Source of the DNA: Bacteroidota bacterium
GTDB lineage: Bacteria; Bacteroidota; Bacteroidia; Bacteroidales; VadinHA17
Assembly: GCA_029547705.1 (NCBI GenBank)
Contig: JAKPOU010000041.1
Coordinates: 124,001-188,000 of the forward strand
Length of the DNA: 64,000 bases
Direction: 5' to 3'
Shown here piece by piece: positions 1 to 64,000 of this stretch (the stretch's first letter is position 1; every line of letters starts with the position of its first letter). The notes beneath the pieces were generated by a model. The model was not told the origin of the DNA and did not search any database. It worked only from the letters and a program-made list of their open reading frames with translations. The position numbers and the translations under genes are program-made.

Positions 1-168
1 CGGATAGGATATGATCTTCAGAATGAGCGGTCAGCTTTCAGGCAGTGATGAAGAAGCTTCTGCAGGAATGTTGATTTAAAATTGATAAAAAACCACTGTC
101 CATGAATAAATCCGTATCAATTTATACTTAGAGTTTATTATATTGGACCAGAAATTAATCCAGTAAAT

Positions 169-1299
169 ATGATTACAGGGATACTCAGGGAGCCGGCCGG
201 TGAAAAAAGGGTAGCAATGCTTCCTGCCGAGGCGGCTCTCCTAAAAAAACTTGGAGCTGAAGTAATTATAGAAAAAAATGCCGGTCTTGCTTCTTTTTCT
301 GCTGATGAGGAATATTTAAAGAATGAAATTCCCTCATTTCCCAGACAGGAAATTTTTACCAGGTCCGATCTGATCCTTTCCGTCAATTCCGTTCCCCTAT
401 GCGACCTGGATCTGTGTCGTGAAGGACAGGTTCTCTGTTCTGTTGTCAATGTTGCGGAAAACCGTGAGTGGCTGGAGAAAGCCAGGTCAGCCGGACTGAC
501 CGTGCTGGCTCTTGACATCATTCCCCGGACCACGCGGGCGCAGGCCATGGATATTCTTTCATCCATGGCAACAGTGTCGGGTTACAAGGCTGTTCTTGAT
601 GCGGCTAACCGTCTTCCCGCGTTCTTTCCCATGTTCATGTCGGCAGCAGGTACAATCAAACCGGCCAGAATGCTGATTCTTGGTGCCGGGGTGGCAGGTC
701 TGCAGGCCCTGGCCATTGCACGAAAACTGGGTGCGGTGGTTGAGGTCTTTGATGTCAGGTCTGCAGTGAGGGAGGAGGTGGAGAGCCTTGGTGGCAGGTT
801 TGTTGAAGTGGAAGGTGCCAGGGAGGACCAATCTGCAGGAGGCTATGCCGTTGAACAGACCGAAGAATTCCAGGCGAAACAGCGGGAACTTATTCAGCAA
901 CGTGCAATAGCATCTGATGTTGTCATTGCCAGTGCACAGATACCGGGTAAAAGGGCACCGCTTTTGCTTCAGGGAGAAACAGTCAGATCCATGAAACCGG
1001 GATCGGTGATAATTGATCTTGCAGCCTCATCGGGAGGAAACTGTGAACTTACCGAAAACGGGAAAATAATCAGTGTGAATGGAGTCGAAATAGTCGGAAA
1101 ATCCGATTATCCTTCGGATATGCCGGCAGATGCCAGCAAGATGTTCGGGAACAATATCGTCAATTTCATGAAAATTTTGCTCGGCCAGGAAGGCAGCCTG
1201 ATGCTTGATATGGAGAATGAAATCATCCGGGGCACCACTGCAGTCCATGCCGGTGAATATGTAAGTGACAGAGCGAGGCAATTGTTAAATATCAAATAG
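169..1299 (+). CDS. pntA: NAD(P) transhydrogenase subunit alpha 1 (NAD-binding)
   Basis: This is the peripheral NAD(H)-binding subunit (domain I) of proton-translocating transhydrogenase. The complex moves hydride between NADH and NADP+ using the proton gradient. The 376 residues match the short alpha-1 form, which lacks membrane helices. The N-terminal half has the alanine dehydrogenase/PntA fold. The Rossmann glycine motif GAGVAGLQAL lies near residue 170 and is followed by EVFDVR, whose acidic residue fits NAD rather than NADP. The ATG at 169 follows an A+T-rich leader. pntA2 begins 8 bp downstream and pntB 30 bp after that, so the three form one operon in the split-subunit arrangement known from Rhodospirillum. 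Identification is secure; the direction of flux in the cell is not visible. Confidence 0.95.
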   Translation: MITGILREPAGEKRVAMLPAEAALLKKLGAEVIIEKNAGLASFSADEEYLKNEIPSFPRQEIFTRSDLILSVNSVPLCDLDLCREGQVLCSVVNVAENREWLEKARSAGLTVLALDIIPRTTRAQAMDILSSMATVSGYKAVLDAANRLPAFFPMFMSAAGTIKPARMLILGAGVAGLQALAIARKLGAVVEVFDVRSAVREEVESLGGRFVEVEGAREDQSAGGYAVEQTEEFQAKQRELIQQRAIASDVVIASAQIPGKRAPLLLQGETVRSMKPGSVIIDLAASSGGNCELTENGKIISVNGVEIVGKSDYPSDMPADASKMFGNNIVNFMKILLGQEGSLMLDMENEIIRGTTAVHAGEYVSDRARQLLNIK

Positions 1300-1307
1300 G
1301 TCAATAT

Positions 1308-1610
1308 ATGGAAAATGTACTGGGTTTCTTCTTGCAGCACAGGGAAGCAATTTTCATTGTTATCCTTTCTGTTTTTCTGGGAATAGAAGTGATAAGCCAT
1401 GTTCCCGCAATCCTTCACACACCACTCATGTCTGGAGCCAATGCCATCCACGGGGTAGTCATCATCGGAGCCATTATTGTAATGGGGCATGCTGACACGA
1501 CCGGATCCATGATACTTGGATTCCTGGCTGTTGTGCTTGGCACCCTGAATGTTGTTGGCGGATTTGTCGTGACCGACAGAATGCTGGAAATGTTTAAAAA
1601 GAAGAAATAA
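1308..1610 (+). CDS. pntA2: NAD(P) transhydrogenase subunit alpha 2 (membrane)
   Basis: A 100-residue membrane protein corresponding to the C-terminal transmembrane part of the E. coli PntA alpha subunit, here a separate gene. Three hydrophobic segments are visible, at about residues 15-35, 43-62 and 68-90, and the protein ends in a lysine-rich cytoplasmic tail. With PntB it forms the proton channel (domain II). It starts 8 bp after pntA and sits 30 bp before pntB, so co-transcription is very likely. Both length and position are typical of the three-gene pnt operon. The name pntAB is also used for this subunit. Confidence 0.92.
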   Translation: MENVLGFFLQHREAIFIVILSVFLGIEVISHVPAILHTPLMSGANAIHGVVIIGAIIVMGHADTTGSMILGFLAVVLGTLNVVGGFVVTDRMLEMFKKKK

Positions 1611-1640
1611 GCTTTTCTGAAAATAAAAAACCTCGGCGGA

Positions 1641-3077
1641 ATGAACGAATTAACCCTGTTTCCCTATGGTATCTCAATACTGGAGATCATCTATGTTGTT
1701 TCCTCTGTTCTGTTTATACTGGGTTTGAAGAAGCTGAGCCACCCCCTCACTGCACGGAGGGGAAACATTCTTGCAGCTGTCGGAATGGGCCTAGCCATAG
1801 TCGCGACGATACTTTTTCATAAAAAAGACGGTGAAGCAATAGGAAATATTCCCTGGATCATTGCAGCAATAGTTGCAGGAACGATTATAGGCTGGGTGAT
1901 TGCAGTGAGAGTGAAAATGACTGCAATGCCCCAGCTGGTATCCTTCTTCAACGGTATGGGAGGAGCTGCCGCTGCTCTTATTTCAATGATGGAATTCCCT
2001 CATGTACACAGTGATCTGATTGCCGCACACGGTATGGCCAACGGCCAGGTGCTGGCAATTCTCCTGGGACTCGTGATAGGGTCGGTTTCCTGGGCCGGAA
2101 GCATGATCGCATTCGGAAAGCTTGACGGATGGATAGGTGATCTGAGGGTAAAATCAATGAAATACGTTAATGTCGGTATATTGCTGGTAATTACCGGAAT
2201 GGTGATCTATGTAATGACCAGGAATGTTCAGCATGCATCGGAACTGAATCACTGGATATATATAATATTTGCCGTTGCCGTTGTATACGGAGTGCTTTTC
2301 GTTATGCCAATAGGAGGTGCCGACATGCCGGTTGTCATATCCCTTCTCAACTCATTTACCGGGGTTGCTGCTGCCATGGGAGGCTTCCTGTACAATAACC
2401 AGTCAATGCTGACCGGCGGTATACTTGTCGGATCTGCGGGAACAATACTGACCATTCTGATGTGCAGGGCAATGAACAGGTCCCTCCTGAACGTCATTGT
2501 CGGGGTTTTCGGAGGAGGAGGCCGGACGGGAATTGATACGGCAGGCACGGTAAAGGAAATTACACTCTCAGATGCAGCCGTACTTCTCAGTTATTCGAAA
2601 AAGGTAGTTATCGTCCCCGGCTACGGACTGGCTGTTGCACAGGCACAGCATATCTGTCACGAGCTTGACAAGCTTCTGGACCAGAAGGGAGTGGAAGTTA
2701 AATATGCCATTCACCCAGTTGCCGGGCGTATGCCCGGACATATGAATGTTCTGCTGGCTGAGGCTGATGTACCGTATGAGCAGCTCATTGAAAGCGATGA
2801 GATCAATCCTGATCTTCCCGGCACTGACGTGGTGATGGTTATCGGTGCCAACGATGTGGTTAATCCTGCAGCTGAAGACGATCCTTCAAGCCCGATTTAT
2901 GGTATGCCCATTGTCAAGGCCAGGGAAGCCAGGAATATTATCGTGATGAAACGCGGAATGGGAAAGGGCTATGCTGCAATAGAGAACCTCCTCTTCTTTG
3001 ACGATAAAACCAGAATGCTTTTCGGAGATGCGAAAACAAGCCTTCAGAACCTTGTCAATGAGGTGAAAAATCTGTGA
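1641..3077 (+). CDS. pntB: NAD(P) transhydrogenase subunit beta (NADP-binding, membrane)
   Basis: Beta subunit of the membrane transhydrogenase, 478 residues, close to the usual length. Residues 1 to about 290 form a run of hydrophobic helices, the proton-conducting domain II. Residues from about 310 to the end form the NADP(H)-binding domain III, with the diagnostic VPGYGLAVAQAQ segment, the loop HPVAGRMPGHMNVLLAEA and the VIGANDVVNPAA motif. The stop codon overlaps the GTG start of the next gene by four bases (GTGA), which suggests translational coupling to the M24 peptidase. The subunit works with pntA and pntA2 just upstream to make NADPH at the expense of proton-motive force. Confidence 0.95.
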   Translation: MNELTLFPYGISILEIIYVVSSVLFILGLKKLSHPLTARRGNILAAVGMGLAIVATILFHKKDGEAIGNIPWIIAAIVAGTIIGWVIAVRVKMTAMPQLVSFFNGMGGAAAALISMMEFPHVHSDLIAAHGMANGQVLAILLGLVIGSVSWAGSMIAFGKLDGWIGDLRVKSMKYVNVGILLVITGMVIYVMTRNVQHASELNHWIYIIFAVAVVYGVLFVMPIGGADMPVVISLLNSFTGVAAAMGGFLYNNQSMLTGGILVGSAGTILTILMCRAMNRSLLNVIVGVFGGGGRTGIDTAGTVKEITLSDAAVLLSYSKKVVIVPGYGLAVAQAQHICHELDKLLDQKGVEVKYAIHPVAGRMPGHMNVLLAEADVPYEQLIESDEINPDLPGTDVVMVIGANDVVNPAAEDDPSSPIYGMPIVKAREARNIIVMKRGMGKGYAAIENLLFFDDKTRMLFGDAKTSLQNLVNEVKNL

Positions 3078-4843
3078 AGAAACTTTCTGCGCTTCGCCTT
3101 GCCATGTTTCAGGCAGGCATCAATGTGTATATTATTCCTCTGGCGGACAATCATCTTCAGGAATATGTTCCCGCCCACTGGAATATTGTCAGATGGCTTA
3201 CGGGATTCACAGGGTCGGCCGGCATTCTTGCCATCACGGCAGACAGGGCGGAACTGTGGACCGATTCACGTTACCTTATACAGGCAGAAAATGAACTTTC
3301 AGGTTCGGGTTTCACTCTTGCCGCATCCTCTTCGTTCCGTGGTAAAAATTCAATTGACTGGCTCGAAAGTCTGATAGCCGGAAAAAGCATGGTCGGTTTT
3401 GACGGACGTATTGTTTCAGTGAATTTTTACAGGAATCTGCATAAAAGGCTCGTTTATAAGAATGTAAGCTTTGTTGACGATGCTGACCTGATTGGCGGAA
3501 TATGGAAAGACAGGCCGGGGATGCCTTCTTCGGCTATCTGGAAGCATCCGCCTGAATTCTCGGGAATGGAACATTCTGACAAGATCGCCAGCGTGAGAAA
3601 GCTAATGAAACAAAGAAATATCAGCCTTCATATTCTCACTTCTCCGGATGATATCATGTGGCTCTTAAATCTGAGGGGCAATGATCTTAAGTACAGCCCG
3701 GTGGCTTTGTCATTTGCCATAATTGCAATGGACCGGCTTTATTTCTTTGTTGACCAGAGCCGGCTGCCGCAGGATATTGCAGAAAATCTGATACTTGCCG
3801 GTGTAACAGTATTTCCATACGGGGATTTTACGGAAAAGCTGAAATCATTTCACAGGGAGTCATTTGTCCTTATTAATCCTGCCAGAATTTCTGTTTCTGT
3901 CTTTAATGCTCTTTCAGGTTCTTATTATATTGTTGAAGATGAAAATATCCCGACTTTGCTGAAAGCAAAAAAGAACGAAACGGAAATAAGAAATATCCTT
4001 GAGACAATGATAAAGGACGGCCTTGCCCTTGTAAGGTTCTTCATTTACCTTGAGAGCAGCATAGAAAACCGGCAGATAAGTGAAATGTCGCTGGCCGCAA
4101 GGCTTGAAGAAATCAGATCAGCAGACAGTGGTTTCCTGGGTTCCTCGTTTGCCTCCATTGTTGCTTTCAATGATCATGCTTCACTTCCCCATTATTCGCC
4201 GACGGTTGATACTGATGTCAGAATCACGACGCCCGGTCTCCTGCTGCTTGATTCCGGCGGTCACTACCCGGGCGGGACCACTGATATTACCAGGACAATC
4301 TGTCTTGGCAGGCCTACAACCGGGCAGAAACGTGATTTCACCCTGGTGTTGAAAGGCCATATACGCCTCGCAGGATCGAAGTTTCCGGCTGGCACGAAAG
4401 GTCATCAGCTGGATATTCTTGCAAGAGAGGCCCTGTGGCAGGCCGGAATGGATTATGGTCATGGTACCGGCCATGGAGTGGGTTATTGCCTGAATGTTCA
4501 TGAGGGCCCTCACAGTATCAGCCCGGTATCCGGCAGAACGGCCCTTGAGGCAGGTATGATAGTATCAAATGAACCTGCCATATACAGGGAAGGGGAATAC
4601 GGGATCCGTACAGAAAACCTTATGCTATGTTGTGAAGATGAAGAGACGGAATTCGGAAAATTCCTCAGGTTTGAGACTCTTTCTCTCTGTCACATAGATA
4701 AATCGCTTATTGATAAATCCATGATGACTGATGAAGAGATTGCCTGGCTTAACGGATACCATGCCGCTGTATTTGAGAAACTGAGCCCCTGGTTGAATGA
4801 TGATGAAAAAGAATGGCTCAGGGGCAAAACAGAAAAACTGTGA
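3074..4843 (+). CDS. pepP: M24 family Xaa-Pro aminopeptidase
   Basis: A cytoplasmic metallo-aminopeptidase that removes an N-terminal residue preceding proline. At 589 residues it is the long three-domain type: two creatinase-like N-terminal domains (about 1-300), then the pita-bread catalytic domain. Metal ligands are recognisable in order: Asp in LLLDSGGHY and the later TTDITRT, His in HGTGHGVGY, Glu in SNEPAIY and Glu in GIRTENL, giving the D-D-H-E-E set. No signal peptide is seen. The GTG start at 3074 overlaps the pntB stop; no better ATG lies near the first conserved segment. The symbol follows family similarity only; substrate preference is inferred. Confidence 0.88.
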   Translation: MKKLSALRLAMFQAGINVYIIPLADNHLQEYVPAHWNIVRWLTGFTGSAGILAITADRAELWTDSRYLIQAENELSGSGFTLAASSSFRGKNSIDWLESLIAGKSMVGFDGRIVSVNFYRNLHKRLVYKNVSFVDDADLIGGIWKDRPGMPSSAIWKHPPEFSGMEHSDKIASVRKLMKQRNISLHILTSPDDIMWLLNLRGNDLKYSPVALSFAIIAMDRLYFFVDQSRLPQDIAENLILAGVTVFPYGDFTEKLKSFHRESFVLINPARISVSVFNALSGSYYIVEDENIPTLLKAKKNETEIRNILETMIKDGLALVRFFIYLESSIENRQISEMSLAARLEEIRSADSGFLGSSFASIVAFNDHASLPHYSPTVDTDVRITTPGLLLLDSGGHYPGGTTDITRTICLGRPTTGQKRDFTLVLKGHIRLAGSKFPAGTKGHQLDILAREALWQAGMDYGHGTGHGVGYCLNVHEGPHSISPVSGRTALEAGMIVSNEPAIYREGEYGIRTENLMLCCEDEETEFGKFLRFETLSLCHIDKSLIDKSMMTDEEIAWLNGYHAAVFEKLSPWLNDDEKEWLRGKTEKL

Positions 4844-4989
4844 TCTGCCTGTCTGATCATTCACGGCATCTGCTGTTGCCAGCGTTTTTGCTTTTGACTG
4901 CATTTTTATTGTTGTCCGCACTGCAGCGGTTGCCGGTACTTCTGCTGACGGCCGCACTTTTTCTGCAGTCACGTCTATACTGTATATAA
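4840..4989 (+). CDS. possible small hydrophobic protein, coupled to M24 gene
   Basis: A 49-codon frame opens with GTG overlapping the TGA of the upstream peptidase gene, the same GTGA geometry that joins pntB to that gene. It encodes an extremely leucine-rich chain with two hydrophobic stretches (about residues 11-26 and 30-43), compatible with membrane insertion. I know no family for it. It could be chance, because the strand is low-complexity and rich in CTG and TTG triplets. It is listed because the rest of the 164-bp gap before the GH78 gene shows nothing else. Confidence 0.2.
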   Translation: MICLSDHSRHLLLPAFLLLTAFLLLSALQRLPVLLLTAALFLQSRLYCI

Positions 4990-5007
4990 CCCTTAAAATA
5001 TGAATAC

Positions 5008-7740
5008 ATGAGAATTGAAGCTTTATTTGGAAAATTGCCCGGCTTACTGGTTTTTATCACGGTTTTGTCGGCATCATGTTCCGGCAATGACAAAGATTTC
5101 AACACAATAAATCTCAGGTGCGAACATATGGTTAATCCCCTGGGAATAGACAGCAGGTCACCAAGGTTTACCTGGCAGATTGATGATGACAGAACGGGCG
5201 TGGAACAGAAATCCTGGAGGATATTCGTCGGTACTGATTCTGCGGGTGTGGCAGGAGGCAGGGGAAATATTTGGGACTCCGGAACCAGGAAATCCAAAAC
5301 CAACCTGGCTGTTTACGAAGGCCGGAGTCTGGAACCATTTACAAAGTATTACTGGAGTGTAAGGATAAGGGATGGAAGCGGAAGATTGTCAAAAATATCT
5401 GAAACCGCATCCTTTGAAACAGGGATGATGGAAGCGGCTGCCTGGAAGGGCAGCTGGATAAGTGATTCAAGGGATATTAATCTGAAGCCTGCAGCCTGTT
5501 TCAGGAAATCATTCCGTATTCCGGGCAGGATCAAGTCGGCCCGTGCATATATAGCTGCAGCCGGACTGTATGAACTGACAGTTAACGGAGTCAGGGCGGG
5601 CGATCATTTGCTGGATCCCGCATATACACGCTTTGACCGGCGGAATCTGTATGTTACCCACGATATAACTGAACTGCTCAGGGAAGGGGAAAACGCTGCA
5701 GGGGTACTTATGGGAAACGGCTGGTATAACCACCAGTCAACGGCGGTATGGTTTTTCCACGAAGCTCCGTGGCGTGCAAGACCCTCTTTTTGCATGGAGA
5801 TCCACATATCCCTGGAGGACGGATCATCCATGATCATTCCCAGCGGAACCGACTGGAAAACTGCTACCGGCCCGGTGATCTTCAATAGTATTTATACAGC
5901 CGAACATTATGACGCAAGGCAGGAAAAGCCCGGTTGGGATCTGCCCGGATATGATGACTCATACTGGAAAGAACCGGTACTGGTGCCGGCACCATCACAG
6001 AATATCACGGCACAGGCCATGCACCCCATAAGAGCTGAAGCTGAATTGTCCGCAAAGAGACTTAACAGGATAAACAGCAATACATGGGTTTATGATTTCG
6101 GACGGAATATTGCCGGTGTCACCCGTTTGAGGATAAGCGGAAGCCGCGGTACGGTGATCAGACTGAAGCACGGGGAAAGATTAATGCCGGACGGACGTGT
6201 TGACCAGTCTAATATTGACGTTCATTACCGCCCGGCGGATGACAGTGATCCCTTCCAGACAGATATATTCATTCTGGCCGGAAGGGGGGAGGAGGTCTTT
6301 ATGCCCCGGTTTAACTACAAAGGCTTTCAGTATGTTGAACTGACATCTGACAGGCCGGTTCAGGTGAACAGGGAAAGTCTTTCTGCATTCTTCATGCACA
6401 GCGATGTTCCTCCGGCAGGATACATTAAATCCTCAGATACATTGCTGAATAGGATCTGGGAGGCTGCAAACAATTCCTATCTCTCCAACCTTTTCGGTTA
6501 TCCGACTGATTGTCCCCAGAGGGAGAAAAACGGGTGGACAGGAGATGCGCATATTGCCGTTGAAACGGGCCTGTATAATTTTGATGCTGTTACAGTATAT
6601 GAAAAATGGCTGAACGACCATCTGGATGAACAGCAGCCCAATGGTGTGCTGCCGGCAATTATTCCCACCAGCGGCTGGGGCTATCACTGGGCAAACGGAC
6701 CTGACTGGACCAGCACCATAGCCATTATACCATGGAATATATACTTGTTTTACGGCGATCCGCACTTGCTGAACCTATGTTATGACAACATAAAAAGATA
6801 TGTTGACCATATAACGGAACTGAGCCCGGACGGACTTACCGACTGGGGGCTTGGTGACTGGATACCGGTTAAGTCGGTATCACCTAAGGAATTAACTTCT
6901 TCGATTTATTATTTTGTGGATGCATGCATTCTTGCAAAGGCTGCCAGGCTGTTTGGAAATGATGCTGATCATGAGAAATACAGCAGGCTGGCTCAGAAAA
7001 TAAAGGATGCTGTAAATGAGAAATACCTGGACAGGGAAAAGGGGATTTACGGAAGCGGATTTCAGACTGAAATGAGCTTTCCGCTTATGTGGGGTATTGT
7101 ACCCGATGAGTTCCGGGAAGTCATTGCTTCGAACCTGGCAGAAAGTGTAAGGGCAAACGATTATCATATTGATGTGGGCCTTCATGGCACAAAATCCATT
7201 CTGAATGCCCTCAGTGAAAACGGATATCCCGATATTGCCTTCAGACTGGCAGTTCAGGATACTTTCCCTTCCTGGGGCTGGTGGATTGTAAATGGCGCAA
7301 CAACCATGTTTGAAAACTGGCCGATCAATCCTGAATCGGATATCTCAATGAACCACATCATGTTTGGTGAGATAAGCGCATGGATGTACAAGGCACTGGG
7401 AGGCATATTTCCAGATGAGGATCAGCCCGGCTTTAAAAATGTAATACTGAAGCCGCACTTTGTTGACGGTCTTGATAAGTTTGAGGCACGGCATGACGGA
7501 CCATACGGCACAATCATATCATCGTGGGAAAAGGCGGGAGACAGGGTCGTTTACAGGATCACCCTGCCTCCGGGAAGTACGGCAACATTTTATCCTGGAG
7601 AGGGCAAAATCCTGGAGCAGGACAGGGAAGTAAATAAAAACAGGCACATCGTTCAGAGGAATACTGAGGATGGCCGGGCACTTTTACTTGGCTCGGGGAA
7701 ATATGAGTTTACAATACAAAAGCATAAGGCAGGGCATTAG
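5008..7740 (+). CDS. GH78 alpha-L-rhamnosidase, lipoprotein
   Basis: A 910-residue inverting alpha-L-rhamnosidase that releases terminal L-rhamnose from plant-type glycans. The signal peptide ends in a lipobox with Cys24 (VLSASC), so the protein is probably a periplasmic or surface lipoprotein. Fibronectin-like and beta-sandwich modules occupy about residues 30-410. The (alpha/alpha)6 catalytic barrel follows, with the family signature TDCPQREKNGWTGDAH near residues 499-514, holding the acidic residues used in catalysis. A C-terminal beta domain closes the protein. The gene converges on GH127, the two stop codons overlapping by 3 bases in TTAG. It belongs with the SusCD/GH106 locus downstream. 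Linkage specificity cannot be read from sequence. Confidence 0.92.
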   Translation: MRIEALFGKLPGLLVFITVLSASCSGNDKDFNTINLRCEHMVNPLGIDSRSPRFTWQIDDDRTGVEQKSWRIFVGTDSAGVAGGRGNIWDSGTRKSKTNLAVYEGRSLEPFTKYYWSVRIRDGSGRLSKISETASFETGMMEAAAWKGSWISDSRDINLKPAACFRKSFRIPGRIKSARAYIAAAGLYELTVNGVRAGDHLLDPAYTRFDRRNLYVTHDITELLREGENAAGVLMGNGWYNHQSTAVWFFHEAPWRARPSFCMEIHISLEDGSSMIIPSGTDWKTATGPVIFNSIYTAEHYDARQEKPGWDLPGYDDSYWKEPVLVPAPSQNITAQAMHPIRAEAELSAKRLNRINSNTWVYDFGRNIAGVTRLRISGSRGTVIRLKHGERLMPDGRVDQSNIDVHYRPADDSDPFQTDIFILAGRGEEVFMPRFNYKGFQYVELTSDRPVQVNRESLSAFFMHSDVPPAGYIKSSDTLLNRIWEAANNSYLSNLFGYPTDCPQREKNGWTGDAHIAVETGLYNFDAVTVYEKWLNDHLDEQQPNGVLPAIIPTSGWGYHWANGPDWTSTIAIIPWNIYLFYGDPHLLNLCYDNIKRYVDHITELSPDGLTDWGLGDWIPVKSVSPKELTSSIYYFVDACILAKAARLFGNDADHEKYSRLAQKIKDAVNEKYLDREKGIYGSGFQTEMSFPLMWGIVPDEFREVIASNLAESVRANDYHIDVGLHGTKSILNALSENGYPDIAFRLAVQDTFPSWGWWIVNGATTMFENWPINPESDISMNHIMFGEISAWMYKALGGIFPDEDQPGFKNVILKPHFVDGLDKFEARHDGPYGTIISSWEKAGDRVVYRITLPPGSTATFYPGEGKILEQDREVNKNRHIVQRNTEDGRALLLGSGKYEFTIQKHKAGH

Positions 7741-9812
7741 TTACCCGGCCTCATTGTTTCCCTGACATACGAAGGGTCGGCCACAGGGAACTCAGTGATC
7801 CTTAATTTTGCTGAGCCATAGGGCACAAGCCTGATAATTTCCGGGTTAAGACTGGTTTTTACCGGACTCACCGGAGGGATATCAGCTGAATTGTTCTTCA
7901 TTGTCCATTCCGGTATTCTTATGCCTCTGGCACTTATCACAACCGGGGGATCCTTTTCCCATTCAATATATCTGCCTGAATCAGGCGACCAGATCATATC
8001 ACCCCTGTCCGCGAAGGGGTATTTTTCAATACTGTTTTCAATGACGCTGAATCCCCTGGGCAGAGAATTTTCATCAGCCAGAAGGGCATAGTTCCACGGA
8101 CTTTGCGGATATATTTCCCAGTCAACACTGCCCTTGTAGCTGAAATTATCGTAATTCAGTCTTGTGCTTCTGTAATCCCTGTCAATTCCAAGCGAAAAGA
8201 AGAGCGGACCTCTCAGGAGGGAAACAGAATTATTGTATCTTCTTTCCAGTCTTAATTTCATGGGAATATCGATAATAATCTCATCACCGTTCTTCCATTT
8301 TTCATCAATCCGCAGGGATGATCCGGCCTCAGCTTCAGCTGACCGTCCCTTATAACTTATTGATACATCGTCCGCCCATCCCGGAATTCTCAGATAAAGC
8401 GGGAACCTTACATTTTTATCAGTGCTGATGGTCAGTAAGATTTTTCCCCTGAAGGGATAGTCTGTTTCTTCCCTGATCGTGACTTTATCTCCTTTTCCGA
8501 CCCTGGCGCTTACAGTGCACGGACTGTAGGCTACTGCTGCAAGGCCATTGTCGTTTGTAGCCATCCAGAGGCTTGCTGCAAATTTAGGCCATCCCTGGTG
8601 CATGTTTGCCAGGCAGCAGGCGAAATTGGGCATAAGACCATAAATATTTGAATAATTGCCGTTTGTAGACCAGTCTCTCGGATCTCCCGTAACAAGAACC
8701 TGGTTCGACTGCTGGTCGTACTGATGGGCCCACATGTCTGCAGTTGTTGTTCCGGGAAGTGAATTGAAGGCCAGTGATTCCAGCCGGTCTGCCAGACTGT
8801 TGTCACCAAAGACCGCATACAGCTCCTCCAGGGAGAACATGTATTCAACCACGGAACAGAGCTCTGTTCCTCGGACGGGGCTCTTTCCGGAAAGATGTTC
8901 ATCGCCTGAAAACCTTCCCCCGGCCTGGCCGTGATGAAGGTCATATTTCATAATGCCGTCAAAAACGGCATTCCTGTATCTTTCATTCTTTGACTGCTGA
9001 TACCAGAGACCGGGATACTTGATTGCCATAGCATTGTTGACCACATGTGCCGTCAGGCCGTCTTCCTTCCAGTTGAGCGGAATACGTTTCTCGGCATTGG
9101 CTGAAGAGTCCCAGGGAAATTCTTCATAATAGGAAGTCCAGTCGCGGCTGTTGGCCTGTATTGATTCAACGGCTTCCAGAATCCAGGCTTCCTTAGTTTC
9201 GCGGTAAAGCCAGTATCCTGTAACTGCATTTTCCATTGCCCTTACACCCCTCCATTCACTGTCGGGCCAGTCGGGCTGAGTGCTGCGGATGTATCTGAAA
9301 TAGTTCATCAGGACATCCAGGGCACGTTTATCGGAAGTTGCCTCATAGTATTGCATCAGTACCTTGTTTGCGACAGCCAGCGGCCATCGGTCACTGTTAC
9401 CCGGGGGACCATACCAGCCTGAATCCGTGCTTCCGGCAAGAATAGAGGCAATCCATCCTTTTGCCTTCTCCCTGAGGCTCTCATCGTCAAGAAGCCAGGC
9501 CAGCGGAACAAGGCCGTCAAGGTAATACGGGCCCCTTTCCCATGATTCTCCGTTTCCCCCGTGCCAGGCTGAATTGACAAGATCGGGCCAGAAATCATCC
9601 AGGTTTCCAGTCAGGCCATCAGCCTGGGCCTGCAGCTGATCCCTGAGCCAGCCTTCGGGCCTGATGGAACCCAGAGGCAGCCTGATAAAGGCATTTTGTA
9701 AAAGCGGCGGAGGATTGCCCTTGTAGTTAGTATTATCCTTTCTGCCCGAACAGGCCTGGATCAGTAAAATTGTTGCCGTTACCAGGAAAATAATTGTCTG
9801 ATTCCTTATCAT
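7737..9812 (-). CDS. GH127-type beta-L-arabinofuranosidase (DUF1680), lipoprotein
   Basis: A 691-residue enzyme of the DUF1680/GH127 family, which cleaves beta-L-arabinofuranosides (related clades act on other sugars). A lipoprotein signal peptide ends at Cys21 (LIQAC). The active-site zinc/cysteine centre known for the family is recognisable: a Glu-x-Cys in GTELCSVVEY near residue 315, and a Cys-Cys pair in FACCLANMHQG near residue 398. The (alpha/alpha)6 barrel covers most of the first 430 residues, followed by beta-sandwich domains. It lies downstream of the 10011-12020 gene on the same strand with a 198-bp gap, and its last codon overlaps GH78 convergently. Its presence beside rhamnosidases points to an arabinose-decorated rhamnose glycan. 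Confidence 0.88.
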   Translation of the reverse strand: MIRNQTIIFLVTATILLIQACSGRKDNTNYKGNPPPLLQNAFIRLPLGSIRPEGWLRDQLQAQADGLTGNLDDFWPDLVNSAWHGGNGESWERGPYYLDGLVPLAWLLDDESLREKAKGWIASILAGSTDSGWYGPPGNSDRWPLAVANKVLMQYYEATSDKRALDVLMNYFRYIRSTQPDWPDSEWRGVRAMENAVTGYWLYRETKEAWILEAVESIQANSRDWTSYYEEFPWDSSANAEKRIPLNWKEDGLTAHVVNNAMAIKYPGLWYQQSKNERYRNAVFDGIMKYDLHHGQAGGRFSGDEHLSGKSPVRGTELCSVVEYMFSLEELYAVFGDNSLADRLESLAFNSLPGTTTADMWAHQYDQQSNQVLVTGDPRDWSTNGNYSNIYGLMPNFACCLANMHQGWPKFAASLWMATNDNGLAAVAYSPCTVSARVGKGDKVTIREETDYPFRGKILLTISTDKNVRFPLYLRIPGWADDVSISYKGRSAEAEAGSSLRIDEKWKNGDEIIIDIPMKLRLERRYNNSVSLLRGPLFFSLGIDRDYRSTRLNYDNFSYKGSVDWEIYPQSPWNYALLADENSLPRGFSVIENSIEKYPFADRGDMIWSPDSGRYIEWEKDPPVVISARGIRIPEWTMKNNSADIPPVSPVKTSLNPEIIRLVPYGSAKLRITEFPVADPSYVRETMRPGN

Positions 9813-10010
9813 GATATTTTTACTAAAATTTTCAGATACTCACTGGCAGATTGTTATCCCGTTGCCTTGCAGCAAGGGGTTCCGGTGTGGCAGAACCGGC
9901 TCACGCCAGATACCGGAATTCCGGTTGACAGAGCCCTTTCTTTCAATACCGGGCGGTTCAGGTCTGCTTTGCTTTGCAGGAATTAAGCCCGGAACAGGGA
10001 CCGGGATTTG

Positions 10011-12020
10011 TTATTCCCGGATAAACAACAGTTCAGGATTGATACTCCTGTTGACATCCACTCCCTCGATTGCCTGTAGCATGTCAAACCAGGCAACTCC
10101 TGCAGAAGGCAGTTGCAATATAACATTTGTTTTCGGAGGAATATTGTTTCCGTACGGAATTGTGATTGCTGCCACATATTCTTTCCATTCACTGCTCAGG
10201 GCGAACCGCCTGCTGCCATAGTTGCCCAGGGAAATTTCAAAATAAAGCGGACTGCCTGTTACGGGATTGTCCGTTATTATTTCCGGATCGGTTTTCGCCA
10301 TTACGGAAATATAATATGTTTTTCCCGGGCTGGTCCTGAAGGGGAAAAATCTCAGACGTGCGCTGCGGTTGTCCGCAGGGGTTATAAGTCTGAGGGAATG
10401 ATTTCCCTCCACATGTTCACGGCTGTCAAGGAAGAAAGTAGCACCCCTGTCGCCATTGTTCCAGGCGTAGCATGATGCAGGAATACCAGGACTGGAGAGA
10501 TCCTCGAATCCCGGATCCGTTATAAGGTTTCCTTTAAATGGTTTTACGTTTTCTTTGACCGTTAAAAGATTAAAAAGGTAAACCTGGGTGCCCAGGGCAG
10601 AAAGCTGATCATTGAATTTTCCGTCCTTCAGTGTAACAAATCTGTTTTCAAAGATGACCCTGGCTCTGCCCGACAATGGGGATGCAAGGGAAAAATCTGC
10701 ACGGACCGGCATATTTGTCCGGTTGGCGGCAAGGATCATCAGCTGGCCCCTGTGAGCGAATGATGCAAGCATGATATTTTCCGAGCCGGATGAGACCGCA
10801 ACACTTGCTTCATCAGACAAAAGCCATGGTGTCATTTCGGCTATTTCAACAGCCATTTTTCCGCATTCATTCCACAGTGCGGTTGATTTCGGGAAAAGGT
10901 TCAATCCCTCCCTTACGAAATACTGAATACCTTTTGCGCCATTTATTATTGACTGGTAAGTCATTGCCCTGACTTCCTGAACAGTTGGTTCCCGGCTCCA
11001 TAATTCACCGCCCCCGAATGCCTGGGGCACCATCCATACCGGCCGCCTGCCCCTGAATTCGTTTGAAAGGGTTTTTGCCACATTCCCCGGCAATGTTACA
11101 GGTGAGACCGGAATGGGATAGGGGTCTGCCATAACGATATCGAGTGCGTTGATATATTTGCGTGCATCCGTGAAGGGAGCCATAAATACTACAGATACAG
11201 GATGCCAGGGATCATTTTCCCGGATCAGTTCATAGATGGCCCGGATTGTATCGGGAGGGATCCTGTAGCCGTTTGGTTCATCCGCGATATACCAGGCAAG
11301 GAGGGCGGGATGGTCACGAAATGATTTTATCTCATTCAGCAACAAGGCTTTCTTCCCCGCTGCCGTGATTCCTTCCAGCTGTGAGGCCACTCCCCCGCCT
11401 CCGGCTACGGAAAGAAGGTTGTAATGCACTTTCATTCCCAGTTGTGCACATCTGTCCATATATGCCTTTCTTTCCGGAAATGAAGATGGCAGAATCTTCT
11501 GGTAGGGCGATATCATGTTGAATCCCCTGACTGCTTCTTCTTCCGGCAGGGAGGGATGAACGGGAGAATAGCAGTAAAACCCTGCCGGAAAGAATTGTCT
11601 TTTATTCACAATCAGTCCGCCGGTCAGCCTGTCGGTTTTGACTTCATTGGGTTTGTAGTCCAGATGCAGCAGAAGCGTTTTTGCAATGAACCTTGTGGTA
11701 GTGCCTGCTGCATGGATTTCTGCATTCAGTCTGTGGAAACCTTTCCCGGTTGTAATTTTAAAGGGTATCCTTACCAGTCTGTTCCGTGCAGTCCCGCTCC
11801 ATGTGCAGACTGTGTCCCCATTTGCCAGAGTGACAAGCACCGCCAGCCTGTCTGATGTATGAGCCGGGGGGATATGAAGTATAATTTCAGCATTGTCCTC
11901 AAAGCTGTAGAAAGAGTATCTTGTATTGAGACTGAATGTTAGTGAATCAATCTTTTGCGCCAGGACCTGATCTGTAAATGTAAAAACAAGTATTATTAAG
12001 ATTATTCCAGACCTTTTCAC
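10011..12020 (-). CDS. exported TIM-barrel glycoside hydrolase-like protein with C-terminal carbohydrate-binding domain
   Basis: A 669-residue secreted protein with a Sec signal peptide (residues 1-21, ending VLA-Q). Residues 25-130 look like a beta-sandwich. About residues 145-400 form a TIM barrel of clan GH-A type, with WYIADEPNGY near residue 245 in the position of the acid/base Glu after strand 4. The segment WMVPQAFGGGE may hold strand-7 features, but I cannot identify the nucleophile with confidence. A small beta domain follows. The last 180 residues begin NLITDPGFED, typical of CBM4/9-like carbohydrate-binding modules. I cannot assign a CAZy family. It is divergent to susC and co-oriented with GH127, so it is probably part of the same locus. 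Confidence 0.7.
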   Translation of the reverse strand: MKRSGIILIILVFTFTDQVLAQKIDSLTFSLNTRYSFYSFEDNAEIILHIPPAHTSDRLAVLVTLANGDTVCTWSGTARNRLVRIPFKITTGKGFHRLNAEIHAAGTTTRFIAKTLLLHLDYKPNEVKTDRLTGGLIVNKRQFFPAGFYCYSPVHPSLPEEEAVRGFNMISPYQKILPSSFPERKAYMDRCAQLGMKVHYNLLSVAGGGGVASQLEGITAAGKKALLLNEIKSFRDHPALLAWYIADEPNGYRIPPDTIRAIYELIRENDPWHPVSVVFMAPFTDARKYINALDIVMADPYPIPVSPVTLPGNVAKTLSNEFRGRRPVWMVPQAFGGGELWSREPTVQEVRAMTYQSIINGAKGIQYFVREGLNLFPKSTALWNECGKMAVEIAEMTPWLLSDEASVAVSSGSENIMLASFAHRGQLMILAANRTNMPVRADFSLASPLSGRARVIFENRFVTLKDGKFNDQLSALGTQVYLFNLLTVKENVKPFKGNLITDPGFEDLSSPGIPASCYAWNNGDRGATFFLDSREHVEGNHSLRLITPADNRSARLRFFPFRTSPGKTYYISVMAKTDPEIITDNPVTGSPLYFEISLGNYGSRRFALSSEWKEYVAAITIPYGNNIPPKTNVILQLPSAGVAWFDMLQAIEGVDVNRSINPELLFIRE

Positions 12021-12077
12021 GGGATATATTATTTTAATAATATTCAGCTTTTAAAATTATTAATTCCTCAGAAATTG

Positions 12078-12085
12078 TATTTTTG
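12078..12085 (+). promoter_or_regulatory. candidate -7 box upstream of susC
   Basis: TATTTTTG matches the Bacteroidota -7 consensus TAnnTTTG, 124 bp before the susC start, inside the 189-bp gap that separates the divergent hydrolase gene from susC. No clear -33 TTTG is seen at the expected distance, so this is tentative. The remaining leader is A+T-rich with repeated TTTAATC-like words just before the ATG, as often seen in genes of this phylum that lack a Shine-Dalgarno site. Confidence 0.35.
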
Positions 12086-12209
12086 TTAACGTAGAAGTTA
12101 TCAATAGATGTTCACATAACACAATCCGGATTATCAAACATCCGGTACTAAATTCAGAAATACTGTAACGGTTTTTTAATCTTTAATCTTTATTTAAATC
12201 TGTTAATCT

Positions 12210-15200
12210 ATGAAAAAGAAAATGAAGAGTGAATTATTTTTCCCTTCCGGAAAAAGAATTGGAAACTACATAGCGGTAACGGTTTTGTTATTAATGATTC
12301 TGATTCTGATTCCTGTTGTGAAGGTTTCAGCTGTTGATCATTTTAAAATACTTCCTGATGATTTTCCTGTGCAAAATATTGTTACAGGGAAAGTTACTGA
12401 TGCCAAGGGCGAATCATTGCCTGGAGTAACTGTTGCCGTGAAAGGTACGAATCTTGGTACACTTACCGATATCGGAGGCAGGTTTTCCATCAGCAATATA
12501 CCTGATGATGCTGTACTTGTTTTTTCATTTGTCGGATTAAAAACACTGGAAATATCTGTTGCCGGTCAGGCCTCAATAGATGTCAGTATGGAGGAAGAAG
12601 CTATCGGTCTTGCTGAAGTTGTTGTGATCGGATATGGGACAGCTTTGCGAAAGGATTTTACCGGAACGGTCGGTTCTCTAAATGTAGAAAGCTCGCCCGT
12701 GGCACAGCTTCCGAAATTCAATGCACTTGAAAGCCTTAAGGGGAGTATTTCAGGCCTGAATATTGGATCAACCAATACTGCAGGAGGACAGCCAAGTATG
12801 CTGATCCGTGGTCAGAATTCAATTTCAGGTTCAAACGATCCCCTGATCGTACTTGACGGGGTTATTTATCTTGGCAGTCTTGGGGATATTAATCCAAATG
12901 ATATTGCCAGCTTTGATGTTCTCAAGGATGCTGTTTCCGCAGCTGCTTATGGTTCAAGATCAGCAAACGGGGTAATTGCCATTACAACAAAGAAAGGACT
13001 GGTAGGAAAACCGCTGATAAGTTTTAAAGCGTCCTCAGGTATCCAGACATGGCAGAACATGCCTGTTATGATGAAGGGTGAAGAATGGATAACGGTTGTA
13101 AATGCCCGTAATCAATATACCCCGGGGTCAACGGAATGGATGAAACCGGGAGAACTTGCCAACCTGAAAGCAGGAAAAGAAACAATCTGGCTGGAGGAGG
13201 TTACACGTACCGGTGTGATACAGGATTATCAAATTGCGGTTTCCGGTGCAAATCCTAATGTTAACTATTATTTTTCCAGTTCATATGATGTCAACAAAGG
13301 AATTATTGTAGGCGATGATTTTAACAGATTGTCTTTTCTGGCCAAACTGAAAACAAATGTTGCAAAATGGCTTGAGATCGGTCTGGACGCGGGTTTTTCC
13401 AGACGTGATTATTCAGGATTTTCCGCTAACATTGGTACTGCACAGGTAATGTCCCCTTATGGTGTCATGTACCGCGACGACAAGGGGAATCTTGAAAAAT
13501 ATCCATATACACAATCTGGTGTAAATCCCCTGTGGGGTGTGATAAATGATGTTGCCGATAACAAGGATATCAGGAATAATTTCAGGCTGAACGCGTATTC
13601 GGTAATAAATATCCCATGGGTGAAAGGTCTGAGTTACAGACTTAATTTGCAGACTAACCTTGATAAAAATGAATCGGGAAATTTCTATTTTGAGGATTAT
13701 TACATTGCTGAAGGTGAAGGTCTGGAAAGATATTCCGCGGCCGTGATCCAGGGTTTTCTTTCCAGGGCAAACGGCAATATTGACAATAACAGTACTTACA
13801 GTTATGTTTTTGACAATATCCTTAATTATAAACATGTCCATGGAGATCACAGTGTGGATGTAACTGCTGTTGCTACAAGGGATTTTCGACAATACAAACA
13901 GGTAAATTCGACAGGTTCTGATTTTGCAGCCAACGGGAATACCACACTTGGCAGATGGGGCTTGCATAAAGCCACTGTCCAGAAGGTGCTGCTTAATGCA
14001 GAGGACAGGGCAAATATTGGATATTATGGCCGTCTGAACTATTCATTTGGCGATAGATATTTCTTTACAGGCTCTTACAGGAGAGATGGCGCATCGGTAT
14101 TTGGTGCAAATAATAAATGGGCAAATTTCTTTGCCGCGGGAACAGCTTATAAAATCTCGAATGAACCGTTCTTTAATATTGATTTGATCAACAGTCTGAA
14201 GCTTAAACTTTCCTGGGGACAAAACGGTAATCAGGGCATCAGTCCTTACGGAACTCTTTCAACGGTTGCAAACGCTGCATCCGGAGGTTCAAGATATGAA
14301 TTCTCAAACACGGGAAGTACAATTTATTACGGGCTGTACCAGAGCGCTCTCGGGAATGCAGACCTGGGCTGGGAAACTACTGAGTCGTGGAATGCAGGTT
14401 TTGAATCAGAGATCCTGAACAACCGGATTTCAGTCGACATGGATGTCTATTTCTCAAAAACAACTGATCAGATATTTACAAGAAATATTCCTGCAATGAC
14501 AGGTTTTAATACAATTAAAACATCCATGGGACAGGTTAATAATACAGGCATTGAATTCAGGATAAGCAGTGTGAATATTAAAAAATCTGACTGGTCCTGG
14601 AACAGCTCATTCACTTTTTGGAAAAACAACAATAAGCTGGTACATCTTTATGGTGATGATCTTGATGGTGACGGGAAAGAGGATGACGATATTGCAAACA
14701 GTCTTTTCATAGGTAAATCACTTGGGGCAATATATGGTTATGAACAGGATGGAATTGTTCAGGAGAATGATGCAGAATATATTGCTCTTACAGGAGCTGC
14801 CCCGGGTGCACCGAAATATAAGGACCATGACAAGGTTCCCGGAATTACTGCAAATGACCGGATCATTCTGGGTTACACCAAGGAAAATTTCCGGTCAAGC
14901 CTGAGCAATATTGCCGGTTATAGAAATTTTGAACTATATGTGATGATCATGGGTATTTTCGGCGGAAATAACCATTATCTGAAAAGTAATACTGCTGCAT
15001 ACCTTACATCCGGAACAGGCCTGTTCAATGCTAATATGACATCAAAACCTTACTGGACTCCTGAAAATAAAAGTAATCTTTATCCGTCGGCAACTTTTGC
15101 AGGAGACGGAAGATATCTTGCACTTCAGTCAAGAGGATTTGTCAGGATTCAGGACGTTTCATTATCGTACACTTTTAACAAGAGATTGACGGATGTTCTG

Positions 15201-15353
15201 AAAGTCAATTCACTAAAAGCTTATCTGAGTGTTCAGAATATGGCCACATTTACCAACTGGTTTGGAGGAGATCCGGAAACAGGAACTACCGTCAGGGAAA
15301 ATACATATCCTGTTCCATCAACATTCTCAGTTGGTATAAATGCAACTTTTTAA
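12210..15353 (+). CDS. susC: SusC/RagA-family TonB-dependent outer-membrane transporter
   Basis: A 1047-residue outer-membrane barrel that imports oligosaccharides with its SusD lid, powered by TonB. After an N-terminal hydrophobic signal region (about 20-42) comes the carboxypeptidase-regulatory-like domain (VTGKVTDAKGESLPGVTV, near 60-135). Next is the plug, with LIRGQNSISGSNDPLIVLDG near residues 200-220 and FDVLKDAVSAAAYGSR near 235, then the 22-strand barrel ending in a terminal phenylalanine. susD follows after 10 bp. The start is the ATG after an A+T-rich leader; translation begins slightly early for a canonical signal peptide, so the n-region is long. No sigma/anti-sigma or hybrid two-component regulator is visible beside it. 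Confidence 0.95.
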   Translation: MKKKMKSELFFPSGKRIGNYIAVTVLLLMILILIPVVKVSAVDHFKILPDDFPVQNIVTGKVTDAKGESLPGVTVAVKGTNLGTLTDIGGRFSISNIPDDAVLVFSFVGLKTLEISVAGQASIDVSMEEEAIGLAEVVVIGYGTALRKDFTGTVGSLNVESSPVAQLPKFNALESLKGSISGLNIGSTNTAGGQPSMLIRGQNSISGSNDPLIVLDGVIYLGSLGDINPNDIASFDVLKDAVSAAAYGSRSANGVIAITTKKGLVGKPLISFKASSGIQTWQNMPVMMKGEEWITVVNARNQYTPGSTEWMKPGELANLKAGKETIWLEEVTRTGVIQDYQIAVSGANPNVNYYFSSSYDVNKGIIVGDDFNRLSFLAKLKTNVAKWLEIGLDAGFSRRDYSGFSANIGTAQVMSPYGVMYRDDKGNLEKYPYTQSGVNPLWGVINDVADNKDIRNNFRLNAYSVINIPWVKGLSYRLNLQTNLDKNESGNFYFEDYYIAEGEGLERYSAAVIQGFLSRANGNIDNNSTYSYVFDNILNYKHVHGDHSVDVTAVATRDFRQYKQVNSTGSDFAANGNTTLGRWGLHKATVQKVLLNAEDRANIGYYGRLNYSFGDRYFFTGSYRRDGASVFGANNKWANFFAAGTAYKISNEPFFNIDLINSLKLKLSWGQNGNQGISPYGTLSTVANAASGGSRYEFSNTGSTIYYGLYQSALGNADLGWETTESWNAGFESEILNNRISVDMDVYFSKTTDQIFTRNIPAMTGFNTIKTSMGQVNNTGIEFRISSVNIKKSDWSWNSSFTFWKNNNKLVHLYGDDLDGDGKEDDDIANSLFIGKSLGAIYGYEQDGIVQENDAEYIALTGAAPGAPKYKDHDKVPGITANDRIILGYTKENFRSSLSNIAGYRNFELYVMIMGIFGGNNHYLKSNTAAYLTSGTGLFNANMTSKPYWTPENKSNLYPSATFAGDGRYLALQSRGFVRIQDVSLSYTFNKRLTDVLKVNSLKAYLSVQNMATFTNWFGGDPETGTTVRENTYPVPSTFSVGINATF

Positions 15354-15363
15354 CATATAAAAA

Positions 15364-17157
15364 ATGAAAGCAATGAACAAGATTAATTTTATAAAGCATA
15401 TCTGGATACTGATTCTCATTTTCGCGTTATTCGCATGTGAGTCTGATAAAGAGTTCCTCAATGAAAAACCAACAACGTTTTATACAACTGATAATGCATT
15501 CTCTACATCTGCCCAGATAGATCAGGTACTTGTAGGAATTTATTCCCAGCTGAGAGATCTCTGGGCAAATCCCGGTGAAGCAGCGTGGATATTTGTTTTC
15601 CGTGGTAACGGTACTGACATGTTCGATGTACCAAGCATCAGAAGAGGGAATACATTTAATAATTATGGTACAATAAATCCGGATCATTCTCATTTCCTGA
15701 ATATTTATAGTGCATGGTACCAGATAATCTCAAAAGCTAATCTGGTGCTTTATGCTTCGGAATTGCCACAGATCACATGGTCATCACCTGCGGAAAAAGC
15801 CTATGTGCTTGCCCAGGCAAGGTTCTTCAGAGCATTTGCATACAGGAATCTCGGTGAACTTTTCGGAGGAGTGCCGATTGTGACTGAGATTTCCAAAACG
15901 GCGAAATATGATTTTGAACGTGCATCGCGGCTGGAAACATACCAGTTTGCAATTGATGAACTTCTCGCCATAGAGAATGATATACCGGTAACGAATGTAT
16001 CAGGTGGCCGTATTGTCAGAGGAGCAGCCCAACACAATCTTTGTGAACTCTACCTTGCCCTGGGTACCCAACTGGCGGCTGATGGAAATTCGTCGGGAGC
16101 ACAGACAGCCTTCACCAATTCAATTTCTTATGCTAATAAAGTGATTGACGGTGGAATATATTCTCTGATAAATAACCGCTTTGGAAAAAGAAAAAATGAG
16201 TTGACAATAAATATTCCTGTATACAGCCAGGGAAATACAAGTACACCTGTTGATAATCTCGAACAAACCACGAACCATTACTGGGATATGTTCCAGGAAG
16301 GCAATGTGAATTACCAGGATGGTAATACAGAATGTATCTGGGCACTTCAAACAGATTACGCGGCATATAAAGCTGAAGACGGCAAATCGAAATTACCCTA
16401 TTCCCGGACTTACGGGCCGGTTTTTCGCGATGGTGCTAAAAATCATCTTACGGGTACTCTTGAAGATGTGGGAGGAAGAGGTATTTCACAGGTTATCCCG
16501 ACAATGTATACCAGAGATCTTATTTATGAGGACAAATGGGCAGAAGATTTACGGAATTCGGATGTTGTTTTTCGCAGAACATTTATCGGCAATGTTGTCA
16601 CATCACCCTATTATAGAATAGTAGTGCCCTGGGATATAATGTATTATGAAAGTGCCGATCCTTCTACCAACAATAATAACCGCAGTCTCTGTTATCCTGT
16701 TTCCTGTAAGATAGCTACTGATAAATATACAGGACTTGATGCCGGAGAAAACAGAAGTAATCTTTTCCGTGATGATTATTTCATACGACTTTCGGAAACC
16801 ATCCTTCTCCGGGCTGAAGCGAAACAACGCAGTGGTGACAAGAACGGTGCGGCAGAAGATATAAATCTTCTCAGAAACCGCGCTCAATGCACCTATCTGG
16901 TTACAGCCGCTGATATGGATGATAAATTCAATCTCATTCTTGATGAGCGGGCGAGAGAACTGGTCTATGAAGAGTGCCGCTGGAATACACTACTGAGGAT
17001 GGGTGGTACCATAGCTGTTGACCGTATTGCTCAATATGCTTACTGGCCCGAAGCCCAGGCAACCCTGACATTTGATTATAACCTGTGGCCGATTCCCCAG
17101 ACTGTTATTGACACAAACAAGGACAAGGTCCTTGAACAGAATCCGGGATGGAAATGA
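15364..17157 (+). CDS. susD: SusD/RagB-family glycan-binding lipoprotein
   Basis: A 597-residue outer-membrane lipoprotein that caps the SusC barrel and binds the target glycan. The signal peptide ends in a lipobox (FALFAC), after which acidic residues (ESDKE) fit the surface-export pattern of Bacteroidota lipoproteins. The SusD-like N-terminal region (EFLNEKPTTFYTTDNAF) and the C-terminal RagB/SusD region (IRLSETILLRAEAKQRSGD, then INLLRNRAQ) are both clear. The end WPIPQTVIDTNKDKVLEQNPGW is typical of the family. The stop overlaps the start of GH106 by 10 bp, which ties the enzyme translationally to this transporter pair. Ligand identity is inferred from the neighbouring rhamnosidases. Confidence 0.95.
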   Translation: MKAMNKINFIKHIWILILIFALFACESDKEFLNEKPTTFYTTDNAFSTSAQIDQVLVGIYSQLRDLWANPGEAAWIFVFRGNGTDMFDVPSIRRGNTFNNYGTINPDHSHFLNIYSAWYQIISKANLVLYASELPQITWSSPAEKAYVLAQARFFRAFAYRNLGELFGGVPIVTEISKTAKYDFERASRLETYQFAIDELLAIENDIPVTNVSGGRIVRGAAQHNLCELYLALGTQLAADGNSSGAQTAFTNSISYANKVIDGGIYSLINNRFGKRKNELTINIPVYSQGNTSTPVDNLEQTTNHYWDMFQEGNVNYQDGNTECIWALQTDYAAYKAEDGKSKLPYSRTYGPVFRDGAKNHLTGTLEDVGGRGISQVIPTMYTRDLIYEDKWAEDLRNSDVVFRRTFIGNVVTSPYYRIVVPWDIMYYESADPSTNNNNRSLCYPVSCKIATDKYTGLDAGENRSNLFRDDYFIRLSETILLRAEAKQRSGDKNGAAEDINLLRNRAQCTYLVTAADMDDKFNLILDERARELVYEECRWNTLLRMGGTIAVDRIAQYAYWPEAQATLTFDYNLWPIPQTVIDTNKDKVLEQNPGWK

Positions 17158-20100
17158 TAAGAATTTTTTCCGGAAGGCTTGTGCCATTTTTAATTCTCAG
17201 TCTGATTTCCGGCCAGGCTTGTAAAACGACAGTAACAACGGATGGATTCAGGAAAGAAATAAGTAACGACCTGAGGGCGGATTTCCTGAATCCGCCTTCT
17301 TATGCACGATTGAGAACATTCTGGTGGTGGCTGAACAGCAATGTGACCAAAGAGTGTATTACACAGGATCTGGAAGCCATGAAGGCTAACGGTTACGGGG
17401 GGGCAATTATATTTGATGCAGGTTCTTCAAATTACACGGTCGCCAAAAAAACAGATGCAGGCCCTGCCTTCCTGAGTGACAAATGGATGGAATTATACGG
17501 TCATGCCATAAAAGAAGCTGATCGCCTTGGCCTGGAACTGACTATTAATGTCCAGAGCGGGTGGAACCCGGGAGGCCCTTCGGTTACACCCGAATTCGCG
17601 ATGAAAAAGATAACCTGGAGTGAAACGGATTTATCCGGTCCCTCAAAAATCAATTCCGCCCTGCCTGATCCAACATCACAATTATTTTACAAAGATATTC
17701 TGGTACAGGCAGTCAGAAAATTTTCTGGAGATCAGGATTCCCCTGGAATCAAAAATCATGCAATTAAAACACTACTTGAAAGGATAGGCTGGTCAGGGAT
17801 TTATCCTCTCCACAAATTAAGAGAAGATTATGATACGGAACCTCTCCACACATTAAACAAAGGTGATATAATAGATGTAACACCGTTTTATAAGGACGGT
17901 ATTCTGACCTGGGATGTGCCTGATGGAGAGTGGACAATTATCCGTTATGGGATGACATGTACCGGAGTAAAAGTTTCAACCTCGAGTGACGGATGGGATG
18001 GACTTTCCATGGATCACCTGAACAGGAATGCATTAACGCGATACAATGAAGATGTGATTTCCAGGTTAATTGCCAGGGCAAAGCAGGAGGGAAATTCTCT
18101 TAAGTTCATTCATACCGACAGCTGGGAAATGGGAGTTGCTAACTGGACACAGGGATTCATGGAAAAATTCAGAGAATTGAGAGGATATGATATGACTGAA
18201 TATATGCCGGTCATAACAAACAGGATCGTGGGTAACAGAGATATCTCAAACCGTTTTCTCCACGATTTTCGCAGAACCGTGAGTGATCTGATTGCTGATG
18301 AATTCTACAAGACTTTTTCGGAAATTGCCCGGCAGAATGACCTTTTTACTCATCCTGAATCAGGCGGGCCTCATTCAGCTCCTATTGATGCAATAAAAAC
18401 CATGGGATACAATGATGTTCCCATGGGTGAATTCTGGGTGCGATCAAACACACACCGGGTATCTGATGCACAAAGGCTATGTGTTAAACAAAGCGCCAGT
18501 GTCGCTCATGTTTACGGTAAACAGTTCGTGGCAGCGGAAGGACCGACAAGCATAGGTCCACATTGGGAAAGACCGCCAAGAGATTGCAAAAATGTAATTG
18601 ACAGGATATTTTGTTCCGGAGTGAACAGGATTGTCTGGCATACCTTTACAGCATCTCCGGATGAATACGGAGAACCAGGAAATGAATATTTTGCCGGAAC
18701 CCATTTGAACAGACATGTAACATGGTGGAAAGAATCTGAAGAATTTATACGATACATGAACCGATGCTCATTTCTTCTCTCACAAGGAAAATTTGTTGCA
18801 GATGCCCTTTATTACTATGGTGACGATACACCTAATTTCATTTTTATCAAAGAAGAAGTTACAGATCTTGGCCAGGGATATGATTGGGATAAATGCAGCC
18901 TCGATGTTCTACTTAACAGAGTCAGAATTAAAGATGGCAAAATTATACTTCCTGATGGAATGACATACCGGATTCTGGTTCTGCCTGAGGAAAAAGCTCT
19001 TAATATCAAACTTTTAAGAAAACTCGAGAAACTGGTGCATGATGGATTAATACTTATCGGTCCAAAACCTGAGAAATCTACTGGATTAACAGAGTATCCG
19101 GAGGTTGATGCAGCGGTTTCTGAAATTGCTGAAAAACTCTGGGGAAATATTGATGGCAATGGTATAAAAGTAAATAAGTTCGGAAAGGGTAAAGTGATTT
19201 GGGGGTTGACTCCGGGAGAGACACTCAGATCTGTTAATATCAACCCTGATTTTAGTTACTCATCAGCAGCCGACAGTACCTGCCTGGAATATATTCATCG
19301 TTCTACCGGAAAGGAGGAAATATATTTCGTTGTAAATCGTCTGGCACGTCATGGTATTTATGATACTCAATACAGGTATCTTACTGATCTCCCGGACAGA
19401 TATGAAGAGGTTGTATGCAAATTCAGGGTAACAGGGAAAATTCCGGAATTATGGAATCCCATGACTGGTGAAATAAAACAACCGGCAGTATACCATGATG
19501 ATGGATATTATACTTATGTGCCTTTGCATTTGAATCCTGAAGGTTCGGTATTTGTGATATTTGTCGCTAATTCTAATGATAAACATATCATAAAGATCGT
19601 GAAAGACGGGGAAGAGATTTTTCCCGCGGCAGTGAGACCCGGATCCAAATTCCCTACGATAGAATGTTATTACACTGAGGAAGGGGTAATAACAACCTTT
19701 TCCCAACCGGGAAATTACACACTCCGCTGGTCCGATGGCACAGAAAATACAACAAATGTAAAAGAACCATTATCCGTAATCCCAATAGACTCTTCCATCA
19801 ATCTTAAATTCCTGAACCAATGGGGTCCGAAAGAGACTATAGCTATTAGTGAATTCAAATCCTGGTCGGATTTTGAAGATAAAAGGATAAAATATTACAG
19901 CGGACCTGCAGAATATTTAACAGTATTTAATCTAAAAAATGGAAGTCTTGCCGGTAAAAAGGTACTTATTGACCTTGGTAATGTTCAGGAGATTGCCGCT
20001 GTATGGATTAATGATGAATATGCAGGAGTAGCCTGGATCGCTCCCTTTATTCTGGATATTACCGGCTTTGTACATGAGGGTAATAATAAACTGACCGTAA

Positions 20101-20285
20101 GAGTTGTGAATTCATGGGTAAACAGGTTGATTGGAGATGGACACCTGCCTCCGGAAAAGCGATACACGCGAACAAATGTCCTTAAATTTGAAGGAGGTGA
20201 CAAGGATCATTTGTTAAGAAAATCGGGATTGACGGATGATATTAAACTGATTATCATTGACGAAAAAATCATTGGACATTTCTAA
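17148..20285 (+). CDS. GH106-type alpha-L-rhamnosidase
   Basis: A 1045-residue secreted enzyme of the GH106 type, which removes alpha-L-rhamnose from complex pectic or arabinogalactan glycans. The N-terminus is a hydrophobic signal with a possible lipobox Cys (GQAC). The family start pattern PPSYARLRTFWWWLNSNVTKE and DLEAMKANGYGGAIIFDAG is clear near residues 45-90. The barrel carries FIHTDSWEMGVANW near residue 325 and HPESGGPHSAPID near 400, both rich in conserved acidic or His residues. Beta-sandwich domains lie toward the C-terminus. It overlaps susD by 10 bp; an alternative ATG lies two codons in, at 17154. Base composition in this gene looks more A+T-rich than in GH78. The exact linkage cleaved is unknown. 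Confidence 0.88.
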   Translation: MEMIRIFSGRLVPFLILSLISGQACKTTVTTDGFRKEISNDLRADFLNPPSYARLRTFWWWLNSNVTKECITQDLEAMKANGYGGAIIFDAGSSNYTVAKKTDAGPAFLSDKWMELYGHAIKEADRLGLELTINVQSGWNPGGPSVTPEFAMKKITWSETDLSGPSKINSALPDPTSQLFYKDILVQAVRKFSGDQDSPGIKNHAIKTLLERIGWSGIYPLHKLREDYDTEPLHTLNKGDIIDVTPFYKDGILTWDVPDGEWTIIRYGMTCTGVKVSTSSDGWDGLSMDHLNRNALTRYNEDVISRLIARAKQEGNSLKFIHTDSWEMGVANWTQGFMEKFRELRGYDMTEYMPVITNRIVGNRDISNRFLHDFRRTVSDLIADEFYKTFSEIARQNDLFTHPESGGPHSAPIDAIKTMGYNDVPMGEFWVRSNTHRVSDAQRLCVKQSASVAHVYGKQFVAAEGPTSIGPHWERPPRDCKNVIDRIFCSGVNRIVWHTFTASPDEYGEPGNEYFAGTHLNRHVTWWKESEEFIRYMNRCSFLLSQGKFVADALYYYGDDTPNFIFIKEEVTDLGQGYDWDKCSLDVLLNRVRIKDGKIILPDGMTYRILVLPEEKALNIKLLRKLEKLVHDGLILIGPKPEKSTGLTEYPEVDAAVSEIAEKLWGNIDGNGIKVNKFGKGKVIWGLTPGETLRSVNINPDFSYSSAADSTCLEYIHRSTGKEEIYFVVNRLARHGIYDTQYRYLTDLPDRYEEVVCKFRVTGKIPELWNPMTGEIKQPAVYHDDGYYTYVPLHLNPEGSVFVIFVANSNDKHIIKIVKDGEEIFPAAVRPGSKFPTIECYYTEEGVITTFSQPGNYTLRWSDGTENTTNVKEPLSVIPIDSSINLKFLNQWGPKETIAISEFKSWSDFEDKRIKYYSGPAEYLTVFNLKNGSLAGKKVLIDLGNVQEIAAVWINDEYAGVAWIAPFILDITGFVHEGNNKLTVRVVNSWVNRLIGDGHLPPEKRYTRTNVLKFEGGDKDHLLRKSGLTDDIKLIIIDEKIIGHF

Positions 20286-20388
20286 AAATTATTTATTATG
20301 TAAATAAGCCCGAGTCAGGATTAGCCAATCCATTAATTATTTACAGCCGGTTTATTAGTCATGAAACTGGATAAGGGAATTTGAATAA

Positions 20389-20418
20389 AAAGCGGATACT
20401 GTGTATAGTATCCGCTTT
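20389..20418. terminator. hairpin between GH106 and the convergent TonB-family gene
   Basis: A 12-bp perfect inverted repeat (AAAGCGGATACT / AGTATCCGCTTT, 6-base loop) sits in the 171-bp gap between convergent genes. A short A-run before and T-run after allow it to act in both directions, although the T-tract is weak. Confidence 0.65.
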
Positions 20419-20456
20419 CATGACTGGTCGCTGCCTTTAATTAGTATTTCATGGTA

Positions 20457-21440
20457 TTATTTGAAGACTATTCTCAGCATTTTCTGATCTTCCACGGCCA
20501 TTCCGTTATTTTCAGCCGGCTTCCAGGCCGGACCTTCCCTGATCAGTCTTATTGCCTCGGCGGTATATTCTTCACCCGGACTGCTCAGTACTTTAATTCC
20601 GTCAACATCGCCGCTGGTTTTTACAACAAAGCTTACAACCGCTACTGCATTTTCTCCTTCAGGCAGTGTTTGGGGTTTTCTTATATTCTCCTCAATGTAT
20701 TTGCTGAAACTGTTGTCACCGTTGACCGGCTGCGGGGCTATATAGCCACCCTGATCATTTCCGGCCTGTCCTGCAGATTCCTCACCTGCAGCAGTGCTTC
20801 CGGCAATGATGTCCGGTGAATCACCGCTGCCGGCCCTGGCAGTTAATACGGTCTGATCCTGAATAGCCGATGAATCCGTTACATTATCCGTGGCAAGCAG
20901 TTCACTGTTGTCACCGGAAAATGAATCGCCTGCCAGGGGCAGTATTTCCGGATCAGGAATTATTTCGGGAGGCGGAGGCAGTGTCCTGATATCCGGTATG
21001 GCCAGGGAGGCCATTGATTCTGCTTGCTGAAAGGCGGCAATCTGTTGATTGTCCTTTATTACAGGCAGAACAACGGGAGCTGCCGGAAGGCTGCTGTGAA
21101 GAAATCTGAAGGGCTTGAATTGCTTTACGGAAAGTTTCTTTTCTGCCACAAGATATGCCGAAGTAGCTATCAGGAGGATTATTACAGAGGCTATAATACT
21201 GTAGATAAGCCTCTTTTTACTTTTAATCCTTTTTTCTTCCTCTTCCTCGGCAAAGTTTGTGAAGAAAGGAATCTCTTCTTCCGGAACATCGGCAAAACCA
21301 ACTATGGCTGCATCAGCATACTGGTCTTTCCTGATATTCTTCTGGAAGGTGAATTCTTCCCTTTTTGTCATTTCTCCTCTTACATAACGCTGGAATTCAA
21401 AGAGGATACTATTGGTAATTTCGACATCTTGTTCTTTCAT
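20457..21440 (-). CDS. TonB-family protein with anti-sigma-like N-terminus
   Basis: A 327-residue single-pass inner-membrane protein. Residues 1-75 are cytoplasmic and resemble the helical start of anti-sigma/FecR-type regulators (FEFQRYVRGEMTKREEF). One transmembrane helix lies at about 77-98. A Pro/Ser/Asp-rich linker (PPPPEIIPDPEILP and a long disordered stretch, about 120-235) follows, and a TonB C-terminal domain lies at about 235-327 (VVSFVVKTSGDVDGIKVL, then SPGEEYTAEAIRLI). It would energise TonB-dependent transporters such as the SusC upstream, or signal through its N-terminus. It is oriented toward GH106 and monocistronic by position. Whether the N-terminal part binds a sigma factor is inference; no sigma gene is adjacent. 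Confidence 0.75.
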   Translation of the reverse strand: MKEQDVEITNSILFEFQRYVRGEMTKREEFTFQKNIRKDQYADAAIVGFADVPEEEIPFFTNFAEEEEEKRIKSKKRLIYSIIASVIILLIATSAYLVAEKKLSVKQFKPFRFLHSSLPAAPVVLPVIKDNQQIAAFQQAESMASLAIPDIRTLPPPPEIIPDPEILPLAGDSFSGDNSELLATDNVTDSSAIQDQTVLTARAGSGDSPDIIAGSTAAGEESAGQAGNDQGGYIAPQPVNGDNSFSKYIEENIRKPQTLPEGENAVAVVSFVVKTSGDVDGIKVLSSPGEEYTAEAIRLIREGPAWKPAENNGMAVEDQKMLRIVFK

Positions 21441-22123
21441 TTCTCTTCAATTCAAAGCATAAATTCTACTATATTCCCGGGCGAACTTTTTGTTTAATCC
21501 CGTAATATGACTTTCTTTTTCTGTTCTGTTTTAACCAGACCCCGGATAAGCCTGCCGGAGTCTTGTTAAATTTAAATACAAATTGACGTAGAATCTAAAT
21601 TTTAATGGAATAATAGGTTTCGTCGCATACGGGAAAGATACGTTCGTCAAAATTTTTCGGGTTCTGGCAAAAAAAACCGTCATTTTTATTGTATAAACTG
21701 CCTTTTTCTGTTGCAGATTTCATGGTTTTTACCATGGAATCTTAAGCAAACCAGGACGTGAATGACCTGACAATAACATTACTGCACTCTGTGACAAACA
21801 GGTATGTTGAACCTTATAGTTTCAGCATTGACAGTCTGATGAGTCTTTTCCCGAAAAACTCCTGTTTGGAGCAGATGATTTTCTGTCCGTTTATTTCAAC
21901 CGCTCCGTATCTTTTAATTCTTTTCTGCAAAGCCCTGTGTGGTACAGCTGTTATCCTCGACTGCCGTTTCACCGGTTACGGATTTTAGGCCTGCATGATC
22001 ATCCTGTATTCTGTGGTGATTATCAGTGTATGAATATATTTTTTCACTCTGATGTATTTCCTTTTGGCTGATTGGTTATATTTACGGCATCAAGCTCTTC
22101 GCGGACTGTTTTAAAATATTGTC
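21441..22123. other. 683-bp intergenic region, no gene recognised
   Basis: The gap between the divergent TonB-family gene and zwf. I see no protein with family features on either strand and no structured RNA that I recognise. TATATTTA at 22077-22084 differs from the -7 consensus by one base and could serve zwf, but no -33 box is correctly spaced. The leader of the TonB-family gene holds TATGCTTTG (minus strand), also near consensus. In related bacteria gnd commonly precedes zwf; there is no trace of it here. Confidence 0.5.
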
Positions 22124-23650
22124 ATGGAGCATCCCGACAACCTGATCCTGGTGATTTTCGGAGCATCAGGCGATCTTACCTCCCGGAAACTCATTCCTGC
22201 TCTTTTCTCACTGAAGAGCCAGAAGCTTCTTCCATCGCAATTTGCAATAGTTGGGAGCGGGAGGACCTCTTTTAGCGGGGATGAATTCAGGGAAAAAATG
22301 AGGACAGCCATTTTTGCCGTTCACGGGGGCAGGAATCCTGATTCCCGGCTGGTCCGGGAATTTTTAGAACAGATTTATTATGTGACAATGGACAGTGCTG
22401 AGCCGGAAAACTATTCCCGGCTGAAAGGAAAACTCAGCCTGCTGAATTCTGAATGTGGTACCTGCGGCAATTATATTTTCTATCTGGCAACCCCGCCCGT
22501 ATTGTATGAAGTGATTTCCACAAATCTGACAAAAGCAGGCCTGGCAGACCAGTCGGAAGGTTTCAGACGCTTCATAATAGAGAAGCCTTTCGGATATGAT
22601 CTGGCTTCTGCACAAAAACTTACTGGGAAACTTCACGAACTGATAAGTGAGGACCAGATATACAGGATAGATCACTATCTGGGCAAGGAAACTGTTCAGA
22701 ACATACTTGTGACCCGTTTTGCCAACGGAATTTTTGAGCCATTATGGAACAGGAATTATGTACACAGGATTGAGATTACATCTTCCGAAAATTTAGGTGT
22801 CGGAGAGAGAGGGGGTTATTATGATACATCCGGCGCCCTGAGGGATATGGTTCAGAATCATTTGCTCCAGATGGTCGGACTTACCGCAATGGAGCCCCCT
22901 TCATCCATGATGCCGGATGCGATAAGGAATGAAATACTGAAGGTTTTTCAGTCATTTCAGCCGTTGCGGGAGGAGGACGTGCCGCATCAGGTTATACGGG
23001 GGCAATATCTGGAGTCCAGGATTTCCGGTGAACGGATCCCTGCATACAGGTCGGAAAAGGGCGTATCCCCGGATTCCAGGACAGAAACCTATGTGGCGCT
23101 GAAATTCTTTGTGAACAACTGGCGATGGGGAGGTGTTCCCTTTTATATCAGGACAGGTAAGCGTCTGCCTGTGAAAGTGACTGAAATAGTGATTCATTTC
23201 AAACGTACCCCCCACCATCTTTTTCAGAGAAATGAAGGTCCGATGAATTCCAATAAGCTTATTCTGAGAATTCAGCCGGATGAGGGAATACTGCTGAATT
23301 TCGGCATGAAGGAACCGGGATCGGGCTTCAATGTAAAGAATGTGGATATGGATTTCCGTTACAGCAGCCTGGCTGATGTAAGAGTTCCGGCAGCATACGA
23401 AAGACTTCTTTTTGATGTTATGGTAGGTGATTCCACATTATTTTCACGGGATGATGTTGTTGAAACTGCCTGGCGGTTTCTTGAACCTGTGCAGAATGCA
23501 TGGAAAAATGATCCCGGCATTAAACTGTACGGATACCCTGCCGGAACATGGGGGCCCGATGTGGCGGACAATCTTGTTGAGGGCTGCGGACTGACATGGA
23601 GATATCCGTGCAACAATCTGGCCGAGGACGGAAAATTCTGTGAATTGTAA
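22124..23650 (+). CDS. zwf: glucose-6-phosphate 1-dehydrogenase
   Basis: First enzyme of the oxidative pentose phosphate pathway, oxidising glucose 6-phosphate to 6-phosphogluconolactone with NADP+. The 508 residues are of normal length. The dinucleotide motif GASGDLTSRKL lies at residues 14-24. The catalytic signature RIDHYLGKETVQN near residue 180 contains the substrate-binding His and Lys, and an EKPFG motif precedes it. No signal peptide. The gene for 6-phosphogluconolactonase follows at once, so the two steps are co-encoded; 6-phosphogluconate dehydrogenase is not in the window. Soluble NADPH production here complements the pnt operon at the other end of the segment. Confidence 0.96.
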   Translation: MEHPDNLILVIFGASGDLTSRKLIPALFSLKSQKLLPSQFAIVGSGRTSFSGDEFREKMRTAIFAVHGGRNPDSRLVREFLEQIYYVTMDSAEPENYSRLKGKLSLLNSECGTCGNYIFYLATPPVLYEVISTNLTKAGLADQSEGFRRFIIEKPFGYDLASAQKLTGKLHELISEDQIYRIDHYLGKETVQNILVTRFANGIFEPLWNRNYVHRIEITSSENLGVGERGGYYDTSGALRDMVQNHLLQMVGLTAMEPPSSMMPDAIRNEILKVFQSFQPLREEDVPHQVIRGQYLESRISGERIPAYRSEKGVSPDSRTETYVALKFFVNNWRWGGVPFYIRTGKRLPVKVTEIVIHFKRTPHHLFQRNEGPMNSNKLILRIQPDEGILLNFGMKEPGSGFNVKNVDMDFRYSSLADVRVPAAYERLLFDVMVGDSTLFSRDDVVETAWRFLEPVQNAWKNDPGIKLYGYPAGTWGPDVADNLVEGCGLTWRYPCNNLAEDGKFCEL

Positions 23651-23696
23651 TTTTAAAGAACAAGCTGTTAAAACCGGGATTCCGAACAGGACAGGA

Positions 23697-24434
23697 ATGG
23701 AAAAAACAGTAAGGATATATGATTCCCCGGAGGAGCTTGCTGAGGCATTTGCGCGGGAGCTGGCCAGCAGTTTCAGGAATGCAACCGAAAAGGGCAGTGT
23801 TTTTACCGTGGCGCTTTCAGGCGGAAGCACTCCTTCTGCCTTGTATTCCCTTTTGGCTGAGAAATACGCTGATTCTGTAAACTGGAAATATATTCACTTC
23901 TTCTGGGGTGATGAAAGGTGTGTGCCTCCGGATGATCCGGAAAGCAATTATGGAATGGCATTTGATAAATTCCTCGGGAGGATCGATATTCCTCCGGGAA
24001 ATATTCACAGAATAGCAGGGGAAGGGATACCTTCCGTGGAAGCACTCAGGTATTCCGGTGAAATTTTACTGAATACACGGAGTTTTAACGGGTTGCCCGT
24101 TTTTAACCATTTTATTCTGGGAATGGGGGAGGACGGACACATTGTATCCATTTTTCCTTCAAACCGTGAAATGTTCCACAGCGATAAAATATGTGATGTG
24201 GCAGTTCATCCGGTGACGGGACAAAAAAGGATTACGGTTACAGGAAAAGTTATCAACAATTCCGAATCAGTTACTTTTCTTGTTACGGGAAAGTCAAAGG
24301 CAGAAACTGTTGAAAGGATTTTCATGAAGGACAATGGTTTTCCGGCTTCTGATGTTATGCCCTACCATGGCAGGCTTGCCTGGTTGCTTGATAAAGAGGC
24401 TGCTTCAAAGATCAGCGGGAACGGTCAGTGTTAA
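23697..24434 (+). CDS. pgl: 6-phosphogluconolactonase
   Basis: Hydrolyses 6-phosphogluconolactone, the product of zwf, in the cytoplasm. The glucosamine/galactosamine-6-phosphate isomerase fold is clear: FTVALSGGSTPSALYSLL near residues 37-54, WGDERCVPPDDPESNYGMA near 76-94 and LGMGEDGHIVSIFP near 140-153. I chose the ATG at 23697 (245 residues), preceded by AGGA and just before the first conserved segment. A GTG at 23640 in the same frame would add 19 residues and overlap zwf by 11 bp, so coupling through that start cannot be excluded. The family is normally 230-250 residues, which favours the shorter form. Confidence 0.92.
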   Translation: MEKTVRIYDSPEELAEAFARELASSFRNATEKGSVFTVALSGGSTPSALYSLLAEKYADSVNWKYIHFFWGDERCVPPDDPESNYGMAFDKFLGRIDIPPGNIHRIAGEGIPSVEALRYSGEILLNTRSFNGLPVFNHFILGMGEDGHIVSIFPSNREMFHSDKICDVAVHPVTGQKRITVTGKVINNSESVTFLVTGKSKAETVERIFMKDNGFPASDVMPYHGRLAWLLDKEAASKISGNGQC

Positions 24435-24504
24435 AAAACTTACAGAATTTCTTAAAGTAGATTTATTATTTTAAACATGTTGTTGAATCTAATACTTATG
24501 CATC

Positions 24505-24615
24505 ATGGTACAGGAGAAAGCAAAACAGCAGGTAAAGGTCAAGAAGAAAGCGGCCAAGACCCTGAAGGAAAAACGTGCAGAAAAAAAGACTAAAAAAGCC
24601 GAAAAGAACAAATAA
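24505..24615 (+). CDS. 36-residue lysine-rich small protein
   Basis: A short frame starting at ATG 24505 encodes a chain of almost only Lys, Ala, Glu and Gln, with no hydrophobic segment. It should form one highly basic helix, resembling nucleic-acid-associated tails. A strong hairpin terminator follows its stop after about 20 bp, which supports a real transcription unit. It is convergent with the cold-shock gene. I know no named family; very similar tiny Lys-rich frames occur in this phylum, as I recall. A chance reading frame remains possible. Confidence 0.45.
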   Translation: MVQEKAKQQVKVKKKAAKTLKEKRAEKKTKKAEKNK

Positions 24616-24636
24616 GAAATGCCCGGGCATGCGGAT

Positions 24637-24669
24637 AAAAAAAGAGGCTGCAGGCAGCCTCTCTTTTTA
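24637..24669. terminator. bidirectional terminator between small Lys-rich gene and cold-shock gene
   Basis: Hairpin GAGGCTG / CAGCCTC with a 4-base loop, flanked by a run of seven A on the left and a T-rich run on the right. It is therefore a good intrinsic terminator in both directions for the convergent genes. Confidence 0.85.
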
Positions 24670-24681
24670 TTTCCAGTCGTT

Positions 24682-24876
24682 TTATTGAATCTTTTTAACA
24701 TTTACCGCATTAATCCCTTTTTTGCCTTCTGCCAGTTCAAAGGTAACATCATCATTCTCCTTTATTTTATCAACAAGCCCAGATGCGTGCACAAAATATT
24801 CATTGTCCGAATCAGCATCCTTAATGAATCCAAATCCTTTTGAGACATTAAAAAATTTAACCTTTCCTTTGTTCAT
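24682..24876 (-). CDS. cspA: cold-shock domain protein
   Basis: A 64-residue single cold-shock domain that binds single-stranded RNA or DNA and melts RNA structure. The RNP1-like KGFGFIKD (residues 14-21) and RNP2-like EYFVHASGL (residues 27-35) motifs are present, and the start MNKGKVKFFNVSKGFGFI is typical. Length is within the usual 64-70. It is transcribed alone, converging on the Lys-rich small gene across a strong hairpin. The 5' leader is short (under 150 bp before the divergent speA leader), so a long thermosensor leader like that of E. coli cspA is not evident. Confidence 0.95.
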   Translation of the reverse strand: MNKGKVKFFNVSKGFGFIKDADSDNEYFVHASGLVDKIKENDDVTFELAEGKKGINAVNVKKIQ

Positions 24877-25021
24877 TGTAATTGTGTTTTAAAATTAAGC
24901 GCGCTAAATTACAAATTTTTATTTTATATATATCCTTTCTTATTCATGTTATTTTAATAACATTGCAAAAAATTTGTTTTATGCATCATTAATCTGTTCT
25001 TTTAAAACTAAGTTGTTTATA

Positions 25022-26914
25022 ATGAGAAAGTGGCGAATTGAAGATTCTGCAGAACTTTACAATATCAACGGGTGGGGAGTCGGCTATTTCTCCATTAATG
25101 AAAAGGGGAATGTCATTGTAACTCCACAGGAAAATAATCCGGGGGTCGACCTTAAGGAACTGATAGACGGGCTCAGCCTGAGAGATGTTACAACTCCTGT
25201 TCTGCTTCGGTTCCCGGACATTCTTGATGATCGTATTGTAAACATTACGAATTGTTTCAGAAAGGCTTCGGAGGAGTATGACTACAAAGCCCAGAATTTC
25301 ATAATATATCCCATTAAAGTCAACCAGATGCGGCCGGTCGTTGAGGAGATAGTCAGCCATGGCAAAAAATTCAACATCGGACTAGAAGCCGGATCCAAGC
25401 CTGAACTTCACGCTGTAATAGCAATAAATACCGAGGCTGAATCGCTTATTATATGCAACGGATATAAGGATGAAGATTATATTGAACTTGCACTCCTGGC
25501 CCAGAAAATGGGAAAGATGATCTTTATTGTGGTTGAAAAACTCAGCGAACTGAAACTTATCACCAGTATTGCCAGAAGACTCAAGGTTAAGCCAAATATC
25601 GGCATCAGGATCAAGCTCGCATCCACCGGAAGCGGCAAATGGGAAGAATCCGGCGGTGATGTCAGTAAATTCGGCCTTACATCAAGTGAATTGCTTGAGG
25701 CAATCGATTTCATTGAAAAGAACAGGTTGAAAAGCAGTCTGCGGCTGATCCATTTTCATATTGGCAGCCAGGTAACCAAGATCAGAAGGATTAAGACCGC
25801 ACTGAGGGAGGCTTCACAGTTCTACGTTCAGTTGAGAAAACTCGGTTTCAATGTGGAATTTGTGGATATCGGCGGCGGGCTCGGTGTTGACTATGACGGA
25901 ACCGGTTCCGCCAACAGTGCAAGCAGTATTAACTACACCCTTCAGGAATATGTAAATGATTCGGTCAGTACATTTGTTGATGCAAGCAACAAGAACAATA
26001 TTCCGCATCCGAACGTAATAACCGAATCAGGCCGGTCTCTCACAGCCCACCATTCGGTGCTTGTCTTTGAAGTACTGGAAACAGCCACATTGCCTGAATG
26101 GGATGTTGAAGAAGAAATAGGTGAAAATGATCATGAACTGGTAAAGGAGATCTATACCCTTTGGGATAATTTCAATCAGCAGCGAATGATTGAATCCTGG
26201 CATGATGCGCAGCAGATCCGTGAAGAAGCACTTGACCGTTTCAGTCTTGGCATTATTGATCTGAGGACAAGAGCCCAGATTGAAAAACTTTTCTGGTCCA
26301 TAGCCAGAAAGGTGTACCAGACTGCCGGGAAATCCAGACATGTTCCGGAGGAAATAAGGCAAATATCAAAAATACTGTCTGACAAATATTTTTGCAATTT
26401 CTCGCTTTTCCAATCACTTCCTGATGCCTGGGCAATTGACCAGATTTTTCCGGTAATGCCTATTCAGCGCCTGAATGAACAACCTGTTGTTGCTGCCACC
26501 ATACAGGACATGACCTGTGATTCAGACGGAAAGATTGATAATTTCATAGCAACCAGCAATAATTCACATTTTCTGCCGGTTCATCACCTGAAACCAAAAG
26601 AGCCTTATTACCTGGGTGTGTTTCTTGTGGGAGCATACCAGGAAATACTTGGTGATCTGCATAACCTTTTCGGTGATACCAATGCGGTGCATGTTTCCGT
26701 GGATAAGGACGGATATAGTATTGATCAGGTTATAGATGGCGAAACAATAGCGGAAGTTCTTGATTATGTGCAGTATAATCCAAAGAAAATGGTAAGAACC
26801 GTAGAGTCCTGGGTCACTTCATCCGTGAAGGCGGGAATAATAACCCTGGAGGAAGGCCGGGAGTTCCTGTCGAATTACAGATCAGGCCTGTATGGCTATA
26901 CTTATCTTGAATGA
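25022..26914 (+). CDS. speA: biosynthetic arginine decarboxylase
   Basis: A PLP-dependent fold-III decarboxylase that makes agmatine from arginine, the first step to putrescine and spermidine. At 630 residues from the ATG at 25022 it matches the family. The start RKWRIEDSAELYNINGWGVGYF is characteristic. The PLP lysine is Lys99 in YPIKVNQ, and the glycine-rich phosphate-binding loop is VDIGGGLGVDYDG near residue 285. The C-terminal segment FLVGAYQEILGDLHNLFGD is also typical. An upstream in-frame ATG at 24974 would add 16 residues with no conserved content, so I reject it. No agmatinase or agmatine deiminase is in the window. Confidence 0.95.
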   Translation: MRKWRIEDSAELYNINGWGVGYFSINEKGNVIVTPQENNPGVDLKELIDGLSLRDVTTPVLLRFPDILDDRIVNITNCFRKASEEYDYKAQNFIIYPIKVNQMRPVVEEIVSHGKKFNIGLEAGSKPELHAVIAINTEAESLIICNGYKDEDYIELALLAQKMGKMIFIVVEKLSELKLITSIARRLKVKPNIGIRIKLASTGSGKWEESGGDVSKFGLTSSELLEAIDFIEKNRLKSSLRLIHFHIGSQVTKIRRIKTALREASQFYVQLRKLGFNVEFVDIGGGLGVDYDGTGSANSASSINYTLQEYVNDSVSTFVDASNKNNIPHPNVITESGRSLTAHHSVLVFEVLETATLPEWDVEEEIGENDHELVKEIYTLWDNFNQQRMIESWHDAQQIREEALDRFSLGIIDLRTRAQIEKLFWSIARKVYQTAGKSRHVPEEIRQISKILSDKYFCNFSLFQSLPDAWAIDQIFPVMPIQRLNEQPVVAATIQDMTCDSDGKIDNFIATSNNSHFLPVHHLKPKEPYYLGVFLVGAYQEILGDLHNLFGDTNAVHVSVDKDGYSIDQVIDGETIAEVLDYVQYNPKKMVRTVESWVTSSVKAGIITLEEGREFLSNYRSGLYGYTYLE

Positions 26915-27009
26915 AGATAACCGCAGATTAATTGATTATTTGATAGAATTCTCATCATTTTTTTTTAAACTTGTAAATACTAATAATAAACCATTTAATC
27001 TTACAGGAC

Positions 27010-27663
27010 ATGAGTAATTCTTCATTTGATTTCAATGCACTGATCAGGGATTCCAAAGAGATCCTTAAAGATCCGAAGGCATATTTCTCATCCATGAAAA
27101 CAACGGGAGGAATTGCTGAACCGGTTATCAAAGCTGTTGTTTACGGTTTGGTTGCCGGAATATTTGCATTTATCTGGAGCCTGCTGAAAATCGGACCTGC
27201 CTCTTATGGCATATCGGGAGGAGCCGTGGGATTCATGGCGCTTGTATGGTATGTTGTCGGTGCTGTTATCGGCCTTTTCATAGGTGCAGTTATTCTGCTC
27301 GTTATTTCCGCAATATGCAAGGGAAGTACGGATTTTGAATCAAATGTAAGAGTCACTGCAGCCCTGATGGTTATGATGCCCATATCAGCCTTCCTCGGCT
27401 TTTTTATGGGAATAGGCATCACCCTCGGTACCATAGTAAGCCTTATTGTTTCGCTGTACGGACTTTATCTTCTTTACCATGGACTTATTGAAACCCTGAA
27501 AGCCAATGCCGGAACTTCCAGGGTACTTGTCCTTGTACTCGCAGCCCTGCTTGTTATATTCTCACTTGTTGGAATCGGAGCAAGGAAAAAGGCGGCCAGT
27601 TTTATGGGGGACTTCAATATGGATCAGATCAGGGAATTTTACGAGGATGCCGGCAATAATTAG
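27010..27663 (+). CDS. Yip1-family integral membrane protein
   Basis: A 217-residue inner-membrane protein. A short cytoplasmic N-terminus (DFNALIRDSKEILKDPKAYF, typical of the YIP1 family) is followed by five hydrophobic helices at roughly residues 38-58, 68-95, 112-133, 135-160 and 165-185, ending in a short charged tail. Bacterial Yip1-like proteins have no settled function. It lies alone, 95 bp after speA, and a strong terminator follows its stop. Nothing odd in composition. Confidence 0.75.
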   Translation: MSNSSFDFNALIRDSKEILKDPKAYFSSMKTTGGIAEPVIKAVVYGLVAGIFAFIWSLLKIGPASYGISGGAVGFMALVWYVVGAVIGLFIGAVILLVISAICKGSTDFESNVRVTAALMVMMPISAFLGFFMGIGITLGTIVSLIVSLYGLYLLYHGLIETLKANAGTSRVLVLVLAALLVIFSLVGIGARKKAASFMGDFNMDQIREFYEDAGNN

Positions 27664-27691
27664 AAAAACCCGGAAATACAAAATATCCCGG

Positions 27692-27722
27692 ACCCGGTGA
27701 ATTTCAGTCACCGGGTTTTTCA
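27692..27722 (+). terminator. intrinsic terminator after Yip1-family gene
   Basis: ACCCGGTGA / TCACCGGGT, a 9-bp perfect stem with a 7-base loop, followed by a run of T. It ends the Yip1 transcript 30 bp after the stop codon. Confidence 0.88.
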
Positions 27723-27786
27723 ATTGTTTTTATACTTTTACAAATCCGTATCGGACAGCGTTGGCTTATCCGGAAATAATTCAGGC

Positions 27787-29721
27787 ATGAAGAACTGGTT
27801 CTTTTCAAAGAATATACTTGTTGTTTTAATCTACAGAATCCTGATAATTCTTTTCCTCTTTTCCTTAAGCAGAATCGGATTTTATATTTTCAATCATAAA
27901 ATGTTTCCGGGGATAGATGCTGCGGAGTTTTTATCAATTATGAGGGGAGGATTGTTGTTCGATATCTCGGCAACAGTATATATAAATCTGGTATTTATAT
28001 TTTTCAACCTGCTTCCTTTCGATTTCCGTTATAACGGTACCTATCAGAAAATACTCGGCGGCCTTTTTCTTTTCAGCAACGGACTGGCTTTTGCCGCAAA
28101 CAGCGCAGACTTTGTTTACTACCGTTTTGTCTTCAAGCGGGCAACCTCTGATGTATTCCGGACATTTGAGGGAGAACCCGGGGTGGTGAAGATATTTTTC
28201 AAATTTGTGATTGATTACTGGCCTGTCACATTTTTCTGTTTTTTTATATGGTTCCTGATGGCATACCTCTACGGAAGGATAAAGGCAGAAAAGCCTCAGC
28301 CTTCCAGCAGGCCGGCCTATGTAATAACAAATATTCTTTTTGTGCCCCTGGTTGCCGGACTCGTGGTGGGGGGAGCGCGTGGCAGTCTGAATGAATCGAC
28401 AAGGCCCATATCAAACAGCAATGCAGCACGCTATGTGAAGAATCCCACGAATGTGGCGATTGTTCTCAATACTCCGTTCAGCATATTCAGGACTTCGGGG
28501 AAAAAACCGCTTGACAGGAAAATATTTTTTGATGACGAAAAGCTTAAAGAGTTGTACAATCCCCATTTTATCCCGGAACATAAGGGGGATATCAGGAAAG
28601 AAAATGTGGTGATCATAATACTTGAGAGCTTTGGCCGTGAATATATCGGTGCATTGAATAAAGATCTTGACGGGGGCAATTATTCCGGTTATACCCCATT
28701 TCTGGATTCCCTGATCAGTGTCAGCCTGACTTTTGATGTATCTGTTGCAAACGGCAAAAAATCCATTGATGCAATGCCTTCCATTCTGGCTTCAATACCT
28801 TCACTGGAAACCCCCTATACCATATCACACTATTCAAACAACCGTATTGAAGGCCTGGCCGCCCATCTCGCCAGGAAAGGCTATTACACGACATTCTTCC
28901 ACGGTGCCCTGAGCGGATCAATGGGATTCGATTCCTTTGCCCGCATTTCAGGTTTTCAGGATTATGTGAGCTATGAAAGCTATCCTTACCAGGGAGATAC
29001 CGATGGCATGTGGGGAATATGGGATGAACCATTCTTCAGGTTTTTCGGTGAAAGGATGAAAGAATTTCCACGCCCGTTCCTGGCTTCGATTTTTTCACTT
29101 TCATCCCACCATCCGTTCAAGGTACCTGAGAAATATAAGGGGAAGTTCCCCAGGGGACCCGTGCCGATTGCGGAGGTGGTGGGATACACTGACTTTGCGC
29201 TGAGAGGATTTTTCAAAAGCATTTCGGAAGAGGATTTTTTTCAAAATACGCTTTTTGTCATTACTGCCGACCACACAAATGAGTCGATTCACAGGGAGTA
29301 TCAGAACAGCTATGGATTATATTCGGTTCCGGTTATACTGTACAAGCCGGGAAGCGATCTGAAGGGGATAAGGAAAAGGATAGCCCAGCAGATAGATATA
29401 ATGCCCACTGTCCTCAATTATCTCAATTACGATGAAGAATTCATTGCCTTTGGCAATGATCTCCTTGATGATTCGGTTGAATCTTTTGCCTTCAATACAA
29501 ATGGGAGCATATATCACCTCTACATGAGGGATCATATCCTGATAATGCTGGACTACAAGCCAATAGGATTATATAATTTCAAGACTGACAGGTTTCTGGA
29601 AGAGAACCTGCTTGAAAAGGAAACAGAGCTGCTGTCTGTTATGGATAACAAACTGAAAGCAATAATACAGAGCTACAACGGCAGGCTCATTGATAATGAA
29701 ATGACAGCGGCAGGACCTTAG
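27787..29721 (+). CDS. LtaS-like membrane sulfatase-fold phosphotransferase
   Basis: A 644-residue protein with an N-terminal membrane domain of about five helices (residues 8-220) and a large extracytoplasmic alkaline phosphatase/sulfatase domain (about 290-600). Metal-site features are visible: IIILESFGREY with its Glu, the nucleophile region ANGKKSIDAMPSIL where Ser stands in the place of the usual Thr, SLSSHHPF and ITADHTNE. Such proteins transfer phosphoglycerol or phosphoethanolamine to envelope glycolipids or glycans. The start at 27787 is preferred because an in-frame start at 27697 would lie inside the terminator hairpin of the previous gene. The substrate in this Gram-negative lineage is unknown. 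Confidence 0.82.
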   Translation: MKNWFFSKNILVVLIYRILIILFLFSLSRIGFYIFNHKMFPGIDAAEFLSIMRGGLLFDISATVYINLVFIFFNLLPFDFRYNGTYQKILGGLFLFSNGLAFAANSADFVYYRFVFKRATSDVFRTFEGEPGVVKIFFKFVIDYWPVTFFCFFIWFLMAYLYGRIKAEKPQPSSRPAYVITNILFVPLVAGLVVGGARGSLNESTRPISNSNAARYVKNPTNVAIVLNTPFSIFRTSGKKPLDRKIFFDDEKLKELYNPHFIPEHKGDIRKENVVIIILESFGREYIGALNKDLDGGNYSGYTPFLDSLISVSLTFDVSVANGKKSIDAMPSILASIPSLETPYTISHYSNNRIEGLAAHLARKGYYTTFFHGALSGSMGFDSFARISGFQDYVSYESYPYQGDTDGMWGIWDEPFFRFFGERMKEFPRPFLASIFSLSSHHPFKVPEKYKGKFPRGPVPIAEVVGYTDFALRGFFKSISEEDFFQNTLFVITADHTNESIHREYQNSYGLYSVPVILYKPGSDLKGIRKRIAQQIDIMPTVLNYLNYDEEFIAFGNDLLDDSVESFAFNTNGSIYHLYMRDHILIMLDYKPIGLYNFKTDRFLEENLLEKETELLSVMDNKLKAIIQSYNGRLIDNEMTAAGP

Positions 29722-29745
29722 CAGACAAAGTGGCCACTGCTGGCA

Positions 29746-30621
29746 TTAATACTGCAGGTTCCTTATAAACAGAGCACTGTCACTGAATGTGTCCTGGTCC
29801 ATTTCAACAAAGATATTTTTCAGGCCTCCCTTGCCGGCTGAAGCGAAAAACTCCTTCCAGTCAACAATGCCTTTGCCGAGAGCAACGTTCTTCCGGTCAA
29901 GTATCGAATAGTCTGCAAGGTGAGCAGAAATAAACCTTCCGGGATACTTGTTGAAATAGTCTGCAGCCTTGTATCCGATGTTTATTACAGCAACCTGGAA
30001 CTGCATCTTTACAAGTTCAGGGTCGAACTGATTCAGCAGGGCATCATAGATAAGCACATTGTCAATCTCCCCGAATTCGGTATGATGATTGTGAAACCCG
30101 GTCTGGATGCCGGCTTTTTTAGTCTTTTCGCCGATTCTGTTCAGTTCATCGGCCGCTCTCATCCAGTCACTCATGGTAGCATTTCCGGGAAGCCCGAAAC
30201 TGGACAGAATCATTTGTTTCTGTCCCGATCCGGCTGCAAAGCCGATTCTCTCATCAAGATGCTTACGGAGTTCATCCATGGTGTAGTGCGTACTTTCCAG
30301 AAGCAGGCCGTTATCATTTACTATCTGCTTCATTTCCCTGGCTGACATTTTCATAAGAGGGCCGAAGCCTGATAGTTCATATCCGGGAGGAGAACACATT
30401 TCAACGCTCCTGTAACCAATTCCGGCCATCATTTTCATGGTACCGGCAAAATCCCTGATGACTTGCTCACGGATTGTCCATACCTGGAACCCCAGCGGAT
30501 ATCTTACAGGCCTGGGAGGAGCAATAGCACTGAGGTCCGCAGAGAAATGTGATGCAAGCACTGCTGACCCTATCCCCGCGGCACTTTTACCTATAAACTG
30601 ACGCCTTGTTATTCTCTTCAT
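29746..30621 (-). CDS. Tat-exported sugar phosphate isomerase/epimerase-like TIM barrel
   Basis: A 291-residue protein of the AP-endonuclease-2/xylose-isomerase-like family. The first 30 residues hold a twin-arginine signal (TRRQFIGKSAAGIGSAVLA), so it is probably folded with metal before export. The barrel begins YPLGFQVWTIREQV. Candidate metal ligands are Glu in YRSVEMCSPPGYE, the His pair in GFHNHHTEFGE, His in ISAHLADYSI and Glu in IFVEMDQDTF. Such Tat-exported barrels are common in Bacteroidota and often act on free sugars or inositols; the reaction here is unknown. It is divergent to the amidohydrolase operon with a 280-bp gap and may belong to the same exported pathway. Confidence 0.78.
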   Translation of the reverse strand: MKRITRRQFIGKSAAGIGSAVLASHFSADLSAIAPPRPVRYPLGFQVWTIREQVIRDFAGTMKMMAGIGYRSVEMCSPPGYELSGFGPLMKMSAREMKQIVNDNGLLLESTHYTMDELRKHLDERIGFAAGSGQKQMILSSFGLPGNATMSDWMRAADELNRIGEKTKKAGIQTGFHNHHTEFGEIDNVLIYDALLNQFDPELVKMQFQVAVINIGYKAADYFNKYPGRFISAHLADYSILDRKNVALGKGIVDWKEFFASAGKGGLKNIFVEMDQDTFSDSALFIRNLQY

Positions 30622-30758
30622 ATTGCTTTTTTTTAAGATTCTTATTTAGAGTATTTTGTAACTTTATTCTTTGCCTTTCCTCCTGCTGGCTGAATGAAGC
30701 AATTTAAAAACTAAGATAAAGATATACAGTATTTTAACAATATTTATGAATTGTGCCG

Positions 30759-30789
30759 GTTGAAATTTATTTTAAATATAATACCTTTA
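30759..30789 (+). promoter_or_regulatory. candidate promoter of the amidohydrolase operon
   Basis: A TTGA at 30760-30763 is followed, about 18 bp later, by TACCTTTA (30782-30789), one base from the -7 consensus TAnnTTTG. Spacing fits the Bacteroidota primary sigma factor. It lies 80-110 bp before the candidate starts of the first amidohydrolase. Confidence 0.45.
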
Positions 30790-30901
30790 GCGTGAACTAT
30801 GGCCGGGGCTTCCGTAAAAAATTAAAAAATTTCAGGGAAGCCGCTTACCCGCTTTTGTGCTATGATTTATTATGGAATCTGGTGTTTACAGTATCAACAT
30901 A

Positions 30902-32194
30902 ATGATGATGAACAGGATTAAAAAAATCACCATGCGGACAGGCCTGGCAAAAGCCTGTCTGCTGTTATTTTTATTTATTCTTGCCGGAATTGGTTTGTCC
31001 CACGGGCAGACAATTGATATTCTGCTTAAGGGCGGACATGTAATAGATCCTGCCAACGGCATTGATAAAAAAATGGATGTGGCCATTGCGGGAGGCAAAA
31101 TTCTCCGCGTGGCTCCCGCCATACCTGTCAGGGACGCAAACAAGGTTATTGATGTCAGCGGCATGTATGTTACCCCCGGCCTGATCGACATGCATGTTCA
31201 TGCTTTTCACGGAACGGATCAGGGATCCTATATAGCTGATGGCTGGGATGCCCTGCCTCCGGACGGATTCACTTTCAGGGCAGGTGTTACCACGGTTGTG
31301 GATGCAGGGTCTGCCGGATGGAGAAATTTCAGGAAATTCAAGGAACAGACCATTGACAGATCACGGACAAGAGTCCTTGCTTTTCTCAATATTGTCGGCA
31401 CAGGAATGTACGGCAGATTTGAAGAACAGGATGTAAGTGACATGAATCCCGTAATGGTTTCATATATGATTAAAAGGCTGTTTCCGGATATCCTTGTTGG
31501 TGTCAAGTCGGCCCATTACTGGGGACCGGATTTTACGCAGGTTGATCATGCAGTTGAAGCCGGGAGGCTGGCTGATGTTCCGGTAATGGTCGATCTGGGG
31601 GAACATGATCCGCCTCTTTCAATTGAGGAATTGTTCATGAATCACCTGCGCCCCGGGGATATCTGGACTCATACCTATGCCAATGCTCCCTGGGACCGTG
31701 AGGTGCCGGTGGATGAAAACGGAAGGGTAAAGCCGTTTGTTTTCGAAGCCCAGAAGAGAGGAATTATATTTGATGTTGGCCACGGGGGCGGAGCCTTTCA
31801 CTGGAAACAGGCAATACCTTCGGTACAGCAGGGATTCATTGCTGATGTGATCAGTTCTGATCTTCATATCGGAAGCATGAACAGCGGCATGAAGGATATG
31901 GCGAACCTGCTTTCGAAATTTCTCAATATGGGGCTTTCGCTGGAAGATGTTATCAGACGCGCAACACTTAATCCTGCAAAAGTTATTAAAAGACCGGAAC
32001 TTGGCACTCTCAGTCCCGGTGCTGAAGCCGATGTTGCTGTGTTCAGGCTTCATACGGGTGACTACGGATTCCTGGATGTGCGTGGAACAAAAATGAAAGG
32101 AAACAAGAAGCTTGAGGCCGAACTCACAATTCGTGCGGGAAGGATTGTGTGGGACCTCAATGGCATTGGAGCGCCGGTGTGGAACGAGAAGTAG
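30902..32194 (+). CDS. exported amidohydrolase, COG3964-like (paralogue 1)
   Basis: A metal-dependent amidohydrolase, about 430 residues, with a Sec signal peptide ending near SHGQ. The composite beta domain begins DILLKGGHVIDPANG. The HxH metal pair is His98 and His100 (GLIDMHVHAFHG). A Lys in VGVKSAHYWG fits the carboxylated-lysine position, and further His/Asp ligands lie in IWTHTYAN and ISSDLHIGSMNSG. As I recall, COG3964 members include N-acyl or O-acyl deacetylases and often neighbour SelA-like PLP enzymes. The gene is followed after 23 bp by a second paralogue. Starts at 30872 or 30932 are also possible. The substrate is unknown; export implies a periplasmic one. Confidence 0.8.
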   Translation: MMMNRIKKITMRTGLAKACLLLFLFILAGIGLSHGQTIDILLKGGHVIDPANGIDKKMDVAIAGGKILRVAPAIPVRDANKVIDVSGMYVTPGLIDMHVHAFHGTDQGSYIADGWDALPPDGFTFRAGVTTVVDAGSAGWRNFRKFKEQTIDRSRTRVLAFLNIVGTGMYGRFEEQDVSDMNPVMVSYMIKRLFPDILVGVKSAHYWGPDFTQVDHAVEAGRLADVPVMVDLGEHDPPLSIEELFMNHLRPGDIWTHTYANAPWDREVPVDENGRVKPFVFEAQKRGIIFDVGHGGGAFHWKQAIPSVQQGFIADVISSDLHIGSMNSGMKDMANLLSKFLNMGLSLEDVIRRATLNPAKVIKRPELGTLSPGAEADVAVFRLHTGDYGFLDVRGTKMKGNKKLEAELTIRAGRIVWDLNGIGAPVWNEK

Positions 32195-32217
32195 CAATAA
32201 TATCCGGAGCGGGCGCC

Positions 32218-33501
32218 ATGTTTTGCGCCGGACATATGCGGCAGTCAGTCCTGAATGTTCTGAGGCCGCTGTATTTGCTTCTGCTGTTCTCAGTGCTCCG
32301 TCCGGGCGCTATGATTGCACAGGATATTGACATTCTGCTGCGGGGCGGCCATCTGATTGATGCTAAAAACAAAATAAACGGACGGATGGATATTGCCGTT
32401 TCCAAAGGCAGGATTGTAAAAGTATCTCCGTCGATTCCTTCAGAAAAGGCAGAAAGGGTAATTGATCTGAACGGATTATATGTTACCCCCGGACTAATTG
32501 ATATTCACACTCATGTTTTTGTTGGTCCGGAAGCAGGATTTGCAAATGGTTTTTACAGTGTTTCTCCTGATGATTTTACCTTCAAATCAGGTGTCACTAC
32601 CGTTGCAGATGCCGGAACTTCCGGCTGGAGAAGTTTTCCCCTGTTCAAGAAGCAGGTGATTGACCGGTCCCAGACCAGAGTGCTTGCTTTTCTGAATATT
32701 GCAGGATCGGGTATGACGGGATTTCCCTCGGAAGAGGATATAAATGATATGGATGCCCGTATGACTTCGCTGGTAATAGGTCAGTATCCCGATATAATTG
32801 TTGGAGTAAAGATCGGTCATTACAGGGGGAGTGACTGGACTCCCTTTGACAGGGCTGCCGAAGCGGCCGGAATTTCTGATGTTCCTCTTCTGGTTGAATG
32901 TCATCTGCCACTGCTTCCGCTGGAAGGAATACTTTCGAGGATGAAGGAAGGGGATATTTACACTCATTCCTTTTGTGTTGCTTCCGACAGGGAATGCCTT
33001 CTGGATGAAAAGGGAAGGATAAAGCCCTTTGTGGCTGAGGCACGGAAAAAGGGAATAAGGTTCGACGTGGGGCACGGGGGAGGTATGTTTCATTTCAATG
33101 TTGCCATACCTGCATTCAGGCAGGGACTGTGGCCCGATTCCTTCGGCACCGATCTTCACCGCATAAGCATGAATTCAGGGATGAAAAACATGCTTGATAT
33201 TATGTCGAAGTACCTGAATATTGGTATGAGTTTTGAAGACATCATTTCCAGGGCTACCTGGAATCCGGCACAGTCTCTCAAACGGGAGGATCTCGGACAC
33301 CTTGGCGAAGGGGCCGTGGCCGATATTGCCGTTTTCAGCATCAGGGAAGGAAGATTCGGTTTCATTGATGCAGCGGGATACAGGCTTGACGGAGACCGCA
33401 GAATAGAGACCGAACTTACCATTCGCGCGGGCAGGGTGGTATATGACCAGAACGGAATCTCAGCCAGAAGCTGGCTTGAAAACCAGACAATCAAATTTTA
33501 A
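32218..33501 (+). CDS. exported amidohydrolase, COG3964-like (paralogue 2)
   Basis: Second copy of the amidohydrolase family, about 427 residues, tandem with paralogue 1. A hydrophobic signal (LYLLLLFSVLRPGAMIAQ) precedes the DIDILLRGGHLIDAKNK domain start. The HxH motif reads GLIDIHTHVFVG. The putative carboxylated Lys is in VGVKIGHYRGSD, and the Asp in FGTDLHRISMNSG. It differs most after strand 5 (LLVECHLPLLPLE where paralogue 1 has MVDLGEHDPPLSIE), so substrate preference may differ. The ATG at 32218 has GGAG 8 bases upstream; ATG 32236 is an alternative. It is 42 bp ahead of the SelA-like gene, consistent with one operon. Confidence 0.8.
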   Translation: MFCAGHMRQSVLNVLRPLYLLLLFSVLRPGAMIAQDIDILLRGGHLIDAKNKINGRMDIAVSKGRIVKVSPSIPSEKAERVIDLNGLYVTPGLIDIHTHVFVGPEAGFANGFYSVSPDDFTFKSGVTTVADAGTSGWRSFPLFKKQVIDRSQTRVLAFLNIAGSGMTGFPSEEDINDMDARMTSLVIGQYPDIIVGVKIGHYRGSDWTPFDRAAEAAGISDVPLLVECHLPLLPLEGILSRMKEGDIYTHSFCVASDRECLLDEKGRIKPFVAEARKKGIRFDVGHGGGMFHFNVAIPAFRQGLWPDSFGTDLHRISMNSGMKNMLDIMSKYLNIGMSFEDIISRATWNPAQSLKREDLGHLGEGAVADIAVFSIREGRFGFIDAAGYRLDGDRRIETELTIRAGRVVYDQNGISARSWLENQTIKF

Positions 33502-33543
33502 CTGAAATTACAGAAATCCTGAATATTAACTGAACAAAACACC

Positions 33544-35157
33544 ATGAAACGAAGAGATATTATTAAAAGTCTGACAATTCTGCCTTTTGCAGGAAGCTTT
33601 CTTCCCCTGGAATCAGCTTTATCCAAAGGCACGGGACCTCTTGTACCGGGTCCGAATATTTACCAGTCGATAGGCGTGGAGCCGGTTATAAACTGCATGG
33701 GTACATTCACCATTATCAGCGGATCCCTTGAACGGCCGGAGGTCATTGAAACAATAGGATATGCTGCCCGTCATTTCGTCCAGATGGACGAGCTGGCAAT
33801 GGGAATAGGCAGACGCCTGGCTGAACTGACCGGGGCTGAATGGGGTATGGTATCTGCCGGATGTGCCGCCGGAATGAAGCATGTTACAGCTGCCTGCGTT
33901 TCGGGCGGCAATCCTGAAAAACTGATCAGGATACCCGATCTGACAGGACTTGACAAAACAGAGGTTGTTATCCCCCGTAGTTCCAGGAATGCCTATGATC
34001 ATGCCATACGAAATATAGGAATAAGCATTATTACTGTTGACAGTCTTGAGGAACTGGAAAAATCGCTGAATTCCCGTACTGCAATGATATATGTTATGAC
34101 CGGAAATGACACCCTGCCGGGGAACAGGTTTGCCATCGACAAGATAGCTGCCCTGGCAAAACCAAAAGATATTCCCTTCCTTGTTGATGCAGCGGCAGAG
34201 GATCTGACCATTCCGAACGTTCATCTCCTGGCAGGGGCCTCCATTGTTGCCTACAGCGGAGGGAAGGCCATGTGTGGCCCTCAGGGTGCCGGTTTGCTCC
34301 TGGGCCGGAAAGACCTGCTTATGTCAGCCTGGCAGGCAAGTTCCCCCCATCACGGGACAGGCAGGGACAATAAGGTCGGCAAGGAGGAAATGATGGGAAT
34401 GCTTGCAGCAGTGGAAGCATGGATCAAACGTGATCATGATGAAAAATACCGGACATGGATGACCTATCTTGACAATATTTCAAAGCGGGTATCTAAGATA
34501 AAAGGCATTAAAACGGAAATAAGGGAACCCCAGGGTCTTGATCTGAATAACAGAAGCCCGGTCCTGATGATTTCATGGGATTCCTCAGGATTTAATATTA
34601 CAGGTCCCGATATTGCCGAGATCCTCGCAAACACCAAGCCGAGAATAGCACTCCGCGGTACCGGCAATGACGAGGACGGGACTTCATCCCTGAGAGTTAA
34701 TTCGGGGCAGATGCAGCCGGGGGATGATAAGATTGTTGCAGACAGGATCTTTGAACTCCTGTCGAAGAAATATCCGAAACCTTCGGCGATGGCCGCGCCG
34801 GCTGCTGATATAAGCGGAAGATGGGCAGTTGATGTTCAGTTCTTCAGCAGCAAAGGGAGTCATGCATTTTTACTGGAACAGGACGGAAACTGGCTGCAGG
34901 GATCTCACAAGACTGAATTCTCGTTCAGGGAAATTGTCGGTACCATTGAAGGTGACCAGGTTAAACTGAGCAGTACCGAGAGGCTCACTGCCGACAGTGT
35001 GCCCTATATCTTCTCCGGAACTTTATCGGGAGATACCATTAGCGGACAGATTCATCTTGGAGAATACCTGAATGCAACATTTACTGCCAGGAAGAATGAT
35101 TACCGGGTTTCCCGCAGGCAGATAAGATATCCTAAAGGCCAGCCGCTGGCAACCTGA
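33544..35157 (+). CDS. Tat-exported SelA-like PLP enzyme with extra C-terminal beta domain (paralogue 1)
   Basis: A fold-I PLP enzyme of the SelA/D-glucosaminate-6-phosphate ammonia-lyase-like group. The N-terminus is MKRRDIIKSLTILPFAGSF, a twin-arginine signal. Family segments include PVINCMGTFTIISGS, and the PLP lysine is Lys241 in YSGGKAMCGPQGAG. The aspartate that pairs with the pyridine nitrogen is in FLVDAAAED. The catalytic part ends near residue 410. Residues 420-537 form an added beta-rich domain starting DISGRWAVDVQFFSSKG, not part of SelA. The gene has no tRNA-related context, so true selenocysteine synthesis is unlikely. The probable chemistry is ammonia elimination or racemisation of an amino or amino-sugar acid, in the periplasm. 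Confidence 0.78.
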   Translation: MKRRDIIKSLTILPFAGSFLPLESALSKGTGPLVPGPNIYQSIGVEPVINCMGTFTIISGSLERPEVIETIGYAARHFVQMDELAMGIGRRLAELTGAEWGMVSAGCAAGMKHVTAACVSGGNPEKLIRIPDLTGLDKTEVVIPRSSRNAYDHAIRNIGISIITVDSLEELEKSLNSRTAMIYVMTGNDTLPGNRFAIDKIAALAKPKDIPFLVDAAAEDLTIPNVHLLAGASIVAYSGGKAMCGPQGAGLLLGRKDLLMSAWQASSPHHGTGRDNKVGKEEMMGMLAAVEAWIKRDHDEKYRTWMTYLDNISKRVSKIKGIKTEIREPQGLDLNNRSPVLMISWDSSGFNITGPDIAEILANTKPRIALRGTGNDEDGTSSLRVNSGQMQPGDDKIVADRIFELLSKKYPKPSAMAAPAADISGRWAVDVQFFSSKGSHAFLLEQDGNWLQGSHKTEFSFREIVGTIEGDQVKLSSTERLTADSVPYIFSGTLSGDTISGQIHLGEYLNATFTARKNDYRVSRRQIRYPKGQPLAT

Positions 35158-35249
35158 GCCGGAGGAATGCGGGCTTATCCAAACAAATATTGAAATAATG
35201 TGTTTTATGATAAATAGTAATTACTTAAACTGAATCTAATAGTAAATAA

Positions 35250-36854
35250 ATGAAACGACGTGACTTTATAAAACTCTCATCTGCTGCAGGAGTGATGGGA
35301 CTTATTAATCCTTCGCATGATGCTTTGGCCTCTTCCGGCCTGCAGGGCGGAAATGGTTTTGACCTTCATCCCTTCATAAAGGAGCATCCGGAAGCTGTTT
35401 TCATTAATCTGACTTCGGTTGGAGCACCGGATGACAGCCAGGCCATTCATGATGCTGCATTCAAGCTGGCAGGGGAAATGTTTGTCAGAACCAGTGACGG
35501 CAGCGGATATCCCTTATCCACGGCAATAACCTGCAAGCCCAACTGGACATGTACGGGAAGGCCGGATCCGAATGACCCGATTTCTGCCCTGGGAATAACC
35601 ACGGATCTCAACTATATTGAAGGATTTCTTAAAGGTGTGAAAACACTGGGACCTGAAAAGTTTTACCTGAGGGAATGTGCCTGCACACATCAGTGGGAGC
35701 CGCTGGGTTATTATGACATGGCAAGGAGAAATAATTTCGACCTGAAAGATCTGACTTCCAAGGATTACTGGGATCTGCCCGAAGGGGAAATCATTTTCAG
35801 GGAAGTGAACGGGGGAGTGGTGTTCAGGGAAGTCGGTATCATGGCACCCATGACGGCGGACGGTACCTTCCTTATCAACCTGGCCAAGCTTAAAGCCCAT
35901 CAGATGGGAATAACAGCTGCAGTGAAAAACCTCCAGGGAATAACAGCAAGAAGATTTCACCAGTTCTGCGGTGGGAATTACAATATTTTCAAGACCTACG
36001 ACAAGCGTTATCACAAATTCTTCCAGCCCGATTATATGGAGAAAATTGCGGAACTTCAGAAAATTCATGAAGACCGTGGAATGCCCAGATGGAAAAGCAA
36101 GGTGGACAGGCCCCCTTACGGAGGCGGTTTCTGGATGGAACAATGGGTTCAGAGAATGATAGACGCCTACAGTGTCATACCAACCGGGATAAATATTGTG
36201 GAAGGTGTGTATGCTCAGGACGGTGATGGCTTTAATGGCGGCCCGCATGACGGGAAGCCTGGAAAATTCATGTCCAACAACGTGATTTTCGGAAAGGATG
36301 CATTCAGGGTAGATATTATTTCTCACTGGCTTGCAGGTCATGAACCAGGCAATTTCGGACTGTTCCATATCGGGATTGAACGCGGTGTATCGGATGTCCT
36401 TGATCCTTTTGACATACCTGTATATCTGTGGGAGAACGGAAAGGCAACAAAAGTGAATCTGGACAGCCTGAAGCGCACTCCTCTGGTTACTCTTTATCTG
36501 AGGAAAAACTGGGACGGACATGATGAGGAGCGCTATCACCTGGTAAATGAGCCGTTTGACTATTCCGCATGGAAAACGGGTACAATGGCTTATGACAGGC
36601 AGCCTTCAATAAGGGCACTCGGAACGGACAGCAGGGATGGTATTGTTATGGAAGTAAACGTCCCGGAAGAAAGTGATGTTTATGTAGACGTTAAAAACCG
36701 TTTCGGGGATGTTGTCTGGCGTTTGAAGGCCGACGGCCTTGAGCCCGGAAAGCATGAAGTGGTTTGGGACGGATTTTCACAGCCCGGCATGTACACAATG
36801 TATGTTAAGGGAATGGGCTGGGATGCCGAACGTGAAATGGTTATATACACCTAA
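35250..36854 (+). CDS. Tat-exported DUF362-like protein with FlgD-type C-terminal domain
   Basis: A 534-residue protein starting MKRRDFIKLSSAAG, a good twin-arginine signal. The core resembles DUF362, with FLINLAKLKAHQMGITAAVKNL near residue 210 as the clearest match. Cysteines in ITCKPNWTC, LRECACTHQW and HQFCGG could bind a cofactor; the usual 4Cys ferredoxin motif seen in some DUF362 proteins is not present. The last 70 residues (VYVDVKNRFGDVVWRLKADG, then VVWDGFSQPGMYTMYVKG) resemble the FlgD Ig-like fold. It lies 92 bp after the PLP gene and is the last gene of the plus-strand operon, facing the second PLP operon. DUF362 function is unsettled. Confidence 0.65.
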   Translation: MKRRDFIKLSSAAGVMGLINPSHDALASSGLQGGNGFDLHPFIKEHPEAVFINLTSVGAPDDSQAIHDAAFKLAGEMFVRTSDGSGYPLSTAITCKPNWTCTGRPDPNDPISALGITTDLNYIEGFLKGVKTLGPEKFYLRECACTHQWEPLGYYDMARRNNFDLKDLTSKDYWDLPEGEIIFREVNGGVVFREVGIMAPMTADGTFLINLAKLKAHQMGITAAVKNLQGITARRFHQFCGGNYNIFKTYDKRYHKFFQPDYMEKIAELQKIHEDRGMPRWKSKVDRPPYGGGFWMEQWVQRMIDAYSVIPTGINIVEGVYAQDGDGFNGGPHDGKPGKFMSNNVIFGKDAFRVDIISHWLAGHEPGNFGLFHIGIERGVSDVLDPFDIPVYLWENGKATKVNLDSLKRTPLVTLYLRKNWDGHDEERYHLVNEPFDYSAWKTGTMAYDRQPSIRALGTDSRDGIVMEVNVPEESDVYVDVKNRFGDVVWRLKADGLEPGKHEVVWDGFSQPGMYTMYVKGMGWDAEREMVIYT

Positions 36855-36880
36855 TACCCGGGAAGTCCCTTCCCGGGTAT
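36854..36880. repeat. perfect inverted repeat after DUF362 gene
   Basis: ATACCCGGGAAG / CTTCCCGGGTAT, a 12-bp perfect stem with a 3-base loop, directly after the DUF362 stop codon. It lacks a T-run on the plus side, so it may be an mRNA 3'-end stabiliser or a weak terminator. Confidence 0.6.
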
Positions 36881-36906
36881 CAGGTAACTAAAAGGAGCAG
36901 GGAATT

Positions 36907-36956
36907 AAAAAAAGCTTCTGTCAGAACCCATTTAAGAAGTGGTGGCAGAAGCTTTT
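36907..36956 (-). terminator. intrinsic terminator overlapping the end of the second PLP gene
   Basis: Read on the minus strand, AAAAGCTTCTG (in the last codons of the PLP gene) pairs with CAGAAGCTTTT 25 bases later, followed at once by a T-run. The upstream arm is coding sequence for the C-terminal residues of the protein, which is uncommon. Confidence 0.6.
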
Positions 36957-38149
36957 GTCAGTTCTTCGGCAATCCTTGCCGCCACAATAATTTCCTGCCC
37001 TGGTTCCATCATGAAAGCCGTTATGTTAATACTGTTTCCACCGCCGGCAACCACCTCAATGGATGGATTTCCCCTGCGGAGTCTTTCCTGGAATTCTTCG
37101 CGGCTGACCTTTATCACTTCAGGATCCCATTCGATATTCAGTGTGGGAGTGTGGTTGGCTATCGGAGGAACGGTAACGCTTGTCCTTACTCCGGCTGTCT
37201 TTTTTGCCGCGTTTTCGATGTGTGCGATCCTGTCTTCCCATATTTTCCATTCCCTGTCGTGATCAAGATTGACATATCTTTCAAGCGCGGCATACATTCC
37301 GACAACTTCTTCCTTGTTTACCTTCATGCCTCTGCCTATGTTGCCTCCGCGGGGCGGGGCATTAAGCCGGGCTGCCTCGATAAGATCTTTCCTTCCCATC
37401 AGGATACCGGCGCTTTGCGGTCCTCTGAGCCCTTTTCCACCGGAGATGCAGACCAGGTCAAATCCCATGTCGTTAAATTTCCAGAGATTTTCAACGGGCG
37501 GAACATCAGCAGCAATATCAATCATTGTGGGAATATTATGCTTTCTTCCCAGTTCCACCCATTCCCTGTCCTGAATTTTCCCGAGAGGGGCGGTATAATT
37601 AAGAAACCAGAGCATGGCAGTCTTTTCGTTGATAGCCTTTTCCAGTTCCTCAACCGTTTCCACGGCTATAATTTTTACTCCTGTGTTCTTGAGTGCATGT
37701 ACATAACCGGTATTATGACTTACCTGAGTGATTACCTCAGATTTCAGTCCTTCAAGATCGGGGAGCTGTCCGATTTTTGCCTGATCCTTTCCGGTAATTA
37801 CCCCTGCAGTCCCGAGTACCATTGCCGACCAGCAGCCGGCTGTTACAGTGGCTGCTTCGGCATGACAGATTTCCGCAATCTTTTCACCGGCCTTGTCCTG
37901 AACGTCATCCAGAAGAACAAATTCCTTTGATGCAGCAACCATTGCCTCCATTACTTCATCCGGCAGCAGGGAACCCGTCATGAATGTATAGGTGCCGGCT
38001 GCATTGATGAAAGTCCTGAGTCCGAGTTCGCGCAGCACATCCCGTTTAACCGGTGAGGCACAGGAAGATACCAATGGAATGGTACTTCCCATTGCCACTC
38101 CGGCCACCGGCAGAATTGTTAATCCTTTGATAACATCTCTGCGTTTCAT
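36932..38149 (-). CDS. Tat-exported SelA-like PLP enzyme, probable lipoprotein (paralogue 2)
   Basis: A 405-residue fold-I PLP enzyme, paralogue of the plus-strand copy but without the extra C-terminal domain. It starts MKRRDVIKGLTILPVAG and then shows a lipobox LVSSC, so it reads as a Tat-exported lipoprotein. Family features are FINAAGTYTFMTGSLLPDEV, an Asp in TMIDIAADVPPVE and the PLP lysine Lys239 in ISGGKGLRGPQSAG. Relatives include D-glucosaminate-6-phosphate ammonia-lyase, which makes an enamine. The gene lies 15 bp downstream of an exported RidA, an enzyme that clears exactly such intermediates, and after a third amidohydrolase. Substrate unknown. Confidence 0.78.
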   Translation of the reverse strand: MKRRDVIKGLTILPVAGVAMGSTIPLVSSCASPVKRDVLRELGLRTFINAAGTYTFMTGSLLPDEVMEAMVAASKEFVLLDDVQDKAGEKIAEICHAEAATVTAGCWSAMVLGTAGVITGKDQAKIGQLPDLEGLKSEVITQVSHNTGYVHALKNTGVKIIAVETVEELEKAINEKTAMLWFLNYTAPLGKIQDREWVELGRKHNIPTMIDIAADVPPVENLWKFNDMGFDLVCISGGKGLRGPQSAGILMGRKDLIEAARLNAPPRGGNIGRGMKVNKEEVVGMYAALERYVNLDHDREWKIWEDRIAHIENAAKKTAGVRTSVTVPPIANHTPTLNIEWDPEVIKVSREEFQERLRRGNPSIEVVAGGGNSINITAFMMEPGQEIIVAARIAEELTKASATTS

Positions 38150-38164
38150 CTCAGCTTATTCTTA

Positions 38165-38629
38165 TTAAATATAAGCGATGCAATCCATTTCAACGAGTGA
38201 GTTTCCGGGCACACCACCCTTGGCCACTGCCACGGTTGTACGGACCGGGGGTTTGCTGCCGAAGCGTCCTGCATACACCTCATTCATTCCCTGGTAGTCC
38301 TTTATATCATCTAGGTATACATTTACTTTAAGGACTTTTTCCATTGAGGATCCGGCTTTGATGAGCTCATCTTCAAGCTCCTTCAGCACAATTTCAGTGT
38401 GGTTTTTGATTGTAAAAGGCTCGACATGTGCGCCTTTACCGGCTATGAATACGAGATTGCCATATTTGGTGTGACCTGAGAACATGGGAGCTCTCTGGAA
38501 ACTGGTGATATTATCCGCTTCTTTCTCCTTTGCGACGCTTGTTGCTGCTTTGGCTGCCACTCCAGCTCCGGCTAAACCCAGAACAGATGCAAACATTTTC
38601 TTCAGTGCAGATCTTCTTTCAGTTTTCAT
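38165..38629 (-). CDS. exported RidA/YjgF-family enamine/imine deaminase
   Basis: A 154-residue RidA-family protein. Cytoplasmic RidA is about 128 residues and hydrolyses reactive enamines and imines released by PLP dehydratases. Here about 35 extra residues form a signal with a double Arg (MKTERRSALKKMFASVLGLAG, then Ala-rich), so export by Tat or Sec is likely. The family core is intact: FSGHTKYGNLVFIAGKG, and the substrate carboxylate-binding Arg is Arg130 in KPPVRTTVAVAKGGVPG. It lies 15 bp upstream of the PLP enzyme and 134 bp after the third amidohydrolase on the same strand, matching a role in finishing their reaction. Confidence 0.85.
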   Translation of the reverse strand: MKTERRSALKKMFASVLGLAGAGVAAKAATSVAKEKEADNITSFQRAPMFSGHTKYGNLVFIAGKGAHVEPFTIKNHTEIVLKELEDELIKAGSSMEKVLKVNVYLDDIKDYQGMNEVYAGRFGSKPPVRTTVAVAKGGVPGNSLVEMDCIAYI

Positions 38630-38637
38630 GTTTTTTA

Positions 38638-38720
38638 GTTTAATGATTTGTGATTAATGATTTGTAATTTAATGATTTGTAATTTAATGATTTGTGATTG
38701 ATTGTTTGTAAATAATAATT
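38638..38720. repeat. A+T-rich tandem repeats of about 15 bp
   Basis: Four to five copies of a unit close to TAATGATTTGTAATT, with spacing of 14-16 bp and drift to TTGATTGTTTGTAAA at the right end. They lie between the third amidohydrolase and ridA, just upstream of ridA. Such short AATC/ACAAATC arrays occur between genes in Bacteroidales, as I recall; function is unknown. Confidence 0.75.
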
Positions 38721-38763
38721 TTTAATTAGTAGCCTGTGAATTATAAGTTTCAGCCGGCAGCTG

Positions 38764-40026
38764 CTATCTCCTGCCTGCCAGTACAACCGGATTGGCAATT
38801 CCGTTGAGGTCGTATACTATCCTGCCGCCCCTGATTGTCATTTCGCATTCAAGCTTCTGGTCACTTTCCAGCTTATGGCCGGTATAGTCAAACAGCCCGA
38901 ACTTGCCCTTCCTGAGGTTCAGGATTGCAATATCAGCATCACTGCCCACCGAGAGGTTGCCCAGCTCCTCGCGCTTGATCACCCTGGCCGGTTCCGAAGT
39001 GGTTGCCTTGATCACACTCTGCAGGTCCATTCCCATAGCCAGGAATTTTGACATTGTTGTAACAAGATCCTTCATTGCTGCATTCATGCTTCCGATATGC
39101 AGGTCAGTGCTTATCACATGGGGATAGAGACCGCTTTTTATGGCGGGTATTCCCTGTGAATAGGCAAAGCTGATTCCACCGTAGCCGACATCAAATATTA
39201 TGCCTCTCTTTATGGCATCCCATACGAAGGGTTTAACCTTGCCTGCAACAGGATCTACAACATATTCCCTTCCGCTTCCCAGCTGGGCAAAGCAGTGGGT
39301 GAAGATGTCGCCCGGACGAAGATGTTTCATAAACAGCTCTTCAATGGGAAGAGGAGGTTCAGCGCCGCCGAAATCTATCATCACGGGCATATCAGCTATT
39401 CTGCCAGCTTCAACAGTAAGGTCGGTAGGCTCCCATTCGTGCCCTGAATAATGAGCGAGCTTTATACCTACAATATCTTCAGAGTGTTTTTTTGCATATT
39501 CACCTGTTCTTACCGGCTCCATGTCCTTCAGGTTCTGTTCCGCGGGGCCGCCTCTCATACCGTCTCCCACAATATTCAGCAGGGCCAGGACACGGGTCTG
39601 GGACCTGTCAATTATATTTCTTTTGAAATCGGGAAAGGATCTCCATCCGGCACAGCCGGCATCAACAACCGTGGTAACACCTGAACGGAAGGTAAATCCG
39701 TCGGGAGTCACCGAACTGGGCCCGTTCGAATACTGATGGTCAAGAACCGTACCCTGAAAAACATGCACATGCATGTCAATAAGCCCGGGTGTAACATAAA
39801 ATCCCCTTGCGTCAACCACCTGTCTTCCTTCCTTTGCATCGATATTTTTGGCAACCATAGCTATCTTGCCGTCTTTTACGGCAACATCCATTACGGCATT
39901 GATATTATTTTTAGGGTCAATAACATGTCCGCCCTTGATAACGATATTATAGGTCTGGCCCACCGCTAATCCGCTGACCATTAGACTAATAAAGAGAAAC
40001 AACAGTCTTTGTAATTTCATTTTCAT
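38764..40026 (-). CDS. exported amidohydrolase, COG3964-like (paralogue 3)
   Basis: Third amidohydrolase of the block, 420 residues, with a Sec signal (LQRLLFLFISLMVSGLAVGQ). The HxH motif is His86 and His88 in GLIDMHVHVFQG. The putative carboxylated Lys lies in VGIKLAHYSGHEW, a His in IFTHCFAQ, and the catalytic Asp in ISTDLHIGSMNAAM. Where both other copies read FDVGHGGG this one has FDVGYGGI, replacing a His with Tyr. It heads the minus-strand group amidohydrolase, ridA, PLP enzyme, and starts 60 bp after hflC on the same strand, so it may have its own promoter or be read through from hflKC. Substrate unknown. Confidence 0.8.
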   Translation of the reverse strand: MKMKLQRLLFLFISLMVSGLAVGQTYNIVIKGGHVIDPKNNINAVMDVAVKDGKIAMVAKNIDAKEGRQVVDARGFYVTPGLIDMHVHVFQGTVLDHQYSNGPSSVTPDGFTFRSGVTTVVDAGCAGWRSFPDFKRNIIDRSQTRVLALLNIVGDGMRGGPAEQNLKDMEPVRTGEYAKKHSEDIVGIKLAHYSGHEWEPTDLTVEAGRIADMPVMIDFGGAEPPLPIEELFMKHLRPGDIFTHCFAQLGSGREYVVDPVAGKVKPFVWDAIKRGIIFDVGYGGISFAYSQGIPAIKSGLYPHVISTDLHIGSMNAAMKDLVTTMSKFLAMGMDLQSVIKATTSEPARVIKREELGNLSVGSDADIAILNLRKGKFGLFDYTGHKLESDQKLECEMTIRGGRIVYDLNGIANPVVLAGRR

Positions 40027-40086
40027 ATTATTCTCATTTTTTGGTTAATAACTGACTCGTAAAATAGTAATTATATCATAAATATT

Positions 40087-41037
40087 TCACTGCTGGCCTA
40101 TATTTATGAGGTATTTGTACAATTCGCTTTTGGTTGAGAGGATGATTGTGGTTGTTGTATCAAATGTTTTTTCGAATGTTTCCATTGATTTCATAAAGCC
40201 GTACAGGTTTCTCGAAGCTGCCGACTGGTTATATGCCCCGGCATAAATGGCTGTTGCCCTGGCATCTGCCTCACCCCTGATCTCCTCGGCTTTGCGGTAT
40301 GCTTCAGACTGTATGGTTTTAAGGTCCCTTTCCTTTTCCCCGTTTATTTTAGAAGCTTCACCAAGGCCTTCAGATCTGAACTTTTCAGCAATTCTGTACC
40401 TCTCGCTTTTCATCCGTTCATAAACCTGTGTCTGGACTTCGGCAACATAGTTCAGTCTTTTGATTCTCACATCCAGTATTATGATTCCAAGATCGCTGGC
40501 TTTCTCATTGGATGACTTGAGTATCATTTCCTGTATACGCAGGCGTCCTTCATTTATGTCCGACAATGTATCTCCCACTTCTTCTCCCATTGAACCGGAA
40601 GGAACGGGTGTCCTGTTTACGGATCTCACCACCTCTTCCAGATCGTGATTTGCTATATAGTCGCGTGTTTCACCGTCAAGAATATCCGCGAGCCTTGACT
40701 GTGCACCCCTTTCGTCGGTCAGCCGCTTGAAGAACTGCAGCGGATCGGTTATCTGCCATCTGGCATAGGTATCAACATATATGAATTTCTTGTCCTTTGT
40801 GGGTACCTGATTGGGATCTCCGTCCCATTCCATGTATCTTTTTTCAAAATAGTTGACTCTCTGAATAAAGGGTACTTTTATCTTGAGACCCGGAGTAACT
40901 TTTGCATCACCCACCGGTTTGCCGAACTGGGTTATGACAACCTGTTCGATTTCCCTGACCTTATATACGGTTTCGAGAATCAGGATGAGTGCAATAACTG
41001 CAAGAATAAGTCCTATTATTGTTTTCCGGTATTTCAT
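40087..41037 (-). CDS. hflC: HflC, SPFH-domain membrane protein
   Basis: A 316-residue SPFH/band-7 protein with one N-terminal transmembrane helix (residues 7-27), a periplasmic SPFH domain (VREIEQVVITQFGKPVGDAKV) and a long helical region. With HflK it forms the cage that surrounds FtsH protease complexes in other bacteria. The conserved segment DVRIKRLNYVAEVQTQVYERMKSERYRIAEKFRSEG marks HflC. It follows hflK by 13 bp. Length and order are normal. Confidence 0.92.
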   Translation of the reverse strand: MKYRKTIIGLILAVIALILILETVYKVREIEQVVITQFGKPVGDAKVTPGLKIKVPFIQRVNYFEKRYMEWDGDPNQVPTKDKKFIYVDTYARWQITDPLQFFKRLTDERGAQSRLADILDGETRDYIANHDLEEVVRSVNRTPVPSGSMGEEVGDTLSDINEGRLRIQEMILKSSNEKASDLGIIILDVRIKRLNYVAEVQTQVYERMKSERYRIAEKFRSEGLGEASKINGEKERDLKTIQSEAYRKAEEIRGEADARATAIYAGAYNQSAASRNLYGFMKSMETFEKTFDTTTTIILSTKSELYKYLINIGQQ

Positions 41038-41050
41038 AATATTCTGTGAT

Positions 41051-42025
41051 TTATAAATTTTTCATCTGCATCTGGAGGAGGGGCAGGACATTATTTCCCT
41101 TTTCATCGGTAATTATCTTGTTACCCAGCTTTGGTATCACCTTCTGCATTGTTTCAAGATAAAGCCTCTGTTTTGTAATTTCCGGTGCTTTGATATATTC
41201 CCGGTAAAGGGCATTGAACCGTGCGGCTTCCCCGAGGGCATTGTTGACACGCTCGGCGGCATATCCCGTAGCTGTCTGGATTGTTTCCTCTGCCTGGCCC
41301 CTCGCTTTCGGTATAATCTTATTGTATTCCGACCTTGCCTGGTTTATCAGTGTTTCTTTCTCCTGCTGTGCCTGGTTAACCGCATTGAAGGCATCTTTAA
41401 CCGGATCCGGGGGAGTAACATCCTGAAGGATCACCTGTTCAATTTTTAGTCCCAGCGAATACTCCGTGCATAATTCCTGGATCTCCTGATGGACTATTGC
41501 AGCTATTTCGGCCCGTCCCACTGTCAGTACCTCATTGACTGTCCGGTCACCCACTATTTGTCTCATGCAGGCTTCCGAGATGTCTCTCATGGTAGAGACC
41601 GGTTCCCTTACCTTGAAAAGATATTTGTAGGGATCACTGATACGGTACTGGACAACCCATTCAACATCTGCCAGGTTAAGATCCCCCGTAAGCATAAGGG
41701 ATTCATTGCTGGTTCCCGATTTTGCATAATCTGACCTGATGCCGCTGTATATTGTCCTGAAACCAAATTCTTCCTTATGCTGTCGTTCAACAGCAACCTT
41801 GTAAAGTCTTTCCAGCACCGGCAGCTTGACATGAAGCCCGGGTGATTCGGTGCGGATATATTTCCCGAACCTGGTGATCACGCCGGCTTCTTCCGGGCGG
41901 ATCTGGAAAAAGGTCATTGAAAGCAGCACAAGAGCTGCAATGCCATAGAGAAGATACTTGTAGTACGGAAGATGTTTCTTCCATTCCCCGGATCTTATTG
42001 GCGGATTGAAACGGTAAAAATTCAT
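41051..42025 (-). CDS. hflK: HflK, SPFH-domain membrane protein
   Basis: A 324-residue partner of HflC. A transmembrane helix lies at about residues 24-42, followed by the SPFH domain (FQIRPEEAGVITRFGKYIRTESPGLHVKLP). The long coiled region includes DVTPPDPVKDAFNAVNQAQQEKE, a hallmark of HflK. The glycine-rich N-terminal extension of E. coli HflK is absent. It sits 14 bp downstream of the M48 protease gene and 13 bp upstream of hflC, giving a three-gene membrane quality-control operon. Confidence 0.92.
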   Translation of the reverse strand: MNFYRFNPPIRSGEWKKHLPYYKYLLYGIAALVLLSMTFFQIRPEEAGVITRFGKYIRTESPGLHVKLPVLERLYKVAVERQHKEEFGFRTIYSGIRSDYAKSGTSNESLMLTGDLNLADVEWVVQYRISDPYKYLFKVREPVSTMRDISEACMRQIVGDRTVNEVLTVGRAEIAAIVHQEIQELCTEYSLGLKIEQVILQDVTPPDPVKDAFNAVNQAQQEKETLINQARSEYNKIIPKARGQAEETIQTATGYAAERVNNALGEAARFNALYREYIKAPEITKQRLYLETMQKVIPKLGNKIITDEKGNNVLPLLQMQMKNL

Positions 42026-42039
42026 TTTCCTGTTTTTAA

Positions 42040-43503
42040 TTATTGTCCTGTTACTTTGATTAACCTGCCGGCCTGAATGGTACTGTTCAGTTCCAGGTTA
42101 TTCAGAAGGGCTATTTCCTGCAGTTTATCCTGAGGAACACCGAGGGAGCTGAGTGTTGCCGACACTGTTGCTGTCCCGGGTACCCTTTTAACCAGCAGCC
42201 TGGTTGGTTTTACATTCAGTTTTGACGGGTCCGTGAGCCGTGCAAATGTTTGCATGGATGATTCCATGGTATTGAAATAATTATTGAAATCCGCTTCAGC
42301 CGACACACCGTGGAAAACATAAATAACGGGGCTGTACTGGATAAAATATGACAATACAAGATTCGAAGCCTGACCGCCTGACTGGTCCTGGCTTACCTGC
42401 CTGGAAATTGTTGCCCTGGCCTGTAATCCGTTTACGCTGACATTTTTCGATTCAAGCAATGTAAGCCCGAGAGCAGCCAGGGTTGTGTCAGCGGCATTCT
42501 GCAGGGTTTTCTGTGAAGCCAGGGTAAAGATCATCAGTGCTTTGCCGTCAGCGGGTGCCATATTGACCTGGGCAGGAGTATTTTCATACCTCCATCCGCC
42601 GGGGAAATTGAATCTGAACTTCAGTTCGGGATGGTAGAAGGTATTATTCTCAACAAAGCCCTGACGGGGATCTTCGCCATAGACTATCCCGTCGATCAGC
42701 CGGAGATAATTCTCCTGGTTCACCTTGTATTCAGGATAATCAAGTTTGGCCTGCCATTCGGCGGATGACCGGTGTACGGAATTATAGCGGTCTCCGGGAT
42801 CGGGATGGGTTGAGAGGAATGTGGGGACACCACCGTGATTTTCCGCCATATTCATTTTGTTTAGCACCTGAAAAAAATCTGCCATTTTATGAGCATCATA
42901 GCTTATCCTGGAAGAGTATTCCACTCCAAGTGCATCAGCTTCCCGTTCATTGTCACGGCTGAATCTGAGGAAAAGGAGCTGCATCCCCATAAAAGCCTGT
43001 TCCGCATACCGGGCAAACTTCTCTGAAGCTATCATTCCGCCTATCAGCAGCAGCTGGCCCAGTTGCTGCTTGGTCTGCTGGCTTACCGAGTGGCGTGCTG
43101 TAATATGTCCCATTTCGTGACCAATAACACCCATAAGTTCAGCTTCATTGTTAAGCTGTGCCAGTATGCCCCGTGTGAGATATATATATCCGCCCGGAAC
43201 GGCAAATGCATTTACCACCGGTGAATCCAGTATTTTTATATGATACTGGAGATTGGGCCTGTGGGAGATCCTGCCCATCTCCGTGGTTTTCTCCCTGATA
43301 AAACTGAGTAACCTGTCATTCTGATACTCACCGAAGGTTGCAGTTACCTGCGGATCATAGGAAAAACCCAGCTGGATTTCCTGTTCTTCTGACATCAGCA
43401 TTAGCTGTCTCTTGCCTGTTACCGGGTTTACGGCACAGGAAGAGATGATCAGAACTGCAAAAAACAATAAGCCGGCTTTTAGTGTAATAGCTGATCTTTT
43501 CAT
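42040..43503 (-). CDS. M48-family metalloprotease, lipoprotein
   Basis: A 487-residue zinc protease of the BepA/Oma1-like M48 group. The lipobox Cys is Cys23 (LIISSC), so it is a periplasmic lipoprotein. The zinc site HEMGH is His129-Glu130-His133, and the third ligand is in DNEREADALGVEY near residue 190. About residues 260-420 form an unassigned domain. The last 50 residues (VPGTATVSATLSSLGVPQDKL, then LQAGRLIKV-like) suggest a LysM-like or related carbohydrate-binding end. It is co-directional with hflK at 14 bp, implying a role in envelope protein quality control, like BepA in outer-membrane assembly. Confidence 0.87.
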   Translation of the reverse strand: MKRSAITLKAGLLFFAVLIISSCAVNPVTGKRQLMLMSEEQEIQLGFSYDPQVTATFGEYQNDRLLSFIREKTTEMGRISHRPNLQYHIKILDSPVVNAFAVPGGYIYLTRGILAQLNNEAELMGVIGHEMGHITARHSVSQQTKQQLGQLLLIGGMIASEKFARYAEQAFMGMQLLFLRFSRDNEREADALGVEYSSRISYDAHKMADFFQVLNKMNMAENHGGVPTFLSTHPDPGDRYNSVHRSSAEWQAKLDYPEYKVNQENYLRLIDGIVYGEDPRQGFVENNTFYHPELKFRFNFPGGWRYENTPAQVNMAPADGKALMIFTLASQKTLQNAADTTLAALGLTLLESKNVSVNGLQARATISRQVSQDQSGGQASNLVLSYFIQYSPVIYVFHGVSAEADFNNYFNTMESSMQTFARLTDPSKLNVKPTRLLVKRVPGTATVSATLSSLGVPQDKLQEIALLNNLELNSTIQAGRLIKVTGQ

Positions 43504-43611
43504 ATTGATTTAAATTTATGATGTATTCAAATCAGTTTGAAGGAGTTTAAGATATCAGTTTTCAAATATCGTGAAAAACTTCATTTGTTTGCCTGTTTTG
43601 CCCAATGTTTC

Positions 43612-44904
43612 TCATTGCCGGACCTGATCCGGTATTTCCCGGATCAGAACCTTGTCTATCCTCTTACCGTCTATGTCCACTATCTCAATCAGATAACCTG
43701 CATACTCCAGTTTATCACCTATCTGGGGAATTTTATTGATTTTGCTGAAAACAAATCCGGCAACGGTCGAGTAGTCAACCTTTTCGTAATCGATGGTAAA
43801 TCCTTCAATTATGCCTTCAAGTATTTCGGCGGGAGCATCACCATTTACAAGAACAGACTTGTCATCCCTTATAAAAATATCAGGTTCAAAAGGCTCGCCT
43901 TCCTCTGGGAATTCCCCGATAATATTTTCCATTATATCGTGAAGGGTGATAATTCCTTCAAAGGAGCCGTATTCATTAACCACAACACAGAACTGGGTAT
44001 GCTTTTCCTTGAAAAGCTCAAGTACCTTATATGCATCAGATGTTTCCGGAATTATAAGGGGCTGAACAAGGAAATCACTGATTTTTACGTTTTTATCAGA
44101 ACTGAGGCCAATCAGGTAGTCTTTTACAAAGAGTACTCCGGTGAAATTGTCGAGTGTGCCGCTGCAGCACAAAACCTTGCTGTGGCGGGTTTTCACTATA
44201 TCAGCCCTGAGTACTTCCTCTGCCTTCCTGATATTAATCCATTCCACCTCGGTACGGTGAGTCATTATGTGCTTTGCCCTCTTGTCGGAAAAGTAGAAGA
44301 CCTTTTCATGGATTTTGTTCTGGGCCTTTTCAATGACACCCTCCCTGGAAGCGAGCTTTATCATCTGTCTTAATTCCGCTTCAGTGACCGGCTCACTTAT
44401 TGATTTTATACCCAGTATCCTGATTATGACAGATGTTGATGAAGTAAGGAATCTTACGAAAGCATGAAAGAATTTGCTGAAGCAGGAAATCACCGGAGCA
44501 ATTCTGACAGCAATCTTTTCAGGGTTGTTCAGGGCAATGACTTTTGGAACAAGTTCTCCGATGACAATGGAAAAATAGGTTATTACAATGATTGTCAGCA
44601 CAAGTGCCAGATCACTTGCGGATTCCCTGAGGAACCCGATCCGTTCAAACAGCGGGGTGACGTTGTCCGCAAGCTTACTGCCTCCGTAGTATCCTGTAAC
44701 TATTCCTATAAGAGTCACCCCGACCTGGATTGCAGAAAGAAAACTTCCTGAATCTTCAAGAAGCCGTAAGGCGGTAACTGCTCCATTACTTCCTTCACTC
44801 TTCATTTGTTCCAGTCTGGATCTCTTGCTTGAAACCAGGGAAATCTCAGACAATGAAAAAAAGCTGTTAAGCAGGATAAGAATGAACAAAATAAGTATTT
44901 CCAT
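43612..44904 (-). CDS. CNNM/CorC-type membrane transporter-associated protein with CBS domains
   Basis: About 430 residues. An N-terminal CNNM domain with about four hydrophobic helices (ILILFILILLNSFFSLSEISLV, later VLTIIVITYFSIVIGELVPK) is followed by two CBS domains (MTHRTEVEWINI; LQPLIIPETSDAYKVLELF-like region) and a C-terminal CorC/HlyC domain (VDYSTVAGFVFSKINKIPQIGD). The family is linked to Mg2+/Co2+ efflux. I prefer the ATG at 44904; an upstream start at 44991 adds 29 residues without conserved content. It is 108 bp upstream of the M48 gene on the same strand. Confidence 0.85.
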   Translation of the reverse strand: MEILILFILILLNSFFSLSEISLVSSKRSRLEQMKSEGSNGAVTALRLLEDSGSFLSAIQVGVTLIGIVTGYYGGSKLADNVTPLFERIGFLRESASDLALVLTIIVITYFSIVIGELVPKVIALNNPEKIAVRIAPVISCFSKFFHAFVRFLTSSTSVIIRILGIKSISEPVTEAELRQMIKLASREGVIEKAQNKIHEKVFYFSDKRAKHIMTHRTEVEWINIRKAEEVLRADIVKTRHSKVLCCSGTLDNFTGVLFVKDYLIGLSSDKNVKISDFLVQPLIIPETSDAYKVLELFKEKHTQFCVVVNEYGSFEGIITLHDIMENIIGEFPEEGEPFEPDIFIRDDKSVLVNGDAPAEILEGIIEGFTIDYEKVDYSTVAGFVFSKINKIPQIGDKLEYAGYLIEIVDIDGKRIDKVLIREIPDQVRQ

Positions 44905-45000
44905 TTGTTCCGGTGAAAAAAATGAGTATTTAAGATAACGGTTCTGTAATATGCCATTCAAACTGGCAGTTGCATCAGCCGGTGAATGCATCCGGCAGGG

Positions 45001-45732
45001 TCAGTCAATTATGAAAGCTGTCTGAAGATAATTGTTTACAGCTCCAAGCAGCCTGGTTTTAATGTACCATGACTCAGAAAATATCCGGTAGGCATAAAAT
45101 TCATGATCCGGTACATTGAATTCATCAAAAAAAAGAATATCCCCTTTTTTCAGGAAATCCGATATTCCTGAAAGGGCAAAAAGTGTTGAGGAGAACAGGT
45201 CGGCATCGAGATGTACAATATTTCTTTTCTCCGGATCAGGTTTGTTTTCACGGAAATACTTATGCAGGGTGTCCTGAAACAGGCCTTTTACAAATACTGC
45301 GCGTTTGTCACTGAATCCGGGAAGAGCGGCAGCCATATCCCCCTTTTTGAAAGTTCCCCAGTTTTCCGGCAATCCCTCGAAAGTATCAAAGCCGATGAAA
45401 ATGCTTTTTTCATTCCTGCATTCATTCAGCCACCATTTGAATGAAGAGCCGCCCGAAACACCGAATTCCATGTATGTTATGGCTTTGTCTTTCAGCCTGA
45501 ACTCATCAGAAACGGCTTTATAGAGCTTGTACCTTTTCGAGTAATCCCGTTTTGCCGTATAGAAATCATTTATGATGAAATCCCCTTTTTGTTCAGATAC
45601 CCAACGCGATAGGCTCAGTGTATTTGAAATCTTGAGAAATGGTTTTCTGAGCCAGCCAAGGAGAATGTGTGGTTTCATCAGCAGGATGGCACCTTTCAGG
45701 AATGATACAATTCTGATGATTTTTCTTGCCAT
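45001..45732 (-). CDS. TylF/MycF-like SAM-dependent methyltransferase
   Basis: A 243-residue class-I methyltransferase-like protein. The SAM-binding glycine motif is YMEFGVSGGSSFKWW near residue 85, followed by an acidic residue in FIGFDTFEGLPENW. A metal-binding set (HLDADLFSSTLFAL; FFDEFNVPDHE) matches the macrocin O-methyltransferase (TylF) group. Such proteins methylate sugar or secondary-metabolite hydroxyls and occur near envelope polysaccharide genes. Here it stands alone between CorC and hcp. A GATCTTTG (minus strand, near 45790) one base from the -7 consensus lies upstream. Acceptor unknown. Confidence 0.78.
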   Translation of the reverse strand: MARKIIRIVSFLKGAILLMKPHILLGWLRKPFLKISNTLSLSRWVSEQKGDFIINDFYTAKRDYSKRYKLYKAVSDEFRLKDKAITYMEFGVSGGSSFKWWLNECRNEKSIFIGFDTFEGLPENWGTFKKGDMAAALPGFSDKRAVFVKGLFQDTLHKYFRENKPDPEKRNIVHLDADLFSSTLFALSGISDFLKKGDILFFDEFNVPDHEFYAYRIFSESWYIKTRLLGAVNNYLQTAFIID

Positions 45733-45871
45733 GGGGTAATAATAAAAATGGCTGTTTATAAAATCCCTGCAATCCGGATTAAATTATGCAAAGATCTTTA
45801 TTAACAGCCAGGAAAAACAGAAGGTTTCTGTTAAATTATTGTGCTACAAATCTTCAAATAAACACTATATT

Positions 45872-47509
45872 TTAGTTTAATCCAAAAATTTTCAAATCTT
45901 CTTCCACGGTGCCATTCACCCGGACTCCGAATTTCTCCTGTACAATTTTCAGGACATTGGGTGTGAGGAATCCGGGCAGGGTGGGACCGATATGGGTATT
46001 TTTTATTCCCAGGTAGAGCAATGCAAGGTGAACGATAACGGCCTTTTGTTCGTACCATGCAATATTGAAAACTATCGGAAGCTTGTTTATATCGTCAAGA
46101 TTCAGAACCTCCTTGAGCTTGAGTGCCACATATGCCCATGAATAGGAATCATTGCACTGTCCTGCATCAAGCACTCTCGGAATTCCGTTGATATCACCCA
46201 GGTTCAGTTTGTTGTAGCGGTATTTTGCACAGCCTGATGTAAGGATGACAGTATCTGCCGGAAGACTTTTTGCAAATTCCGTATAATATTCCCGGCTTTT
46301 CTGGCGGGCGTCACAGCCTGACATCACGACCATTTTTCTTATAGCTCCCGAATTTACAGCTTCGAGGATCTTGTCAGCAAGAGAGAGCACCTGGTTGTGT
46401 GCAAAACCTATTGTGATTTCGCCGCTTTCAATTTCCGAGGGTGGCGGACATTTTTTTGCGAGTCCGATGATTTCGGAAAAATCCTTTTGCCCGTCCGGCA
46501 GTTTTTTATCAATGGATTTCCACCCGGGCATTCCTGTTGCTCCTGTTGTAAATATCCTGTCATTGTAAGTACTGGTTTTTCTCGGCGGAACAAGACAGTT
46601 GGTGGTGAAAAGCACGGGTCCGTTGAAGGTTTCAAATTCCTCCAGCTGGCGGTGCCATGCATTGCCGTAATTGCCGGCAAGGTGGCTGTATTTTTTTAGT
46701 GCGGGATATGCATGGGAAGGAAGCATTTCGGAGTGAGTATAGATATCCACTCCCTGACCTTCTGACTGTTTCAGCAGTTGTTCGAGATCCCTGAGATCAT
46801 GTCCGCTGACAAGTATTCCCGGACGGCTTCGGGTTCCTATATTTACCTTTGTTATTTCCGGATTGCCGTATGTTGAAGTATTTGCCCTGTCAAGAAGAGC
46901 CATTACCCTGACTCCGTATTCACCTGTTTTCATTACCCAGCTGAGCATGGAATCAAGATCGGCCGGCTTTCTCAGCATTACCAGGGTCTGTTCCATGAAA
47001 TCAAATATGTCGTTGTCTTCAAAGCCCAGGTTGAAGGCATGTTCGGCATATGCTGCCATTCCTTTTATACCGTACAGAGCATATTGTTTCAGTGAACGTA
47101 CATCTTCATCCGTATCAAACGTCAATGTGCCGACCTGCCGGGCTTTTTCATAAAGATCCTGGTCACTGCCGCCATTCCATGTAACGCAGTCATATTTTTC
47201 CGCAACATTTACCCTGGCTTTCAGACTGTCCCTGTAATTCAGACATTCCCTTACAGCCTGGATAATGCTTCTGTCATCAAAATTCGCATTTGTAATTGTC
47301 ATGAACAGGCAATTGGTGATATGCTTGCTTTCTGCATTTGTACTGATTCCCTGTCTGCGGGCTTCGATGGTGGCAAATGAGAGCCCCTGACATGCAAATA
47401 TCAATAAATCCTGGATGTTGGCTGTTTCTTCTTTTTTACCACAGACCCCGTTTATTGTACAGCCTGTGTTCTTAGCCGTCTCCTGACACTGGTTGCAAAA
47501 CATACTCAT
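45872..47509 (-). CDS. hcp: hydroxylamine reductase (hybrid cluster protein)
   Basis: A 545-residue iron-sulfur protein containing a 4Fe cluster and the hybrid Fe-S-O cluster. It reduces hydroxylamine and acts in nitric oxide detoxification or S-nitrosylation. The N-terminal cysteine set Cys5-Cys8-Cys17-Cys23 ([13 protein letters not shown]) is the class I/II motif of anaerobes. Hybrid-cluster ligands are seen in [42 protein letters not shown] and VLDAGQCND. Length is normal. It is monocistronic, with a promoter and palindrome upstream. No HcpR or NsrR regulator is visible nearby. Its presence suggests an anaerobic or microaerobic life with nitrosative stress. Confidence 0.95.
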
Positions 47510-47534
47510 AGTACTTTAATTTTTAGATTCGCTG

Positions 47535-47569
47535 CAAAGATAATTTTTTATCGTTCTGAATAAAAAATT
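47535..47569 (-). promoter_or_regulatory. hcp promoter with palindromic operator
   Basis: On the minus strand TATCTTTG (47542-47535) is an exact TAnnTTTG -7 box 26 bp before the hcp start. Immediately upstream lies a perfect 10-8-10 inverted repeat, AATTTTTTAT / ATAAAAAATT (47542-47569), placed between the -7 and -33 positions. That is a typical repressor site, or the site of a Crp/Fnr-type regulator. Which protein binds is unknown. Confidence 0.65.
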
Positions 47570-47686
47570 ATGATATCTGTTAGGATTATTTCTTTTTAAA
47601 AAATTTCCCTGTCTTTGTTTTTGAGCTGCTTTGTATTATTTACGGTACTTTTAACCAGAGTGACCATCACTGGCGGCAGGGCCGGA

Positions 47687-48157
47687 TTACAGGGATTCCT
47701 GGGGAATGTGTCCCGGAGATATGTCCGGCACCCATTCCGAGAATCTTTCTTTTACCTTTCTTATGTCCTCAAATTCAAGATTTTCAAGATTGATGGATTT
47801 CGTGTCATTTTTCAGGGTCAGCAATATTTCGAAAAGCCTGATGTTAACCGATTTTATATCCTTAAGCCGGATGGTTTCAGTTTTTTTTGTGGAAGGAAGA
47901 AGATACTGAAGCTCTTTCTCATCCCACTGTATGAAGTATTTTCTGCTTTTAAGCATGGACCATCCCATGATTGCGAAAAGTATTCCCTGAAAGACGAAGA
48001 ATATAAAACTCCAGTCTCCCGAAGGAAAACGCAGATCAATTCCGTCTGCCAGATTTTTTGATGTTACGAGTATTCCCAGAAGTGCAAATGCCATCCCGAA
48101 TATGATGAAGAATCTGCCGGCTGCAGGATGACTTTTAAAAATTCTGATCTTTTCCAT
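47687..48157 (-). CDS. small two-helix membrane protein of unknown function
   Basis: About 156 residues. Two hydrophobic helices (roughly residues 15-35 and 45-68) are followed by a soluble beta-rich region (YFIQWDEKELQYLLPSTKKT, then IRLKDIKSVNIRLFEILLTL), which resembles a bacterial PH-like domain of membrane-anchored proteins. I prefer the ATG at 48157; a longer frame from 48229 would overlap the NimA-like gene by 47 bp. It is 25 bp downstream of that gene on the same strand. I do not recognise a named family. Confidence 0.6.
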   Translation of the reverse strand: MEKIRIFKSHPAAGRFFIIFGMAFALLGILVTSKNLADGIDLRFPSGDWSFIFFVFQGILFAIMGWSMLKSRKYFIQWDEKELQYLLPSTKKTETIRLKDIKSVNIRLFEILLTLKNDTKSINLENLEFEDIRKVKERFSEWVPDISPGHIPQESL

Positions 48158-48182
48158 TGTCTTGAAAATTATAATGATGTAT

Positions 48183-48650
48183 TTATTGCCATTCTCCTGA
48201 TTGTTTACCGGTAACAGATATGATCTCAAGTTTAAGGATCACCAGCCGGGACAGGGATTCCTCATCATAAAGAAGCCCGGTTCCTGCTCCGTATTTTTTC
48301 ATTATCAGGTCCATCCCATGCTTTTTCGATTCCGGATCATCTTCAATTGTGACAACACCCCTTCCGGTTACAGAGCGGTATTTTGCCGACCACTGACAGG
48401 CTGATTCCCCCCTTATGATCTCAAAGGGAAGTTCTGCTTCAAAGCTTACGGCATTATTCTTTTTTATCAGTCTGATCTTCCGGCCTTCAGGTGCTGAATG
48501 GATATAAATCCTCCCCCCGTCATAGGCATAGTTCACCGGAACAATATATGCTTCGTCATTGTCAACCAGACCAAGCCTGCAAACCATCGATTTTTCAAGA
48601 ATCTCGCTGATTACATTGCTGTCGCGGATTTCTTTTTCCTGTCTTCTCAT
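48183..48650 (-). CDS. pyridoxamine 5'-phosphate oxidase-like/NimA-type flavin-binding protein
   Basis: A 155-residue split-barrel protein of the PNPOx-like family. The N-terminal pattern LEKSMVCRLGLVDNDEAYIVPVNYAYDGG and the His in YIHSAPEGRKI are typical of the NimA-related group, whose members bind flavin or haem and in some cases reduce nitro compounds. Resistance to nitroimidazole cannot be concluded from sequence. It lies 27 bp after the Gfo/Idh gene on the same strand, so it may be co-transcribed, although the functions look unrelated. Confidence 0.75.
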   Translation of the reverse strand: MRRQEKEIRDSNVISEILEKSMVCRLGLVDNDEAYIVPVNYAYDGGRIYIHSAPEGRKIRLIKKNNAVSFEAELPFEIIRGESACQWSAKYRSVTGRGVVTIEDDPESKKHGMDLIMKKYGAGTGLLYDEESLSRLVILKLEIISVTGKQSGEWQ

Positions 48651-48677
48651 CTGTTCTGATTCCTGATAAAAAGTATA

Positions 48678-49847
48678 TCAGACTGTCAGTCTGAATGCCA
48701 TTTCCTGTGCCCGGATGGCCAGTTCGGATGCGAGGAAGCAATGATCCTGCGACATGGCTGTCTCGGTGCGGTTTACAACATCGCTTACAATTTGCTCGCC
48801 GTATGGCATGTGTACTCCCGAGCAATTGTAATATTTAGTTTCCCTGTTGTTTACAAGAAAGAGATGATTTCCTCCTTCGCGGCCGGCGATATCTATATAC
48901 TTTCTCATTTCTATATATCCTTCCGTTCCCAGAATAAAGGTTCTGCCGTCTCCCCATGTGTTCAGGCCGTCCGGTGTGAACCAGTCTATCCGGATATATC
49001 CGCTTGCATGCGGACTTCTCACGCTCATGTCGCCAAAATCCTGAAATGCGGGATATTTTCCGTTGGCAAAATTCCCGGTCTGTGCAAAACTGACTTCCGC
49101 CTGTTTTGAACCGGTATAGAAAAGGAACTGGTCGCACTGGTGGGATCCGATGTCACATAGAATACCGCCTGCCTTTTCCGGATCAAAAAACCAGTCCGGA
49201 CGGGAAGCGGGCCTCATTCTGTGCGGTCCGAGACCTATGGTCTGAACCACTTTCCCGATGGCTCCGGCCTCTATCAGGTTGCCCGCCTGTACCGAGGCGG
49301 GATTTCCCAGGCGTTCGCTGTACATGATGGAATAGATACGCCCGGTGATCTTTTGTACCTTTTTCACCTCCTCAAGCTGCCGTGGTGTTACAATACCCGG
49401 TTTGTCGGCCATGAAATCCTTGCCCGATTTCATCACACGTATGCCCAGCGGGGCCCGGTCGACAGGGATGGATGCGCTGGCAACCAGCTGAACTGATGTA
49501 TCCTCAAGTATTTCCTTCTCGCTTCCTGCAATTCTGACACCGGGAAATCTTTTTGTAAATGTTTTTAGCAATTCCGGTTCCGGGGCATAAACTGAAACCA
49601 GTTTTCCCCCTCCCCTGATGAGTGCATCAGACATCCCGTAAATATGGTCATGGTTCAGGCCTATGACCGAAAATCTGATTGATTCTCCGGGTGTCCTTAC
49701 AGTTGCCGGTCTGAGAATTATTTCCTCAGGATAACTGGTTGTGTGCAGATTTCCGAAAGGCAGGCCTTCGGGAAAAGCATTTATTGCTGCCAGTCCGGCA
49801 GCAGAGGCAAGGGATTTTCTCAGGAATTTACGTCTGCTGGATTGCAT
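48678..49847 (-). CDS. Tat-exported Gfo/Idh/MocA-family oxidoreductase
   Basis: A 389-residue NAD(P)-dependent oxidoreductase with a twin-arginine signal (SSRRKFLRKSLASAAGLAA). The Rossmann domain begins RFSVIGLNHDHIYGM, unlike the usual GxGxxG, and the EKP motif is altered to MADKPGIV. The C-terminal domain has GGILCDIGSHQCDQFLFYTG, in which the His is the usual catalytic position. Exported members often carry tightly bound NAD and act on sugars, some as glycosidases (GH109-like mechanism). It is 24 bp after GH92 on the same strand, so a role in the same glycan pathway is plausible but unproven. Confidence 0.78.
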   Translation of the reverse strand: MQSSRRKFLRKSLASAAGLAAINAFPEGLPFGNLHTTSYPEEIILRPATVRTPGESIRFSVIGLNHDHIYGMSDALIRGGGKLVSVYAPEPELLKTFTKRFPGVRIAGSEKEILEDTSVQLVASASIPVDRAPLGIRVMKSGKDFMADKPGIVTPRQLEEVKKVQKITGRIYSIMYSERLGNPASVQAGNLIEAGAIGKVVQTIGLGPHRMRPASRPDWFFDPEKAGGILCDIGSHQCDQFLFYTGSKQAEVSFAQTGNFANGKYPAFQDFGDMSVRSPHASGYIRIDWFTPDGLNTWGDGRTFILGTEGYIEMRKYIDIAGREGGNHLFLVNNRETKYYNCSGVHMPYGEQIVSDVVNRTETAMSQDHCFLASELAIRAQEMAFRLTV

Positions 49848-49871
49848 ATTAGTCTGGATTTAAGATTTTTG

Positions 49872-52226
49872 TTAATGATCTCCGGGTTCATTGCCCATCC
49901 TGATCAGCATCACTCCTCCTTTTACAACGTCCTTAAAGGGGATGAAGGCTGAGTTCAGATTGTTTCCGTTTACAGATACTGATTGAATATAAATATTTTC
50001 CGGGCTGTTATTTTCTGTTTCAATAACAAATTGTTCTCCGGAATAATAATTGCCGTTCAGATTGATTATTATCCTGTCAAAAAGCGGACTTCCGATGCTG
50101 AAAAGGGGCTCGGGTTCCGTCAGCCCCTTTACGTCAAACAAGCCCATGGCCGACATTACATACCAGGCGCCAAGCTGTCCCTGGTCCTCATCCTGCCCGT
50201 AGCCATAGCCATGAATGCCTTCCGTGCCGTAAAAGTCATTCAGTATCGCCCTTACCCATTTCTGGGTTTTTGAAGGCTCACCGGTATAGTTGAACAGCCA
50301 TGAAGTATGCAGACAGGGCTGATTTCCGTGGTTGTAGGGCTTTGTTATTCCTGCAAATGCATGGATCTCCGTTCCCCCTCCGAATATATCCTTCTGAGAG
50401 ATAAGGAAGGTGCTGTCGAGCCTGATGTTGAATTCTTCCTGTCCTATTTTGGCTGCAATTCCCCGGGGATCGTGGGGGACATAGAATGTATATTGCATGG
50501 CATTTCCTTCCTGGAACCCGTCATGCGGCACCGTGGCATCAAAATTCCCGTTAAAACTGCCATCTGCGAATTTCGGCCACATCATTTTCTTTTCAGGATT
50601 ATATATTTTCTCCCATCCTTTTGACAGTTCCATCAGCATTTCATAATCGTCGTTTTTCCCCAGGGCTTTGGCAAATTGTGCAACAGCATATGAAGTAAAT
50701 GAATATTCCAGGGTGTGTGAACAGGAGAATTTCCACAATTCATCCGGACCTTTCCCGGTTGATTTGTACGGGACATAGCCATATTTCACAAATTCACCCA
50801 CATCCATTTTCCCTGCACCAAACACCCTGTTTTTTGAAACCGTTTCATTTTTGAGGGAGGCTTCATAGCCTTTCTGCAGGTCAAAATCCCTGATGCCGCA
50901 CATATATGCGCTTACAATGGCCAGGGGCACCTGGTTGGTTCCCACCCCTGAAACATATTTGCTGCAGGCCAGGCCATCACCAAGCCATCCTGCATCTTCA
51001 TAAACCCGGAGATGTGTCTTTACAAAATCAGTAGTGTATTCAGGATAGGCCAGGGCCCACAGCTGAATCAGGTTCCACTGCCCTCCCCATATTGCATCGG
51101 TGTTGTAAAACCTGAATTCCGGCTTATTGTCGCTTCCCGCGGGAATCATGCCGTTGGTTCCGTCGTGCCTGGGATAGGCTCCGTTGATATCGCTGGCCAG
51201 ACCACGCCCGAGCAGGGCATGATAAAGTCCGGTGTAAAATTTTACCTTGTCTTCATGATTGTTGCCCTCAACATGAATTCTTCCCAGCCATGCATTCCAG
51301 TTTTCATGTGCGGCTTTTCTGGCCTCATCAAAACCAAGGTTTCCGGCTTCTGCTTCAAGGTTGAGGCGTGCATTTTCAACCGAGGTGTATGACAGGCCTG
51401 CCTTGATATTGATGCTTTCATTATCCCGGGTGGAAAAGGTAAGATAGAGACCTGCTCCCCTGCCTGTTGCCGTCCTCTTTCCGGCCTCCGTCCTTGTTCC
51501 GTGAAATATTCCGTACTCATCCGGCTTTTTATCAAGTATGGCATAAAAGTACATTCTGACGCTGGCGCCGGTCTGGTATTTCTTTACATATTCGGGATAT
51601 GTTTCCACAAAGCCCTCAACATGCCCGTCTTCGGCAAGGACAACGGATGCAGCCGTGACTTCACCGCTCTCGCCCTGCTTGTTTCCTATGTCAAAAAGGA
51701 TATGCGACTTATCATTTGCCGGAAAAGTGTAGCGGTGAAAGCTGACCCTGTCGGTTGAAGTCAGCTCTGCCCTGATATTGTAATCCTTAAGAATTACTGA
51801 ATAATAGCCGGGGTTGAGTATCTCGTCCTCTTTATTGAATTTTGAGCGGTATCCCCTGTCGGAAAAGTCAAGGGCACCCGGAATTGTTCTGAGTTCACCG
51901 TTGGTTGGCATGAAAACAACACCTCCGATCTGGAATTCATGGAAATTCGGAAAGCCTTCAATTGAATTGTGCCTGAAATCATAGCCCACGGCTTCCCATC
52001 CGCTGGCATTTCCGAGATGTCCGTCAGTAGAAGGACCGGGTTTAGCCATTCCGAAAGGACTTGCTCCCGGGGCTACATGAAACCATCTGCAATGAGCGGT
52101 TCCGATCTGCGGATCGACATATTTCGTGAGATCTTCTTCCACGGCTGCTGTTTTTTCCGTTCTGCACGAAAATGAAACAAGAATAAAAAAAACTGTAATA
52201 CCTGTTAAGATCAGAGTCTTTTTCAT
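49872..52226 (-). CDS. GH92 alpha-mannosidase, lipoprotein
   Basis: A calcium-dependent exo-alpha-mannosidase of about 784 residues, the usual GH92 size. The lipobox lies in FFILVSFSC after the start MKKTLILTG; I take the ATG at 52226, since an upstream ATG at 52268 adds a polar leader that would spoil the signal. The domain start LTKYVDPQIGTAHCRWFHVAPGASPFGMAKPGP is characteristic. The catalytic region includes YGYGQDEDQGQLGAWYVMSAMGLF, with the GQDE-like calcium-binding and base residues. It is divergent from the sialidase gene with a 165-bp gap, pairing mannose and sialic acid release from N-glycan-type substrates. Confidence 0.93.
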   Translation of the reverse strand: MKKTLILTGITVFFILVSFSCRTEKTAAVEEDLTKYVDPQIGTAHCRWFHVAPGASPFGMAKPGPSTDGHLGNASGWEAVGYDFRHNSIEGFPNFHEFQIGGVVFMPTNGELRTIPGALDFSDRGYRSKFNKEDEILNPGYYSVILKDYNIRAELTSTDRVSFHRYTFPANDKSHILFDIGNKQGESGEVTAASVVLAEDGHVEGFVETYPEYVKKYQTGASVRMYFYAILDKKPDEYGIFHGTRTEAGKRTATGRGAGLYLTFSTRDNESINIKAGLSYTSVENARLNLEAEAGNLGFDEARKAAHENWNAWLGRIHVEGNNHEDKVKFYTGLYHALLGRGLASDINGAYPRHDGTNGMIPAGSDNKPEFRFYNTDAIWGGQWNLIQLWALAYPEYTTDFVKTHLRVYEDAGWLGDGLACSKYVSGVGTNQVPLAIVSAYMCGIRDFDLQKGYEASLKNETVSKNRVFGAGKMDVGEFVKYGYVPYKSTGKGPDELWKFSCSHTLEYSFTSYAVAQFAKALGKNDDYEMLMELSKGWEKIYNPEKKMMWPKFADGSFNGNFDATVPHDGFQEGNAMQYTFYVPHDPRGIAAKIGQEEFNIRLDSTFLISQKDIFGGGTEIHAFAGITKPYNHGNQPCLHTSWLFNYTGEPSKTQKWVRAILNDFYGTEGIHGYGYGQDEDQGQLGAWYVMSAMGLFDVKGLTEPEPLFSIGSPLFDRIIINLNGNYYSGEQFVIETENNSPENIYIQSVSVNGNNLNSAFIPFKDVVKGGVMLIRMGNEPGDH

Positions 52227-52391
52227 AAAATTGTGGTTTATGGATTCTGGATTTTTCTTTGCTTCCATAGTGTTTTTGTTTTTTGAAAATCTGTTCCCCT
52301 GCCGGACAGGAGATTGTGGAATTTCTAAAAATACATAAAATTTGTATATTTATTGACGAGTTTATTTTACCTCGTTAATCATAGTAATGAT

Positions 52392-54104
52392 ATGAGAATA
52401 AGGTTTATGTTGTTGGTTCCCGTGGCTCTTGCCATTTTAACCGGCTGTTCGGGATCACAAAATTCAGGCGGGATTTCCGGGAATGACAGGGGAATCAGCC
52501 TGAAACTGAAAAAACAGCCCGTTCTCGCCGGAAAGAAGAGGAATGAGCTTTTAATAATTGACATTCCACCGGCCGGCTCATTGGAGCAGCAGCTTCCGGT
52601 CAGCAGGGTGGATATAAAATTTGAAAAATCATCAGCTCTTGAAAATCTTTCCGCAATACAGGTTTATTATTATGAAGGATCTGATTCCTCCTCTGAAACA
52701 TCCGGCCCGGCTGGCATGCCGTCTGCTGACGAAGGCGGAATATCCGGCCCCTCTGCTCCTGCACTCTTCGGGAGCAGTGAAAAGGTCCGTAACAACAACA
52801 GGATAAAGGGTAATATTCCGGCAGGTGACCGGGCCCTGAAAATAGCTGTTTCCTTCACTTCTTCCGGAAAACCCGATCTGACTGCGAAAATTCTTGTCAG
52901 GAATATCCGGATATCCTTTTCCGGCGGGAAACCTGTTGATTTGCAGTTATCCCCTGAAAACAAAATCCTTCGTTTCGGTATTATTCTCAGGGAGGCCGGA
53001 CAGGATAATTGTGATACCTACCGTATTCCCGGGCTTATCACGACCAGTTCCGGGACACTGATTGCGGTTTATGACAACAGGTATAACAGAAGCAAGGATC
53101 TGCAGGAAGACATTGACATTGGAATGAGCAGAAGCACTGACGGAGGGGAGAGCTGGGAACCCATGAAGGTCATAATGGATATGGGCGGATACGGTGGAAG
53201 GCCGGAAAGGCTGAACGGTATAGGGGATCCCAGTATTCTTTATGATCATGTGACCAATACCATCTGGGTTGCAGCACTCTGGATGAGCGGAGGTTCTTAT
53301 GATGAGATGCTGTGGTTTGCATCAGGACCAGGAATGAAGCCGGAGGAGACAGGCCAGTTCATACTGGTGAAAAGCACGGATGACGGAATAAGCTGGTCAG
53401 ACCCTGTAAACATAACGGGCCAGATAAAGGATCCAGACTGGCAGCTGCTGCTTCAGGGTCCCGGACGGGGAACAACCATGACAGACGGTACTCTTGTCTT
53501 TCCTGCTCAGTTCAAGGCAGATCTGGGAATTCCTGCCCTTGACGGCGGGCAGTATACCTGCCATTCCACCATTGTATACAGTAAGGACAGCGGCCGCAGC
53601 TGGCATATCGGAAAAGGAGCAAAGCCCAACACCACCGAAGCACAGGTGATTGAGCTGGGTGATGGCAGTCTTATGCTGAATATGAGGGATGATCTGAACC
53701 GCAGGGACAAAAGCGGATCAAACGGAAGGGCTGTGTCGGTAACATCTGACCTCGGGCAGACCTGGACTAAGCATCCGTCGTCAAATTCCCTTCTTCCTGA
53801 ACCAAACTGCATGGCCAGCCTGATAGCTGCCGATATGGACATAGGTGGTACAATCCGGAAGGTTTTGTTCTTTTCCAATCCGGACAACAGAAATACAAGG
53901 ACGAATATGACGATCAAGGCAAGCCTGGATGAGGGAATAAGCTGGCCGGAAGAATACCGTCTCGAGATTTATGAGCCGGAAGGATTCGGCTATTCCTGTC
54001 TTTCCATGGTTGATGAAAAGACAATAGGGATAGTGTATGAAGGCGTCAGGGACCTGTATTTTCAGAAAATTCCGGTGGAGGATATTTTGAGGGGACTATT
54101 TTAG
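52392..54104 (+). CDS. nanH: GH33 exo-alpha-sialidase, lipoprotein
   Basis: A 570-residue sialidase, releasing terminal sialic acid. The lipobox Cys is in LAILTGC. An N-terminal beta domain (about 30-190), probably carbohydrate-binding, contains a Ser/Gly/Pro-rich insert near residues 100-140. The catalytic six-blade propeller starts with the (F/Y)RIP motif (DTYRIPGLITT; Arg211). Five Asp-box repeats are visible: SRSTDGGESW, VKSTDDGISW, VYSKDSGRSW, VTSDLGQTW and KASLDEGISW. The ATG at 52392 is chosen since an upstream frame start at 52353 would destroy the signal peptide. nanA follows after 86 bp. This is the first gene of the sialic acid operon. Confidence 0.93.
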   Translation: MRIRFMLLVPVALAILTGCSGSQNSGGISGNDRGISLKLKKQPVLAGKKRNELLIIDIPPAGSLEQQLPVSRVDIKFEKSSALENLSAIQVYYYEGSDSSSETSGPAGMPSADEGGISGPSAPALFGSSEKVRNNNRIKGNIPAGDRALKIAVSFTSSGKPDLTAKILVRNIRISFSGGKPVDLQLSPENKILRFGIILREAGQDNCDTYRIPGLITTSSGTLIAVYDNRYNRSKDLQEDIDIGMSRSTDGGESWEPMKVIMDMGGYGGRPERLNGIGDPSILYDHVTNTIWVAALWMSGGSYDEMLWFASGPGMKPEETGQFILVKSTDDGISWSDPVNITGQIKDPDWQLLLQGPGRGTTMTDGTLVFPAQFKADLGIPALDGGQYTCHSTIVYSKDSGRSWHIGKGAKPNTTEAQVIELGDGSLMLNMRDDLNRRDKSGSNGRAVSVTSDLGQTWTKHPSSNSLLPEPNCMASLIAADMDIGGTIRKVLFFSNPDNRNTRTNMTIKASLDEGISWPEEYRLEIYEPEGFGYSCLSMVDEKTIGIVYEGVRDLYFQKIPVEDILRGLF

Positions 54105-54190
54105 AAGGGCACCCGGAACCGGCCGGGAAAAATCCGGAGGGTCAACAATTCTGAGCTATAAATCAAAAAACATTGTCATAAATATTTATC

Positions 54191-55117
54191 ATGCTGAAAT
54201 TCAAAAAATTTGAAGGCCTTGTGGCAGCTCCTTTTACTCCGATGGACAGCAAGGGGAATCTTGTCCCTGAACTGATACCGGAGTATTATGATTTTCTAGC
54301 CGTAAATGGCGTTACCGGTGCATTTATAAACGGTTCAACGGGTGAAGGCCCGTCCCTTACACAGAAAGAAAAATTTCTTCAGGCAGAGCAGTGGGCGAAA
54401 TGTCTGAAGAATGACGGAAGGGTGAGGGTTATCAATATGGTGGGCGGTACTTCCTACGGAGAATGCAGGGAAAATGCGGTTTTTTCCTATGAAATCGGAC
54501 TGTCGGCAGTTGCAATGGTGGCCCCTTATTACTTCAGGCCGGCGAACCCAGGGGCTCTTGCGGAATTTGTTGCAATGACGGGGGAATCGGTACCGGAAAT
54601 GCCCGTATATTTTTATCACATCCCGGTTCTTACCGGTGTGAAAATTCCAATGCTTGAATTCCTGAAGAAAATAACAAATATGCTTCCCAATTTTGCCGGA
54701 TTGAAATATACCGATGAAGATCTCATGGATTTTATGTCGTGTATAAATTATGAAGGCGGAACCTATGACATGCTTTACGGCAGGGATGAATGCATGCTGC
54801 CTGCCCTTGCCCTGGGATGCAGGGGCTTTGTAGGAAGCACCTATAATTATGCTGCGCCTTTATACCATGCCCTTATCAGTGCCTTTGACAAGGGTGATCT
54901 GAAAAAAGCAAGGGAATTGCAGCAAAAATCGATTGATATGATTTATCTGCTTGACAAATACGGAGGTATGAATACCGGGAAAGCATATATGAAGCTGGCA
55001 GGCTTCGATTTCGGTAAATTCAGGACACCCGTCACCAGAATGGCGGATGAGCGCTTCAATGAATTCAGGGAGGATGTCAGACTGCTTGACATGGATCACC
55101 TCTTTTCGAAAAAATAA
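54191..55117 (+). CDS. nanA: N-acetylneuraminate lyase
   Basis: A class-I aldolase splitting N-acetylneuraminate into pyruvate and N-acetylmannosamine in the cytoplasm. 308 residues. The DHDPS-fold motif GSTGEGPSLTQKEK is at residues 48-61. The Schiff-base Lys is Lys172 in GLKYTDEDL, and the catalytic Tyr is Tyr142 in FYHIPVLTGV. These residues (KYTDxDL, YHIP) distinguish sialate lyase from dihydrodipicolinate synthase. The epimerase gene starts 19 bp after its stop. Located between the sialidase and the epimerase, it is clearly part of a sialic acid degradation operon. Confidence 0.95.
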   Translation: MLKFKKFEGLVAAPFTPMDSKGNLVPELIPEYYDFLAVNGVTGAFINGSTGEGPSLTQKEKFLQAEQWAKCLKNDGRVRVINMVGGTSYGECRENAVFSYEIGLSAVAMVAPYYFRPANPGALAEFVAMTGESVPEMPVYFYHIPVLTGVKIPMLEFLKKITNMLPNFAGLKYTDEDLMDFMSCINYEGGTYDMLYGRDECMLPALALGCRGFVGSTYNYAAPLYHALISAFDKGDLKKARELQQKSIDMIYLLDKYGGMNTGKAYMKLAGFDFGKFRTPVTRMADERFNEFREDVRLLDMDHLFSKK

Positions 55118-55136
55118 CAGGATATAAATAGTTTTA

Positions 55137-56324
55137 TTGATGTTGAACGATTTTTCAACTCTTGCGGAGCAGTATAAAAAAGAACTGCTGAACAGTGTTA
55201 TTCCATTCTGGGAAAAATTCTCGCCGGATAAGGAGCATGGAGGTTATTTTACCTGCCTTGACAGGACGGGGGAGGTATATGACACCGATAAGTTTATATG
55301 GTTGCAGGGGCGGCAGATATGGATGTTTTCCACCCTTTACAATAATGTGGAAAAAAATGAGGCCTGGCTTCAGACTGCGGTACACGGAGCGGATTTTCTT
55401 GAAAAACACGGACGTGACAAGAATGGCGACTGGTATTTTTCGCTGAACAGGGAAGGCAGACCACTGATTGTGCCATATAATATTTTTTCCGATTGTTTTG
55501 CCACCATGGCATTCGGGCAGCTGGCAAAAGCTACGGGTAACGATCACTATTCCCGGATTGCAGTCAATACATTCAGGAATATCCTTTCCAGGGAAAATAA
55601 TCCAAAAGGTGTTTACAATAAAACCATCGGCGGAACCCGGCCTCTGAAAGGTTTTTCCCTGCCGATGATTCTCTGTAATCTATCTCTTGAGATAGAGCAT
55701 CTTCTTGACAGAAGCTTTGTGGATGAGACAATTGACCGCTGCATTCATGAAGTGATGGAAGTATTTTACGACAGGGAAACCGGTCTGATCAGGGAAAACG
55801 TAAATACGGACGGAAGTTTTTCTGATTCCTTTGAAGGCCGGTTGATTAATCCCGGCCACGGCATTGAGGCAATGTGGTTTATCATGGATCTTGCCGTGAG
55901 GAACAACAGCAGGGATTTACTAGAAAGAGCAGTCAGGATAACTCTCGATATACTGAATTACAGCTGGGATAATGAGTACGGGGGGATATTCTATTTTATG
56001 GATATAAAGGGAAAGCCTGTGCAGCAGCTGGAGTGGGACCAGAAACTCTGGTGGGTTCATATGGAAACACTTATCAGTCTGATCAAGGCCTATTATCACA
56101 CACGTGAGCCGGAATGCCTGAGGTGGTTTAAAACCCTGCATGAATATACCTGGACACATTTCCCGGATCCCGCGTATGGGGAATGGTACGGATATCTGAA
56201 CAGGAGGGGGGAGGTTCTTCTTCCACTGAAGGGCGGAAAATGGAAGGGCTGCTTCCATGTACCGAGAGGCTTGTATCAGGTGTGGCGGATACTTGAGAAA
56301 CTTTCCGCAGAACAGGCCGGATGA
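55137..56324 (+). CDS. N-acylglucosamine 2-epimerase (ManNAc to GlcNAc)
   Basis: A 395-residue (alpha/alpha)6-barrel epimerase of the AGE/RnBP family. It converts N-acetylmannosamine, the product of nanA, to N-acetylglucosamine. Conserved features are KFIWLQGRQIWMFSTLYN near residue 45, DCFATMAFGQLAKAT near 120, INPGHGIEAMWFIMDLA near 240 with the catalytic His, and KLWWVHMETLISL near 300. Bacteroides fragilis uses this epimerase type with a ROK kinase instead of the E. coli NanE/NanK route; no kinase gene is in this window. The MFS gene begins 27 bp after the stop. Confidence 0.92.
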   Translation: MMLNDFSTLAEQYKKELLNSVIPFWEKFSPDKEHGGYFTCLDRTGEVYDTDKFIWLQGRQIWMFSTLYNNVEKNEAWLQTAVHGADFLEKHGRDKNGDWYFSLNREGRPLIVPYNIFSDCFATMAFGQLAKATGNDHYSRIAVNTFRNILSRENNPKGVYNKTIGGTRPLKGFSLPMILCNLSLEIEHLLDRSFVDETIDRCIHEVMEVFYDRETGLIRENVNTDGSFSDSFEGRLINPGHGIEAMWFIMDLAVRNNSRDLLERAVRITLDILNYSWDNEYGGIFYFMDIKGKPVQQLEWDQKLWWVHMETLISLIKAYYHTREPECLRWFKTLHEYTWTHFPDPAYGEWYGYLNRRGEVLLPLKGGKWKGCFHVPRGLYQVWRILEKLSAEQAG

Positions 56325-56351
56325 ACATAGTATTTTCCCAGCAATAGCCTT

Positions 56352-57599
56352 ATGACAATAAGAAATAAATCATGGTACCCCTGGCTGGTTGTAGCGCTCC
56401 TGTGGATGGTAGCCCTGCTTAATTATCTTGACAGGCAGATGCTTTCAACGATGAAGCTTGCTATAATGGGAGATATCAGGGAACTGGAGATGGCTGAAAA
56501 TTTTGGCCGCCTGATGGCAGTCTTCCTCTGGATTTACGGACTGATGTCACCTGTGGCAGGCCTGATAGCCGACCGCATTAACAGAAAATGGCTTATTACC
56601 GGCAGTCTTTTCGTCTGGTCGGCCGTTACCCTTACAATGGGATTTGCAACAAGCTTCAGGCAGCTTTATGCTCTGCGGGCGGTCATGGGAATAAGTGAAG
56701 CCCTGTATATCCCTGCCGGACTGGCCCTGATTGCTGATTATCACAGGGGAAACACCCGTTCGCTTGCAGTCGGGATACATATGACCGGCCTTTACGTGGG
56801 ACAGGCACTCGGGGGTTTCGGCGCAACGGTGGCACATGCATGGTCATGGCAGATTACCTTCCGGAGCTTCGGAATTGTTGGTGTTGTGTACAGTATTATT
56901 CTGGTACTCCTGCTTCATGAAAAAAGGGAAGTGAGGATGCCGGTGAAACAGATCCGTAATGCAGGAAAGATACTGGACTCGGTAAAAAACAGTCTCGGCA
57001 TGTTGTTGGGCATGGTCAGTTTCTGGGTAATACTGTTTTATTTCGCTGTTCCCAGTCTGCCCGGGTGGGCGGTCAAGAACTGGATGCCGACGCTGTTCTC
57101 TGATACCCTCGGAATGGATATGTCAAAAGCAGGACCATTGTGTACCATTACCATCGCGTTTTCATCACTTATAGGTGTTATTGCCGGTGGCATAATAGCC
57201 GACCGGTGGATAACGCGGAACCTGAGAGGAAGGATATATACCGGAGCCATCGGCCTGTCACTCACCATACCCGCACTCATGCTTGTGGGAAACACGGGAT
57301 CCATGACCGGTATAATGGCAGGCGGGATATTGTTCGGAGCAGGTTTCGGAATGTTTGACAGTAATAATATGCCTATTTTGTGCCAGTTCGTGTCGCCGGC
57401 TCATCGTGCCGCAGGATACGGATTAATGAATCTGACAGGAGTATTCGCCGGAGCTCTTGTTACGGGCTGGCTTGGCAAATCTACCGATGCAGGCCATCTG
57501 GGAAGGGATATGGCCCTGCTGGCCATACCGGTTGCAGCCGCGGTGGTCCTGCTGCTTGTAACACTTAAACCGGCCGTGGCGGATAAAACATCTGACTGA
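56352..57599 (+). CDS. MFS transporter, probable sialic acid carrier
   Basis: A 415-residue major facilitator protein with 12 predicted helices. The family start ALLWMVALLNYLDRQMLSTM and the loop LIADRINRKWLI after helix 2 place it in the anion:cation symporter/hexuronate-type group. A long cytoplasmic loop separates the halves (HEKREVRMPVKQIRNAG). As the last gene of the sialidase-nanA-epimerase operon it most likely brings N-acetylneuraminate across the inner membrane, as NanT does. Specificity is inferred from position only. No outer-membrane NanOU-type SusCD pair accompanies it. An unusual 21-bp repeat array begins 8 bp after the stop. Confidence 0.82.
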   Translation: MTIRNKSWYPWLVVALLWMVALLNYLDRQMLSTMKLAIMGDIRELEMAENFGRLMAVFLWIYGLMSPVAGLIADRINRKWLITGSLFVWSAVTLTMGFATSFRQLYALRAVMGISEALYIPAGLALIADYHRGNTRSLAVGIHMTGLYVGQALGGFGATVAHAWSWQITFRSFGIVGVVYSIILVLLLHEKREVRMPVKQIRNAGKILDSVKNSLGMLLGMVSFWVILFYFAVPSLPGWAVKNWMPTLFSDTLGMDMSKAGPLCTITIAFSSLIGVIAGGIIADRWITRNLRGRIYTGAIGLSLTIPALMLVGNTGSMTGIMAGGILFGAGFGMFDSNNMPILCQFVSPAHRAAGYGLMNLTGVFAGALVTGWLGKSTDAGHLGRDMALLAIPVAAAVVLLLVTLKPAVADKTSD

Positions 57600-57606
57600 A
57601 GCAGAT

Positions 57607-57727
57607 AACAGCTGCAGCTTTACGAAAAACAGCTGCAGCCTTCCGGAAAACAACTGCTGCTTTGCGAAAAACAGCTGTAGCTTTACGAAAAACAACTGCA
57701 GCTTTACGGGAAACAGCTGCAGACCTG
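57607..57727. repeat. 21-bp minisatellite, nearly six units
   Basis: Units begin at 57607, 57628, 57649, 57670, 57691 and 57712, exactly 21 bp apart, each close to AACAGCTGCAGCTTTACGAA. CAGCTG alternates with CAACTG between units, and other changes are few. The period is a multiple of three, and on the plus strand one frame would read a TAAALRK heptad, but that frame has no start codon and is closed by a stop at 57593-57595. Each unit is partly palindromic (CAGCTGCAG or CAGCTG). It lies directly downstream of the MFS gene. Confidence 0.92.
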
Positions 57728-57819
57728 AACTGATAAGAAGCCGGGAGGAGAGAGGGGAAGTAATTCTTCTGCTTTGAAAAGGAATCGCTGCAAATTCAGC
57801 AAAAAGGGTGGTATTCCGT

Positions 57820-57898
57820 TAACCTTGAAAATGATATATAAATTGCGATATAACCTTGAGAATGATAATTATAGCTCAGATTATCCTGGAAAATGATA
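57820..57898. repeat. 31-bp imperfect triplicate across the NUDIX start
   Basis: TAACCTTGAAAATGATA (57820), TAACCTTGAGAATGATA (57851) and TATCCTGGAAAATGATA (57882) are spaced exactly 31 bp. The second copy contains the ATG used by the NUDIX gene and the third encodes part of its N-terminus. Confidence 0.6.
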
Positions 57899-58260
57899 AA
57901 GAGGAACTGTTGCTTTATCTTCGGGATAACAAGCCGGGAATACCCTTTCCGGGACATTGGGATCTTATTGGCGGACATGTGGAAGAGGGGGAGACTCCGG
58001 AGCAGGCACTTGTCAGGGAAGCCAGGGAAGAACTCAATATAGAACTGAAGGATTTCACCTTTTTCAGGAAGTATGAATGTCTTGAAGGGGATGCTTATCC
58101 GAATATAAAATATATCTATAGCGGTAAAATCAATATTCCCATTGAGGAAATAACCCTTCTTGAAGGTGATCATGCCCGGTATTTCAACAGGGATGAAATC
58201 CCCTCGGTTAAATTTGCCAATATCCTGAAAAGGATTGTTATGGATTATATGGCAGTCTGA
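57862..58260 (+). CDS. NUDIX hydrolase
   Basis: About 132 residues, a pyrophosphohydrolase of the MutT/NUDIX superfamily. The complete Nudix box GX5EX7REUXEEXGU-like signature is GGHVEEGETPEQALVREAREELNI near residues 37-60; the last Gly position is Asn, a common variant. A TTG six bases upstream is also in frame, but the ATG at 57862 is preferred. Substrate (nucleotide, sugar nucleotide or other) cannot be told. It follows the sialic acid operon by 262 bp that contain two repeat families, so it is probably a separate transcription unit. Confidence 0.85.
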   Translation: MIIIAQIILENDKEELLLYLRDNKPGIPFPGHWDLIGGHVEEGETPEQALVREAREELNIELKDFTFFRKYECLEGDAYPNIKYIYSGKINIPIEEITLLEGDHARYFNRDEIPSVKFANILKRIVMDYMAV

Positions 58261-58861
58261 GAACGCCTGAAGACATTTTCTCTGCTTTCCACAAAATCCA
58301 TAGCTTTCATGAAGTCATCCGGATTCCCGAACGGAAAACACCGGCCGGATTATTTTCACTGCTCCCACACTAATTTTTCGTATTAATAAAATCATCCCGG
58401 TCCCGGAAGGTTAAATGCCGGGCGTGTTTCTTACACAGATTTTGAACTGAAAAGGGCCTTTTTGAGCTTTTTTTCATGAAATATTCCTGCTGATTCATTT
58501 AAAAACTGCGATTTTCCGCTTTTTTCCTCATCTTTTTAATGCCATTGGTCAAAATAGGGATTCCGGAATAGCCGGATGCCAAATCTAAAATTGTTTTTTG
58601 TAAATAACTTAATATTAGCCTATTAGGCCTTGGTTGAGTGATTGCGGAAGAATTTATTGACATTTTTCCCGTAAATATCAGCGTGATTTTGACGAATGAC
58701 TGATTAGACATTGTCAAATATCTCTTACGAGGTATATGCGTCTTGTTTTGCCTGACTAATGCTTCTTAAATCACTTGTATTTAGCCATATACCAAACCTT
58801 AGCTACTTGACAGAGGCTTTTCCGGACTGTATTTTTGATCATGTGAATTTTACTCGGAAAT
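58261..58861. other. 601-bp region without a recognised gene
   Basis: No frame on either strand shows family features. A small AAAAGG/CCTTTT palindrome near 58450 with T-runs may end the NUDIX transcript. The rest is A+T-rich and non-repetitive, and I recognise no structured RNA in it. Confidence 0.5.
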
Positions 58862-59422
58862 ATGGAAGGAAATTCAGTATTATACAGCAGTAGAATGCTT
58901 ACGACAATTGAAAGAGTATACCAGAAAAACAGATCATGGGCGTCAGCCAATGTTGTTAATCCTGTGCATGAAAATCTGGTGAAGGAAGGCTTCAGCAGCT
59001 TCCTGGAATATCTGAGATGGCACGGACTCGCGTACGAGCCGGAAATGCTGGTACTATCATCAAGGCATCATTTCTTTTACGATCAGAATGACATGGAGGG
59101 AGTAAGGGTACTGGTAAATCTTAAAAAACTTAATAAGATTAAGGATCTTGATAATTTTCTTAATGTATTACACCTTGTGTTACCGCCCGATGCCAATTTT
59201 ACGGGATGTTTCAGTGACTCTAAAAACCACCGGTTGAATGGATCGAACTGGTACAAGACAAGTTTTCTGTACAAGCGTTTCATAGACTTTCTGGACCACA
59301 AGACTGACAGGGTGATGACCCGCAGCAGCGTTAAGGAACTTCTGGAGCTGCATGGATTCAGGATCATTGATATGACCGAAATTAACGGAATCACATATTT
59401 CAATACGCTGAATCAGCGTTAG
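58862..59422 (+). CDS. hypothetical protein resembling the C-terminal part of a methyltransferase
   Basis: 186 residues with no signal or membrane segment. The order LKKLNKIKDLDNFLNVLHLVLPPDANFTGCFSDSK, a basic middle, then KELLELHGFRIIDMTEINGITYFNT resembles the second half of class-I methyltransferases, where a substrate loop and C-terminal strands follow the SAM-binding core. The N-terminal 60 residues show no GxGxG motif, so it is either a degenerate or truncated relative or another fold. An excellent terminator follows its stop, so it is expressed as its own unit. It lies 193 bp before tRNA-Asp. Function unknown. Confidence 0.6.
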   Translation: MEGNSVLYSSRMLTTIERVYQKNRSWASANVVNPVHENLVKEGFSSFLEYLRWHGLAYEPEMLVLSSRHHFFYDQNDMEGVRVLVNLKKLNKIKDLDNFLNVLHLVLPPDANFTGCFSDSKNHRLNGSNWYKTSFLYKRFIDFLDHKTDRVMTRSSVKELLELHGFRIIDMTEINGITYFNTLNQR

Positions 59423-59481
59423 CACGGTGAATAATTATTTCACCAGTTTCCCGGTGTTAAAAGGGAAGGATTAGTTGATCA

Positions 59482-59518
59482 GGAAGCCGCTTTGAAAGAA
59501 GCGGCTTCCGTTTTTTTT
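59482..59518 (+). terminator. strong intrinsic terminator
   Basis: GGAAGCCGCTT / AAGCGGCTTCC, an 11-bp perfect stem with a 6-base loop, followed by G and eight T. It ends the preceding hypothetical gene and insulates tRNA-Asp. Confidence 0.92.
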
Positions 59519-59529
59519 GATGTATTTAT

Positions 59530-59559
59530 TTTGCAGAAAGGAATTTTCGATTAATTTTG
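59530..59559 (+). promoter_or_regulatory. promoter of tRNA-Asp
   Basis: TTTG at 59530-59533 and TAATTTTG at 59552-59559 match the Bacteroidota -33 TTTG and -7 TAnnTTTG boxes with 18 bp between them. It lies about 55 bp before the mature tRNA 5' end and after a terminator. Confidence 0.72.
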
Positions 59560-59614
59560 CATCACAATTATTTATGGCGGGTTTAGTTTAACAGCCATGT
59601 TTCTTATAAGTTCT

Positions 59615-59691
59615 GGTGCGGTAGTTCAGTCGGTTAGAATATCGGCCTGTCACGCCGGAGGTCGCGGGTTCGAGTCCCGTCCGCACCGCCA
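59615..59691 (+). tRNA. tRNA-Asp (GTC)
   Basis: A 77-base cloverleaf with encoded CCA. The acceptor stem GGTGCGG pairs with CCGCACC, and the discriminator is G. The D arm is GTTCAGTCGGTTAGAAT. The anticodon loop CTGTCAC carries anticodon GTC between stems TCGGC and GCCGG. The T arm contains GTTCGAGTC. It is the only tRNA seen in the window. Its 3' end is repeated in similar form just downstream, suggesting use as an integration site. Confidence 0.96.
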
Positions 59692-59782
59692 CAAAACCCT
59701 TAAAACCCCTTGATAATCAAGGGTTTTTTTATTTTCTGCCACAAAATCCGCCACAGGATCCGCCAAAATCTGCCACAAAGAT
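59686..59782. repeat. att-like repeats continuing the tRNA 3' end
   Basis: The tRNA ends in CCGCCACAAAAC (59686-59697). After the terminator come CTGCCACAAAAT (59736), CCGCCACAGGAT (59748), CCGCCAAAAT (59760) and CTGCCACAAAGAT (59770), in near-tandem spacing of 10-12 bp. Repeated copies of a tRNA 3' end beside an A+T-rich insert are typical of a tyrosine-recombinase attachment site. No integrase gene is left in the window. Confidence 0.6.
59707..59730 (+). terminator. terminator after tRNA-Asp
   Basis: CCCTTG / CAAGGG stem with a 5-base A+T loop (extendable), followed by seven T, 16 bp after the tRNA. Confidence 0.85.
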
Positions 59783-60327
59783 TTCCTCCCTCTTGATTCC
59801 AAAGTCTTGTAACCTCAATTTATAAAAATACTTATATATATCTGCTGTTTTTCAAATGCTTAACCGGAATGCTTTATAATTTTTTATAAAATATTTCTGA
59901 CAGCCAATTCAGGCCAAATTGTTTTCATTTCCAGAATTTTTTTCTTCATGATTTTGGTATCAGCTCAGGATCAATCAGGTATCTTATTAAAAATTGCAGG
60001 TGTATCTCTGTTGAATTTCTTTCTGTAGCACCCTCATGCTAATACCGGGTGGTACCCAGGGGGGAGTGATACCGGGGATACCTTTATACTGATTATTATG
60101 TTGAAAATGAACTACAAAGTACGACTCTATATCCTTTCTTTGAAGAAAAAGAATAAAGGTTGCCTGCTTAGGCTTGGGTGTCACTTCTTTTCGTCCTGGT
60201 ATTTCATCGATAGCGATTGTATTTGTACAACGGGCTAAATATTGAAGTTAGGAATGGCAATAATGCTTATTATATCACAAGAACAAGAGGTCACACTGGA
60301 AAATATTATCCGATTGTACTCTTATGC
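59783..60327. other. 545-bp A+T-rich region without a recognised gene
   Basis: Left part of the insert after tRNA-Asp. Short frames exist on both strands (for example minus 59987-60184) but none shows a family I know. A G-rich partly palindromic stretch lies at about 60045-60085. It may be decayed mobile-element sequence. Confidence 0.45.
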
Positions 60328-60445
60328 TGGAAAATAATTGATCAATTGGGACAAATACTTGCTTTTACTGGAAATTATTTTCAGTCTGATATTTGCTATA
60401 ATGGAAATTATTTGCCGTATTTTATCTCTTGATGGAAATTATTAT
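60328..60445. repeat. four operator-like boxes upstream of the fic gene
   Basis: TGGAAAATAATT (60328), TGGAAATTATTTT (60369), TGGAAATTATTTG (60402) and TGGAAATTATTAT (60433) are direct repeats with 41, 33 and 31 bp spacing, the last overlapping the promoter region. The fic start codon context (TATGGAAAATATTTT) resembles the box. They are good candidates for autoregulation by the AbiEi-like N-terminal domain. Confidence 0.6.
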
Positions 60446-60446
60446 C

Positions 60447-60454
60447 TATATTTG
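60447..60454 (+). promoter_or_regulatory. -7 box of the fic gene
   Basis: TATATTTG is an exact TAnnTTTG match 18 bp before the fic start codon, so the leader would be about 10-12 bases or nearly absent. The last operator-like box (60433) covers the spacer just upstream. A TCTTG at 60427-60431 is only a rough -33. Confidence 0.6.
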
Positions 60455-60472
60455 CATATTAACTAGATTATT

Positions 60473-61954
60473 ATGGAAAATATTTTACCAATACATCTTC
60501 AGGAGATAATTTTCAGTTCTTCGGATCAAAAAATATCAAAACAGATATCAAAACTTGAGAAGAATGGGAAGATCAGGAAAATTGCTCAACGATTATATTC
60601 TTCGAACCTTACTGACAAACCGGAAACAATAATTCGGAGAAATTTATATATCGTGCTTGGCAGGCTTTATCCTGGTGCAATTCTGAGCCATCGTTCAGCT
60701 TTTGAGTTTGAACCAACAAATGAAGGCCATATTTTTTTAACATATAAATATACAAAAAAAGTAAATCTGCCTGGGATCATTATAAGGTTTCTTGAGGGAC
60801 ATAAAGCCTTAACAGGCGATAACAAAATCTCAGGCGGATTATATGCATCCCAGAGAGCAAGAGCATTTTTAGAGAATCTGCAAGCATCAAAAAATGTAAG
60901 TGGAAGCCCAAAGTGTCTGCCTATAGCTACCATTGAAAGCAAATTAGAACAGATTATCAGGATAAATGGAGAGGAAGAACTGAACAATATACGGGACAGA
61001 GCCAGGGAGATTGCTCCTGAACTCGAAATGGAAAGAGAATTTGAAAGATTAAATAAGATTATTAGTGCTCTTTTAACTTCACATACACCAAAAATCTTAT
61101 CATCTCCTATTGCTGTTGCCAGGGCATTTGGATTTCCATATGATCCAGCCAGAATACAACTTTTTGAGGGTCTATTCAGAGCATTAAAGACAGGTGAATT
61201 TAAAAGCAGACCAGATAAAAATATAACAACACAATCCTTCAGGAATTTTGCATTCTTTGAAAGTTATTTTTCCAATTATATTGAAGGAACTGTCTTTGAA
61301 ATAGATGATGCAAAGAGCATTATAGATACTAATGAACCATTACCAGCCAGAAATGAAGATAGCCACGATGTACTGGGAACTTACAGGATAGTTTCGAATA
61401 GGGATGAGATGTCAATTACGCCAGCTAAACCTGATGATCTACTTCAGATTATCACATATCGGCATAAAATATTGCTGGAAGCCAGGCCTGAAAAGAATCC
61501 TGGTATGCTTAAGGATAGAAACAATTTTGCAGGCTCGACTTCATTTGTGGATTTTAATCTGGTACGTGGCACTTTAATACAATCATTTGACTTTTTTCAG
61601 GCACTTGATCATCCTTTTGCTAAGGCTGCATTCATTTTGTTCGTGATGAGTGAAGTACATCCATTCCTTGATGGGAATGGTCGTGTTGCCAGAATTATGA
61701 TGAATGCTGAATTAGTAAAAGATGGGCAATCAAAGATTATTATTCCTACCGTATATCGTGATGATTATTTAGGGACACTTAGAAAATTGACAAGACAAGG
61801 CGATCCCTTACCTTATATTTCAATGTTACAACGAGTACATGAGTTTAGTGAAAACATATATGGAGACGATTATAATGTAATGTTGGACTACCTTAACCAA
61901 TGTAATGCATTCTTCGAGCATACTGAAGCCAGATTAAAGATAATTAAAAGGTAG
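60473..61954 (+). CDS. Fic-domain AMP-transferase fused to AbiEi-like antitoxin domain
   Basis: A 493-residue cytoplasmic protein. Residues 1-180 match the AbiEi-type antitoxin layout: a winged-helix start (ISKQISKLEKNGKIRKIAQRLYSS), then ILSHRSAFEFEPT and a basic half. Residues 210-470 form a Fic protein, beginning ARAFGFPYDPARI. The inhibitory motif SNYIEG (Ser267-Glu271) precedes the active site HPFLDGNGRVAR (His396), so it is a self-inhibited class II Fic enzyme. Fic enzymes transfer AMP to target hydroxyls. A+T-rich composition differs from neighbours, suggesting acquisition. The gene has its own promoter and operator-like repeats. Its end overlaps a convergent fic fragment by 11 bp. The target is unknown. 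Confidence 0.88.
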   Translation: MENILPIHLQEIIFSSSDQKISKQISKLEKNGKIRKIAQRLYSSNLTDKPETIIRRNLYIVLGRLYPGAILSHRSAFEFEPTNEGHIFLTYKYTKKVNLPGIIIRFLEGHKALTGDNKISGGLYASQRARAFLENLQASKNVSGSPKCLPIATIESKLEQIIRINGEEELNNIRDRAREIAPELEMEREFERLNKIISALLTSHTPKILSSPIAVARAFGFPYDPARIQLFEGLFRALKTGEFKSRPDKNITTQSFRNFAFFESYFSNYIEGTVFEIDDAKSIIDTNEPLPARNEDSHDVLGTYRIVSNRDEMSITPAKPDDLLQIITYRHKILLEARPEKNPGMLKDRNNFAGSTSFVDFNLVRGTLIQSFDFFQALDHPFAKAAFILFVMSEVHPFLDGNGRVARIMMNAELVKDGQSKIIIPTVYRDDYLGTLRKLTRQGDPLPYISMLQRVHEFSENIYGDDYNVMLDYLNQCNAFFEHTEARLKIIKR

Positions 61955-62261
61955 GTTTGTTGGTTTGGGAAGAATATGCTTCCAGAGCTTCTTCGTATAG
62001 TTTGAGATTATTTACCATATGAGCTGAAACCGGGATAATCATTCCAGTGGGTAAGAAATAATCCCTTGACAAAAGATCATGAATTAAAAATCGATGAATT
62101 CTTCCATTTCCATCTTCAAACGGGTGAATAAAAATGAATCCAAAAGCCACAGTAGTTGCCCTTACAATTAGATTTACACCTTCCATAATAATGGCAGTAT
62201 TTGAAAGATCTTTCATTAACCCCGGAAGAAATTCCGTTGGAGGGCTGTAATGAAAAAAATG
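61944..62261 (-). pseudogene. fragment of a second Fic-family gene
   Basis: An open stretch of about 105 codons holds only the central part of a Fic protein: a YSPPTEFLPGLMKDL-like lead-in, the active-site motif HPFEDGNGRIHR and the following GMIIPVSAHM. It is preceded in frame by TAA (62262-62264) and lacks the N-terminal half. It also stops soon after LYEEALEAYSS, where intact relatives continue for over 100 residues. An ATG at 62216 could start a 90-residue product. The 3' end lies against the intact fic gene, so a recombination scar is likely. Confidence 0.75.
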
Positions 62262-62300
62262 TTATGGCAAAAACTTAACTATCTGTTTTTAACGATGTCA

Positions 62301-63674
62301 TCAGATTACGGGATGGTCTACAATTTCTTCCTTGTTCCGGTCCCAGTAAAGTTTTTTCCCGCGGCGGTAGGCATAAGTTGCCATAATACTGGCAATGGCA
62401 TTCCAGTAGCCTGTATGGATATTCCCGTTGGTATTGAAATTCCTGTCCCTGATGCAGTCAATCCAGTTATCCAGATGAAATTTGCTGTCATCGCTTAAGC
62501 TGACCGGTCCAAGTTTCATTCCGTATTCCGGAGTTGTCACTATTTCGGCCTTTCCGCTCTTAACTGCTTCTTTCATTCCTTCATAGAAATCGAATCCTCC
62601 GGGAAGCCTTTGATTTTCAGGTATCAGAAACCATCTTGCAGATCCCTCTCCGCCATGGGCAAACAGTGTGGCATCCTTGCCCCTGATACATGTGTAGTCA
62701 CCAAATTTATTTGCATAACTGGATGAGTATGAGTATAGTAATTTTGCATCCTCGTAGGTTGCAAGTGCCTGGAAGGTATCGGGATTCTGACGTATATCAG
62801 GCCATCCGAATATTCCTCCGTTGGCAACCATGGTATCAGGAATGGCGGTGTCGGTATAAAAATGTACCAATCCGCTTCCGTGGCTCATCCATTGCGATGT
62901 GATACCACCGGAATATTCGCGGAAAATTCTGAATTCAAAATATTTCCATGGGTCAAACGGCTCATAGGGCTTCCCAAGAAGCCAGCGGTTCCAGTCAGTG
63001 TCTTCTTCACGGATAGCAGTTATATCAGGATCATTCGGATCGTGCCAGCGATGGTTATTGTCATTCCATACCTGTTCAATTTTGGTTATCTGACCCAGTC
63101 TGCCTGACCGGATAATGTCCCTGACTTTTATCTGCATGGGGTCACTTACCCATTGAGATCCCATCTGAACCACCTGTTTTGATCCGAGCACTGCACTTCT
63201 TGCCAGTTTTGCATCCTCAACTTCTGTTGACAGGGGTTTCTCACAATAACAATCTTTCCCTGCCTCCACTACCTCGGCAAGAAGCTTTGCATGCTGAAAA
63301 TCACCCGTGGCTATCATTACCGCATCCAGTCCGGGCATCTTCAGCATATCTTCGGAATACTTGAATTGTTTAACATCGGCTCCGAACAGGCGTTTACAGT
63401 TAGCGGCCGCTTTCTCCCGGTTCAGTTTCCAGATGTCACAAACCGCAACCACAGCCAGGTTTTTATCTTTTTCCGAGGTTTTTACCATGTTCTGATGCCC
63501 CCTGCTCCGGCTGCCACAGCCCAGGAAACCGATATTTATCCGATCGTTTGCTCCCTTAATACGCTGATAGGAAGCAGCATTCATTGATAATGCACTTGAT
63601 GAAACGGCAACACCTAAAGCACCGGCAACTGTTTTGCCAATAAAACTCCTTCGCGATAATTCATTTGTTTCCAT
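62301..63674 (-). CDS. Tat-exported Gfo/Idh/MocA-family oxidoreductase
   Basis: 457 residues with a clear twin-arginine signal (LSRRSFIGKTVAGALGVAVSS). The Rossmann motif INIGFLGCGSRSRGHQ near residue 47 and CYCEKPLSTE near 140 are intact, and the C-terminal domain carries FREYSGGITSQWMSHGSGLVHFYTD near 265. Exported members of this family hold NAD and act on sugars or sugar acids; the substrate is unknown. It lies just beyond the fic fragment on the minus strand and has normal composition, so it marks the return to the ancestral chromosome. No partner gene is visible before the window ends. Confidence 0.85.
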   Translation of the reverse strand: METNELSRRSFIGKTVAGALGVAVSSSALSMNAASYQRIKGANDRINIGFLGCGSRSRGHQNMVKTSEKDKNLAVVAVCDIWKLNREKAAANCKRLFGADVKQFKYSEDMLKMPGLDAVMIATGDFQHAKLLAEVVEAGKDCYCEKPLSTEVEDAKLARSAVLGSKQVVQMGSQWVSDPMQIKVRDIIRSGRLGQITKIEQVWNDNNHRWHDPNDPDITAIREEDTDWNRWLLGKPYEPFDPWKYFEFRIFREYSGGITSQWMSHGSGLVHFYTDTAIPDTMVANGGIFGWPDIRQNPDTFQALATYEDAKLLYSYSSSYANKFGDYTCIRGKDATLFAHGGEGSARWFLIPENQRLPGGFDFYEGMKEAVKSGKAEIVTTPEYGMKLGPVSLSDDSKFHLDNWIDCIRDRNFNTNGNIHTGYWNAIASIMATYAYRRGKKLYWDRNKEEIVDHPVI

Positions 63675-63783
63675 GTCATGATATGTTTAAATCCTTAACC
63701 TTTTAATGCTAAATATCCGGACTGATAAATGTGAATGATCTAACTTTACAAAGTAATTAAAATAGATCCAAACAAGCAGATCA

Positions 63784-63924
63784 ATGAGCATATTTTTAGA
63801 AAAGACAAAAGCCCTCCTCCGCCAGCCATCACTCAAACGACCCGCCTGGGAGGACTTCAAAATTATCTTTCATAAATACCGTGAACTGGTGAATCCGGAT
63901 CATCATTCCCCTTATATCGATTAA
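63784..63924 (+). CDS. short hypothetical reading frame, possibly interrupted
   Basis: A 46-residue frame starting MSIFLEKTKALLRQPSLKRP and ending SPYID before TAA. The same frame continues after this single stop for 22 more codons (YENGRWTETYSGKRAYVRKI) to TGA at 63991-63993, with similar codon character. The two parts could be one 69-residue gene broken by a nonsense change. No family recognised. It is divergent to the Gfo/Idh gene with a 109-bp gap. Confidence 0.4.
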   Translation: MSIFLEKTKALLRQPSLKRPAWEDFKIIFHKYRELVNPDHHSPYID

Positions 63925-64000
63925 TACGAAAACGGCAGATGGACTGAAACATATTCCGGCAAGAGGGCTTATGTCAGGAAAATAAAATCCTGACTGACTT

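Follow-up and report, generated by a model that had tools for sequence, protein, structure and literature searches.

Eight consecutive genes in the window, the 64,000-nucleotide stretch of a Bacteroidota genome analyzed here, probably belong to a pathway that processes N-acylated hexosaminic acids outside the cytoplasm. These acids are amino sugars oxidised at C1, for example N-acetyl-glucosaminate or N-acetyl-galactosaminate. A Sec-exported COG3964 amidohydrolase would strip the acyl group, a Tat-exported, PLP-loaded DgaE-like enzyme would eliminate the C3 hydroxyl and release an enamine/imine, and a Tat-exported RidA would accelerate hydrolysis of the enamine/imine to ammonia and 2-keto-3-deoxyhexonate. 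Gene content, conserved export signals, linkage and catalytic residues are read directly from the sequence; the reactions, their order, the substrate and the in vivo location are all inferred. An exported route from deacylation through deamination to a keto acid had been suggested in the initial annotation of this DNA, and our genomic tests lend it support.

Gene content and conserved linkage

The cluster (29746-40026) encodes three COG3964 amidohydrolases, two DgaE/SelA-like PLP enzymes, a RidA protein, a TIM barrel protein and a DUF362 protein; gene positions and profile scores bear out the initial annotation for all eight. Two convergent operons, each with an amidohydrolase before a PLP enzyme, had also been described and are indeed present, as AH1-AH2-PLP-A-DUF362 on the plus strand and AH3-RidA-PLP-B on the minus strand. 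The amidohydrolases AH1 (P0002, 30872..32194, +), AH2 (P0003, 32149..33501, +) and AH3 (P0008, 38764..40026, -) pass the 371-bit cut-off of the NF006689/PRK09237 amidohydrolase/deacetylase model with 436, 411 and 450 bits, respectively. The PLP enzymes are PLP-A (P0004, 33544..35157, +) and PLP-B (P0006, 36932..38149, -), RidA is P0007 (38165..38629, -) and the DUF362 protein is P0005 (35250..36854, +; PF04015, 62.5 over 24 bits). At the left end, divergent from the plus-strand operon, is P0001 (29746..30621, -), a xylose-isomerase-like TIM barrel (PF01261, 39.5 over 31.1 bits) with structural relatives 8tcd and 8tcs in the PDB; the literature tied to these relatives held nothing relevant to P0001, nor did a literature search on 3-keto-sugars assign it a role. 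The proposed pathway explains neither P0001 nor P0005, and homologs of each occur at 3 of the 79 related loci described below. Family profile searches detected no transporter, kinase or aldolase among the eight genes. Scans for promoter-like sites (23 against 15.5 expected) and terminator-like sites (10 against 10.4 expected) were not informative.

Co-occurrence of the three enzyme types had been set as a test of the proposed route. In a set of 395 Bacteroidota genomes, the same 8 have both the PLP enzyme and the Tat-type RidA, with their genes clustered, and the amidohydrolase occurs in these 8 and 4 more. At 79 related loci, where neighbors were counted within about 10 kb and some contigs are short, an amidohydrolase is present at 66, RidA at 53, both at 51 and a GSDH-like gene at 51, the last count including GSDHn, which is itself under the Pfam cut-off (21.9 vs 25). 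Within the same distance, 26 loci are without RidA, 13 are without an amidohydrolase, and 9 have none of amidohydrolase, RidA, GSDH, SGL and RraA. The 8 genomes and the 51 loci with both partners point to a conserved association and rule out a linkage restricted to the window's genome. Going by the names of the carrier organisms, which we assume to be placed in the right phyla, the related gene sets are patchily spread across Bacteroidota, with cultivated carriers such as Dyadobacter, Larkinella and Ulvibacterium.

The partner families at the related loci include GSDH-cytochrome c, gluconolactonase, an RraA-like aldolase and an SBF transporter, with SGL (14), RraA (14) and SBF (17) less frequent among the 79. 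Two loci (L137 and L161) carry a Flavobacteriaceae operon CBM9-GSDHc-AH-SBF-RraA-RidA1-PLP-RidA2. Three others (L094, L096 and L098) have the order SusC-SusD-PLP-AH-DgoK-KDPG-type aldolase-galactonate-type MFS-PLP, where the MFS is under its curated cut-off; the SusC, SusD and SnoaL labels at related loci were assigned by eye. DgoK, a 2-keto-3-deoxygalactonate kinase, occurs at 5 of the 79 loci, three of them near-identical, and a KDPG-type aldolase is also found at 4 of these 5. Elsewhere in the window's genome (C40), genes for a KDG-kinase-like PfkB protein, an SBF transporter, a KDPG aldolase (PRK07114, 338.6 over 275 bits) and a lactonase lie together with SusCD-like genes; the KDG-kinase-like gene, near SBF, is below its curated cut-off. 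A search of this genome (92.9% complete), run without a control, found no GSDH-c homolog. The labels of the TonB receptor/SusD pair in the window were checked against the family library.

The kinase, aldolase, lactonase and transporter neighbors support a keto acid as end product and narrow it to 2-keto-3-deoxyhexonate. In many relatives the acid would be made from the sugar by an exported GSDH-cytochrome c protein, with a gluconolactonase in some. The 2-keto-3-deoxyhexonate would be imported via SBF or a galactonate-type MFS and then processed by a kinase and a KDPG/KDPGal aldolase; alternatively, its cleavage would take place outside, catalyzed by an exported RraA-like aldolase.

The same exported three-enzyme logic might instead act on non-sugar N-acyl beta-hydroxy amino acids, such as N-acyl-D-serine, N-acyl-D-threonine or amides derived from peptidoglycan or lipids, to yield small keto acids. 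N-acetyl-D-amino acids and acetyl-mandelate are reported substrates of COG3964 relatives such as Atu3266, the SBF protein of the window's genome scores best against the NCBIfam model of a ketopantoate/pantoate transporter (below cut-off), and 2-aminoacrylate is a classic RidA substrate. The last point is taken from the part of PMC9529869 available to us. However, the neighbors are sugar-acid genes (gluconolactonase, GSDH, DgoK, KDPG-type aldolases and galactonate-type MFS), and we regard a non-sugar substrate as rather unlikely.

Amidohydrolases and export signals

AH1 is proposed to be an N-acyl-hexosaminate deacylase. By analogy with Atu3266, we take HxH, Lys, beta-5 His, beta-6 His and beta-8 Asp to be the metal ligands of the family. 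HxH, Lys, the beta-6 His and the beta-8 Asp are kept in all 20 aligned amidohydrolases, while the beta-5 His of Atu3266 and 8je0 is replaced by Asp in 18 (including AH1) and by Glu in 2 (including AH2). The predicted model of AH3 (pLDDT 90.8) matches 8je0, 8wzy, 2ics and 2ogj. The cluster's amidohydrolases have the family, the fold and most metal ligands in common with 8je0 and with the COG3964 amidohydrolases EF_0837 and Atu3266 (2ics, 2ogj), but differ in their predicted export and in the beta-5 residue. Because this histidine is missing in 20/20, deacylase activity is not assured, and the changed metal site could serve other chemistry, for example that of a lactonase or epimerase, the pathway then beginning at the free amino acid. 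With the remaining ligands invariant and all three window copies above the deacetylase-family cut-off, this appears quite improbable.

Export signals had been noted on all eight proteins, and our analysis agrees, with five predicted to be Tat-like and three Sec-like. The N-termini of AH1, AH2 and AH3 are strongly hydrophobic and Sec-like, a feature less telling than the Tat-like signals because 280 of 587 background ORFs of the related loci also begin with a hydrophobic segment. For AH2, the first 29 listed codons are probably not translated, since an ATG near 32236 yields a clean signal. A Tat-like N-terminus, defined here as a twin-arginine motif with a hydrophobic stretch after it, is found in P0001, PLP-A, P0005, PLP-B and RidA, against 3 of the 32 other ORFs of the window; PLP-B also has a possible lipobox and may be a lipoprotein. 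The motif recurs in homologs of PLP-B (82/91), PLP-A (5/5) and RidA1 (40/45), far over the background (43/587), so that a run of signals arising by chance can be rejected. Of the five, only P0001 had a reported match to the curated Tat model TIGR01409 (19.4 vs 16.7 bits cut-off); the other four are assigned to Tat from the motif, from the fact that homologs conserve it and from the presence of TatC in the window's genome. On these grounds the five proteins are predicted Tat substrates.

That single TIGR01409 hit among five candidates and the frequent hydrophobic N-termini would also fit membrane anchors or remnants, with the enzymes on the cytoplasmic side in an ordinary sugar-acid pathway. 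Against this stand the Tat-like motif counts for PLP-B and RidA1, and the contrast within the related loci, where most amidohydrolases, RraA, SGL, GSDHc and RidA2 proteins have hydrophobic N-termini but the DgoK and KDPG-type aldolases adjoining them start without one. We consider cytoplasmic enzymes very unlikely.

PLP enzymes and RidA

PLP-B is proposed to be a hexosaminate ammonia-lyase. The best-scoring model for both PLP enzymes is TIGR01437 (PLP-A 149 bits, PLP-B 158), below its cut-off of 385, and they fall short of the DgaE equivalog NF047797 (144 and 135 bits, cut-off 600). PLP-A has an additional C-terminal stretch of about 120 residues in the alignment. The catalytic PLP lysine is kept in all 112 aligned PLP enzymes, including PLP-A and PLP-B, and the alpha-carboxylate position Arg-226 is Arg or Lys in 107. 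Like DgaE, the cluster's PLP enzymes thus have this lysine, the basic alpha-carboxylate site and the fold (PLP-B model against 7lc0, TM 0.80), and the conversion of a hexosaminate to a 2-keto-3-deoxyhexonate is proposed for them likewise. DgaE, however, follows PTS uptake and takes a phosphorylated substrate. As described in the accessible text of PMC9529869, its arginines 301, 332 and 346 lie near the modelled phosphate, and its His-163 quenches its own enamine by protonation, so that loss of this residue was proposed to free the enamine; an intermediate followed by UV near 293 nm is reported for the H163A variant of DgaE. The three arginines are kept in only 2, 4 and 0 of the 112 sequences, respectively (an Arg lies within two columns of position 301 in 36), and His-163 in 1, in an uncertain column within a variable loop; PLP-B has neither. 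Loss of the phosphate arginines fits an unphosphorylated substrate, and loss of His-163 may explain the dedicated RidA. Cap15 (8t7j, by its title an enzyme that depends on oxygen and PLP) resembles the PLP-B model as closely as DgaE does (TM 0.80 each) and is also without His-163 in the alignment, but oxygen-dependent decarboxylation or oxidation of a beta-hydroxy amino acid without ammonia elimination is very unlikely, as Cap15 has all three phosphate arginines that nearly all the exported enzymes are without, and the RidA, kinase and KDPG-type aldolase partners suit a keto acid, not an amide.

For the ammonia-lyase route, P0007 is proposed as the enamine/imine deaminase. It is over the PF01042 cut-off (67.3 vs 27.3 bits) and under that of TIGR00004 (64.5 vs 106). 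Arg-130 (58/58) and Glu-147 (57/58 aligned Rid sequences) are conserved, and we take them to be catalytic, as in E. coli RidA. P0007 shares these residues and the fold family with the RidA/YjgF enamine-imine deaminases, but differs in its Tat-type signal and its dedicated position in a catabolic operon; the canonical RidA of the window's genome (C29) is without an N-terminal extension. More tentatively, amino-sugar catabolism as a whole could possibly proceed outside the cytoplasm: the sugar would be oxidised, the acid deacylated and then deaminated by the PLP enzyme, the enamine cleared by RidA, and the product split by an exported RraA-like aldolase, the Tat-exported lyase having traded on-enzyme enamine protonation for a dedicated exported RidA.

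Known systems and biological significance

Amino sugars are normally catabolized after import. The ong pathway of Pseudoalteromonas prydzensis (OngB, OngC, OngD and KdgK) degrades GlcNAc1A with an N-deacetylase, a PLP deaminase, a RidA protein and then a KDG kinase, in some genera with an aldolase gene, and so has the same three enzyme roles as the cluster; in the part of PMC9537276 available to us, it is cytoplasmic, behind an SSS importer, and reported almost only from Gammaproteobacteria, whereas the cluster's enzymes carry export signals. Solved PpOngB matches the amidohydrolase profile only over positions 25-92. According to the same text (PMC9537276), the ong RidA protein is essential for growth, its role being unknown there, and OngC gave ammonia and KDG in vitro without it; a RidA gene is therefore no proof of an enamine-releasing lyase. 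The cluster may represent an exported variant of the cytoplasmic ong and Dga routes.

Tat export of a PLP enzyme in itself has precedent in PvdN and PtaA of pseudomonads, presumably outside the SelA-like family. Like the cluster's PLP enzymes, these are exported folded by Tat, but they act in siderophore tailoring with other PLP chemistry, as far as covered in the available portion of PMC6206403. In the open-licence PMC literature we found no description of an exported RidA/SelA-like/amidohydrolase route.

If the route is conserved and exported, elimination by the PLP enzyme, detoxification of the enamine and release of ammonia would all take place outside the cytoplasm. This would hint at why, physiologically, a RidA is exported by Tat, and would assign a function to many exported proteins for which the only matches are general models for amidohydrolases, SelA-like proteins and RidA. 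The idea of RidA taking over from a proton donor in the active site becomes testable in the natural contrast between DgaE, which has His-163, and the exported enzymes, which are without it. Enzymes of kinds normally found inside the cell seem to act outside the cytoplasm on an oxidised amino sugar.

Gene content and export signals of the cluster

Eight consecutive genes were found at positions 29746-40026 of the window. According to Pfam and NCBIfam, they encode three COG3964-type amidohydrolases (AH1, P0002; AH2, P0003; AH3, P0008), two DgaE/SelA-like PLP enzymes (PLP-A, P0004; PLP-B, P0006), a Rid protein (P0007), a DUF362 protein (P0005) and a xylose-isomerase-like TIM barrel (P0001). These assignments and the gene listing confirmed the coordinates, families, gene order and convergence described in the initial annotation. 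The functions of all these genes are putative, and no transporter, kinase, lactonase or dehydrogenase was found among the eight.

A simple rule combining motif and hydrophobicity detected Tat-like signals in 5 of the 8 cluster proteins; among the remaining ORFs of the window with 140 aa or more, 3 of 32 passed. The N-termini of AH1, AH2 and AH3 are Sec-like. P0001 was the one protein of the eight with a reported match to the curated Tat model, and TatC is present in the genome. In related loci, the Tat-like motif and hydrophobic stretch were found in 82 of 91 PLP-B, 5 of 5 PLP-A and 40 of 45 RidA1 (P0007-type) proteins, while 43 of 587 unrelated ORFs of those loci passed the same rule. A looser count gave hydrophobic N-termini in 85/90 amidohydrolases, 13/13 RraA-like proteins, 11/11 SMP-30/gluconolactonases (SGL), 51/51 GSDH-cytochrome c proteins and 17/20 copies of RidA2, a second exported Rid; these counts weigh less, since a hydrophobicity limit of 2.0 is also passed by 280 of the 587 background ORFs. 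PvdN and PtaA are precedents for folded PLP enzymes exported through Tat (PMC6206403).

Other loci are present in the window. A GH92 glycosidase is followed by a BNR sialidase-like protein, a DHDPS-family lyase (nearest model N-acetylneuraminate lyase, below cut-off), a GlcNAc 2-epimerase family protein and an MFS transporter (49872-57599); together they resemble a locus for sialic acid and glycan utilization, near the cluster. Alpha-L-rhamnosidases (PF17389 and GH106 families), a GH127-like protein and a TonB receptor/SusD pair (5008-20285) resemble a rhamnose-glycan use locus. A Prismane/CO dehydrogenase family protein (45872-47509) and a 493-aa Fic/DOC family protein (60473-61954) were also detected.

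Co-occurrence and gene neighborhoods

A survey of 395 Bacteroidota genomes detected the PLP enzyme (E <= 1e-40) in 8 and the P0007-type RidA (E <= 1e-20) in exactly these 8. The amidohydrolase (E <= 1e-60) occurred there too and in 4 further genomes of one other genus; scoring covered up to four candidates per genome for each of PLP and amidohydrolase. All 8 genomes carry the three genes on a single contig, no more than about 13 kb apart. Eight genomes can be chosen from 395 in 1.37e16 ways, a figure not readable as a probability because the genomes are related. The system is sparse, at about 2% of this sample.

An alignment of 17 PLP proteins was then used to scan named genomes. At least 559 relatives emerged, and the top-scoring 80 (79 loci, four contigs occurring twice) were retained, so that the set favors close relatives. 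The titles listed are those of Bacteroidota, plus Fodinibius of the neighboring Balneolota. Among these 79 loci, 66 have an amidohydrolase, 53 any RidA (RidA1 43, RidA2 20) and 51 both; for the 54 loci that are 20.9 kb or longer, the counts are 45, 38 and 38. Genes that recur nearby encode GSDH with cytochrome c (PF07995, PF00034; GSDH-like in 51), SGL (PF08450; 14), RraA-like aldolase (PF03737; 14), SBF transporter (PF01758; 17), RidA2 (PF14588) and CBM9 proteins (26). SusC is present in 31 loci. TIM barrel and DUF362 homologs each occur in 3/79. Nine of the 79 loci (L104, L125, L129, L134, L138, L140, L146, L147 and L155) have no amidohydrolase, RidA, GSDH, SGL or RraA gene up to about 10 kb from PLP-B, and are possibly a subgroup with another role. 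In L105 (MAG Bacteroidales AS10tlH2TH_9), of near-identical layout, a 95% identical PLP-B is split over two reading frames (935-2142), which may reflect sequencing error or decay.

In Flavobacteriaceae the order is CBM9-GSDH-cytochrome c-amidohydrolase-SBF-RraA-RidA1-PLP-RidA2 (L137, L161). In L094, L096 and L098 it is SusC-SusD-PLP-amidohydrolase-DgoK-aldolase-MFS-PLP, with the amidohydrolase frame split in L096. DgoK, a 2-keto-3-deoxygalactonate kinase (PF05035: 172.8 bits in L094, 205 in L098, cut-off 25), is followed by an aldolase above the TIGR01182 cut-off (175.3 and 173.3 over 156.05) and then by an MFS protein nearest the D-galactonate transporter model, below cut-off. L099 has both DgoK and aldolase, and the short contig L097 has DgoK without aldolase. 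DgoK is thus present in 5/79 loci, or about three independent cases since L094, L096 and L097 are near-identical, and KDPG-type aldolase in 4/79. L099, which also holds PLP and amidohydrolase genes, encodes an enolase-superfamily protein with a Tat-like signal (17101-18342). Its nearest model is galactonate dehydratase, with a score below cut-off, and it may be an exported aldonate dehydratase that would feed the keto acid of the proposed route.

The genome from which the window comes (3.78 Mb; completeness 92.9%) harbors four RidA-family genes, five PLP relatives and five amidohydrolase relatives. A second copy of the three-gene set lies on contig C66 (locus L005), with the genes adjacent on one strand, in the order amidohydrolase-PLP-RidA versus amidohydrolase-RidA-PLP in the window, and PLP and RidA are both Tat-like. 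A GlcNAc-2-epimerase-family protein adjoins this trio (PF07221, 67.5 over 23.4 bits; NF052547 below cut-off at 149 bits). Another PLP gene and a gene for a Gfo/Idh protein lie some kilobases away. Contig C40 (locus L163) has a PfkB kinase with sugar-acid kinase matches below cut-off, a KDPG aldolase (PRK07114, 338.6 over 275), SBF, gluconolactonase and SusD/SusC-like genes and a small protein labeled SnoaL by eye; its SBF and SGL share about 50-57% identity with their counterparts in the clusters. RraA-like proteins are encoded on C50 (two) and C27, one gene directly following a probable lipoprotein amidohydrolase (L018). The GSDH-cytochrome c protein was not found in this 92.9% complete genome. 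A solitary Tat-type RidA-family protein is also encoded on C40 (L006, 8901-9395), where no relative of the PLP or amidohydrolase queries was found, and C29 has a canonical RidA without the Tat-type extension.

Conserved residues and the proposed route

The catalytic Arg and Glu are kept in 58/58 and 57/58 RidA1 proteins, respectively, the exception being Gln in the C66 copy, and both in 26/26 RidA2 proteins. In 20/20 amidohydrolases, HxH, Lys, beta-6 His and beta-8 Asp are kept. The beta-5 His of the references Atu3266 and 8je0 is replaced by Asp (18/20) or Glu (2/20), a conserved change that is the chief sequence-level caution on the putative deacylase step.

Alignment with the ammonia-lyase DgaE (7lc0) revealed the catalytic Lys (Lys-217 in PMC9529869, residue 213 of the PDB chain as printed) in 112/112 PLP enzymes, and Arg or Lys at the alpha-carboxylate Arg-226 in 107/112. 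At the positions of the phosphate arginines 301, 332 and 346, Arg is kept in 2, 4 and 0 of 112, with an Arg at most two columns from position 301 in 36/112. His-163, which protonates the enamine in DgaE, is matched by His in 1/112; PMC9529869 describes H163A as still active, with a 293 nm-absorbing intermediate accumulating and protonation proposed in solution. We infer that the exported PLP enzymes would use an unphosphorylated substrate and release an enamine, which the paired RidA may remove. The P0006 model (pLDDT 88.3) matches DgaE and Cap15, titled oxygen- and PLP-dependent, equally (TM 0.80).

The mechanism that fits best is a putative exported pathway converting N-acyl-hexosaminate into 2-keto-3-deoxyhexonate. 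For the cytoplasmic ong pathway for GlcNAc1A, PMC9537276 describes a deacetylase, a PLP deaminase, an essential RidA protein and then KDG kinase, with kdgA added in some genera. In vitro, the ong PLP enzyme produced both ammonia and KDG with no RidA protein present (PMC9537276), so the RidA step in the exported route is a proposal, not a necessity. The two systems have deacetylase, PLP deaminase and RidA roles in common, putative in the exported set. While ong is cytoplasmic, the exported set would carry out these roles with signal-bearing enzymes of different families, in another phylum.
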